Below, one piece after another: positions 1-41,767 of a stretch of 41,767 nt of DNA. This DNA is from Richelia sp. SL_2_1 (GTDB lineage: Bacteria; Cyanobacteriota; Cyanobacteriia; Cyanobacteriales; Nostocaceae). The stretch's first letter is position 1, and the number at the start of each line of letters is the position of its first letter. The stretch spans positions 1 to 41,767 of the forward strand of contig JAAUSO010000047.1 of assembly GCA_012033205.1 (NCBI GenBank). The letters run 5' to 3'. Both the position numbers and the translations under genes were made by a program. The notes under the pieces were generated by a model. That model ran no database searches. It saw nothing but the letters and a program-made list of their open reading frames with translations, and had not been told where the DNA came from.

Positions 1-145
1 ATTACCAATTTACCAATTACCAATTACCAATTACCAATTCAACTACCAATTACCAATTACCAATTACCAATTACCAATTACCAATTACCAATTACCAATT
101 ACCAACTATCAACTATCAACTATCAACTATCAACTATCAACTATT
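1..145. repeat. heptanucleotide tandem repeat arrays at left edge
   Basis: Perfect or near-perfect 7-bp tandem repeats run from the window edge to just before ctaC. The first block has unit ACCAATT (to about 105) and the second has unit ATCAACT (about 106-143). Such short tandemly repeated repetitive sequences are typical of filamentous cyanobacteria. The array reaches off the left edge, so its full length and the upstream gene are unknown. Confidence 0.95.
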
Positions 146-153
146 TCTTACTT

Positions 154-1062
154 ATGACAAGACGCGAGATTATATCAATAATTATCAGTGCGATTATTCT
201 AGCTATTGTTAGTTTATGGATTGGACAACAAGCTTATTCTTGGCTTCCTCCACAAGCTGCAAGTGAATCTCTATTAATAGATGATTTATTCAGCTTTTTA
301 GTAACAATCGGTGCATTTATCTTTTTGGGAGTTACAGGTGCGCTATTGTATTCGGTTATTTTCAATCGTGCGAGTAAATATGACGTTAGCGATGGTCCGC
401 CGATTGAAGGTAATATTACTTTAGAAATTATCTGGACAGCAATTCCATTTGTGTTAGTGATTTGGATTGGAGTTTATAGTTACCAAATTTACGACCAAAT
501 GTCAATTCTCGGTCCAATGGAACATCACCATATGTCCATGGGAATGAAATCGGCTAATGCCCAGCCAATTTCACAAGCATCAGAAACAGTTGAAAAGCCT
601 GAAAAAATAGAAGTCACAGCTAAACAATGGGCTTGGATTTTTGACTATCCTCAAGCAAAGATTAGCAGTACCGAATTGCACTTACCAGTCAACGAGCGTG
701 CTTATCTAACACTGCAATCACCGGATGTGATACATGGTTTTTATATTCCTGCATTTCGCGTCAAGCAAGACGTAATTCCCGGTGAAACAATCAACTTTGA
801 ATTCACTCCCATCCTTGAAGGTAAATATAGACTGCGGGATTCACAGTATAGCGGTACTTACTTCGCTGCAATGCAGGCTGATGTTGTTGTAGAATCTGCT
901 GAAAAATATCATCAGTGGTTAAAAGAAGCATCAAATCGCCAACCATCTGCCGCATTCAATCAAGCAGCGTCAGAATATACGAGTAAATCAGATAAAGCAA
1001 TTGAGAGCAATTGGCCAACAGTTAAGCCTGCGGAACCTCCTGTAGTTAATTATCACAGTTAA
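154..1062 (+). CDS. ctaC: ARTO-type terminal oxidase subunit II, no CuA site (CtaC)
   Basis: Subunit II of a heme-copper terminal oxidase. Two N-terminal membrane helices (about residues 7-28 and 45-68, with a further hydrophobic stretch at 90-110) are followed by a cupredoxin domain from about 150. The first CuA-site histidine is kept (H193 in VIHGFYIPAFRVKQ). In the second loop (224-239, YRLRDSQYSGTYFAAM) the two copper cysteines are D228 and S232 and the histidine is F236, so no CuA centre can form. This is the hallmark of cyanobacterial ARTO, which is thought to oxidise quinol rather than cytochrome c. A His/Met-rich linker (HHHMSMGM, about 123-130) lies between membrane and domain. ATG start at 154 directly after a repeat array; no clear Shine-Dalgarno. 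First gene of a ctaC-ctaD-ctaE run. Confidence 0.92.
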   Translation: MTRREIISIIISAIILAIVSLWIGQQAYSWLPPQAASESLLIDDLFSFLVTIGAFIFLGVTGALLYSVIFNRASKYDVSDGPPIEGNITLEIIWTAIPFVLVIWIGVYSYQIYDQMSILGPMEHHHMSMGMKSANAQPISQASETVEKPEKIEVTAKQWAWIFDYPQAKISSTELHLPVNERAYLTLQSPDVIHGFYIPAFRVKQDVIPGETINFEFTPILEGKYRLRDSQYSGTYFAAMQADVVVESAEKYHQWLKEASNRQPSAAFNQAASEYTSKSDKAIESNWPTVKPAEPPVVNYHS

Positions 1063-1131
1063 TTGGTAATGGGTAATGGGTAATTGGTAATTGGTAATTG
1101 GTAATTGGTAATGGGTAATGGGTAATTGGGC
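1061..1131. repeat. heptanucleotide array, inverted relative to the one upstream of ctaC
   Basis: Units of GGTAATT and GGTAATG follow the ctaC stop codon. They are the reverse complement of the ACCAATT units at 1-105, so ctaC is bracketed by inverted heptamer arrays. Confidence 0.9.
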
Positions 1132-1221
1132 ATTAAATTAATATATAGCGAGCGAGACGTATGTCCTTGCGGACACGCTTAGCTAACGCACTCCGGTAGT
1201 GCTAACTCCTAACTCCCGTAC

Positions 1222-1242
1222 AGACGTAGCATTGCTACGTCT
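1222..1242. repeat. GAGACG-family palindrome
   Basis: AGACGTAGC and GCTACGTCT form a perfect 9-bp stem with an ATT loop. Related palindromes occur at 17858-17885 and 25242-25267, so this is a dispersed repeat and not a gene-specific signal. Confidence 0.75.
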
Positions 1243-1249
1243 CTACAAA

Positions 1250-1302
1250 ACTAACTCCGGTGGTACTAACTCCGGTGGTACTAACTCCGGTGGTACTAAC
1301 TC
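1250..1302. repeat. 15-bp tandem repeat upstream of ctaD
   Basis: ACTAACTCCGGTGGT occurs three times without gaps (1250-1264, 1265-1279, 1280-1294), then a partial fourth copy to 1302. It lies 40-90 bp before the ctaD start, within the ctaC-ctaD spacer, next to short ATCTAAAA repeats (about 1310-1334). Confidence 0.9.
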
Positions 1303-1339
1303 TCAATCCAAAATCTAAAATCTAAAATCCAAAATTGAA

Positions 1340-3013
1340 ATGACTAGCACTCAAGACAAAAATATCGAAGTTCTTAATGAACATCATCATCATCCTCCAA
1401 CAACTTGGAAAACCTACTTTACTTTCAGTACCGACCATAAAGTAATTGGTATCCAATATATAGTTACTGCCTTCGTATTTTTCCTGATTGGTGGGGTTTT
1501 CGCGATGATTATTCGCGGCGAATTAATTACCCCAGAATCAGACTTGGTAGACCGCACTGTTTATAATGCTATGTTTACCATGCACGGTACCGTAATGCTG
1601 TTCATGTGGACGTTTCCAGTACTGGCAGGTTTGGCGAACTACCTCGTACCTTTGCAGATTGGAGCCAGAGATATGGCGTTCCCTCGTCTGAATGCTCTTG
1701 CCTTCTGGATGGTTCCTGTGTTTGGAATTATACTGATGGCGAGCTTCTTCGTTCCTGGAGGTCCTGCACAAGCTGGTTGGTGGTCTTATCCACCTGTAAG
1801 TACTCAAAATCCTACGGGTCTTTTATTTAATGGACAGTTCCTGTGGCTGATAGCTGTGGCATTATCGGGGGTATCTTCGATTTTGGGTGCGGTAAATATT
1901 GTTACTACAATTTTCCGGATGAGAGCGCCGGGAATGGGCTTTTTCAAAATGCCTGCTTATGTGTGGACGGTATTAAGCGCTCAGATGATTCAATTGTTTG
2001 GATTGCCTGCATTAACTGCCGGTGCGGTAATGCTGTTGTTCGACCTCAGCGTGGGAACTAGTTTCTTTGACCCGGCTAAGGGCGGCGACCCAGTTTTGTA
2101 CCAGCATTTTTTCTGGTTTTATTCGCATCCTGCGGTCTATGTAATTATACTGCCAATTTTCGGAATTTTTTCCGAGATATTTCCGGTTTACGCTCGCAAG
2201 CCGCTATTTGGTTACAAAGTGGTAGCCGTTTCATCCTTGATTATCACTGGATTGAGTGCTGTGGTATGGGTTCACCATATGTTTGCTAGCGGTACTCCCG
2301 GTTGGATGCGGATGTTGTTTATGTTCTCCACAATGTTGATTTCCGTACCCACTGGAATCAAGGTATTTGCTTGGGTAGCCACTGTTTGGGGAGGAAAATT
2401 ACGGCTTGATACACCAATGTTGTTTGCATTGGGTGGATTAACGATGTTTGTCTTTGCTGGTATCACTGGTATTATGCTGGCTGCGGTTCCCATTGACATT
2501 CATGTTAATAATACTTACTTCGTTGTAGGTCATTTCCACTATGTGATTTATGGTGCAACGGTAATGGGTATTTATGCGGCCTTATACCATTGGTTCCCCA
2601 AGATGACTGGAAGGATGTATTACGAAGGTTTGGGTAAATTGCATTTCTGGTTAACCTTTATCGGTGCAAACCTCAACTTCTTCCCCATGCACCCATTAGG
2701 ATTACAAGGAATGCCCCGTCGAGTTGCTTCCTACGATCCAGAATTTGCATTTTGGAATGTCATTGCGAGTATCGGTGGATTTATTTTAGGAATGTCTACG
2801 TTACCGTTTTTACTTAATATGATTAGTTCATGGGTTGATGGTAAGAAAGCACCAGATAATCCTTGGAGAGCAATTGGTTTAGAGTGGTTAGTTTCTTCAC
2901 CACCACCTGTGGAAAACTTTGAAAAACAGCTACCAATTGTGATTGCTGAACCCTACGGTTATGGGAAATCAACACCTGAAGATTTAGTTGCTAATGCTGC
3001 GGATTTGAATTAA
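1340..3013 (+). CDS. ctaD: ARTO-type terminal oxidase subunit I (CtaD), A2 type with YS motif
   Basis: Catalytic subunit of the heme-copper oxidase that reduces O2 to water in the membrane. The expected ligands are present: H82 and H400 for the low-spin heme, H398 for the high-spin heme, and H263, H312 and H313 for CuB, with the cross-link tyrosine Y267. K341 of the K channel is present in SVPTGIKVF. The usual D-channel glutamate (HPEVY) is alanine, and the preceding residues are Y261-S262 (FWFYSHPAVY). This Tyr-Ser replacement defines the A2 subclass. The soluble N-terminus carries HHHHPP (15-20). At 557 residues the length is normal. ATG at 1340; 277 bp of repeats separate it from ctaC. It is expected to act with the CuA-less CtaC and with CtaE. 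Confidence 0.97.
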   Translation: MTSTQDKNIEVLNEHHHHPPTTWKTYFTFSTDHKVIGIQYIVTAFVFFLIGGVFAMIIRGELITPESDLVDRTVYNAMFTMHGTVMLFMWTFPVLAGLANYLVPLQIGARDMAFPRLNALAFWMVPVFGIILMASFFVPGGPAQAGWWSYPPVSTQNPTGLLFNGQFLWLIAVALSGVSSILGAVNIVTTIFRMRAPGMGFFKMPAYVWTVLSAQMIQLFGLPALTAGAVMLLFDLSVGTSFFDPAKGGDPVLYQHFFWFYSHPAVYVIILPIFGIFSEIFPVYARKPLFGYKVVAVSSLIITGLSAVVWVHHMFASGTPGWMRMLFMFSTMLISVPTGIKVFAWVATVWGGKLRLDTPMLFALGGLTMFVFAGITGIMLAAVPIDIHVNNTYFVVGHFHYVIYGATVMGIYAALYHWFPKMTGRMYYEGLGKLHFWLTFIGANLNFFPMHPLGLQGMPRRVASYDPEFAFWNVIASIGGFILGMSTLPFLLNMISSWVDGKKAPDNPWRAIGLEWLVSSPPPVENFEKQLPIVIAEPYGYGKSTPEDLVANAADLN

Positions 3014-3129
3014 ATCAGTAGTAAAGAGTTCCCAAATTCTAACTGGAATTCACATCAAGGATAAATTGCGATCGCGATTCACTGAGTTTCCTGATTCTAG
3101 TAGTTTATTTCATTAGTTTTGAGAGGTTC

Positions 3130-3174
3130 GTAGTTGCGATTTATCGCTCAAATTAAGGGCTAAAGCCCAACTAC
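3130..3174. repeat. dispersed palindromic repeat able to form a three-way junction
   Basis: The outer arms GTAGTTG (3130-3136) and CAACTAC (3168-3174) enclose two perfect hairpins, GCGAT-TT-ATCGC (3136-3147) and GGGCT-AA-AGCCC (3157-3168). It lies in the ctaD-ctaE spacer. The layout is that of known cyanobacterial dispersed repeats; no function can be read from it. Confidence 0.7.
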
Positions 3175-3281
3175 AAACATTTAAATTTAATAACATGGAC
3201 TACTAGTTGGAACTCTTAACAGTCAACAAGGAACACTTAGGTTTATTGATTTTTTCAATTTTCAATATTGAGTCCTATATT

Positions 3282-3911
3282 ATGAATACTACAAACGGGA
3301 ATATGGCACAGGCACAAGATGAATTACAGTTATCAAATAGTGCAATTTTAGCCGCACACGAACATGATGAAGAAGGCAATAGTATGTTTGGCTTCATTGT
3401 GTTTCTGCTTTCGGAAAGTGTGATTTTCTTAAGTTTTTTTGTAGGATATATAGTCTACAAAACCACAACTACAGATTGGCTACCAGCAGGAGTTGAAGGG
3501 TTAGAGGTTCGAGAACCTGCCATAAATACAGTAATTCTAGTTTCGAGTAGTTTTGTAATTTATTTTGCAGAAAGAGCTTTAAAAAATCATAACGTTTGGC
3601 TTTTTCGCCTATTTTGGCTATTAACAATGGCGATGGGAAGTTATTTTCTATATGGGCAAGCTGTTGAATGGAATAGTCTAGAATTTAGTTTTACATCAGG
3701 TACATTTGGTGGAACTTTTTACTTGTTAACTGGCTTCCATGGTTTACACGTTTTTAGTGGTGTTTTGTTGCAGTTAACTATGTTGATTCGTTCGTTTATT
3801 CCTGGTAATTACGAAAAAGGTCATTTCGGTGTAGATGCAACTTCATTATTTTGGCACTTTGTTGATGTAATTTGGATTATTTTATTTCTACTTCTTTATG
3901 TTTGGCAATAA
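3282..3911 (+). CDS. ctaE: cytochrome c oxidase subunit III-like protein (CtaE), ARTO set
   Basis: Subunit III of the heme-copper oxidase, a membrane protein that supports the catalytic subunit. About five hydrophobic helices are visible. Family motifs are FIVFLLSESVIFLSFF near the N-terminus, LLTGFHGLHVFSGVLLQL in the middle and WHFVDVIWIILFLLLYVW at the C-terminus. I start it at ATG 3282 (MNTTNGNMAQAQDELQ), giving 209 residues, the usual length. The frame stays open upstream to a TTG at 3207, but the extra 25 residues have no family match. It follows ctaD by 268 bp, and that gap holds a dispersed repeat and a HIP1 site. Confidence 0.93.
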   Translation: MNTTNGNMAQAQDELQLSNSAILAAHEHDEEGNSMFGFIVFLLSESVIFLSFFVGYIVYKTTTTDWLPAGVEGLEVREPAINTVILVSSSFVIYFAERALKNHNVWLFRLFWLLTMAMGSYFLYGQAVEWNSLEFSFTSGTFGGTFYLLTGFHGLHVFSGVLLQLTMLIRSFIPGNYEKGHFGVDATSLFWHFVDVIWIILFLLLYVWQ

Positions 3912-3914
3912 GAA

Positions 3915-4010
3915 TAGGTCAAAGGTTAAAGGTTAAAGGTCAAAGGTGTAATAACTTATAACAACTAACAACCAACAACTATCCACTAACAACTAACAAC
4001 CAACAATTAA
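3915..4010. repeat. heptanucleotide tandem arrays (AAAGGTT/AAAGGTC, then AACTAAC/AACCAAC)
   Basis: Two different 7-bp arrays fill the whole 101-bp spacer between ctaE and the GMC oxidoreductase gene. Any promoter or ribosome-binding signal for the downstream gene would have to lie within repeat DNA. Confidence 0.9.
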
Positions 4011-4012
4011 CT

Positions 4013-5503
4013 ATGATTATTGATGACGAATATTACGATGTAATAATTATCGGTACTGGTGCTGGTGGAGGGACTTTAGCTCGTAAATTAGCACCTACTG
4101 GAAAGAAAATTCTCGTTTTAGAACAAGGAGAATTCTTAGAAAAAGAAAGTTCGCAATTAGTTGATGTGGAGGTTTTTAAAAAAGAAAATTTCCATGCACC
4201 AGAACAATGGTATGAAGAAGAAGGTGACTTTTTCTATCCTCAAACAAGTTATTCTGTTGGTGGTAATACCAAAATTTATAGTGGTGTATTACAACGGATG
4301 CGAGAACAGGATTTTGAAAAAGTTCAGCATCAAGATGGTATTTCTCCGGAATGGGAAGTTAAATACAAAGATTTTGAATCTTACTATACAGAAGCTGAAA
4401 AACTTTATCAAGTCCACGGTCAAACTGGTGATGATTTAACCGAACCTTCTCGTAGTCAAGGTTTTCCTTTTGCTGTAGTTGATAGTGAACCACAAGTTGA
4501 AGATATTTGTAATAGTATCTCCAAACAAGGATTACATCCAGCATACCTTCCTATTGGAATCGGAGAACAAGGACGAACTGATGCAGAAGATACTGGAATT
4601 TCTCCTACAATTAAAGCTCATGATAATGTGACGCTGAAAACTTCTGCAAAAGTTGTATGTTTACACACCAATCCTTCAGGAAAAGAAGTTAAAGCTGTAG
4701 AAGCAAGAATTGGAGAACAATCTTATTTGTTCATAGGACATATTATTGTACTTTCTTGTGGTGCAATAAATTCCGCAGCATTATTATTACGTTCTGCTAA
4801 TGAAAAACATCCTAAAGGACTTGGGAATAGTTCAGATTTAGTAGGACGTAATTTGATGAAACAATTGATGACGGTATTAGTACAGCTTACTAACACTACC
4901 AACTCTGGATTGTTTCAAAGAACTCGCTATATTAATGATTTCTATTGGGGTGATGAAAATTTTGCTTACCCCATGGGTCATATTCAAAATTCTGGTGGTA
5001 TTCTTCAAGATGTAATCTTCTCTGAATCACCACCACTTTTATCGGTTGTCGCTAAATTAATGCCAGAATTTGGCTTAAAACAATTAGCAAAACGTTCTAT
5101 CGGTTGGTGGTTACAAAGTGAAGATTTACCAACACCAAAAAATCGCGTTCGTGTGGATAATTCCAAATTATATATAGATTATAAAGCGAATAACACCGAA
5201 GCACATGACCGTTTAATTTATCGTTGGATTGATGTACTCAAAGCCGTAGATGGAAATAAACAAAATATTTATCCTCGTGGTGAAACACCAATTCAAGTAG
5301 TAGCTCATCAGTCGGGAACTTGTCGTTTTGGGGAAGATTCTAGAACTTCAGTTCTCAATCTTAATTGTCGCACTCACGATATAGATAATCTTTACGTTGT
5401 CGATAGTAGTTTCTTTCCTTCCATTTCTGCAACTAGTCCCGGTTTAACAGTTATTGCTAACAGTTTACGGGTAGGAGAGCATTTGATTGAAAGGTTAGGA
5501 TAA
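4013..5503 (+). CDS. GMC-family FAD-dependent oxidoreductase
   Basis: Flavoprotein of the glucose-methanol-choline family, which oxidises alcohol groups of small molecules; the substrate cannot be told from sequence. The ADP-binding Rossmann motif is at residues 12-20 (GTGAGGGTL), followed by the acidic residue at the end of the second strand (VLEQGE). The FAD-contact segment YSVGGNTKIYSGV lies near residue 85. The C-terminal signature contains HQSGTCRFGED and then NLYVVDSSFFPSISATSPGL, a normal GMC C-terminus with its histidine. No signal peptide is seen. It is 496 residues long, complete, and lies on the same strand just after ctaE. A quinone-coupled dehydrogenase feeding the oxidase is possible, but that is inference from position only. 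Confidence 0.88.
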   Translation: MIIDDEYYDVIIIGTGAGGGTLARKLAPTGKKILVLEQGEFLEKESSQLVDVEVFKKENFHAPEQWYEEEGDFFYPQTSYSVGGNTKIYSGVLQRMREQDFEKVQHQDGISPEWEVKYKDFESYYTEAEKLYQVHGQTGDDLTEPSRSQGFPFAVVDSEPQVEDICNSISKQGLHPAYLPIGIGEQGRTDAEDTGISPTIKAHDNVTLKTSAKVVCLHTNPSGKEVKAVEARIGEQSYLFIGHIIVLSCGAINSAALLLRSANEKHPKGLGNSSDLVGRNLMKQLMTVLVQLTNTTNSGLFQRTRYINDFYWGDENFAYPMGHIQNSGGILQDVIFSESPPLLSVVAKLMPEFGLKQLAKRSIGWWLQSEDLPTPKNRVRVDNSKLYIDYKANNTEAHDRLIYRWIDVLKAVDGNKQNIYPRGETPIQVVAHQSGTCRFGEDSRTSVLNLNCRTHDIDNLYVVDSSFFPSISATSPGLTVIANSLRVGEHLIERLG

Positions 5504-5544
5504 GCAAAGGGATGGGGGATGGGGAGACAAGGGGATAAAATTCT

Positions 5545-5600
5545 CAACTCCTAACTCTTAACTCTTAACTCTTAACTCTTAACTCCTAACTCCTAACTCC
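5545..5600. repeat. heptanucleotide array (AACTCTT/AACTCCT)
   Basis: 7-bp tandem units lie between the convergent GMC oxidoreductase and TolC-like genes, ending four bases before the TolC-like stop codon. Confidence 0.9.
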
Positions 5601-5603
5601 TCC

Positions 5604-7126
5604 CTATTCCCTATTATTTACATCAATATTAACTTGCCAAGTTTGTAAGGTAGTTCCTAAAAATTGATCTAGTTCTGTTAAAGCATTCAGATATTGAATA
5701 GTAGCGGATAATTCGGCATTTTGTGCTTGAACTAAATCATTGCGAAATTTGACAATATCTATAATTCTGATATTACCACCTAATTTTTGTTTTTGTTGTT
5801 CGATATCAAGTAGTCTTTTTGATAGTTGAGTTGCTTGTCTTGCTAATTCTAGTTGCGAAAAGCTTAAATTAATATTTCTAATTTTATCTTGTAGTTGAAT
5901 ATCTAGATTTTGATTGGTATCTTGAAAACTATTTTCTGATTTTTCTAAATTAATTCGTGCTGCTTCTACTCCTTGCTGTAAAGATAAATCCCCGATAGTC
6001 CGAGTTATAGCTAATCCGGCTCTTGCATCATTACTTTGATTGCTACCATCGCTCAGATCGACATTCAAACTTAAATCCCAGCGTTTTTCATTCTTTGCCA
6101 ACATCAATCCAATTTTATTTGTTTCTAAGTCAAGTAGCGATTGTAAATATAATGGTTGATTTTTAATTGCAGTTTGTTTAAGGTTTTCTAAATCAAGTTG
6201 AACTCTTTCAACTGTGGGTATTTCTGCTGCCTCTATTTTGGTATTTTTGTCAATATCAAGAATTGACAATAGTGCTAATTTACTTGATTCTAAATTATTC
6301 TGTGCTGCAAGTAAGCTAACACGAAGGTTGGCAATATTTGCTTCTTCCTGAACAATTTCAACTGGTGCTATTCTCCCAGCCGCAATTAAAGCTTTGGTCA
6401 CTTCTAATGATTCTTGGGCATTTTTGAAAGATAGTTCTTCAATTTTAACTCTTTCTTGAGCTTCTAGTAATTGCCGATAAACAGTGATACTTGTGGTAAT
6501 TGTATCGGCTAATGTTCTTTTTAAATTAATAATATTATTTTGCTCACTGATGCGTGCTAACTCAATCGAGGCTTTATTAACTGTAATTCCAGCACCTCTT
6601 AATAATGGTTGACGGAAGCTTAATTGTAAGTTTTGGTCAAAGTTATTATTATTAATATTACTGATATTATTATTGCCGTTATTAGTTCTAGTATTACCAA
6701 CCCAACCAAAACTAATTTCTGCTCCTGTGGGAATTTTCATCGATACTTTTGCATCAAGATTACCATTATATTAGTTGTGTTGCCTAATTTATTTGTAGAT
6801 AAAGATAATGTAGGTGTAAAATCAGGATTGAATTTATCTTCTGCAACTGCTAATTCTCCTTTTTGTACTGTTCTATCTAAATAAGCATTTTTAATTTCTG
6901 TGTTATTTGCTAATACTAATACAACGACATCTTTTAACATTAATCTCTTAATATTATTGTCTGATTCTGGTGTAATTTTGAAAATTGCTGGATAATTATT
7001 TTGATTTTTTTCTGTGGATGAATTCGTTTGACTATAAGCAGGTAAATTTTGATAAAGCACTAACAAAATAGCGACGGCAATCAAATTAATTTTGTTAATC
7101 AATAAAAATAATTCAGAGTTTTTCAT
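5604..7126 (-). CDS. TolC-like outer membrane efflux protein, frameshifted as read
   Basis: Outer-membrane channel of an efflux system. It reads as two overlapping frames: 7126-6737 (129 residues; hydrophobic signal peptide ending near QNLPAYSQ, then the first TolC helices, KDVVVLVLANNTEIKNAYLD) and 6740-5604 (378 residues; long helical repeats and FRQPLLRGAGI, typical of the family). The break is at about 6765-6772. Adding one T on the coding strand turns TTN-IMVIL into TTNINGNLDAKVSMKIPTG, joining the two parts into a normal protein of about 507 residues. It is last in a minus-strand run after the membrane fusion and permease genes. One missing base suggests sequencing error or a recent mutation. 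As read, it would give a short protein only. Confidence 0.85.
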
Positions 7127-7270
7127 ATTTAATTTACATAATGTTTCAGCCGGAACAGTGATATTTATGTAAGAAAAAGATAGTTGTTAATTTTGATTGA
7201 TTCTTTTTGTCAAATAACAGGTTTATTTAATCTAAAATCTAAAATTTAAAATCTAAAATATCTTGGTCAT

Positions 7271-8452
7271 TTAAGACGACCTTAACGCTTTTACAGGGTC
7301 TAATTGACTAGCACGTAAAGCCGGGAAAAAACCCGCTCCTACTCCTACTAATAAAGCCGAACCTAAAGATAAACTCACAGTTTTTAATTCAAATTTGTAG
7401 GGTAAACTAAATGTCTGAGCAACAACAGTAGTAATCCCATGTACTGCGGTAACAGCGGTGATTCCTCCGAACAAACTTAAGATGGCTGCTTCCAGAATAA
7501 ATTGCCATAAAATCTCGGATTTTGTAGCACCAATTGCTCTTCTCAAACCGATTTCCGCAGTCCTTTCTATAACAGCTGCAATGGTAATATTTGTAATTCC
7601 CACACCACCAATTAATAATGCAATCATCCCCACTACAGTTAGTCCTTGGGAAGCCATTTCTAAAGTTTGTTTTTGGGCTACAATCTCTTCGATATTACTA
7701 TAAGCATACACTTCTGCATTAGGTAAACGTTTTTTTAATAATTCTTCTGCTTTGGTTTTAATTTCCTCCATTTTTTCCGGGTACAGTGGACGAATTGAAA
7801 TCGATTCAATATTCTCCATCCCTGTCATGGCGCTGTATATCGAAATTGGTAACAATATCATTCCTTTTGGTTCTTCACCAAAGCTTATTTTACTTTCAAT
7901 AACTCCTACTATTAAATAAAGTCTGCCATCGCTAAATAATTGCTGTTCTAAAGGATTTTCTTGTTGAAATAATTGTTCTGCTAAAACTTTATCGATAACA
8001 ATTACTGGTCGATATTTGGTAAAGTCATTGGAATTTAAAAACCGACCTTTTAATAGTTTTCTACCTGTAGTTTTGAGATAATCTTGAGTAACTGCGAACA
8101 TTTGTGGCTGAGCTTCTTGCGCTTGAAAAAAGACTTTATTCTCATATCCACCAAAACGATTGATACCACTAATAGCAGTAATATTCTGAATATTGCGTTG
8201 TAGGTAAGTCATATCTGTTAAATTTATACTTCTTCCTTCAACTTCAATATAATAACTCCCAATTTGTACTTGAGGTGCGTCTCTTGCTGCTAATTGTTCG
8301 GCAATAACTGCACGACTAATATCACCAACTTGCAAAGTAGCATTTACCGCACCAACTCCCATAAATACGCCCAAAGCTGTTAATGTAGAACGCAATTTAT
8401 TAGCTACTAATGATTTACAACTGAGGATAATTAAATCTTGGATAGAAAGCAT
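7271..8452 (-). CDS. ABC transporter permease, MacB/DevC type
   Basis: Membrane subunit of an ABC efflux system. It has the MacB-type layout: an N-terminal helix (SLVANKLRSTLTALGVFMGVGAV), a large periplasmic domain of about 200 residues, then three C-terminal helices. FtsX-like motifs include RTAEIGLRRAIGATKSEI and the end GFFPALRASQLDPVKALR. No nucleotide-binding domain is fused (393 residues), so an ATPase must come from another gene, and none is adjacent. ATG at 8452, 12 bp after the stop of the membrane fusion gene, so the two are surely co-transcribed. Such transporters export peptides, lipids or glycolipids (DevBCA exports heterocyst glycolipids); the cargo here is unknown. Confidence 0.9.
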   Translation of the reverse strand: MLSIQDLIILSCKSLVANKLRSTLTALGVFMGVGAVNATLQVGDISRAVIAEQLAARDAPQVQIGSYYIEVEGRSINLTDMTYLQRNIQNITAISGINRFGGYENKVFFQAQEAQPQMFAVTQDYLKTTGRKLLKGRFLNSNDFTKYRPVIVIDKVLAEQLFQQENPLEQQLFSDGRLYLIVGVIESKISFGEEPKGMILLPISIYSAMTGMENIESISIRPLYPEKMEEIKTKAEELLKKRLPNAEVYAYSNIEEIVAQKQTLEMASQGLTVVGMIALLIGGVGITNITIAAVIERTAEIGLRRAIGATKSEILWQFILEAAILSLFGGITAVTAVHGITTVVAQTFSLPYKFELKTVSLSLGSALLVGVGAGFFPALRASQLDPVKALRSS

Positions 8453-8464
8453 TTTGGTTATCTA

Positions 8465-10174
8465 TTATTCTGATTTAGCATCATCTTGATTAATTAATGT
8501 TCCGGGTTTTAAAATCACATCTGGTAAAGTCATAATCATTTTCTCACCCGCTTTCAAACCAGATTTAATTTCGACTTTATTTGCACCTTCTAAACCCAAA
8601 GTTACTTTGCGTTTTTGAGCTTTGTTTTGCGCGTCTTTAATCCATACAAACGTTTCTCCTTCATCACGTTGAACTGCTTCAAGATCGACAGCAACAACTT
8701 GTTTACGCTGTTCGACAACTATTTCCACACTGACTTGACTACCAGGAATTAAATCACCACTAGGTCGATCTAATTCTATTGTTGCAGGAACTTTAGCTTG
8801 TCCAGAAGCACCACTATATCCACCTCCAATATCATCGCTAGATGTGGCAATTGGATGTATATTTTTAATCCGTCCAGAGAATTCTTTCGCACTCGGACCA
8901 ATAGTTTTAACCCGCACTAATTGATTAACTTTCACTTTCCCAGCTTCTAAAGTTGCGAGTTGAAGTTTAACTATTTCTTGTCGCGGATTCCCTAAAACAA
9001 GTAATACTTTGCCCGTTTCCATTCCATCACCATCTTTAACTTGAACGTCAAGAATTTTGCCACTAATGGGAGCAGTCACAAGATTGTTTTTTAACTGTTC
9101 ATTAATCGAATTACGCTCAACTTTTGCCCGCTGGAGTTCAGTTTTTTGGTTTTGGACTGTAGAAATTGCTTCTCTAAGTTCAGAACGCGCACTCAAGAGC
9201 TTTTCTTGTTCGGGTGTTGCACGTTTTTGCTCTAGCTGCATTTTCTTTAATTCACCCTTATCGCTTTTAATTGTTAAAATTACCTCTTGTAATTCTGACT
9301 GTATTCCTAACAAAGTTTGACGCTGTTCTTCTTTTTCACGCTGCTGCTCCATTTGCTTTGTTTGATATTCAAGCATATTATTTCTAACTTCCAATTCACT
9401 GTCTCTCAAATTAGATTCAGCACCACGAACTGCTTCTAGTTGTGTTTGTAATTCATCTCCTGGAATAAAACCTTTGGATGCGAGCAATTGGGAATTCTTC
9501 AGCTTGTTTTTTTCTCCCTGCAACTTTTCTTTAGCTTCCGCAATCTTTTCTTGGATTTTAATTAAAGCTAATTGCTGTTTCTGGTTTTCAATTTGTAGCT
9601 TTTTACGACTTTCTTGGGCTAATTGTTGCTTGGAATTAGCAATTTTTTGCTCAAGTTCTTTGACTTTTTCTTGTCCACGGATAATTTTTAACTGCTGATT
9701 TTCGATTTCAAATTTTTTAATTGGCTTACGTAATTCCTGTTCTGCGGTAGCTAATTTATCTCGTGCTTCTACCACCTTTTCTTGACTACGTGCAAAAGCT
9801 AATTCTTTACTTCTAATCTGTAAATCTTGATCTGCAAGATTTTTTTGCCCTTCAGCGTTACGTAATATTACTAATTTATCCCCAAATGTAACAGAGTCGC
9901 CGATTTTCACCAGTACTCGTTCTACTACGACACTTGTGGGGGCTTTAATTTCCTGTTGTTCTCCCAATTCCAGCGTACCACCTTCACTGACGGTGATTTC
10001 CACATCTCCCAAGGCGACAGGAACCACAGGTAAAGCCACCGCACTGCTAGATCGATCCCGCGCGCGCAGCAAAAACAGCCATCCACCCACACCCATAACA
10101 GCCAAAATTGCTGATAAAATTAACCACCTGATGCCAGCTTTGAATCTTTTCTTACCTTCAACGGATAATTCCAT
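8465..10174 (-). CDS. HlyD/MacA-family membrane fusion protein with long coiled coil
   Basis: Periplasmic adaptor linking an inner-membrane ABC permease to a TolC channel. It has one N-terminal membrane anchor (about 17-34, LSAILAVMGVGGWLFLL), a lipoyl half-motif (LGEQQEIKAPTSVVVERVLVKIGDSV), an unusually long alpha-helical hairpin of Lys/Glu/Gln-rich heptads (about 115-365), the second lipoyl half (LVTAPISGKILDVQVKDGDGM) and a C-terminal beta-barrel. At 569 residues it is longer than MacA (about 370) because of the hairpin, as in cyanobacterial DevB-like proteins. First gene of the adaptor-permease-TolC run; ATG at 10174. Confidence 0.92.
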   Translation of the reverse strand: MELSVEGKKRFKAGIRWLILSAILAVMGVGGWLFLLRARDRSSSAVALPVVPVALGDVEITVSEGGTLELGEQQEIKAPTSVVVERVLVKIGDSVTFGDKLVILRNAEGQKNLADQDLQIRSKELAFARSQEKVVEARDKLATAEQELRKPIKKFEIENQQLKIIRGQEKVKELEQKIANSKQQLAQESRKKLQIENQKQQLALIKIQEKIAEAKEKLQGEKNKLKNSQLLASKGFIPGDELQTQLEAVRGAESNLRDSELEVRNNMLEYQTKQMEQQREKEEQRQTLLGIQSELQEVILTIKSDKGELKKMQLEQKRATPEQEKLLSARSELREAISTVQNQKTELQRAKVERNSINEQLKNNLVTAPISGKILDVQVKDGDGMETGKVLLVLGNPRQEIVKLQLATLEAGKVKVNQLVRVKTIGPSAKEFSGRIKNIHPIATSSDDIGGGYSGASGQAKVPATIELDRPSGDLIPGSQVSVEIVVEQRKQVVAVDLEAVQRDEGETFVWIKDAQNKAQKRKVTLGLEGANKVEIKSGLKAGEKMIMTLPDVILKPGTLINQDDAKSE

Positions 10175-10368
10175 AGCCTAGATAGCAAGGATCGACGAGT
10201 ATAAAAATTCTACCTTATCCTTGCTTTATCAGAAGTAAAAAAATCTTTCATTGTAATTAAGAATGCTTTTCTCAGTAGAATAATAAGAAATAGGTTCTTA
10301 CTTAAAATAAAACCAATTCACAAATATAAATTCCTAATTCCTAAATTTTAACCTTTGACCTTTGACCT

Positions 10369-12459
10369 TTAACCTGAATTAGGTTCACCAAACAAAACCA
10401 GCGAACAACTAACTGATGAAAGCACTTTGCTAGTCACGTCGCTAACAGCTAATCCTCCGGCTGTACGACGGCGAAAGGAACGTAAAATTAACATATCATA
10501 GGAACTAGCTTGATTGATAATCACTTTGGCTACGTCATCTTGACGAATCGTTTGAATTAATACTTCTTGACGAGATTTACTTTGATTCAGCAATGAAGAA
10601 AGTTCTGATTCAAATAAAGCAATTTCTTGATCAGTAGTTTTTCGTGGACACACCTGTAATAATGTCACTGCTGCTTCGTTCGTATCAGCGAAAAGTTGAG
10701 CAAATTGAATTACACGTAAAATTTGAGGAGTAATACTTCTCACAGGAACAAGGATACGATGAATGTTTATCGGTTCATCGAGTAAACGCATCACCGCTAC
10801 TGGACAATGAGCAGACCAAAAAACATTGTCGATAATATTACCAAATAAACGCGCTTGTAAACTACTATTTGGACTCCAACCCATGACAATTAAATCAGCA
10901 TTTTGTTCTCTTGCTGCACGACTAATTCCCCGTGCTAAATCATCATCAATCCGAATTAATGGTTGAGCTTGGGCTTGAAATTCTTCACTAATTGTGATCG
11001 CTTGTTGCAATAATAGCTTACTTCGTTTAATGGAAACCTTTAATTCCGGTTCATCCATATAAACGTGTGCTTTCGGAATTGATAAAGGTACAATTATCCC
11101 TTTTTCATGATGGGCTAATAATGCTCCCATTTCAATTAAATATCTTGCAGTATTAGGATTATAAATAGGCACTATTACTTTAAAAAGATTTTGATAAATA
11201 AAATTATCATTATCTAAATTCAAGTCTACATTTTCTGTTTCTACTTCGTGTTTTTGAGGATTTTTTTGTAAATTTGCTTGAGGTACCTTTAAATTACGTC
11301 CGAATTTTTCTGTTAATACCGGACCTAAAATAGCCGTAACTAACATTAAAACAATTATGGTGTTAAATACAGAATCTGTAATAATTCCGGCATTTTTACC
11401 TACTAATGCAGCGGCTAAAGTTGCAGCTACTTGAGGTAAAGATAAAGACCACATTGTTAGGGTTTCATTCCAGTTGTAGCCATAAAGTAATTTAGCTGTG
11501 AATGCTGCTAAAAATTTACTACTAATTAATGCCCCAACTATTCCTAAAGTTAATAATAATTCAGAAGTCAGGCTAGATATAAATCCAGCTAAATCTATCA
11601 ATAACCCCATATTGATAAAGAAAAAAGGAATAAATAAGGTACTTCCCACAAATTCTACTTTCTCTTCTACCGGGGAATGTCCCACTACATCATTTACCGC
11701 TAACCCTGCTAAGAATGCTCCGACAATTCTATCTACATTGACAATCTGCGCTCCTACTGAAGCTAAAAATACTGCTAATAAAACGAATAGAAATTGATTA
11801 CTTTGTTCGTCCCCAGTGCGACGAAAATACTCTTTTCCAGCCCAATCGAAACCAAATAAAATTACTGCTGAATAAATTGCCAGAATAGCTAATTGCATGA
11901 CTACACTAGCAATCGAAAATTCACCATCACTAACTGATACACAAATCGCCAATACTAATAATGCCGCAATATCGGTAAAAATTGTTGCACCAATAGTTAC
12001 TGTAACGGCTTGATTACTAGTCACTCCCAAACGGGTAATAATGGGAAAACCTAAGAGAGTATGAGAAGCCAGCAGAGAACCAATTAAAATTGAAGCATTC
12101 CAACCAAAATCAAAAAACCTTCCTACTGTCATCCCAAAAATAAGGGGAATTAAAAAAGTTGCAATTCCAAAACCCAAGGAACGGTTTTTTGTTCTGCGAA
12201 AGTCTTCTAAGTCTATTTCTAAACCAGCAACAAACATTAAATAAATTTTACCAATGTCCGATAGCAACTTCATGGTTTCACTTTCTGCATTCAAGACTCC
12301 TAAACCATCAGGACCTAAAAATATTCCTGCTGTTAATAATCCCACTAATCCCGGAAGTCTTAAACGTTCAAAAATTGGCGGTACTATCAGAATTACGAGT
12401 AAAAGAATCGTAAAAGCGACTATAGGACTCTTTTGAATTTCTTGTAATATTTGTTCCAT
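10369..12459 (-). CDS. CPA2-family cation/proton antiporter with C-terminal UspA-like domains
   Basis: Membrane antiporter exchanging Na+ or K+ for H+. About 12 hydrophobic helices fill residues 10-385, beginning with PIFERLRLPGLVGLLTAGIFLGPDGLG, the usual family start. From about 420 a soluble tail holds two universal-stress-protein folds. The first contains IVMGWSPNSSLQARLFGNIIDNV, close to the nucleotide-binding signature GxxGxxxxxxxGS. The second contains LILRSFRRRTAGGLAVSDV. The likely start is ATG 12459, giving 696 residues; the in-frame TTG two codons earlier lacks support. The gene is 194 bp upstream of the membrane fusion gene on the same strand, and its stop overlaps a heptamer array (about 10347-10374). 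The ion cannot be told from sequence. Confidence 0.9.
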   Translation of the reverse strand: MEQILQEIQKSPIVAFTILLLVILIVPPIFERLRLPGLVGLLTAGIFLGPDGLGVLNAESETMKLLSDIGKIYLMFVAGLEIDLEDFRRTKNRSLGFGIATFLIPLIFGMTVGRFFDFGWNASILIGSLLASHTLLGFPIITRLGVTSNQAVTVTIGATIFTDIAALLVLAICVSVSDGEFSIASVVMQLAILAIYSAVILFGFDWAGKEYFRRTGDEQSNQFLFVLLAVFLASVGAQIVNVDRIVGAFLAGLAVNDVVGHSPVEEKVEFVGSTLFIPFFFINMGLLIDLAGFISSLTSELLLTLGIVGALISSKFLAAFTAKLLYGYNWNETLTMWSLSLPQVAATLAAALVGKNAGIITDSVFNTIIVLMLVTAILGPVLTEKFGRNLKVPQANLQKNPQKHEVETENVDLNLDNDNFIYQNLFKVIVPIYNPNTARYLIEMGALLAHHEKGIIVPLSIPKAHVYMDEPELKVSIKRSKLLLQQAITISEEFQAQAQPLIRIDDDLARGISRAAREQNADLIVMGWSPNSSLQARLFGNIIDNVFWSAHCPVAVMRLLDEPINIHRILVPVRSITPQILRVIQFAQLFADTNEAAVTLLQVCPRKTTDQEIALFESELSSLLNQSKSRQEVLIQTIRQDDVAKVIINQASSYDMLILRSFRRRTAGGLAVSDVTSKVLSSVSCSLVLFGEPNSG

Positions 12460-12907
12460 AATCAATATTTTATGATTCTCGTTTTTTTTTTGATAATATG
12501 TAGGTTTAATTATTTTTCAATTGTTTATTATTAGAATTTATCTATTAGTAGGGTGTGTTAAATACCTGTGTTAGCTTATGTGCGTTTAACTCAACATTAA
12601 AGTTTTTGCTTTAATAATATTAATGTACAAAAGTCTAACTATTTTTTGTTCATTTATGACTATTTTTATCCAATCGCCATAAAATTAACTAATTGTAGCG
12701 TGAATTCCAGGATAATCACAGAAGTCGGGTTTTTACAATAAATATGTGCAATACCACAAAGCAGTCATAAAAACTAGACTTTTTACTCCCATGAATCACT
12801 AGAAATTTGTTTTTTTGCGGAAATAATCGCGATAAACCAATAAAAAAGCCACCTCAAGGGGTGACTTGGCTATTTATACAAAGCTGAAAAATTTTTAAAT
12901 TAAATTC
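12460..12907. other. intergenic region with dispersed repeat and antiporter 3' end
   Basis: No gene is visible. It holds the leader of the CPA2 antiporter gene, a degenerate inverted repeat starting CAGAAGTCGGGTTTTTA at 12719 with its partner near 12768-12784 (related to 28198-28262), and the terminator-like hairpin of the next gene. Confidence 0.6.
12840..12876 (-). terminator. candidate Rho-independent terminator after the NhaS3-like gene
   Basis: On the minus strand AGCC...CACC and GGTGGCT form an imperfect stem around a CTTGA loop, followed directly by TTTTTTA. It lies about 30 bp after the antiporter stop codon, as expected for a terminator. Confidence 0.6.
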
Positions 12908-14281
12908 TTAGCTAGCAGCATCTGCTTCTTCTATAGCAGCTTTGGGTGTATTTTTAAACGCAAACCGTAAGAAAGGTGGTGCTAAAAACGTCGTTAAAAT
13001 GACCATAATAATGATCGCTGCTTGCAAAGGTTTATCAAGTGCGCCGCTAGCTGCACCAATTCCCGCAAATACTAGCCCCACTTCACCCCGTGGAATCATT
13101 CCCACACCAATGGCTAAGCGATTAATTCCCGGTTTACCGAAGACTGCCCAACCCGTAATTACTTTACCAATAATCGCGACTACAATCAAAAATGCCGCTA
13201 AAACTAAACCTTGACGATTTTCCGGAACTACAGGATTAAGGACGCTTAAATCAACTCTGGCTCCTACAGTTACGAAGAAAATTGGCACAAGTATATCTGC
13301 AATCGGAATTACTTGTTCGTCTAGTTCATTACGTTTATCGGTTTCATCAAGAACTAAACCAGCCGCAAAAGCACCTAAAATTGCTTCTAAATGGATTGCA
13401 TTGGCAAGAAAAGACATCAATAATGCAAAGATAAATGCCGGAATTACGATGTTTCCTCTTGTTTTCAATATTTCGGCACTGAGATTAAAAGCTTTATTGA
13501 AGAATTTACCCAGTAAAATCGAACCGAGTAGAAAAACTGTGGCGCTGATAATCAGGTAAATGACATTGGAAATATCAACTTCACCAGTTTTCGCCAAACT
13601 TGCCACTACTGCTAAAACGATAATACCTAAAACATCATCAATTACCGCCGCACCGACAATAATTTGACCTTCTGCTGATTTAAGATATCCTAGCTCTGAT
13701 AAAACTTTTGAGGTGATACCAATACTTGTTGCTGTTAAAGCTGCACCGGCGAAAACCGCTGGAATTGTCGGCACATTAAACAAAAACATCAAACCCGCTG
13801 TTCCAGCAACAAAAGGAGCAGCTACTCCCACCACAGCTACAACAGCAGCTTGATAACCAACTTTTTGCAGTTCTCTCAAATCCGATTCCAAACCAATTTC
13901 AAACAGCAGGACAATTACACCTAATTCTGCCAAAATTGAAATTGCTTCGCTTTGACTGGCAAAAATTGCCTCTACCGCTTCCGGGCTTGGTTTATCAAAA
14001 AATTGTAAAGCAGTCATTATTAGGGAATCGGAAGCACTCGCACCGCTTTCGGGAAACACGATCAAATTTAGTGCAGAAGCACCGACTACTACACCACCCA
14101 CTAATTCACCCAAAACTGGGGGAAAGTCCAGCATTCTGGACAACTCACCACCTAATTTACTAGCAAGATAAATTACAACTAAACTCAGTAGTACCCCTGC
14201 AAGGACAATGGGTGCATTTTCAGCTTCGGCTGTTGCCAGTAGATAATTTTCTGGCGCAATCAGTTCAAGTGGATAATTCAT
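12908..14281 (-). CDS. Na+/H+ antiporter, NhaS3-like (CPA2)
   Basis: Membrane antiporter expected to expel Na+ in exchange for H+. At 457 residues with about 12 helices it starts with a short soluble segment and then ASKLGGELSRMLDFPPVLGELVGGVVVG. Family features are LGVIVLLFEIGLESDL, AAVIDDVLGIIVLA (the double-Asp ion site of CPA2 exchangers) and GMIPRGEVGLVFAGIG. Length and sequence style agree with cyanobacterial NhaS3, a thylakoid antiporter in Synechocystis. It lies 415 bp downstream of bicA on the same strand, and BicA is Na+-dependent. The pair would therefore recycle Na+ taken up with bicarbonate. Role by family and context; the location in this organism is not known. Confidence 0.88.
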   Translation of the reverse strand: MNYPLELIAPENYLLATAEAENAPIVLAGVLLSLVVIYLASKLGGELSRMLDFPPVLGELVGGVVVGASALNLIVFPESGASASDSLIMTALQFFDKPSPEAVEAIFASQSEAISILAELGVIVLLFEIGLESDLRELQKVGYQAAVVAVVGVAAPFVAGTAGLMFLFNVPTIPAVFAGAALTATSIGITSKVLSELGYLKSAEGQIIVGAAVIDDVLGIIVLAVVASLAKTGEVDISNVIYLIISATVFLLGSILLGKFFNKAFNLSAEILKTRGNIVIPAFIFALLMSFLANAIHLEAILGAFAAGLVLDETDKRNELDEQVIPIADILVPIFFVTVGARVDLSVLNPVVPENRQGLVLAAFLIVVAIIGKVITGWAVFGKPGINRLAIGVGMIPRGEVGLVFAGIGAASGALDKPLQAAIIIMVILTTFLAPPFLRFAFKNTPKAAIEEADAAS

Positions 14282-14696
14282 TGATGTATTAATTAATTTT
14301 CCGTTTCAAAGGTTTGCTGTGTTTGTTAAGGATAAGCAATTTTGATCTAGGTTATTATTAACTATCCTAATACGATTTGAGACTTTGGATTAAATAATCA
14401 GTCAAAAACAAGTATTTAGCTATTTTTGAACACAAATAAAATCGCTGTATTTTATTACTTTTCCCTCTCCTAATTTCTGACTAAATAATTTCTTTTGTAC
14501 AATTACTTAGCAACTTTATTTGAAATAAACTTTCTATTAATTAACCCCCTCGGCTTTTTTAAACTGAACCATACCATAATTAGATCATATTTAATTAGGC
14601 TTACACAAAACAAATTTTACTAAGTAAGACACAGCAAAGCCGCAATATAACCCTCGGTATTTGGATGCGGCTCGTTTGCGGTTTTCAATTCGATAT
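14282..14696. other. bicA-antiporter intergenic region
   Basis: AT-rich, no gene visible. Just after the bicA stop, on the minus strand, AGCCGCA (about 14668) and TGCGGCT (about 14640) can pair across a long loop, with only a weak T-rich tail. This is a possible weak terminator. No other clear signal. Confidence 0.5.
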
Positions 14697-16415
14697 TTAT
14701 CCCAAGGCAGTTTCGTTGTATCCAGTGGTGGGATAATCTGCGGTCATATCATTAGTAGGATAGCTGACTAAGCTCAAGGCTTGTTTTAATGCTTCCTCAC
14801 GCTCCATGACTATGTGATGAGGAGGCAACAGATTGAAGATTCCCAATTTTTGCAGTCTCTGCTTAATCTTGCCTTTAGCACCGACGATAAATACATGACG
14901 ACCTTTATCAAGCGCGTCTTTAATCATATTCTCTACTGCTAAAGAACTAGTTACACCAATGTGTGGCACATCGGCTAAGTCTAAAATTAACACGTCGTGG
15001 TCTTTCATCGCGGTTTGTTCGCGAGCGATAGCTTTGGAAACTCCAAATATCATCGGTCCTTCAAGGTGGAACAACAACACACGATTGTTAGCTCGATCTA
15101 ATAAGTCTTTTTCTACATCGTTCAAGATAATTGCATCATCAGCATCGGTAATTGTCTTGACTTCTTCAGAACGAAGATTGGTTAAACGTTCAATGGTCAA
15201 GATATTCGCAACGAATACCCCAACACCAACCGCAACAATTAAGTCAACAAATACAGTGAGAATTATCACACCGTACATAATCAAAGCCGCTTTGATAGAT
15301 ACTTTGTGAGCGCGTTTGAGGAAGCTCCAATCAATGATATTGATACCTACTTTCAATGCGATCGCTGCTAATACTGCTAGAGGAATTACAGAAGTTAAAG
15401 GTGCAGCCCACAAGACTATGACTAATAAAATCAAGGCACGAGTTATACCAGAAAGCGCCGTGCGAGCGCCTGTTTGAATGTTAACAACCGTTCCCATTGT
15501 CGCACCAGCACCAGCAATACCGCCAAATAATCCAGAAGCAATATTACCTATACCTTGACCGATTAATTCTTTATTAGAATCGTGTTCGGTGCGAGTCAAA
15601 CTATCGGCAACTACTGATGTGAGTAAGGCATCAATACAGCCCAACATACCCAAAACCAAAGCGTCGATCAGCATGGTTTGGAATAATCCTGCATTAAATG
15701 TAGGCGTTACGAATTGAGGTAAACCTGCTTTTATTTCACCAATTCTGCGGATACCTTCTACATTACCAAAGAATACAAGAGAAACAACTGTTCCTATAAC
15801 TAAAGCCGATAGCTGCGGGGGAATATACTTATTTATCTGCTTGGGAGAAAATACTAGAATGGCAATAGTTAACACAGCCAAAATAGTTTCAATCGGTTGA
15901 ATATTTGCAATTAAGTTAGGTATATTTTGCACCGTACCCAGCACCCCACCCGCAGGACTTTTCTGTCCTAAAAACGGTGCTGTTTGCAAAATAATTAGAA
16001 TTATCCCAATTCCCGACATGAAACCGGAAACCACCGTATAAGGCATTAAAGTCACGTATCTTCCCAATTTCAATGCACCAAGGATAATTTGAACTATCCC
16101 AGCCATTACCACTACGGTAAAGGCTAATGCTAATCCAGCGGCTCTATCCCCCCCTTGCGACGCTATCATCTGAGCAATAACCGCAGTCATTACCACTGTC
16201 ATCGGTCCGGTAGGCTCGGAAATTAATGTCGGAGTACCACCAAATAATGCTGCAAAAAAGCCGATTAAAATAGCACCGTAAAGTCCCGCCGCCGGACCAG
16301 CATCGGAAGCTACCCCGAAAGCCAGTGCCATCGGTAAAGCAATAATTGCCGCAGTCAAACCACCAAAGATGTCTCCGCGCAGGTTCCTAAAATGGATCTG
16401 ATTGGTTATTTGCAT
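14697..16415 (-). CDS. bicA: BicA-type Na+-dependent bicarbonate transporter (SulP family)
   Basis: Plasma-membrane importer of bicarbonate for the CO2-concentrating mechanism, driven by the Na+ gradient. The sequence follows Synechococcus BicA closely along its length as I recall it. It starts MQITNQIHFRNLRGDIFGG, and the core has FGGTPTLISEPTGPMTVVMT, LGCIDALLTSVVADSLTRTE (with the ion-site aspartate), NKELIGQGIGN and GIAGAGATMGTVVNIQTG. A cytosolic STAS domain covers about 430-550 (LLFHLEGPMIFGVSKAIARE, VLILDLADVPHIGVTSSLAV). 572 residues, full length. ATG at 16415. The 469 bp upstream are free of genes and presumably hold the promoter. The NhaS3-like antiporter follows on the same strand. 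Confidence 0.95.
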   Translation of the reverse strand: MQITNQIHFRNLRGDIFGGLTAAIIALPMALAFGVASDAGPAAGLYGAILIGFFAALFGGTPTLISEPTGPMTVVMTAVIAQMIASQGGDRAAGLALAFTVVVMAGIVQIILGALKLGRYVTLMPYTVVSGFMSGIGIILIILQTAPFLGQKSPAGGVLGTVQNIPNLIANIQPIETILAVLTIAILVFSPKQINKYIPPQLSALVIGTVVSLVFFGNVEGIRRIGEIKAGLPQFVTPTFNAGLFQTMLIDALVLGMLGCIDALLTSVVADSLTRTEHDSNKELIGQGIGNIASGLFGGIAGAGATMGTVVNIQTGARTALSGITRALILLVIVLWAAPLTSVIPLAVLAAIALKVGINIIDWSFLKRAHKVSIKAALIMYGVIILTVFVDLIVAVGVGVFVANILTIERLTNLRSEEVKTITDADDAIILNDVEKDLLDRANNRVLLFHLEGPMIFGVSKAIAREQTAMKDHDVLILDLADVPHIGVTSSLAVENMIKDALDKGRHVFIVGAKGKIKQRLQKLGIFNLLPPHHIVMEREEALKQALSLVSYPTNDMTADYPTTGYNETALG

Positions 16416-16884
16416 TGTAAAAACACCATATTGTGTTGATTTTTTGAATTACTCATTTCGCCTCAAATTAAGCAAAAATTTTCCCTACCTGCTCAAGCAT
16501 CAAAACTTGGCAAGCAATAATAGAAAGTACCATTGTCAACAGCAGATATTCAGTTCACAAAAAGATTTCCTACAGGATTCCCTACACCAATAAGTATTAT
16601 CTTAAATAATAAAGGTTATCATCCGTGATAATGCTTTTTATTAATGTTTTAGTTTGAGACCAGACCCTAATGCAGCAAATTACATTGCTAATTAGTCTAT
16701 ATTAATCATGGATTATTAACTTTATGATTTTTTTATGATTAGCATAGATGTAAATCTATGAATTAATCGATTGCCATAACCAATAATACAACGTATGTGT
16801 AAAAAATAAATCAATCAAAGTTTAATATTGCTGATAAAAGTTGAAGTTTTGACTTATCAAAAGATTGTTCATCAGTTATCTGCT
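16416..16884. other. intergenic region upstream of bicA
   Basis: AT-rich, no gene visible. It should carry the bicA promoter on the minus strand. I see no repeat array and no regulator site I can name. Confidence 0.5.
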
Positions 16885-17751
16885 TTATTTTTGATCAAGC
16901 TGTTGCTGCAAGGTTTGACGCATCACATCCACGGGGACAGTTTCCCGTTGCAGCCAAATCTTTAGAGCCGCAGCACCTTGTTGAACCAACATTTCTAAAC
17001 CGTCGATCGCAATTACACCTGTGGTTTGTGCATATTGCAAAAATTTTGTCGGGCTGGGAGTGTAAATTAAATCGTAAACAATTACACCTTTTGGTAGATG
17101 CGCGAATAATTCCGGTTCCAACGGTGAATTTTCAATCTGGGGATACATCCCAATAGGAGTAGTATTAATTAACAAATTTGCTCGATCAATTATTTTTGGT
17201 AAAGCATCCCATTGATGAATTTGTAAATTAACGACTAACGGTGAATCTTGCCAACTATTGCGGAATTCTACTAACTTTTGTAAATTACGTCCCACCACAT
17301 CAACCGATGCACAACCCAATTGAGTACAACCTGCAACAACGGCTCTAGCAGCACCACCATTACCCAAAACCACTGCTGTGATTTGACTCCAATCTCTATC
17401 TAATAATTGCAAAGGAGCAATAAACCCTTCGACATCAGTATTTGTGCCTATCCACCTGTGGTTTTTACGAACCACTGTATTAACTGCACCTACAGCTTGA
17501 GCGATTGGTTCAATTTCTGAAAGTAAAGGTATTATTGCTTGTTTGTGGGGAATGGTAGCGTTAAACCCCACAACACCAATCGCTGCAAAACCATCAAGGG
17601 CTTTTGCTAAATTCTGAGGTTCGATGGGAAAGGGAAGATAAACATAATTTAATCCTAACTTCGCCAAAGCTGCATTATGCATCAACGGGGAAAGCGAATG
17701 TTCTACCGGATGTCCTATTACTCCAAGTAATTTAGTTGTACCTGTAATCAT
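16885..17751 (-). CDS. aroE: shikimate dehydrogenase
   Basis: Reduces 3-dehydroshikimate to shikimate with NADPH in aromatic amino acid synthesis; cytosolic. Shikimate-site motifs are VIGHPVEHSLSPLMHNAA (S18/S20 region), GFNATIPHKQ with the catalytic lysine, and NTDVEGF with the paired aspartate. The cofactor-binding loop is VLGNGGAARAV, followed by INTTPIGMYP. The C-terminal LEMLVQQGAAALKIW contains the conserved glutamine. 288 residues, normal length; ATG at 17751. It appears to be transcribed alone. Confidence 0.96.
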   Translation of the reverse strand: MITGTTKLLGVIGHPVEHSLSPLMHNAALAKLGLNYVYLPFPIEPQNLAKALDGFAAIGVVGFNATIPHKQAIIPLLSEIEPIAQAVGAVNTVVRKNHRWIGTNTDVEGFIAPLQLLDRDWSQITAVVLGNGGAARAVVAGCTQLGCASVDVVGRNLQKLVEFRNSWQDSPLVVNLQIHQWDALPKIIDRANLLINTTPIGMYPQIENSPLEPELFAHLPKGVIVYDLIYTPSPTKFLQYAQTTGVIAIDGLEMLVQQGAAALKIWLQRETVPVDVMRQTLQQQLDQK

Positions 17752-17857
17752 GAGTTTTGAGCTATTAGTTGTTAGTTCTTATTTACTCATGAAAAGTTGC
17801 TCCTTTTGTTAAAATATAATTCTTAATCAAATTGATTTGTGTACAACCAGAATTAAT

Positions 17858-17885
17858 GAGACGTAGCAATACGCCCCGTCTCTAC
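17858..17885. repeat. GAGACG-family palindrome
   Basis: GAGACG...CGTCTC ends enclose TAGCAATACGCCC. It is related to the palindromes at 1222-1242 and 25242-25267. Confidence 0.65.
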
Positions 17886-17897
17886 ATTTTATGTTTG

Positions 17898-18353
17898 TCA
17901 ATCTTCCAATTTTACTTGTTTCCCTTTCTCATCAGTTCGATAAACTAAATCACGCTCTCCGTCAGTAACTACAACTTTCCAACCAGGAACTATTACTTGA
18001 GCGCAAAGTGTATCGGGTTGTGCTAAACCTAAACAACTATCTCCCCAACTTTGTTTTTGTGCTTGAGTTATCCGCAGTGCAGCTAGAGGTTTACTCACAC
18101 GCTTTGTTGCATCAGATAATACTGCGCTTTTGACTTTTGGGGGTAATTCATTCACAGTTGAATCATCTTTTGGAGAAGGTGTTGGAGTTGTTTCAACTGA
18201 AGGAGAATTATTTGGTATAGCAGGTGTTTGAGTTGTTTCAATTTCTGGAGAAGTTGTCTGATTATTAGTACAGGAAGTTATAGAAAATACTAATAAGCAG
18301 ATAGTAAAAGCGAGTGTAATTTTACGAATTAATTGTAGGAAATTATATTTCAT
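17898..18353 (-). CDS. small conserved lipoprotein of unknown function
   Basis: 151 residues. A signal peptide (KITLAFTICLLVFSITSC) ends in a lipobox-like ITSC, so C28 is probably lipid-modified and the protein anchored facing the periplasm. A Pro/Thr/Ser-rich linker (about 30-75) is low in complexity. The C-terminal domain (about 85-151) has QKQSWGDSCLGLAQPDTLCA and VPGWKVVVTDGERDLVYRTD, with two cysteines that could form a disulfide. I recognise this Trp/Cys domain as recurrent in cyanobacterial secreted proteins but cannot give it a function. ATG at 18353. Confidence 0.8.
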   Translation of the reverse strand: MKYNFLQLIRKITLAFTICLLVFSITSCTNNQTTSPEIETTQTPAIPNNSPSVETTPTPSPKDDSTVNELPPKVKSAVLSDATKRVSKPLAALRITQAQKQSWGDSCLGLAQPDTLCAQVIVPGWKVVVTDGERDLVYRTDEKGKQVKLED

Positions 18354-18382
18354 TTATATTTCATTCTAATTTTTTAGAATTA

Positions 18383-18552
18383 TATAGGAATCCGGTTTGA
18401 TTTTTGTATGCCCTTCGGGCAAGCTACGCGAACGCGAAGCGTGGCAAAGCCTTAATTATTTGTGTAGGGAGGCTTTCTTGCTGTCTTGCTTTGATGATTC
18501 TAGAAGATTAAGGTGTACTGAGTTTTTTCAATTTTCAAGTAGGATTCCTATA
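18383..18552. mobile_element. MITE-like element with TATAGGAATCC termini
   Basis: Perfect 11-bp terminal inverted repeats, TATAGGAATCC (18383-18393) and GGATTCCTATA (18542-18552), bound about 170 bp with no coding capacity. Similarity continues inward (GGTTTGA versus TACTTGA). TA at both ends fits an IS630/Tc1-type target. A GC-rich palindromic repeat (GCCCTTCGGGC and following, about 18410-18445) is nested inside. Confidence 0.65.
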
Positions 18553-18912
18553 GCAATCTTAAATGATTCGTGAATTACAGGTAGTGCGAGCATCTTGCTC
18601 GCCAGAATTAATCACCATCTTGCTCCCTAGCAATAATTAACTAATACTACTATTCTAAGATATTCAAGACTTACTACCTTGAAAGGGTGACACGGTAGCG
18701 TCATTATGTGAGAATTGGTTTATGGTGCGTGACGCTACAAGTCTTATTGCTACCTACGTTCAAATTATGTTGTAGGGTCACACACCCTACAGTCTACAGT
18801 TTTTTTGCGAATTCCCATAACTGCATAAGTTGATTTTGTTTGCACCTATATTGACTATAGTAGGCAATCCCTTTGCTTTAAACCAAAGTCACCTTAATCT
18901 AGGAGAAAGCGA
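18553..18912. other. region upstream of the caspase-hydrolase gene: dispersed repeats and start signals
   Basis: It contains short palindromes (GCGAGCATCTTGCTCGC near 18587, and GTAGCGTCA...TGACGCTAC around 18697-18738). A TAGCAATCTTAAATGATT tract at 18552 recurs as TAGCAATCCTAAATGATT at about 22485 beyond the gene. A TTGACT at 18851 could be a -35 box; the -10 is unclear. AGGAGA at 18901-18906 is a good ribosome-binding site, 6 bp before the ATG at 18913. Confidence 0.55.
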
Positions 18913-21900
18913 ATGGCAAATAAAGTTAATAAAATTTATGCTTTACTTGTTGGTATTAATGAATATCATCCTCAATCAGGAGTAAGTTCGCTCAAGGGTT
19001 GTGTTAATGATATTGAAGCTATTGAAACATATTTACACAAGCGAATTGCTACTGATAGTGATCGGGAATTAGTTGTACAAAAATTAACGAATAATTTAGC
19101 AACACGTCAAGGGATTATCGATGGGTTTTCACAACATTTAAGCCAAGCTCAGAGTGAAGATGTTGTATTGTTTTATTATGCAGGTCATGGTTCTTATGAG
19201 CCAGTACCAGAGGTTTTTCAGCATCTAGAACGAGATGGTAAAATTGAAACTTTAGTTTGTTACGATAGCCGTACATCAGGAGTTCGAGATTTAGCAGATA
19301 AGGAATTAAATTATTTAATTGAGCAAGTAGCAAAAAATAACCCTCATATCTTAATTATTTTGGATTCTTGTCACTCCGGTACTGCAACAAGATACCCAGA
19401 TATTATTGTCGAACGTCAAACAAATACGAGTGGAAATGCAAGAGATTTACAAGATTTTCTTTTTGACCAAGAATGGGTTAATTATCGTTTAAGTAATAGT
19501 TATCAGCGACCTAGACACGTTTTAATTTCTGCTTGTCGTGACTTTCAAACTGCGAAAGAGCATACTAATTCAAATAATCAACGTTGTGGCGCTTTTTCTT
19601 ACTTTTTAACTGAAGCTTTACACCGCACTAATGGTAATTTATCCTATACAAATTTAGTTCAAGATATTAATGCTTTGATAACTGGTAAAGTCAAAGATCA
19701 GTCACCGCAAATAGAAGCGCAATCGGATGATTTAATCAAAACTTTTTTAGGAGGTGTAGTAGGGGAACGGATAAATTATTTTACTTTGATTTATGACAAA
19801 CAAACTCATGATAATTGGGTAATTAACGGTGGAATTTTACATGGTATTCGTCCAACTTCTGAAGGGGAGACTTCTCTGGCGATTTTTGCTCAAGGAACTA
19901 ATTTAGAAGATTTAGAAGAAGTCGAGCAAGCAATTTGTAAGGCTGAAATTACCCAAGTAATGACAGAAACTAGCAAAGTGCAATTGTTTGATGAGAAAAT
20001 TAAATTATCTCCAGAACAAGCTTATTGGGCTGTGGTGAGCGATGTTCCCTTACCAAATTTACAGGTATTTTTTAAAGGTGATAAATCAGGAAAAGCAATT
20101 GCTCTTGAAGTATTTAAGCAAACGGATAATAAGTTTATCAGAGAAGCTGATTTAGAAGAGAATGCTGATTATTATTTAGAAGCTGTTAACGGTCAATTTT
20201 GGATTAAGCAAACTGCTGATAAACAGCCATTAGTCGCACCTCTTCCAGAAGTATCAAATGCAAAACAATATACTCCACAAGATGCACAGACAATCATCAA
20301 ACGTTTAGAGCATATTGCCCGTTGGAAAAATATTCTGGAATTAAAAACTCCACCTACTAGTCAAATCAAAGCTGGTGATGTGGAGATGGAATTGATTGTT
20401 AGTTCTGGAGATAATCAATATTCTTCAAAGCAGGGAATATCTCCTTTATTAGCAGAGTATATCTTTGAAAATAATCAATTTAGCAACCCAGAAGTAAAAA
20501 TTAAGGTAATCAATAATAGTGACAAAGATGTTTATTTCCAGGTATTGGAATTAGCAGGAGATTACGAAATACAAGTTGCGGAGTTTTTTGAGGAAAAGGG
20601 TAGTATGAAATTACCTGCAAAACCAAATCAAGGTGAAAGTATTGCAGTAGGTGATGAACTAGAATGTTTCATTCCTGATGCTTATTTAAATAATGGAATT
20701 AGAAATTACGATAACATTTATAAGTTAATTGTTAGTAATAGAGAATTTGATGCAAGTTTACTCCAACAAGAAGGATTAGATAATCCTCCTCCAGTAAATC
20801 GCTCTACAGATTTATCTGGTAGTTTTAACCGCTTGATGGATAGTGTTTATACTCGTCAATCCAGAAAAAAAATAGATAAGTACATTGATAACTGGATGAC
20901 TCAGGAAGTGAAAGTGACTTTGATAAAACCACCTAGTGGAGTAGAAATCAAAGAATCTGAATCTACCAATTTACTTACTGGTGTGGAATTACAATCACAT
21001 CCAAGTTTGAAAGGTAAATTCAGTATTAATCCTTTACCTCCCAGTAGTCGGAATGTTAATAGTAATTTAATTCCACCAATTTTCTTACAAGAGCAAACCG
21101 TTCTTTTACGAGATGGAAAAAGACAGCCTGAACTATACAATTTTAATGAGAGGATTCGCGGTGGTAATGGTAATTTGAGCCTGCTTGAAATTGTAGATAT
21201 CGAAAATCACGAAAGTGTAACTCCACAAAATCCAATCAAATTATTGGTTAGTAATAAATTATTCTCAGACGAATATATCTTACCCATAGCTTATGATGGA
21301 GAATTTTTCTTACCTTTAGGTAAAGCAAAGATGGTAAATGATAAAACAGAAATTACCATTGAGCGTTTACCAAAACCAACTATTGATAGTCGCAGTTTAC
21401 AAGGTTCAATTAAGATACTTTTTCAAAAAGTTGTTTACGAAACCGCTGGGAAACGATTGGGGATGAATTTCCCCTATCCACTTTTAAGAATTGCCAATAT
21501 TTCCGAAAGTGGACGGGTACAGTACAATGTTAATGCCAATGAGATTAAAACGAAAGTTGCCTCAGCCAATAAGATTTTACTTTATATTCACGGTATTATT
21601 GGCGATACAGAAAGTTTACTTCCTAGCCTCCAATGGGCAAGCTTAGCGGATAAATATGATTTAGTTCTGGCTTTTGATTACGAAAATCTCAATACCACAA
21701 TTCAAGAAAATGGTAAACTACTCAAACAAAGCTTAGAGGAAGTTGGAATAAGTGCAAACCACGGGAAACAATTAGATATTGTTGCTCATTCAATGGGTGG
21801 TTTAGTCTCTCGTGTCTTTATTGAGGAAGAAGGAGGAAATCAAATTGTCAACCATCTAATTATGTTGGGTACTCCTAACGCTGGCTCCCCCTGGCCGAAA

Positions 21901-22392
21901 ATTCAAGATTGGGCTTTTACGGCTCTTGGTATCGGATTAAATCAACTTTCTACCGTCGTTTGGCCTGCAAATATTATTGCCGGATTCCTGGCGCTTTTAG
22001 AAGCTAATGACAAGGCTTCCGAGCAAATGAAATACCAAAGTGATTTTATCCAAAGCATTGCTAAAAATCCCGATCCTAATGTGCAGTATACGATAATCGC
22101 TGGCGATCGCACTATTCGTCCTGAAGCATTAGAAGTTGTCGGAGGAAATTCGAGTAAAATACAGCGACTGATGCGGAAATTATTTGGTACTACTGTAGAT
22201 CAGGTTGTAAATCAGGTGTTTTTCCAACAACCAAATGATATTGCAGTGACTACCGAAAGCATTAAAAGCGTTAGTTCAGAGCGAAATCCTCAACCAATAA
22301 TTATATCACCAATTGCTTGCGATCATAACTCCTATTTCACCACTCAAGCTGGTTTGGATGCTTTAGTTAAAGCGCTGGGTGACGATTTGTAG
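18913..22392 (+). CDS. caspase-like protease (orthocaspase) fused to alpha/beta hydrolase
   Basis: A 1159-residue, apparently soluble multidomain protein. Residues 1-280 form a C14 caspase-like domain: it starts YALLVGINEYHP, the catalytic His is H92 (LFYYAGHGSYEP) and Cys is C153 (IIILDSCHSGTATR region). A middle part (about 290-880) is mostly beta-strand. It includes a segment (about 525-620, KVINNSDKDVYFQVLELAGD to a GDELECFIPD turn) resembling the DUF4384-type domain seen in other cyanobacterial caspases. Residues about 885-1159 form a lipase-like alpha/beta hydrolase: oxyanion HG at 893-894, nucleophile S960 (VAHSMGGLVSR), likely D1065 (IIAGDRT) and H1138 (CDHNSYF). All catalytic residues are intact. 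No signal peptide or transmembrane segment. A strong ribosome-binding site supports the start. Orthocaspases are linked to stress, cell death and possibly phage defence; the role here is inference. Confidence 0.88.
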   Translation: MANKVNKIYALLVGINEYHPQSGVSSLKGCVNDIEAIETYLHKRIATDSDRELVVQKLTNNLATRQGIIDGFSQHLSQAQSEDVVLFYYAGHGSYEPVPEVFQHLERDGKIETLVCYDSRTSGVRDLADKELNYLIEQVAKNNPHILIILDSCHSGTATRYPDIIVERQTNTSGNARDLQDFLFDQEWVNYRLSNSYQRPRHVLISACRDFQTAKEHTNSNNQRCGAFSYFLTEALHRTNGNLSYTNLVQDINALITGKVKDQSPQIEAQSDDLIKTFLGGVVGERINYFTLIYDKQTHDNWVINGGILHGIRPTSEGETSLAIFAQGTNLEDLEEVEQAICKAEITQVMTETSKVQLFDEKIKLSPEQAYWAVVSDVPLPNLQVFFKGDKSGKAIALEVFKQTDNKFIREADLEENADYYLEAVNGQFWIKQTADKQPLVAPLPEVSNAKQYTPQDAQTIIKRLEHIARWKNILELKTPPTSQIKAGDVEMELIVSSGDNQYSSKQGISPLLAEYIFENNQFSNPEVKIKVINNSDKDVYFQVLELAGDYEIQVAEFFEEKGSMKLPAKPNQGESIAVGDELECFIPDAYLNNGIRNYDNIYKLIVSNREFDASLLQQEGLDNPPPVNRSTDLSGSFNRLMDSVYTRQSRKKIDKYIDNWMTQEVKVTLIKPPSGVEIKESESTNLLTGVELQSHPSLKGKFSINPLPPSSRNVNSNLIPPIFLQEQTVLLRDGKRQPELYNFNERIRGGNGNLSLLEIVDIENHESVTPQNPIKLLVSNKLFSDEYILPIAYDGEFFLPLGKAKMVNDKTEITIERLPKPTIDSRSLQGSIKILFQKVVYETAGKRLGMNFPYPLLRIANISESGRVQYNVNANEIKTKVASANKILLYIHGIIGDTESLLPSLQWASLADKYDLVLAFDYENLNTTIQENGKLLKQSLEEVGISANHGKQLDIVAHSMGGLVSRVFIEEEGGNQIVNHLIMLGTPNAGSPWPKIQDWAFTALGIGLNQLSTVVWPANIIAGFLALLEANDKASEQMKYQSDFIQSIAKNPDPNVQYTIIAGDRTIRPEALEVVGGNSSKIQRLMRKLFGTTVDQVVNQVFFQQPNDIAVTTESIKSVSSERNPQPIIISPIACDHNSYFTTQAGLDALVKALGDDL

Positions 22393-22409
22393 GGTTTCAT
22401 TGCACGCCC

Positions 22410-22432
22410 GACGGGGAATGTAATTCCCCGTC
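22410..22432. repeat. perfect 10-bp palindrome after the caspase-hydrolase gene
   Basis: GACGGGGAAT and ATTCCCCGTC pair perfectly around GTA, 18 bp after the stop codon. No T-run follows, so it may be a dispersed repeat or a weak terminator. Confidence 0.7.
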
Positions 22433-22815
22433 TAATAGTAAAAGTCCTATGAATAAAACTAAAGTATTACGTTGTTTGTATATAGCAATCCTAAATGATT
22501 TATGAGAAAACACCATACTCGTAAATTTTTGGGAAGTCAAAAATTTGACTAGAAATTGATAGCTCAAATAAAGCCTTAACCACAGAGAAAGAATGACAAA
22601 AAAAGTAAAATTATCGAATCAACCTTTTGGCTTGCAGCCAAATATCTTCTACGGGATTCTGTTCTGGAGCAGAGGCGAGCAAATCTATAGGCAGTTATCA
22701 ACCATTCTTCTTTATTTAAACCATTATTTAAAGATTCTAAGTAATATGAAGATTGCTTGCGAACGATGATAGCTAGCACCATCCCAAATTATAAAAAGCT
22801 TAGAGCCTTGGCGTT

Positions 22816-22849
22816 GCGATACACCTTTGGTGTCGGCGAAGCCTATCGC
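22816..22849. repeat. palindromic repeat inserted in the transposase remnant
   Basis: A 34-bp unit, GCGATACACCTTTGGTGT then CGGCGAAGCCTATCGC, has outer arms GCGAT/ATCGC, inner hairpin ACACC/GGTGT and a GGC/GCC hairpin. Nearly the same unit lies in the initiator gene at 37996-38032. Removing it joins NFL to QRQGSKL of the transposase. Confidence 0.85.
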
Positions 22850-23072
22850 AAAAAATTTAAGAAGTTAATTGTATTATCTGAATTTCCTTTTTCTGCCGGG
22901 TAAATTAAGAATTCTTTTGTTTTATAATCTAATCCTCCAAAGTAAGTTTGGCGTTCTCTTTCATTTACTATTGGGATTGAAACTCGCTCTTTCTTCTTTC
23001 CCCAAACGTACCCTTCACTATCTCCCCACAACAAATGGCATTCATCAACCATAAATACAGCTAGCTCTCCAG

Positions 23073-23102
23073 ACCGGAGGCGGAGCGTCTCCGGCTCCGC
23101 TC
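23073..23102. repeat. GC-rich palindrome inserted in the transposase remnant
   Basis: GCGGAGC (23080-23086) pairs with GCTCCGC (23094-23100), and CCGGAG with CTCCGG can form an alternative stem. It interrupts the transposase between ETRRAEIER and AVFMVDECHL. Confidence 0.75.
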
Positions 23103-23160
23103 TATTTCGGCTCGTCGCGTCTCCAACAATTCACAAATTTCTTTTTTTTGAAGCGACTAG

Positions 23161-24013
23161 CTTTGAGTCATACTTCCAGTAGTAGGTTGGGTTAGACGCA
23201 CGACAAGTTTTCAAATTAACCAATTAATTAATATTGCGTCGTAACCCAACATCAGTATTTTAATAGTCATTTGATTGGATGAATCTAAAATGTAGAGACG
23301 TGATATAATCCCCTCTGTCCACACTTCGCTAACACGTCTGCCAAAGATTTCAAAATCACGCAAAATCATTTTCATACATAATTAAAACTTATTAATTAAT
23401 CTCTATCTATCAAAATTTTGTATTCATATTTGTTCATAAACTCGTTACTCAACTTTACCTCAAAATTTTTATTGACACAATTCTCAATTAGCCTACGAGA
23501 TTACAATAGTTTGCACTGTAATATGCTATTGTTATTCTTAGGGGAGCAGTTTATTTACTTTTCAAAATTGTACTCAAATAACCTTCAGAAAAGTAGCAGT
23601 TAGCTTGATAATTGCATTGTAAGCGTACTACAACACTAATATTTCTGACAAAAGTATTCAATGCTAATATGAAGCAATGTAAATTTCATTGTGATAATAA
23701 ATACTAAAAGTAGTGGTTTGAGATACTGATATTGACAAAACGCCATGGATGGATTTATCGCAGCTCAGATTAAGCTTCACTTTGACTATATAGAAGACGA
23801 ACTTGGTAAAAGGGAATAAATTGTACCATCACCAAATTATTTTGCTGATTAATCCAAAATTGAACTACTCGAATACAGCCCATCCATAAACTATTGCGAA
23901 CACTGTTGTGATATATCCTTAATTTTGGTGGCTCGGAAGTGATAAAGAAAATGTATTGTGTATTTTATGCAAATACATAATACAAACATTAGCCGAGATT
24001 AAAAAAAACCGTG
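23161..24013. other. non-coding, repeat-containing stretch
   Basis: No gene is supported. It holds an inverted repeat, GTTGGGTTAGACGC (23186-23199) with GCGTCGTAACCCAAC (23236-23250), of a common cyanobacterial type. A broken GAGACG-type palindrome lies near 23293-23335. The rest is AT-rich with stops in all frames, plus the promoter region of the next gene. Confidence 0.6.
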
Positions 24014-25225
24014 ATGGGAGCAGGATTACAGATTAATTGGGTTGTGGTGACTTATGCTTGGTTGCAATTTGTCGCTTGGGGGTTTCTCTCAATTTTGATT
24101 GCTGAGGTGGTTAGAGATAGCTATCATGCAGCTTGTCATCATGTGAAATGGCTTGGCAAATGGCACAATAAGCATCATATGGTATACAGACGGGATTTAT
24201 CGATAATTTCTCTGGAAGCTTATCGGGACTCTCAGCTTTATCACGATATTGTTGAATCGATTTTGCTTTTAATTATAATTAGCGCGATCGCGATTATTTT
24301 TCGTCCTTTAGGTTTATGGTTGGGTGTAGTTTACGCTGCGACTTTTCTTTATGGAGCGTCGTTGAGGTATTTTTTGGGTAAAGTTGAAACCGACTATACC
24401 CATACACCGGGAATATTGGAAGTGATTCCTTCTGTGTGGTGGGTAAATCGTACTTACCACTGGCGACATCATTTTGATGATGTAAATGCTTATTATAGTG
24501 GTGTATTTCCATTAGTAGATAAAGTTTTGGGAACCGCACTTTCTGTAAAAGGTAAAACCATAGCCATAACGGGAGCTAGTGGTAGTTTAGGACAAGCAAT
24601 GATTGCCGAACTGTTGAACAAGAATGCTAAAGTTGTTGCATTGACAACTCATCCCGAAAAATTTGTCGAACAACCACGATTTACAGTCATACCTTGGGAA
24701 TCGGGAAACGAAGAAGAATTGCGATCGCGCTTGCAGAAAGTAGATATTTTAATTATTAACCACGGAATAAATGTCTACGGTAGTCGCACTTCGGAGGATA
24801 TTGATAAATCCTTTGAGGTAAATACATTTTCAGCAGTTAGATTAATGGATGTATTTTTCTCAACTGTTACGGGAGCGGATGATAAAGCAACCAAGGAAAT
24901 TTGGATAAATACATCAGAAGCGGAAGTATCTCCGGCTTTAAGTCCGTTGTACGAATTGAGCAAAAGAACATTAGGGAATATCATTACTTTAAAACGGTTG
25001 AATTCTCCTTGTACAATTCGTAAATTGATATTAGGACCATTCAAAAGTCAATTGAATCCTTATGGAGTAATGTCAGCCAAACAAGTTGCTAGTGGGATTA
25101 TATTTTTGGCTCGTCGGGATTTTCGGAATATTATCGTGACTGTTAATCCTTTGACTTATATATTTTTCCCAATCAAGGAATTGAGTACCTGGTTGTACTA
25201 TCGGATTTTCAGTGTTGCCAAATAG
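24014..25225 (+). CDS. bifunctional sterol desaturase / short-chain dehydrogenase
   Basis: Fusion of two enzymes. Residues about 1-170 are a fatty-acid-hydroxylase/sterol-desaturase membrane domain with di-iron histidine boxes HAACHH, HNKHH and HWRHH. Residues about 175-400 are a short-chain dehydrogenase: ITGASGSLG cofactor loop, INHGINVYG (NNAG-like), a catalytic Ser region NTSEAEVS and YELSK for Y-x-x-x-K. This fusion is a known cyanobacterial family; its substrate is not established to my knowledge. ATG at 24014, giving 403 residues; the GTG just before it is less likely. Single gene with a HIP1 site in each domain. Confidence 0.9.
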   Translation: MGAGLQINWVVVTYAWLQFVAWGFLSILIAEVVRDSYHAACHHVKWLGKWHNKHHMVYRRDLSIISLEAYRDSQLYHDIVESILLLIIISAIAIIFRPLGLWLGVVYAATFLYGASLRYFLGKVETDYTHTPGILEVIPSVWWVNRTYHWRHHFDDVNAYYSGVFPLVDKVLGTALSVKGKTIAITGASGSLGQAMIAELLNKNAKVVALTTHPEKFVEQPRFTVIPWESGNEEELRSRLQKVDILIINHGINVYGSRTSEDIDKSFEVNTFSAVRLMDVFFSTVTGADDKATKEIWINTSEAEVSPALSPLYELSKRTLGNIITLKRLNSPCTIRKLILGPFKSQLNPYGVMSAKQVASGIIFLARRDFRNIIVTVNPLTYIFFPIKELSTWLYYRIFSVAK

Positions 25226-25543
25226 GAGGATAAATTTAACTGTAGAGATGTAAGATTTTACGTCTCTATAAAGTTTTTTCTGATTGATTCGTATTCGCGT
25301 AATTCATATTTTGTTCTTAAACAGGGAATAGGCAATAGGCAATAGGGAAAGGGTTTCAGTTATCCATAAAATTTGATATGACCTTGCGCTCACGCTCCGC
25401 TAACATACTTCTTTTCAGCAACGCCTTTTTATTGGTATTTTATATTAAGTAGTCAAGCCAAAATATTTATATAATTATTACTCAGTTATATAGCTGCTCT
25501 CTACTCCCTGTCTCCTATTCATTACCCCAACAAGAACAAAAAG
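25226..25543. other. intergenic repeats between convergent genes
   Basis: It contains a GAGACG-family palindrome (TAGAGATGTAA...TTACGTCTCTA, 25242-25267) that could act as a bidirectional terminator, AATAGGC heptamers (about 25326-25350) and a fragment of a GC-rich repeat (about 25383-25402). No gene visible. Confidence 0.6.
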
Positions 25544-26800
25544 TCAAGCGACTAAATCTAATATCCGATGAGCCATTTCCAACTTGGAACACATGGGAAT
25601 CTCAACTTCTTTCCCTTGCTGATCTATATATATAGCTTTATTCGTATCGCTGCCGAAACCGCTACCAATTTGATCTATGGGATTAGCAACAATTGCATCT
25701 AAATTCTTTCTTTGCAATTTCTCATAAGCTGGTGTCACTATATCCCCAGTTTGAGCCGCAAAACCAATCAATTTTTGATGCTGTTGCTTACAACTCGCTA
25801 ATTCAGCAATAATATCTCCTACACTCTCCAATGGTAAAGCTTCTGGAAGCGCCTTTTTGGGCAACTTCTCCACACTATATTCCCTTGGCTTTACATCCGC
25901 CACAGCCGCAGACATAATAATTACGTCCGCATCTCCGTAATACTGCAACATTTGCGATCGCATTTGTTCTGATGTTTCGACTTTTATACCGCGCACTCCC
26001 AAAGGTATATCCCAACTCACCGCACCACAAACTAAAGTCACATCCGCACCGCGATGCAATGCCGCTAGTGCTAAAGATAACCCCATTTTCCCCGTAGCTG
26101 GATTGCCGATAAATCTCACGGGATCTAAATATTCTCGCGTTCCTCCTGCACTAATTAATACTTTCTTACCTATAAAATCTCGCTTTCCCCCAGTTTCTAA
26201 CAACGATTGTACATAAGCAACAATTTCCTGGGGTTCTGCCATTCTTCCCGCACCAACTCTGTCACAAGCTAATAACCCTTTGGCGGTTTCAATACCATAA
26301 AAACGTCCAAAAGTCGCCGGTACTCCGCCGTGCAACGGCGGAGCCTGCGGCAACCGGCGTTCCCCGGTCAAAATATTTTGCCAATTCTGCTGTACCGTTT
26401 GCTGTTCCCACATATCGGTATTCATCGCCGGTGCAAGTAATATCGGGCAAGTAGAAGCTAAAACGGTGTTTAATAATAGATTATCAGCTATACCATAAAC
26501 TAACTTTGCCAAAGTATTCGCTGTCAATGGCGCAATTAACATGATATCCGCCCATTCTCCCAACTGTATATGTAGGGGACGAGAGTTAGTTGATTGCCAA
26601 AAATTCTCGTCAGTATAAGCAGGGTGACGAGAAAGAGTAGCGAAAGTTAAGGGAGCAATAAACTGTTGTGCGGAATCGGTGAGAATTGTTCGTACTTCTA
26701 CCCCAGATTTAAACAGAGTAGAAACAACTTCACAAACCTTATAAGCAGCAATACCACCGCTAACACCAACTAGCACCCGTTTCAATTTTGGATTAGACAT
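25544..26800 (-). CDS. coaBC: phosphopantothenoylcysteine decarboxylase / phosphopantothenate-cysteine ligase
   Basis: Two consecutive steps of coenzyme A synthesis in one protein. The N-terminal flavin-dependent CoaC domain (1-about 190) has [24 protein letters not shown] and the AMNTDMW active-site motif. The C-terminal CoaB domain has [24 protein letters not shown] and SAAVADVKP. 418 residues, normal. ATG at 26800. The DUF2555-like gene lies 178 bp upstream on the same strand, and heptamer arrays fill part of the gap. Confidence 0.96.
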
Positions 26801-26801
26801 A

Positions 26802-26834
26802 AATCAATTATCAATTATCAATTATCAATTATCA
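26802..26834. repeat. heptanucleotide array (ATCAATT)
   Basis: Tandem ATCAATT units directly before the coaBC start. Confidence 0.9.
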
Positions 26835-26939
26835 GTTTCTTATCGCGACGGTTTTCGCGAACACAAGCCGTAGGTTAAAAACACACTTGATTCAATAACT
26901 TAAAAACCTTATTGAACAAGGATTTGAAATGGTACCCCT

Positions 26940-26976
26940 TGATAACTGATAACTGATAACTGATAACTGATAACTG
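26940..26976. repeat. heptanucleotide array (TGATAAC)
   Basis: Tandem TGATAAC units directly after the stop of the small gene at 26979-27191. The same unit recurs at about 27452-27472. Confidence 0.9.
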
Positions 26977-26978
26977 TA

Positions 26979-27191
26979 TTATGCTTCGTCGTAGGGTTCC
27001 AAATCCAAAAGGTAGATATAAGATTCTACTAATTCGGGACGTTGAAACGCGATAGCTCGCAGTAAATGCCAATCATTCAAACCTTCAAAAGCATTACTGT
27101 AGTTATCTTGCTCCAATCTAGTAGCCAAGTTATCCACTTGCTCTGGAGTCATGGTGGCAATATCGGTTTTAGAAATGGTCAAAGTCTTCAT
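26979..27191 (-). CDS. DUF2555-like small cyanobacterial protein
   Basis: 70 residues, acidic, no signal or membrane segment. The segment DNYSNAFEGLNDWHLLRAIAF and the ending YIYLLDLEPYDEA match, as I recall it, a conserved cyanobacterial family (DUF2555) often found near coaBC. Function unknown. A strong ribosome-binding site (GGGAGGGG, about 9 bp before ATG 27191) supports it as real. Same strand as coaBC. Confidence 0.85.
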   Translation of the reverse strand: MKTLTISKTDIATMTPEQVDNLATRLEQDNYSNAFEGLNDWHLLRAIAFQRPELVESYIYLLDLEPYDEA

Positions 27192-27365
27192 TTTTCAGCC
27201 CCTCCCGTAAGTAGCAACACCATCCAGCCTGGGTTTAACTGTGTTTGACGCAGCCGCCCAACCTATAATACTCATTAGTAGACGCAAATTATGTGAATTT
27301 TCTTCCGGAAATTTACCGTACTTTGTAAAGCTTTTATAACCTTAATTAAATCAGTGAACAGTAAA

Positions 27366-27443
27366 GAGTAGGTACTTTCTTATGGTGAAAGACTTAGAGT
27401 CGCCCTCTTAGATGCCTACCACCTTCTTAGTGTGGTGTTTCGC
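27366..27443. other. candidate structured RNA or leader between the esterase and DUF2555-like genes
   Basis: Plus-strand reading: GTAGG (27369) pairs with CCTAC (27415), enclosing hairpins CTTTC/GAAAG (27375-27391) and AGAG/CTCT (about 27395-27408). ACCAC/GTGGT (about 27419-27438) follows. The sequence CGCCCTC occurs twice (27401 and 27441). No reading frame explains it. On the minus strand it would lie in the leader of the DUF2555-like gene. Orientation and function unknown. Confidence 0.4.
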
Positions 27444-27472
27444 CCTCGTATTTAACTGATAACTGATAACTG

Positions 27473-28108
27473 TTAAGTAAGGTTGCTGATAACGAAAGTA
27501 CGTGCGACATCCAGCATTTGAGAACTAATTTGGTGTTCTCCATCAAATTCATGATATTCCAAGGGAACTGCCCTTAATTCTAATGCATCCCGTGTTTTTT
27601 GAGCAGCTTGTAAAGGTACAACTCGATCTTGTTTCCCGTGCATGATTAACACTGGGGGTAGAGAATTTGTAGCCGGAGTTGCAATATTTTGGATATCTGA
27701 ATGTAAATACCCACTCATGGAAATTAATCCGGCTATTGGCAATTTTAATCCTACATCTAAAGTCATTGCTCCTCCCTGAGAAAAACCACTTAAAATTGTT
27801 CGTTTCAAGGGTATCCCAGTACTCTTCTCTAAAGATTGCAGGTAATCGATTAGCAATTTGCGACTTTCTTCTAACCCTTCATACATATTATTTCTGCTCA
27901 AGTCGTACCATGCTCTACCAATAGGAGAATCAGGATGAGGAAAGGGTGCATTAGGGAATACAAAATGATATTCGGGTAACTGTAAAAAAGGTACTATCGA
28001 TGCTACGTCTTCAGCATTAGCACCCCAGCCGTGTAAAATTACAATTAATCCTTTTGCTGTTTCCCCGATTTTTGGCGGTAGGTCGATCGATTCTAAAGCA
28101 TTAGCCAT
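27473..28108 (-). CDS. alpha/beta hydrolase, carboxylesterase/phospholipase family
   Basis: Serine esterase of the small carboxylesterase family. The catalytic triad is complete: nucleophile in LSGFSQGGAMTLD, Asp in VLIMHGKQDRVVP and His in FDGEHQIS. The oxyanion segment is VILHGWGANAEDV. No signal peptide, so cytosolic; substrate unknown. I start at ATG 28108 (211 residues); a GTG one codon earlier is possible. Confidence 0.92.
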   Translation of the reverse strand: MANALESIDLPPKIGETAKGLIVILHGWGANAEDVASIVPFLQLPEYHFVFPNAPFPHPDSPIGRAWYDLSRNNMYEGLEESRKLLIDYLQSLEKSTGIPLKRTILSGFSQGGAMTLDVGLKLPIAGLISMSGYLHSDIQNIATPATNSLPPVLIMHGKQDRVVPLQAAQKTRDALELRAVPLEYHEFDGEHQISSQMLDVARTFVISNLT

Positions 28109-28197
28109 CACTGATCAATTAATCAATCTGTAGTGGGTCTACAGTAGTCTATAGCAAAAAATGGGATACACCCATACAAATTATTATGTAGTGAGGA

Positions 28198-28262
28198 AGA
28201 AGTCGGGTTTTTATGACTCTTATGAGTGTATTACGGATATTTATCGTCAAAACCCGACTTCT
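28198..28262. repeat. inverted repeat AGAAGTCGGGTTTT / AAAACCCGACTTCT
   Basis: Perfect 14-bp arms (28198-28211 and 28249-28262) separated by 37 bp, in the divergent spacer between the esterase and purH. A degenerate relative lies at about 12719-12784, so it is a dispersed element. Confidence 0.8.
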
Positions 28263-28367
28263 GTAATTGGTGAGAAATACTCACGTTAATCTTTATTAAA
28301 TGCCAACTTGGTTCTAAAATATTCTTTTCCAAGCTAATAAATTAAGATTTTAGGAAATTTATCAATT

Positions 28368-29911
28368 ATGGCGCGTCTCGCACTGCTGAGTGTATCTAAT
28401 AAAACAGGTTTAGTAGAATTTGCTCGAAGTCTCCAAGAAGAGTTTAACTTTGAATTTATCAGCAGTGGAGGTACGGCTAAAGTTTTACAAAATGCCGGAT
28501 TAACTGTTACTAAAGTTGCTGATTATACAGGTTCCCCGGAAATTTTGGGTGGACGGGTGAAGACTTTACATCCGCGAATTCATGGCGGTATTTTAGCACG
28601 ACGAGATAATTCTCAAGATATTACGGATTTGCAAGATAACCAAATTCGTCCGATTGATTTGGTGGTTGTAAATCTTTACCCTTTTACAGAAACTATTGCT
28701 CAGGAGGGTGTTACTTTACCCGAAGCTATCGAACAAATCGATATCGGTGGTCCGGCAATGTTAAGAGCATCTGCAAAGAATTTTACCTATCTTACAGTAT
28801 TATGCGACCCGCTACAGTATACAGAATATTTACAGCAGTTACGTCAAAATCACGGCGAAGTTTCTTTACAATTTCGTCAACAGGCTGCTTTAAAAGGATT
28901 TTTACATACTTCTGAATACGACCAAGCCATTTCATCTTATTTAAGCATCAAGTTTCTCAGCATCAAGAAACTAAGCAGCAATTTAGCATTTCTGGAACAC
29001 AAGTACAATCACTACGATACGGAGAAAATCCCCATCAAAACGCTGCTTGGTATTATACAGGAGCTACTCGGAGCGGATGGGCTGCTGCAACTATATTACA
29101 GGGAAAGGAACTCAGTTATAACAATTTAGTTGATTTAGAAGCTGCTAGACGCATCATTACAGAGTTTTCTGATACTCCCGCAGCAGTAATCCTCAAACAT
29201 ACTAATCCTTGCGGTGTAGCTTTGGGAAATACTCTGGTAGAAGCTTATCAAAAAGCTTTTAATGCTGATTCAATTTCTGCTTTTGGCGGAATTGTCGCTT
29301 TAAATCAACCAATTGACGCAGCGACAGCAACCGAATTAACAAAAACATTTTTAGAATGTGTAGTTGCACCAGGTTGTCAAAACGATGCTCAACAAATTAT
29401 TGCTGCTAAATCCAAACTGCGGGTATTAATACTCCCCGATTTACAAACTGGAGCCAAAGAAACTATTAAAGTTATTGCAGGTGGTTTTCTTGTGCAAGCA
29501 GCCGATGATATTTTAACCGAGACTAATAAATGGCAAATAGTCACCGAAAAACAGCCCAATCAAAAAGAAATTGCAGAATTACTTTTTGCATGGAAAGTTT
29601 GTAAACACGTTAAATCAAATGCTATTGTTGTGAGTTGCGATCGCACTACTTTGGGAGTGGGTGCAGGGCAAATGAACCGAGTTGGCTCTGTGAAAATAGC
29701 CCTTGAACAAGCCGGAGAAAAAGCAACAGGAGGATTTCTTGCTAGTGACGGATTCTTTCCTTTCGATGATTCAGTTAGAACCGCTGCTGCTGCCGGAATT
29801 AAAGGAATTATTCAACCGGGAGGAAGTTTACGAGACCAAGATTCCATTCAAGCTGCTAACGAACTAGGCTTAACAATGGTGTTTACTGGCAACAGACATT
29901 TTTTACATTGA
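28368..29911 (+). CDS. purH: bifunctional AICAR transformylase / IMP cyclohydrolase, frameshifted as read
   Basis: Last two steps of IMP synthesis. The N-terminal cyclohydrolase domain is intact (LLSVSNKTGLVEFARSL, GGRVKTLHPRIHGGILARR, VVVNLYPF, IDIGGPAMLRASAKN). The transformylase domain is also intact but in another frame: SLRYGENPHQNAAWYYTGA, ILKHTNPCGVALGN, SAFGGIVAL and LASDGFFPFDDSV. The break is at about 28938-28945. Adding one T to TATTTAAG gives SYFKHQVSQHQETKQQFSIS and one 514-residue protein, normal in length. As read, the first frame ends at 29129. PurH is normally essential for purine synthesis, so sequencing or assembly error is the likeliest cause. ATG at 28368. Confidence 0.92.
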
Positions 29912-29986
29912 GAAGATTATACCATAAAAATTGATGATTTTTGCAAATTGTTGTCTAAAATGCTTTTCATTTCAACAAACTAGTGC

Positions 29987-29992
29987 TAATCT
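29987..29992 (+). promoter_or_regulatory. extended -10 of the first Yfr2-like RNA
   Basis: TGC-TAATCT (TG at 29984-29985) lies about 7 bp before the conserved GTGTGTGAGGAG start. The second copy has TGC-TAAAGT at the same distance. Confidence 0.5.
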
Positions 29993-29998
29993 ATATTT

Positions 29999-30072
29999 GT
30001 GTGTGTGAGGAGCAAAGTGAAAAGCGTTTGGGGTGGAAACACGGCAACACTCCCAAGCGCTTTTTGCTTTTT
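29999..30072 (+). ncRNA. Yfr2-family-like small RNA, copy 1
   Basis: Small RNA gene seen from structure. It has a 5' single-stranded tract GTGTGTGAGGAGCAAAGTG, then a 13-bp stem (AAAGCGTTTGGGG, 30020s, with CTCCCAAGCGCTTT, 30050-30064) around the loop TGGAAACACGGCAACA, then T-rich DNA as a terminator. The GGAAACA loop and stem style match the Yfr2/Cyano-1 family as I remember it. A second copy lies 167 bp downstream with stem changes that keep pairing. The 5' tract contains GTGTGAGGAG, complementary to the unpaired core of Yfr1 (CTCCTCACAC). It follows purH on the same strand. Confidence 0.7.
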
Positions 30073-30153
30073 AATTTTATTAGTCATTTGAGCAAGATAA
30101 GTCCAATTTTCAAACTGTCACCCAACATACTTGTATATTCATAGATGTAATGC

Positions 30154-30159
30154 TAAAGT
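30154..30159 (+). promoter_or_regulatory. extended -10 of the second Yfr2-like RNA
   Basis: TGC-TAAAGT (TG at 30151-30152) is at the same distance from the RNA start as in copy 1, so each copy seems to have its own promoter. Confidence 0.45.
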
Positions 30160-30165
30160 ATGGTT

Positions 30166-30244
30166 GTGTGTGAGGAGCAAGTGATAAACGAAAAGCGTTT
30201 GGGGTGGAAACACGGCAACACTCCCGAACGCTTTTTGTTTTTTC
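30166..30244 (+). ncRNA. Yfr2-family-like small RNA, copy 2
   Basis: Same layout as copy 1: GTGTGTGAGGAGCAAGTG, a few extra bases (ATAAACG), a 14-bp stem AAAAGCGTTTGGGG with CTCCCGAACGCTTTT, the identical loop TGGAAACACGGCAACA, then a T-run to about 30243. Compared with copy 1 the stem swaps U-G and U-A pairs without losing pairing, which supports a selected RNA structure. Confidence 0.7.
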
Positions 30245-30321
30245 AATATTCAGCAACCAGTTATCGACTATCAATCAATATTTATAATTACCGTCGCCAT
30301 AATTCCCCATCTCCAACTTCT

Positions 30322-30657
30322 TCAATCTTCATCCAAAGCGGGGAAAGCTTCGTCAATAAGCCATAATCGATCTTTATTTTCAACAAACCAAATCCGAGTT
30401 TCGGGAGTTAGTTTGTCCCAAATATACTCAATAGGTATGTGAGGAGAGGAATATTGAAACTCCTCACCGAGTAATCGGAGGTTGGAAGCAATCGCATCGG
30501 GAATACCAAAATCGTTCCAATCGATTTCTCTTTCAATTCCACTAATTCCTTTGCTGGGATCAAAAACCAATTGTGCAGTTCTAATCAAGTCCGCAAAGTG
30601 TACTGGCTTTAATCTATAAAGTTCTTCAATTCGTAGTGCTTCGTTATTTTGAGACAT
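30322..30657 (-). CDS. conserved hypothetical protein, 111 residues
   Basis: Acidic soluble protein without signal peptide or membrane segment. Visible features: RIEELYRLKPVHFADLIRTA near the N-terminus and the Trp-rich end YIWDKLTPETRIWFVENKD, then LWLIDEAFPALDED. I do not recognise a domain. ATG at 30657. Composition and start look like a real gene, convergent with the Yfr2-like RNAs. Confidence 0.7.
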   Translation of the reverse strand: MSQNNEALRIEELYRLKPVHFADLIRTAQLVFDPSKGISGIEREIDWNDFGIPDAIASNLRLLGEEFQYSSPHIPIEYIWDKLTPETRIWFVENKDRLWLIDEAFPALDED

Positions 30658-30872
30658 GAAGACTCTTAGCAGTGAATGTTTACCATTGATAGAACTTACT
30701 GCCAGAGATTTTCCCTAATTTAAGACCTAATCTAATATTACTATTTTAACCTAGAACAGCGATTTTTAATAAAGGGAATAGGGTTGGGGGGAATAGGGAA
30801 TAATAACTAATCATCTTAGCTTGGTATAGTATAACGTCCGGTTAAACACTTGTAATAAAGTTGGTTCGGGAA

Positions 30873-30950
30873 CAATTACCCATTACCAATTACCAATTAC
30901 CAATTACCAATTACCCATTACCAATCAACAACTGATAATTGATAATTGAT
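30873..30950. repeat. heptanucleotide arrays (TTACCAA, then GATAATT)
   Basis: The ACCAATT-type array of the left edge recurs here, followed by TGATAATT units, ending at the stop of the TPR gene. Confidence 0.9.
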
Positions 30951-32165
30951 TTAATTTCTTCCGGATATTTTTTCAATTTGCTGTGTAAACGGATTAGTTT
31001 CAGAACCTAATTGCTGGGCTAATTCTAATCCTTTTTGAAAAGCTGCGATCGCTAATTGATTTTCTTGACGTTGGAGATGAATTTTACCTATTTGTTCGTA
31101 AGCATTCATCATGCCGTAAAAATTAGCAGCTCGCTGTTCTGCTTGTAATAAAATCTGAGTAGTTTGTAAAGCATCTTCTGTTTGACCGTTGGCAATATAT
31201 AATGCAATTAATTTTTGCAAAGCTTCGGCAGCACGTACATATTGCTGCAATTCCCAAGCCATAGTATAGGCTTCTTGATAATTTTTAAAAGCTGCATCTA
31301 GTTGAACGGGATTTTCCTTTGCTAAAGCTTCATAATTTGAAGCCATCGCTAATTTTAATGCTGCTAACTCTGTAAATTTATTTTGTTGACGGTAAACTAA
31401 TGATAACTTTTGACGTGCATTTATAGCTTTTTGATGCTGTTTTGTGCGGTCATAAATGTAAGCTAAATCCTTTAAAGATTTTTCAATATCGTTAATATTA
31501 GAAACTTGATTTAGTAATTGTTCATAAGTTGTTGCAGCGGCTGGATAATCAAACCAATCCAGATGAATTTTAGCAATAGTTTTCAGCGTATCTACCTCCT
31601 TGACAATATCCGAACTTTCTCGGACAATAATCAAAACTTGGTTGTAAACTTGCACTGCTAAAGATGGCGATCGCACTTGAAGATAAGCGTCACCCAAAGC
31701 CTGTAATATCTGTAAATTAGTTGTTTGCTGAGATTGCTTTTGAATTGCTTGTAATCGCTGGGTAATATATCTGATTTGTTGGCGATCGTTTTTGGTGTAA
31801 GCAAATCCACCAACTCTTGAAAGTGCTTGAATTTCTGCTAATGTACCCAAATAACGACGCAATCGTAATTCTCGGTTCCAAGTCGCAAATGCTCCTTCGG
31901 TATCACCTGCTTGCAATTTTGCGGTTGCTTCTCGATCAAGTTGATCCAAAGCTTCTGATAAAAAACGCAGTTCTTGATCATTTAAGGGCTTTTGCTTAAC
32001 TGAAGTTGGTAATAATGGGTCGGGTACGGTAATCTCTAAGGGAGAAGGTGGAAACTTTTTCGGTGGTCTGGGATTTTTTTCTTTGGCTAATGTTAAGGAA
32101 GTCGAAAGCAAACAAATTGTCAGAGTTGTAGTAACGGTAATACTGAAGCGTTGGATATTAATCAT
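30951..32165 (-). CDS. secreted TPR-repeat protein
   Basis: 404 residues with an N-terminal signal peptide (FSITVTTTLTICLLSTSLTLAKE) and a Pro-rich mature start (PRPPKKFPPSPLEITVPDP). The rest is helical TPR repeats, for example ALGDAYLQVRSPSLAVQVYNQ, AYIYDRTKQHQKAINARQKL and QIGKIHLQRQENQLAIAAFQ. Likely periplasmic and involved in protein binding; partner unknown. ATG at 32165, bordered on both sides by heptamer arrays. Confidence 0.88.
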   Translation of the reverse strand: MINIQRFSITVTTTLTICLLSTSLTLAKEKNPRPPKKFPPSPLEITVPDPLLPTSVKQKPLNDQELRFLSEALDQLDREATAKLQAGDTEGAFATWNRELRLRRYLGTLAEIQALSRVGGFAYTKNDRQQIRYITQRLQAIQKQSQQTTNLQILQALGDAYLQVRSPSLAVQVYNQVLIIVRESSDIVKEVDTLKTIAKIHLDWFDYPAAATTYEQLLNQVSNINDIEKSLKDLAYIYDRTKQHQKAINARQKLSLVYRQQNKFTELAALKLAMASNYEALAKENPVQLDAAFKNYQEAYTMAWELQQYVRAAEALQKLIALYIANGQTEDALQTTQILLQAEQRAANFYGMMNAYEQIGKIHLQRQENQLAIAAFQKGLELAQQLGSETNPFTQQIEKISGRN

Positions 32166-32167
32166 AA

Positions 32168-32243
32168 AAGGTTTAAGGTCAAAGGTTAAAGGTCAAAGGT
32201 TAAAGGTTAAAGGTTTAAGGTCAAAGGTCAAAGGTTTAAGGTT
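32168..32243. repeat. heptanucleotide array (AAAGGTT/AAAGGTC/TTAAGGT)
   Basis: About ten 7- to 8-bp units lie directly upstream of the TPR gene start. The remainder of the 306-bp spacer to cpcT is AT-rich and must hold both divergent promoters. Confidence 0.9.
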
Positions 32244-32471
32244 ATGGGAAATTAGAATTAACAATGATAAAAATTATTAAATATCAATTAATCATTTGAC
32301 GAATATCTGTTAATATTTTCTCCATTAATATTTTTAATGTATCAAAGGTTAACTAGCATTGTTTTTCTGACTGATTTGTGTTGATTTTATCAAACTCAGT
32401 AAAACAAGCGGGTAGTTTACTTGGTAATATAACGTTATTAAAATTTTATTTCAGTATCCAAAACCTATATA

Positions 32472-33065
32472 ATGACACACCCCACAGATATCCCAACTTT
32501 AGCTCGCTGGATGGCTTCTGATTTTAGTAATCAAGAACAAGCTTTTGAAAATCCTCCTTTTTTCGCTCACATTCGAGTATGTATGCGTCCTCTGCCTCTA
32601 GATTTATTATCTGGGGTAAGTTTTTATGTAGAGCAAGCTTACGATTATATGCTCAATGATCCCTATCGGGTTGCAGTTAATAAGTTAGTTGATGCAGGAA
32701 ATCATATCGAAATTGAGAACTATAGAGTTAAAAATGCTGAAAAATTCTATGGTGCATCGCGAAATTTACAACTTCTCCAAACTTTAGAGCCAAATGACTT
32801 GGAAAAACTATCCGGCTGTAACATGATTGTAGAATGGACTGGTCACAGTTTCAAAGGAGCGGTAGAACCAGGTAAAAGCTGTATTGTATTTCGTAAAGGA
32901 AAAAATACTTACCTTGACAGCGAATTTGAAATGGATGCAGAAAAATTTATCAGCAAAGACAGAGGAAGAGATTTAGAAACTGACGAGCATATTTGGGGTT
33001 CAGTCGCAGGTGCGTTTCACTTTGTCCGTTGGCAAAGTTTTGCAGACGAAGTAAAGATTAAATAG
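32472..33065 (+). CDS. cpcT: CpcT/CpeT-type phycobilin lyase
   Basis: Attaches phycobilin chromophore to phycobiliprotein cysteines (in the best-studied case phycocyanin beta Cys-153-type sites). Whole-length family features: LARWMASDFSNQEQAFENP at the start, FFAHIRVCMRPLP, SFYVEQAYDYMLNDPYR, CNMIVEWTGHSFKGAVEPG and DEHIWGSVAGAFHFVRWQSF. 197 residues, the usual length; ATG at 32472. It supports a phycobilisome-bearing host. CpcT and CpeT subtypes cannot be separated with certainty here. Confidence 0.85.
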   Translation: MTHPTDIPTLARWMASDFSNQEQAFENPPFFAHIRVCMRPLPLDLLSGVSFYVEQAYDYMLNDPYRVAVNKLVDAGNHIEIENYRVKNAEKFYGASRNLQLLQTLEPNDLEKLSGCNMIVEWTGHSFKGAVEPGKSCIVFRKGKNTYLDSEFEMDAEKFISKDRGRDLETDEHIWGSVAGAFHFVRWQSFADEVKIK

Positions 33066-33072
33066 TAGTTCA

Positions 33073-33866
33073 TTATCCGTTGGCTGCTAACTCTACAGTG
33101 TGAAAGTAGGGAACTCGTTCAACCGAGCTTTCCCAAGTTCCATTCGGATAAAGTTTCATCAAGCGGAATCCTGGGGGTTTTCTCTCAAGAGCAAGTTTTT
33201 TGCTTCCTGGCTGAAATTGAACGCAAGTTGAGGGTGTTCCCAAATAATCCACACCTCGTCGCTGAGTGTAAAATTCTTGGTGTATATGACCAAATAATAC
33301 TAATCTAACTTGGGGGTATTTGTCCAAAACAGTAAAAAATTCTTCGGAGTTTTGCAATTGGCTTTTATCTAACCAGTGAGAATTTACTTTAAAAGGAGGA
33401 TGATGTATTGCTACTGCAGTTGGTTTATCAACAATTGTACTTAACTGTAAATCCAGCCATTCTAAAGTTTCCTGACGCAAATAACCATGTACTTTACCAG
33501 CGACAGAGGAATCTAATAATACAAAATTCCATCCCCCACGTTCAAAACACTTGCGTCGAGAAACCAGCCCCATATTTAAAATTTCACTCATTGTCGCAAA
33601 TCATCGTGATTTCCTGGTAGCCAATAACTAGGAAGAAATAACGAACTGATCAAATTTTGTAAATTGGAATAAGATTGCGGGGTACCGTCACCCGATAAAT
33701 CCCCCGTCAATAATAATAAATCAAGCTCCTCCCGAAGTTTTTTTAAGCGCTCGATAACTGCATGGAAAGAATCCATCGTTGGGATTCCCAAAAGTTGTTG
33801 CTGTTCCGACGCAAATAGATGCATATCCGTTACTTGACCGATGGTTATCGGATAAACCTGCTTCAT
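33073..33866 (-). CDS. CpdA-like metallophosphoesterase (cyclic-nucleotide phosphodiesterase family), frameshifted as read
   Basis: Calcineurin-like phosphoesterase. The N-terminal frame holds QVTDMHLF, LLTGDLSGDG and PGNHDDLRQ, then a stop at about 33588. The C-terminal frame (33591-33073) holds AVAIHHPPF and VLFGHIHQE, completing the metal site. Adding one A near 33589-33593 gives GNHDDLRTMSEIL and one protein of about 265 residues, the CpdA length. I start at ATG 33866 (MKQVYPITIGQ), which aligns with the family start. A TTG at 33902 is in frame behind AAGGAG but too close to it. Convergent with cpcT. Confidence 0.85.
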
Positions 33867-34437
33867 CTTTGATGATACCAATCTAAGAGTCTTAATATCC
33901 AATTCTCCTTGTTAGTCATAACTTACTTGTGTGATAGTAGCTAATGTTTTTTTAGCAACATACTTATACAGCCAAGCTTCTTTTTTGTGAGGTAATGTAT
34001 ATTTACTTATTTGTGATTTTTTTTAAGTAATAACCGAGATTAAGTTTTAACATATTATACTAATTTGGCTTTTTTGAATGTTTTTCATCTATCCTAAGAC
34101 ATAGAAAAATATTTTTGATGTTTTACAGTACTTATGCCTTAAGAAGTATAAATACTGCTTTTACGAATAAAAATATGTATTCTACATAACCGAAAATCCT
34201 AGCATAGATGTAGGTTAATGCAAGTCTGGACGGATAACTTAAAACATGGTAATGATTTTGGTTTAAGGTTAAAGGTAAAAGGTTGTAAGTTCCTACTCCC
34301 TATGTAAACGAAATGTTTAATTAAATGTTGTCAGCAGTATTTAAATACAACCGTAAATAAAAGTCCTTAATAAAATAATCTACGGCGGAGGGTAGATTTT
34401 TAGATAAAATATTGGTAAGATAATAAACGGTAGATAT
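33867..34437. other. AT-rich intergenic region before tRNA-Cys
   Basis: No gene visible. A short AAAGGTT-type tract lies at about 34262-34284. TAAGATAAT at about 34417 could be the -10 region of the tRNA. Nothing else recognised. Confidence 0.5.
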
Positions 34438-34509
<72 letters not shown>

Positions 34510-34616
34510 TTATTAATATTCCGTTATTTCCCCCTCCACAAGCGCCTTCTAGCTTACAGGAGTGGATTCTTCCTTTGTACCATTTTAGGTCAAATTGGGT
34601 AGAATCAACCCACGAT

Positions 34617-34650
34617 TTTAGTCACAAATTTAGTCACAGTTTTAGCTACC
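34617..34650. other. candidate integrase/Xis arm sites next to the tRNA
   Basis: TTTAGTCACA occurs at 34617-34626 and 34629-34638 (12-bp spacing), then TTTTAGCTACC. This lies between the tRNA and the integrase gene, where attachment-site arm repeats are expected. No second copy of the tRNA 3' end is visible in the window. Confidence 0.35.
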
Positions 34651-34761
34651 ATTTAAAAGTTGAGGAAAACTACTCAACGGAGTATTGCGCGTTTGTCCGT
34701 TTGGAATTGGGTGACATCTTCTATAAGAAACATTCCCTTAAAATGTTTGGGGTAAATTTTT

Positions 34762-35900
34762 ATGGATATTGATAATCGTCTTGCTCAAGCAATGGTAGAT
34801 TACGGGCTTCCAATACTGGCATCAGCATTGAGAAGCGTGGGGGAAGTTTATGGCTAAGAGGAACGCTTCCGCCAAAGCCGAATTTGGGTAAAACTAAACC
34901 CTACCAACAGAAACTTTCTTTGAGAACAAAAGAAAATCCTCAAGGAGTTAAAGCCACGATTGCAGGATTGCAGTATGCCGAACAACAAGCCCGAGCAATT
35001 CGGGTACAACTTGATAGAGGTCAGTTTGATTGGGCAGAGTGGCAATTAAGTCAACTACCCAAACCTGAAACCGTATCGGATTGGGTAGAAAAGTTTGAAA
35101 CCGAATATTGGAGAAGGCGATCGCGCAACCAGCAAACCGAAACAACCTGGAAGAAAGATTATCAAGTTGTTTTTCCCAAGTTCGCCGAATTTGCTGACGA
35201 TGCAGAACTTTCTATTGACTTAATAATAGAATTTGCAAGCTTTAGCGAACCCGATACCCGCAGTCGTAAAAGAGTGTGCGACATTTTAGGTAGACTTGCT
35301 AAATTCGCTAAGCTAGAAAATTTAGATGCAATTAAAGAACTGACTGGTAGTTATTCACCCGGAACTGTATCGCCAAGAAGTTTACCTACTGACGAGCAGA
35401 TAGCTCAATGGCGAGATAAAATTACCAGCCCCGGCTGGCAGTGGATATATGGGATGTGTGCGGCATACGGCTTACGTCCCCATGAAGCATTTCATGTTGA
35501 TATGCTAGATTTTCCCACTGCTAGAGTTAGCGATGAGACTAAAACAGGAGAGCGATTTATTTACCCGCTGTATCCGGAATGGTCACAAAATTGGAATCTC
35601 AAAGAAATTGTCTTACCCAATTTGAAATCAATAGAAGATTCCTCCAATGCAAAACTTGGAACCAAGGTATCGGGATTTTTCTATGATTCCAAAATTCCAT
35701 TCCCTCCATACAATCTACGTCACTGTTATGCACGTAGATGCTTTGAATTTGGATTCACTCCAGATTTTGGAGCAAAATTAATGGGACATTCAGTTACAAC
35801 CCATTGCAAAACCTATCGAGCCTGGATTGATGAAGCAACATATCTAAAAGTGTACGAAACATTAATTCATCGAAGAGGTAGACCACCTGCTCCTTCCTAA
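34762..35900 (+). CDS. tyrosine recombinase/integrase, frameshifted near the N-terminus as read
   Basis: Site-specific integrase. The C-terminal catalytic domain has Arg-I in AAYGLRPHEAFH, box II YNLRHCYARR (Tyr in place of the first His, as in related cyanobacterial integrases), LMGHSVTTH and the nucleophile Tyr in CKTYRAWID. An N-terminal arm and core-binding domain precede it. The frame is open from about 34776, and the N-terminus MDIDNRLAQ starts at ATG 34762 in another frame. Adding one A after 34791 gives MDIDNRLAQANGRLRASNTG, then EKRGGSLWLRGTLPPKPN, the family N-terminus as I recall it. The complete protein would have about 379 residues. As read, a TTG at 34884 gives only 338. Adjacent to tRNA-Cys. 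Confidence 0.85.
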
Positions 35901-35938
35901 CTTAAAATTGTCCGGAGGGAATGTCCCTCCGGAAAAAT

Positions 35939-36181
35939 TCAACGAAAAGCTGCTGGAGTTGTAAATCCGTTCAACACAGCAGTAATATTGATTTTTATAA
36001 GTCGATTCATTGAATCATTGCGTCTTGCATCCACCCAATGTAAACCTTCTTTCCATTGTCCAGAGCTAATTCGGCGAAGAATTGAACTACGGCTAAATCC
36101 TTTTCCTAACCTGTTTGATGCTTCTTGAATTGTCAATAGTTCTGCATCAGGCGGCAGCTTGTACATTGTTCGCTTAGCCAA
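35939..36181 (-). CDS. small helix-turn-helix protein, candidate excisionase
   Basis: 80 residues, basic. The region LLTIQEASNRLGKGFSRSSILRRISSG reads as a MerR/Xis-like winged helix (helix-turn-helix plus recognition helix). HWVDARR and NRLIKINITAVL follow. I start at TTG 36181 because GGAGG lies 8 bp upstream; the frame also has ATG at 36166. It converges with the integrase, 38 bp from its stop, which suits a recombination directionality factor. Function inferred from fold and place only. Confidence 0.65.
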   Translation of the reverse strand: MAKRTMYKLPPDAELLTIQEASNRLGKGFSRSSILRRISSGQWKEGLHWVDARRNDSMNRLIKINITAVLNGFTTPAAFR

Positions 36182-37122
36182 GTTAGTAACCTCCAAATTA
36201 TTGTTGTTTTTCAGCAGGCAATTAATTAATTTTTTTCAAGCTACTCGTAATAGTTTTTATTGCATCCTTTTAGGACTTACCGTAATTAAAACTATTGGGA
36301 TTGGAAACAATTTCAAGCTTGATTATGTCTCGAAACAAGTCAGTTCGGGACAATCAATAAGAAAGCACTTTTTACACAGCAATTCCGAAATTAACCTTTT
36401 TTCTGATTGCAAGCCCCCACTATGCAAATGCAGAAAAAATGTTGTTTATCATACAATCCCGCGCCGAATTAATGCGAACAGTTAGATTTTGAATCAAAAA
36501 AAGCTCTTTGAACTATTTATACATATTTATTTGTATTTTGACAATTTTTTCGCTTAATAAAGAATTACAGGCTAGTATCAAGCTGTATAATAAAAGGTAA
36601 TAATAAAATATTTTGCTACGTAAATACAGAAAAATAGGTATTGCTTCAAATCTGCTCACAATAAGACTTAAGAATAATTATTTCCTAGGTTAAGATAAAA
36701 TCTGTAGTATCTATAAATCACTGGGATAACCGAATACTTAAATTTTGTAAAATTTCAACACAACTTGATTTATTTTTCGACAATCTTCTATCTATCAATA
36801 TCTCAGATACTAAGAAAAATGTAATTAATAAAAAATATTCACACTTGTAAAAGAATATTTATTGACTCAGAATGTTCTATTTTCTACGTATCCATTTTTT
36901 GTAGGCTAGTTTACATCTACAAGTGAACCAATTATCAAATAACAGTTTAATCAAGTATAATTAATATTTTATTGCGTAATTATATAGATTCGTTAAATAA
37001 ATATTTGTATAAAAAATTTTTTCTCGAATACAAAAAATAATTATTCAAATGACTAATAGGAAAACAATTATCACTTTAGGTAGATTCGTTTTCTGTTTTA
37101 TTTAGGCATCATTTTTTTATAG
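36182..37122. other. AT-rich region of the putative integrative element, no gene supported
   Basis: About 940 bp, very AT-rich especially from 36490. Open frames here have poor coding character. No tandem repeat array, iteron or RNA gene is clear. It could contain promoters for the replication module. Confidence 0.5.
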
Positions 37123-37362
37123 GTGTTTGCGGTTACAATAAAACCATTAGAAAATTTATTGGTGGATTTTAATACCCGGACAGATTTAAACTGTGCAGGT
37201 ATCTACCAGGAAATAATCAGTTCCCTATTAACTCACGCTTGGAGCAATACGGTTATGAGTGAAAAATTTAGCGTAGCTGCAATTCGTATTTTAATAATGC
37301 AGCAAGGTTTGCGCTTAGTGGAACGATTATTTAACTTGAAAATGCGTAAGATGACATCATAA
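37123..37362 (+). CDS. hypothetical small protein
   Basis: 79 residues from a GTG at 37123; alternatively 36 residues from ATG 37255 (MSEKFSVAAIRIL). The C-terminal half IRILIMQQGLRLVERLFNLK looks like an amphipathic helix. I recognise no family. It lies alone upstream of the replication genes on the same strand. Might be a spurious frame. Confidence 0.4.
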   Translation: MFAVTIKPLENLLVDFNTRTDLNCAGIYQEIISSLLTHAWSNTVMSEKFSVAAIRILIMQQGLRLVERLFNLKMRKMTS

Positions 37363-37827
37363 AAAAATATCTACGCATCCCTAAATAACTAGACTCGAAT
37401 TGAAAGACGGCAATTCACTTTCAATTTTCGTTCTTCTTAACTGTTCAATACATTTGCACTACCATAGTTCAAGACAGGCACTGTTCTTAAACGGTGAACT
37501 CTGTAATACAAATTCGAGAAGCTACTTTTGCTTGCCCCACACTGTTTGCCTATTTATCTGCAAGCCCTTATCAGGATTTCTTCAATTCTGTTATTGCTAG
37601 CAGATAGTACTTTCATGCGCCAATCCATTTCTTCTAGACGAATCTTCAAGCAAAAAGTATCTTGAAATTATTTTGGCATACAGGCAGTAAGCTAAAAAAT
37701 TCTCCTGCTTCTAAGTCGAGTTTACCCCTGCGAAACCGACTTAGAGGACTTTTGTATTCCTAAGATAAAAAGCACCAAACTAATAGACCATTAGTTTTGC
37801 TTGAATGTTTCAGGCGTTCTAAAAATT
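37363..37827. other. leader region of the replication module
   Basis: No gene supported; the open frame at 37400-37600 has a composition unlike a protein. A strong hairpin lies at 37710-37745, and the start region of the initiator follows. Confidence 0.5.
37710..37745. promoter_or_regulatory. strong hairpin upstream of the initiator gene
   Basis: TCTAAGTCG (37710-37718) and GTTT (37720-37723) pair with AAAC (37733-37736) and CGACTTAGA (37737-37745), a 13-bp stem with one bulged A and loop ACCCCTGCG. It could be a terminator (T-rich ACTTTTGT follows), an attenuator or a binding site. Confidence 0.5.
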
Positions 37828-38727
37828 ATGATCAAAAACAATTGCTACGTCAAACACGAGTATGACTCTATCGAACACAAACAAAAAATACCTCTTTTTT
37901 ATCGTCTAACTCATGGTGAATGGGTCGAAACTGTGAAAAACTTGACTGGAGCCGAAATTAAGGTGCTGTATTACTTACGTTCGCTAGATCCATTTGGCGA
38001 TAGGCGAAGCCGACACCGAAAGGTGTATCGCCATCTCGAATACAGTATTACGGAAATGGCGCAAGAGCTAAATATTTCCAAAGGAGCAGCGTCAAAAGCG
38101 GTTAAAAAGCTAGACCAGATTAGTTTAATTGATGCACAAATATTAAAAGTAAAAATCAAAATAACAACTGACCAATACAAAGAGACTGAGTTTCCTATAG
38201 GAAACAACGTTTCTTATAAGCAATCTGAGTTTCCTATAAACAACCCGAATTTCGTAGAGGAAACCGAGGTTTCTTATAGGAAACCGCAATTTCCTATAGG
38301 AAACGAACGGCAGTTAAAACCATTGCCAGATGGTGGTTTGAGAACCCCTCAGACTATTAAGACTTATTCAGACTTTATTAAGACTCTCTCAGAAGAGGAG
38401 CGAGCGAAGTTTTTGAATTTTTGTGAAGAAAAAACGAAGAATCTTAGTCAGGAAGTAATTGATTTAGAAGCATGGTTAGCAAGTAAGACTAAAACCGGAG
38501 AAAATCGCTGGGAAGTTCATTACCGCTTTTATCAAGCTTCACTGAAAACCAGAAATCAAGAAGAACAGCAACGTATACAAGCAAGAGAGCAAGTAGAGAA
38601 ATGGAAGCGGGAACTAGAAGAACAAACTGAAGCAGGAATTTCTGCTTGTAAAGACTCGTTGATACTAGAAAAAGATTGCCAATTAGATGAAAAATTGAAT
38701 CTTCATCTTAAGAACGGACATAAATAA
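37828..38727 (+). CDS. winged-helix replication initiator, phage-O-like layout
   Basis: 299 residues from ATG 37828; a TTG at 37801 is in frame. The N-terminal domain (about 25-120) resembles phage replisome-organiser winged helices: PLFYRLTHGEWVETVKNLTG, AEIKVLYYLRSLDPFGDR, then SITEMAQELNISKGAASKAV and KKLDQISLI. A short stretch RRSRHRKVYRHL in this domain comes from an inserted palindromic repeat (37996-38032). The middle (about 120-165) is encoded by iterons and is low in complexity (EFPIGNN, EFPINNP, QFPIGNE). The C-terminal part is charged and coiled (NQEEQQRIQAREQVEKWKRE). One base separates its stop from the dnaB start, so the two are coupled. Inferred role: bind the internal iterons and load the helicase. 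Confidence 0.75.
   Translation: MIKNNCYVKHEYDSIEHKQKIPLFYRLTHGEWVETVKNLTGAEIKVLYYLRSLDPFGDRRSRHRKVYRHLEYSITEMAQELNISKGAASKAVKKLDQISLIDAQILKVKIKITTDQYKETEFPIGNNVSYKQSEFPINNPNFVEETEVSYRKPQFPIGNERQLKPLPDGGLRTPQTIKTYSDFIKTLSEEERAKFLNFCEEKTKNLSQEVIDLEAWLASKTKTGENRWEVHYRFYQASLKTRNQEEQQRIQAREQVEKWKRELEEQTEAGISACKDSLILEKDCQLDEKLNLHLKNGHK
37996..38032. repeat. palindromic repeat inserted in frame in the initiator gene
   Basis: Arms GGCGATA and TATCGCC enclose a GGC-GAA-GCC hairpin and an ACACC-GAAA-GGTGT hairpin. It is nearly the same as the unit in the IS630 remnant at 22816-22849, which is in the other orientation. It is translated as part of the protein. Confidence 0.85.
38190..38304. repeat. six palindromic iterons inside the initiator gene (candidate origin)
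   Basis: 16-bp units start at 38190, 38209, 38229, 38249, 38269 and 38289, a spacing of 19, 20, 20, 20 and 20 bp. The first is the perfect palindrome GTTTCCTATAGGAAAC; the others are GTTTCTTATAAGCAAT, GTTTCCTATAAACAAC, ATTTCGTAGAGGAAAC, GTTTCTTATAGGAAAC and ATTTCCTATAGGAAAC. The units fall in all three codon frames, so the DNA and not the protein is conserved. Confidence 0.88.
38346..38385. other. helically phased AT-rich repeats, candidate unwinding element
   Basis: TATTAAGACT (38355-38364), TATTCAGACT (38365-38374) and TATTAAGACT (38376-38385) follow the iterons by about 50 bp at 10-11 bp spacing, with a partial CTCAGACT before them. They lie inside the initiator gene and are not frame-preserving. 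Confidence 0.5.
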
Positions 38728-38728
38728 A

Positions 38729-40069
38729 ATGATTGATCAAATACCTCCTGCAAATATAGAAGCCGAAGAAGCTATTCTGGGTGGAATACTTCTTGACCCC
38801 CAAGCCCTTGTCAGAGTACGTTCTAGCTTAACTCCAGAAGCTTTTTATATCAAAGCTCACTGCCATATTTATAATGCTGCACTGCAACTCGACAATCAAG
38901 GTAAACCAACAGATTTACTAACGATTATCAGCTGGCTCAATGACCATGATTCACTTTCTCGTGTGGGTGGTAGGAATAAATTAGCATCACTTGTAGAGCG
39001 TACAGTATCATCTGTAAACGTTGATTTTCTTGCCGATTTAGTAATGGAAAAGTATAGAAGACGGCAGCTGATAAGAGCAGGTAACGAAATCGTTCAACTT
39101 GGCTATCAGACAGAAGTTGACCTACCACAGATACTAGATAATTCCGAACAAAAAATTTTTCAAATTTCCAATCAAAGACTTTGCTCGAATATCGAACATA
39201 ACAGTACAATTGCTCTTGCTGCTTATAAAGAAATAGAAGAAGTCAATCCCATCTATTCAACAGGATTTAGTCAATTGGATGAATTGATAGTCGGATTTGA
39301 ACCAGGTACGCTGACTTTAGTTGCAGGTAGACCATCAATGGGTAAAAGTGCCATCTCTTTATGTCTTGCACTCCAGATGATATTAAGGCATTCTCTTCCT
39401 GTAATATTTTTTTCTTTAGAGATGACTAAGCAGCAATTGGAGTACCGCTTATGGAGTTTAATCAGTATTGCTGCTGACTATAAAAAATGTGACCTGATTC
39501 CGATACAAAGCGATCGCATCCGCAGACACCGGGCTTTTATGGAAGGCTTGGCTGATTGGGAATTCAGCAATATAACTAAAATTGTGAATATTGCCTCAAC
39601 TCTGCCACTCTACATTAGCGATCGCAGAGGAATTACTGTTTCTGATATTGCTCATGAATGTCGTCAAATTAAAACTAAGAAAGGAAAAATTGGTTTAGTC
39701 GTAATTGATTACCTACAGATGATGGCGGAAGATTCAAGTGCTAATCGCAGTTATGAATTAGGGGGAGTTGCAAAGGGACTTTACAAAATGGCAGGTGATT
39801 TAGAAGTTCCCGTATTAGCACTTTCCCAAATTAATCGAGCTGTCGAAAGTAGAACAGTTAAACGTCCAATAATGAGCGACCTTAGCCAATCCGGAATATT
39901 AGAGATGGTTGCCGACAATATTATCCTTGCTTATAGAGACGAATACTATAACCCGAATACTTCAGATCAAAAAATCTTAGAACTGATTGTGGCTAAAGCA
40001 AGACATGGCGAAACTGGTACAGCCACTGTGTTGTTTGATAAATCTTATGGGGCGATCGCGTCTCTGTAG
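38729..40069 (+). CDS. dnaB: replicative DNA helicase, DnaB family (element-encoded)
   Basis: 446 residues. The N-terminal DnaB domain (IPPANIEAEEAILGGILLDP, residues 5-24) and linker (about 105-155) precede a RecA-like helicase. Walker A is GRPSMGKS (200-207). FFSLEMTKQQLEYRL follows, then Walker B VVIDYLQMM, LALSQINRAVESR and an arginine-finger region KRPIMSDLSQSGILEMVADN. The usual SDLRESG is here SDLSQSG, so the Arg of that motif is lost; this is worth noting, but the rest is intact. It starts one base after the initiator stop. Its place beside an initiator and a ParB-like gene suggests a helicase dedicated to the element, not the host copy. Two HIP1 sites lie inside and one at the stop. 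Confidence 0.93.
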   Translation: MIDQIPPANIEAEEAILGGILLDPQALVRVRSSLTPEAFYIKAHCHIYNAALQLDNQGKPTDLLTIISWLNDHDSLSRVGGRNKLASLVERTVSSVNVDFLADLVMEKYRRRQLIRAGNEIVQLGYQTEVDLPQILDNSEQKIFQISNQRLCSNIEHNSTIALAAYKEIEEVNPIYSTGFSQLDELIVGFEPGTLTLVAGRPSMGKSAISLCLALQMILRHSLPVIFFSLEMTKQQLEYRLWSLISIAADYKKCDLIPIQSDRIRRHRAFMEGLADWEFSNITKIVNIASTLPLYISDRRGITVSDIAHECRQIKTKKGKIGLVVIDYLQMMAEDSSANRSYELGGVAKGLYKMAGDLEVPVLALSQINRAVESRTVKRPIMSDLSQSGILEMVADNIILAYRDEYYNPNTSDQKILELIVAKARHGETGTATVLFDKSYGAIASL

Positions 40070-40134
40070 CAGTGGAATATTTAGATATTTTTCATTTGGT
40101 AAATGCATAAATACAACTTGCGATCGCAATAGTT

Positions 40135-41277
40135 ATGAGTATAAATTCAGCTTCAACAGTTTGTGACGAACAAAAGAAGACGCAAAATGAAGAAAGGGTA
40201 ACACCATTGATAAAATCTTCATTTAACTCAGGACTTCAGATTGACTCTGAATTTCAAAACTTAATTCCTCCACTATCTCAAGAAGAGAAGTTACAGTTGG
40301 AAGCAAATTTAAAAGAATTTGGCTGTATTGACCCTTTGGTAATTTGGAAAGATAAGTCTATTATTTTGGATGGACATAACCGCTATGAAATATGTAACAG
40401 AAATCAAATTCCATACAAAATTGTGGAAATTGATATGGTGTCGAGAGATGCAGCTATCTGCTGGATTGTTAACAATCAATTGGGACGACGTAATACTACA
40501 CCAGAAGTGGCAAGTTACCTTAGAGGTAAGCGCTATCTGCATTTGAGGGGTAATCGTGAGGATAATCTCAAACAGAATTCACCGAAGTGCAACTTTTGCA
40601 CTTCGACAGAAGAATCAGAAGACAGTATCTCGATAGATAAAGCCAAGGCTTTAGCTGCTGAATATAAAGTTAGCCCCAGAACAATTAAAAACGATGCGAA
40701 ATTAAGCCAAGCATTAGACACTTTAGCCTCGGCGTTAGGAGAAAAAGTTAAGCATTCGATTTTGGCTCGTAACCCCAAAATGACTAAAGAAGAGATTTTA
40801 TCCCTAGCTCAAGTAGTGCATACTCAAGGAAGTACTTTGGCTAAACAGATATTTAATAATAAACGAGGAAACACAAGTATTGTTCAACAAATTAAGGATA
40901 AGCAGCGCGTTGCTAATCCAAGAATTGTTGGTGAAGTTTGCCAAATTATTTCCAAAGGCGACCCAGATTTAAAACAATATTCTCGATGTTGGTGCATAAT
41001 AAATGCGGTGAATCTTCATAGTTGTGCTATCGGAATGTGGAAAATGGACTTCCCAACAGTCAAGCCCGAAAACTTGGAACCAATATATACAGTATCTGAA
41101 GAAATTGCTGCTCAAAATTGTCAACGTATTCGGCAATTGGCAAATATAGTTTGCAAAGACGGTGAACCTACTCATATAGCTGTACTTGAGGCGCTTTCAA
41201 GGATATATGACCCAGCTAGTCTTACACCTAAACAGGAGCGAATACTCTCCTTTTTAGAAAGCGAATACGATTTATGA
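40135..41277 (+). CDS. ParB-like nuclease/CTPase-fold domain protein
   Basis: 380 residues. A ParB N-terminal domain (about 42-130) contains LIPPLSQEEKLQLEANLKEF, GCIDPLVIWKDKSIILDGHN, RYEICNRNQIPYKI and then NQLGRRNTTPEVASYLRGKRY. A helix-turn-helix-like part follows (about 165-195, LAAEYKVSPRTIKNDAKLSQ). The C-terminal 150 residues are not recognised. No ParA gene is in the window. It may act in partition of the excised element or in gene control. ATG at 40135, 65 bp after dnaB, with a HIP1 site between them. Confidence 0.85.
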   Translation: MSINSASTVCDEQKKTQNEERVTPLIKSSFNSGLQIDSEFQNLIPPLSQEEKLQLEANLKEFGCIDPLVIWKDKSIILDGHNRYEICNRNQIPYKIVEIDMVSRDAAICWIVNNQLGRRNTTPEVASYLRGKRYLHLRGNREDNLKQNSPKCNFCTSTEESEDSISIDKAKALAAEYKVSPRTIKNDAKLSQALDTLASALGEKVKHSILARNPKMTKEEILSLAQVVHTQGSTLAKQIFNNKRGNTSIVQQIKDKQRVANPRIVGEVCQIISKGDPDLKQYSRCWCIINAVNLHSCAIGMWKMDFPTVKPENLEPIYTVSEEIAAQNCQRIRQLANIVCKDGEPTHIAVLEALSRIYDPASLTPKQERILSFLESEYDL

Positions 41278-41767
41278 AACAATTTACGTGAATGGGTAGT
41301 TACAGAAAAATATTTATTTTTGTAGCCTAACACTAATAAGTTTTGGGCTATTTTTTAATTATTTTTTTTAAATTTAACACTTTAAATACGTAATTAAATA
41401 GTTTATATATCACTAGACATAGAAACTAAGCTATGTATTACACGCAGACAATTAGTATTTATTTAACTAACGACTTATGTAAGTTTACGTTAAGTATGAA
41501 TGAATTATTAATGATTTGATACACATACCAGCCTAACTTAATGTATTTACACATAAATATAATATCTGATCGACGTAATAATTATTTTTTATTTAATAAT
41601 ATTTAAACGTAGAAAAATGCGATTTTAATTTACCCCAATCGGCTGATTAATAAAGATGCAGAAACAAGTTATCAAAGATATAGAAAATGATTGGGTTTAA
41701 ATTTTCATGTCCTTGAGAACATCCCGCATTTATTCGATGCCCGCAAAACGTTATCCCCCATCAAATC
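41278..41767. other. AT-rich region at the right edge, no gene supported
   Basis: 490 bp of AT-rich DNA with short frames only. I see no repeat of the tRNA-Cys 3' end (which would mark the element end), no array and no RNA gene. The element probably continues to the right. Confidence 0.5.

Follow-up and report, generated by a model that had tools for sequence, protein, structure and literature searches.

Can the middle of a replication initiator gene be the origin at which its own product acts? This question is raised by a locus of the cyanobacterium Richelia sp. SL_2_1. The window, which is the whole stretch of 41,767 nucleotides analysed here, represents a whole contig of a 7.55-Mb genome. 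The initial annotation had proposed a lambda-like origin, made of six palindromic iterons in the middle of an initiator-like gene. Comparison of the gene with its relatives suggests that it is very probably the replication initiator of a cyanobacterial plasmid-type replicon, with the origin in its middle and with a reader domain and iterons that can be swapped. The features of the locus are as follows.

34438-34509, forward strand: tRNA-Cys(GCA) gene (ARAGORN, Rfam), the integration target, with the att core at 34464-34509
34884-35900, forward strand: integrase at the left end of the element, of the tyrosine-recombinase type by eye (phrog_1, E 5.9e-12)
35939-36196, reverse strand: small ORF, HTH-like from its translation
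37828-38727, forward strand: replication initiator (family comparison; weak match to phrog_8102, 'replication initiation protein', E 0.0092)
37900-38151, forward strand: N-terminal winged-helix domain (AlphaFold2, residues 25-108, pLDDT block means 59-92)
38000-38026, forward strand: 27-bp in-frame insertion (9 residues) in the winged-helix domain (alignment)
38190-38304, forward strand: six iterons, 16-bp inverted repeats, within the part that encodes the predicted disordered linker
about 38347-38421, forward strand: shared DNA element, a candidate unwinding or loading element and junction (codon freezing, alignment)
38365-38727, forward strand: C-terminal helical domain, type A, usually with dnaB next (AlphaFold2, C-type clustering)
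38729-40069, forward strand: full-length DnaB replicative helicase (TIGR00665, 433 bits against a cut-off of 385; Pfam)
40135-41277, forward strand: ParB-like protein (phrog_498, DNA methyltransferase, E 9.3e-6; phrog_620, ParB-like, E 1.6e-4)

The presence of six iterons inside the initiator gene was confirmed. The units occupy 38190-38205, 38209-38224, 38229-38244, 38249-38264, 38269-38284, and 38289-38304, with spacings of 19, 20, 20, 20, and 20 bp. TRF found a single array at 38189-38304 (period 20, 5.8 copies). The number, length, and spacing of the units were thus described correctly in the initial annotation, but near-perfect palindromy is limited to three of them (8/8, 7/8, and 7/8 half-site matches); the degenerate units 2, 3, and 4 match by eye at 6, 5, and 5 of 8 positions. 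When up to three mismatches are allowed, the perfect unit is matched six times in the 41,767-base window: five times in the array, where unit 2 falls short, and once outside it. In 100 shuffles, the mean was 0.20 matches, and no shuffle had more than 2.

The units start in codon frames 2, 0, 2, 1, 0, and 2 relative to the ORF, so all three frames are used. The gene contains 78 repeat words; in 100 synonymous-codon shuffles, which leave the protein unchanged, the mean was 13.2 and the highest count 38. In its central part there are six 16-mers with at least 6/8 palindromy (mean 3.0), a count attained in 6 of 2000 synonymous shuffles. A looser count, of sites within five mismatches of the consensus, gave six in the window and showed no separation from 2000 synonymous shuffles (mean 3.9, maximum 7). 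The excess of repeats over synonymous shuffles and the use of three frames bear out the earlier claim that selection acts on the DNA. Conservation of the units between the window and the orthologue in genome G390 appears modest: 86 of 96 unit bases are identical, and 13 of 19 spacer bases, while the N part has 251/290, the C part 326/399, and bases 38340-38400 have 55/61. Units 2 and 3 clearly differ from those of G390 (11/16 and 12/16 identical).

The array lies in mid-gene, between the winged-helix domain and the C-terminal domain, as had been stated. The initiator likely starts at the ATG at 37828, not at the TTG at 37801 of the ORF listing. In the AlphaFold2 model (pTM 0.32), the linker is predicted to be disordered, with pLDDT <50 at residues 116-174, and the C-domain is helical, with block means of 77-92 past residue 180. 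The Pfam search of the window protein gave weak MarR/HTH matches, all below the curated cut-offs. Structure search of the initiator gave generic winged-helix matches only, none with E <0.001 in either library, and for the helical C-domain no convincing relative among solved structures. Weak fold matches were 4pql (E 0.25) and 4pt7 (E 0.59), which we take to be RepA_N N-domains, and a model named GpO N-terminal (E 7e-3). The 27-bp insertion is missing from the aligned genes of G390, G392, and Calothrix 336/3. By eye, it looks like a short sequence near 22818-22850 of the window.

Homologues were collected at a profile E-value of 1e-5. From 164 ORFs, 136 were full-length, and merging of 26 with identical cores left 110 distinct genes; the window gene stands in this set as the identical copy L001, and the G390 orthologue is outside it. 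In 98 of the 110, the repeats were above all 100 synonymous-codon shuffles (p 0.0099, the floor of the test), and in 97 of those 98 more than 80% of the repeat words sit between the N-terminal domain and the C-terminal block. The test was not passed by L030, L047, L050, L076, L078, L083, L085, L090, L094, L107, L108, and L122 (12/110). Applied to the adjoining dnaB genes as a control (58 with a downstream dnaB, 57 of them of sufficient length), the same test was positive in 0/57. The expectation that homologues would keep the iterons while the encoded residues vary was therefore largely realised: the repeats stay in place, and both sequence and residues vary, in 97 of the 110, but the 12 genes above fail. 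TRF arrays were found in 99 genes. A period of 20 is the most frequent (40 genes), followed by 21 (12), 60 (12), 42 (9), 40 (7), 19 (5), and 18 (4), with ten others of 38-90; those other than 20 are mostly near-multiples of two helical turns. A 12-mer occurring three times is missing in 20 of the 110 genes.

The sequence of the repeats follows the N-terminal domain. Covariation was analysed in the 90 genes with clear repeat words, giving 4005 pairs, which are not independent events because the genes share history. The correlation of iteron similarity is far stronger with the identity of the N-domain (r 0.70, partial 0.685, Mantel p 0.001) than with that of the C-domain (r 0.20, partial 0.042, p 0.021). 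The 163 pairs with N-identity of at least 0.6 and C-identity below 0.45 share their iterons (mean 10.75 of 12); the 202 pairs with N-identity below 0.4 and C-identity of at least 0.6 do not (8.04, against a background of 8.26 at N <0.3). Single-linkage clustering at 60% gave 26 N-types, and each of the four largest occurs with both C-types. In 13 of the 14 N-domain clusters that contain at least two genes, iterons are more alike within the cluster than outside it; the exception is the two-gene cluster of L124 (7.59 versus 8.25 outside). The window iteron is present without mismatch in L006, L091, and L100, although the C-domains of L091 and L100 have only 15-20% identity to that of the window. 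Since the repeats track the N-domain and not the C-domain, the N-domain and the iterons move as one cassette onto different C-domains. Most of the 26 clusters probably represent separate reader/iteron specificities.

A second DNA element is located just 3' of the iterons. In the window it has AGACT at 38351, 38360, 38370, and 38381, then CTCTCTCAGA, then a purine-rich tail. Codons at shared residues were compared in 3633 of 5995 pairs (25-70% protein identity), with the expectations taken from columns outside 93-190. Codon identity was 0.894 in columns 161-176, where 0.418 was expected (2.1-fold). The corresponding values were 0.380 (0.404 expected) in the N-domain, 0.505 (0.426) in linker columns 93-160, 0.616 (0.462) in columns 177-200, and 0.514 (0.443) in columns 201-230. 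By a like method, the highest 16-codon window of 53 dnaB genes reached 1.48-fold. In the 110 genes, the element has 2.58 copies of AGACT per 66 bp; synonymous shuffling lowers this value to 0.44, and the rest of the gene has 0.041. Its spacing is 9, 10, or 11 bp in 154 of 181 cases, and 71 genes have it in two codon frames. At least two copies are present in 93 of the 110 and CTCTCTCAGA in 87; some members are without the element. With an AT content of 0.664 versus 0.567, the element is more AT-rich than the gene in 110/110, and its stacking is weaker. In the window alone, the most AT-rich stretch of 38100-38480 is at about 38120-38180, upstream of the iterons and not at the element.

The element was also searched for as a pattern with up to three mismatches, a setting that misses most family members. 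In 388 genomes of the class it was found at six places in five genomes, all inside rep genes of the family; the reversed control pattern had no match in the same 388 genomes. A blastn search with the element returned 39 plasmid records, the weakest rows of which (E of at least 0.2, six of them in response-regulator genes) are probably chance. The single phage match (E 0.06) was also taken as chance.

Nucleotide identity switches at columns 163-186, the AGACT element, in both directions: in 347 pairs that are alike in the N-domain and unlike in the C-domain, and in 227 pairs for which the reverse is true. The element thus appears, from these alignments, to be the junction at which cassettes are exchanged. 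Before the initiator, L193, L195, and L197 each carry a truncated N-domain that belongs to another type, as would be expected if a new cassette is inserted in front of an old one. These truncated domains lie directly upstream of the complete initiators, at 2115-2411, 2093-2293, and 2278-2508, respectively, and are possibly stumps of replaced cassettes. Both the exchange of cassettes and the second, better conserved DNA element were missing from the lambda-like plan first suggested.

The next gene, after a one-base gap at 38728, is a full dnaB, in agreement with the initial annotation. Two C-type clusters include 103 of the 110 genes, 100 of which have at least 700 bases downstream. Of the 59 genes with a C-domain of type A, 51 are followed by dnaB, as are 6 of the 41 with type B (Fisher p 2.7e-13, a nominal value, since the sequences are related by ancestry). 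As dnaB stands mostly beside type A, the distribution suggests that the C-domain would decide which helicase is used.

These features may be combined in one mechanism. The N-terminal winged-helix domain would bind the iterons encoded by its own linker, as the covariation indicates. Iteron binding would set the C-terminal domain beside the AGACT element, which may open or take the helicase; its position, composition, and codon freezing point to this role. The C-terminal domain would deliver DnaB, which is co-encoded in type A and probably supplied by the host in type B, as the genome context suggests. Since the reader domain and its sites are adjacent and end in sequence common to most members, recombination at the shared element could swap the replication specificity in one step. 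While the swapping of cassettes can be followed in the alignments, a change of incompatibility group is its presumed consequence. We infer binding, origin opening, helicase delivery, replication, and incompatibility from the comparison of sequences. On balance, we lean towards regarding the family as a previously undescribed class of origins with a swappable cassette, in which reader and iterons are joined at the AGACT element to interchangeable helicase-recruiting domains, one event may change the specificity, and stumps may be left upstream.

Other explanations of the repeats were considered. That the repetition belongs to the protein, as a repetitive linker whose DNA similarity is a by-product, would fit the repetitive peptides encoded by the repeats in many members, and also the loose consensus count of the window, which does not beat synonymous shuffles. 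It is hardly credible in view of the 98 genes that exceed all such shuffles, and the window units are inverted repeats in three frames within a linker predicted to be disordered. The repeats might also be operators, through which a winged-helix protein controls its own expression or the copy number, while the origin lies elsewhere. The weak MarR-like matches of the winged-helix domain and the MarR annotation of some plasmid records (3/27) are in line with this, as is the GC skew, which gives no support for an origin at the element: in seven circular family plasmids the mean relative distance from the skew minimum to the element was 0.22, against 0.25 by chance (p 0.29), and the skew was rejected as an independent pointer to the origin. 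However, the strong repeats of the window are all inside the gene and none is at the promoter, the 20-bp phasing and the adjoining codon-frozen, AT-rich element suit an origin better, and dnaB follows most type A genes. Control by operators alone is therefore considered very improbable.

The function of the AGACT element allows more doubt. It might be a recombination site or hotspot that is kept uniform by exchange, rather than a site of opening or loading, and the fact that N-alike and C-alike pairs both switch there speaks for this. On the other hand, AGACT at 9-11 bp persists in different frames and in diverged proteins, the element is AT-rich throughout the family, and a role in each replicon explains its fixed place after the iterons. 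The exchange itself may be plain homologous recombination in the best conserved DNA. A pure recombination site thus seems unlikely, though less so than the operators. An element that takes part in replication remains the preferred reading, and it offers a concrete candidate for the site that is opened or loaded with helicase.

The window copy belongs to an element that has integrated into the chromosome at a tRNA-Cys gene. The left part of the window is chromosomal, containing coaBC, purH, and cpeT, and 26000-34765 is collinear with contig C59 of G306, a genome of the same genus, in five main pieces of 91-95% identity and one weaker piece (71%); G306 has about 9.6 kb of extra DNA. The possibility that the contig is a plasmid was rejected for these genes and this collinearity. 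It is also opposed by the presence of coaBC in six and cpeT in six other genomes of the genus, and of cpeT together with tRNA-Cys on an 8.7-Mb contig of G390. In the window as assembled, purH (28368-29911) is split into two frames, and a short tandem repeat (28942-28981) lies close to the break. A gene like cyclic-AMP phosphodiesterase (33073-33902, reverse strand) is represented by two ORFs with a 4-bp overlap.

The 46-bp att core extends from the anticodon loop to the end of the tRNA and was found in 6 of the 7 genus genomes searched. Two copies are present in G000, G389, G390, and G392; those of G390 are 198 kb apart on the 8.7-Mb contig, and the 5.5 kb around its second core contain neither a tRNA gene nor a further match to window 33000-41767. 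In the genome of the window, the second core is on another contig, and the right end of the element is outside the window. A duplicated att core, together with an integrase gene adjacent to that of the tRNA, marks an integrative element, in support of the location first proposed. The integrase has no Pfam integrase match, and the ORF at 35939-36196 is, by eye, presumably excisionase-like. The ParB-like protein matched no Pfam family. In 34000-41767, the tRNA was the only RNA family at gathering score. At the right contig end, window 41401-41767 shares 96% identity with G306:C71 and with the beginning of contig C234, and its last part, 41641-41767, is the same as the end of contig C178. The assembly was probably interrupted here by a repeat.

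The state of the module differs among related genomes. In G390, the orthologous rep-dnaB-parB module begins some 7 kb from cpeT, and the order is that of the window. In G392, the orthologous initiator has its frame interrupted inside the iteron array; G306 retains just a piece of dnaB behind the tRNA, its initiator having been lost to a remnant. These two states suggest that the gene is dispensable while integrated, and they fit an integrated element in which the replication genes are decaying in certain lineages. The replicon of the window would then be one carried by such an element. Four more family loci are present in the genome of the window, two of them fragmentary or broken (C284, C115). 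At L161 7144-8702 (C284), a second att core and part of the integrase gene pass directly into DNA that resembles the last part of rep and the beginning of dnaB; judged by its sequence, this locus is a decayed second element.

The family is not restricted to integrative elements. The arrangement does occur on one, as supposed at first, but it is not special to them, being also found on cyanobacterial plasmids and on chromosome-size contigs. By tblastn, relatives were detected in 27 of 72,556 plasmid records, all 27 cyanobacterial, and 13 of 16 fetched family plasmid records are marked circular. A scan of 84,980 species (one genome each) with a single peptide pattern gave 40 loci, all cyanobacterial by their titles. 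In the order of the window, 92 of 388 genomes match at E 1e-10. A phage origin of the family was rejected, since none of 50,697 phage records matched the initiator protein and the scan of viral contigs gave a single relative (L062). In the plasmid records covered, the initiators have only names of the kind helix-turn-helix protein, MarR family regulator, or hypothetical protein. No description of the family was found in the titles and abstract starts of open-licence PMC literature among the matches listed.

The likeness to lambda that had been proposed holds for the plan, since the window has inverted-repeat iterons in the middle of an initiator gene, but not for descent as judged by Pfam. Neither lambda O nor RepA_N was among the Pfam families matched by the window protein (E up to 1) or among the 25 of 70 Pfam families listed for 35 members; membership of either family was rejected. 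The partner also differs. Lambda P is a helicase loader, whereas the partner in the present family is the DnaB helicase itself, mostly with one C-type. A nearer arrangement than that of lambda is found in phage P22, in which gene 18 is accompanied by the DnaB-type gene 12. According to the portion of PMC7466680 consulted, lambda and Stx phages have their origin in the middle of the initiator gene, where four or six iterons, each an imperfect inverted repeat of about 19 bp, adjoin an AT-rich region; the partner replication gene is nearby.

The staphylococcal RepA_N plasmid pSK41 provides a second parallel. In the part of PMC5703833 that was available, its origin is described as central in rep and bound by the winged-helix N-domain, with the linker encoded by the origin; the Rep C-domain has a host-specific role and binds DnaG primase. 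The chimeric plasmid pPR9 differs from pSK41 over about 500 bp (N-domain and origin) in an otherwise similar backbone, and its new N-domain is pfam13730 (HTH_36) (PMC5703833, same part). As far as that part goes, the N-domain and origin were replaced as a unit there, as in the cyanobacterial family. HTH_36 was matched by 14 of 35 members (E up to 0.1, best 1e-7) among the matches listed, and was absent among those listed for the window protein. Unlike pSK41, the cyanobacterial family has a codon-frozen AGACT element and, in type A, an adjacent dnaB, and its relatives were found in cyanobacteria only in the plasmid, phage, and species searches. The best reading of these comparisons is that the family may work like the lambda origin in O and like pSK41 RepA_N, yet forms a separate initiator family.

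Other cyanobacterial plasmid replication proteins are CyRepA and CyRepX, initiators with similarity to helicases (DEXDc/HELICc) in the part of PMC10899382 consulted; its main text does not contain the words iteron, helix-turn-helix, DnaB, repeat, winged, or pAQ5. Repeats in AT-rich elements mark other plasmid origins, as described in the sections seen of PMC10797057.

The replication mechanism thereby proposed would apply to a group of plasmids in cyanobacteria, among them pAQ5 of the model strain PCC 7002. The 26 N-domain clusters might be a resource for compatible vectors. A suggested reason for keeping the origin inside its own initiator gene is that the reader and its target stay together when the specificity is exchanged. 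Among the family loci, a gene for a cytosine-specific DNA methylase lies within about 2.5 kb downstream of the initiator in L193, L194, L195, L205, and L208. In the Picosynechococcus plasmids of L205 (4280-4450) and L208 (23159-23329), a 171-bp hypothetical gene has the PLSDB label ACT-82 beta-lactamase; as the gene is far too short for a beta-lactamase, the label is probably wrong.
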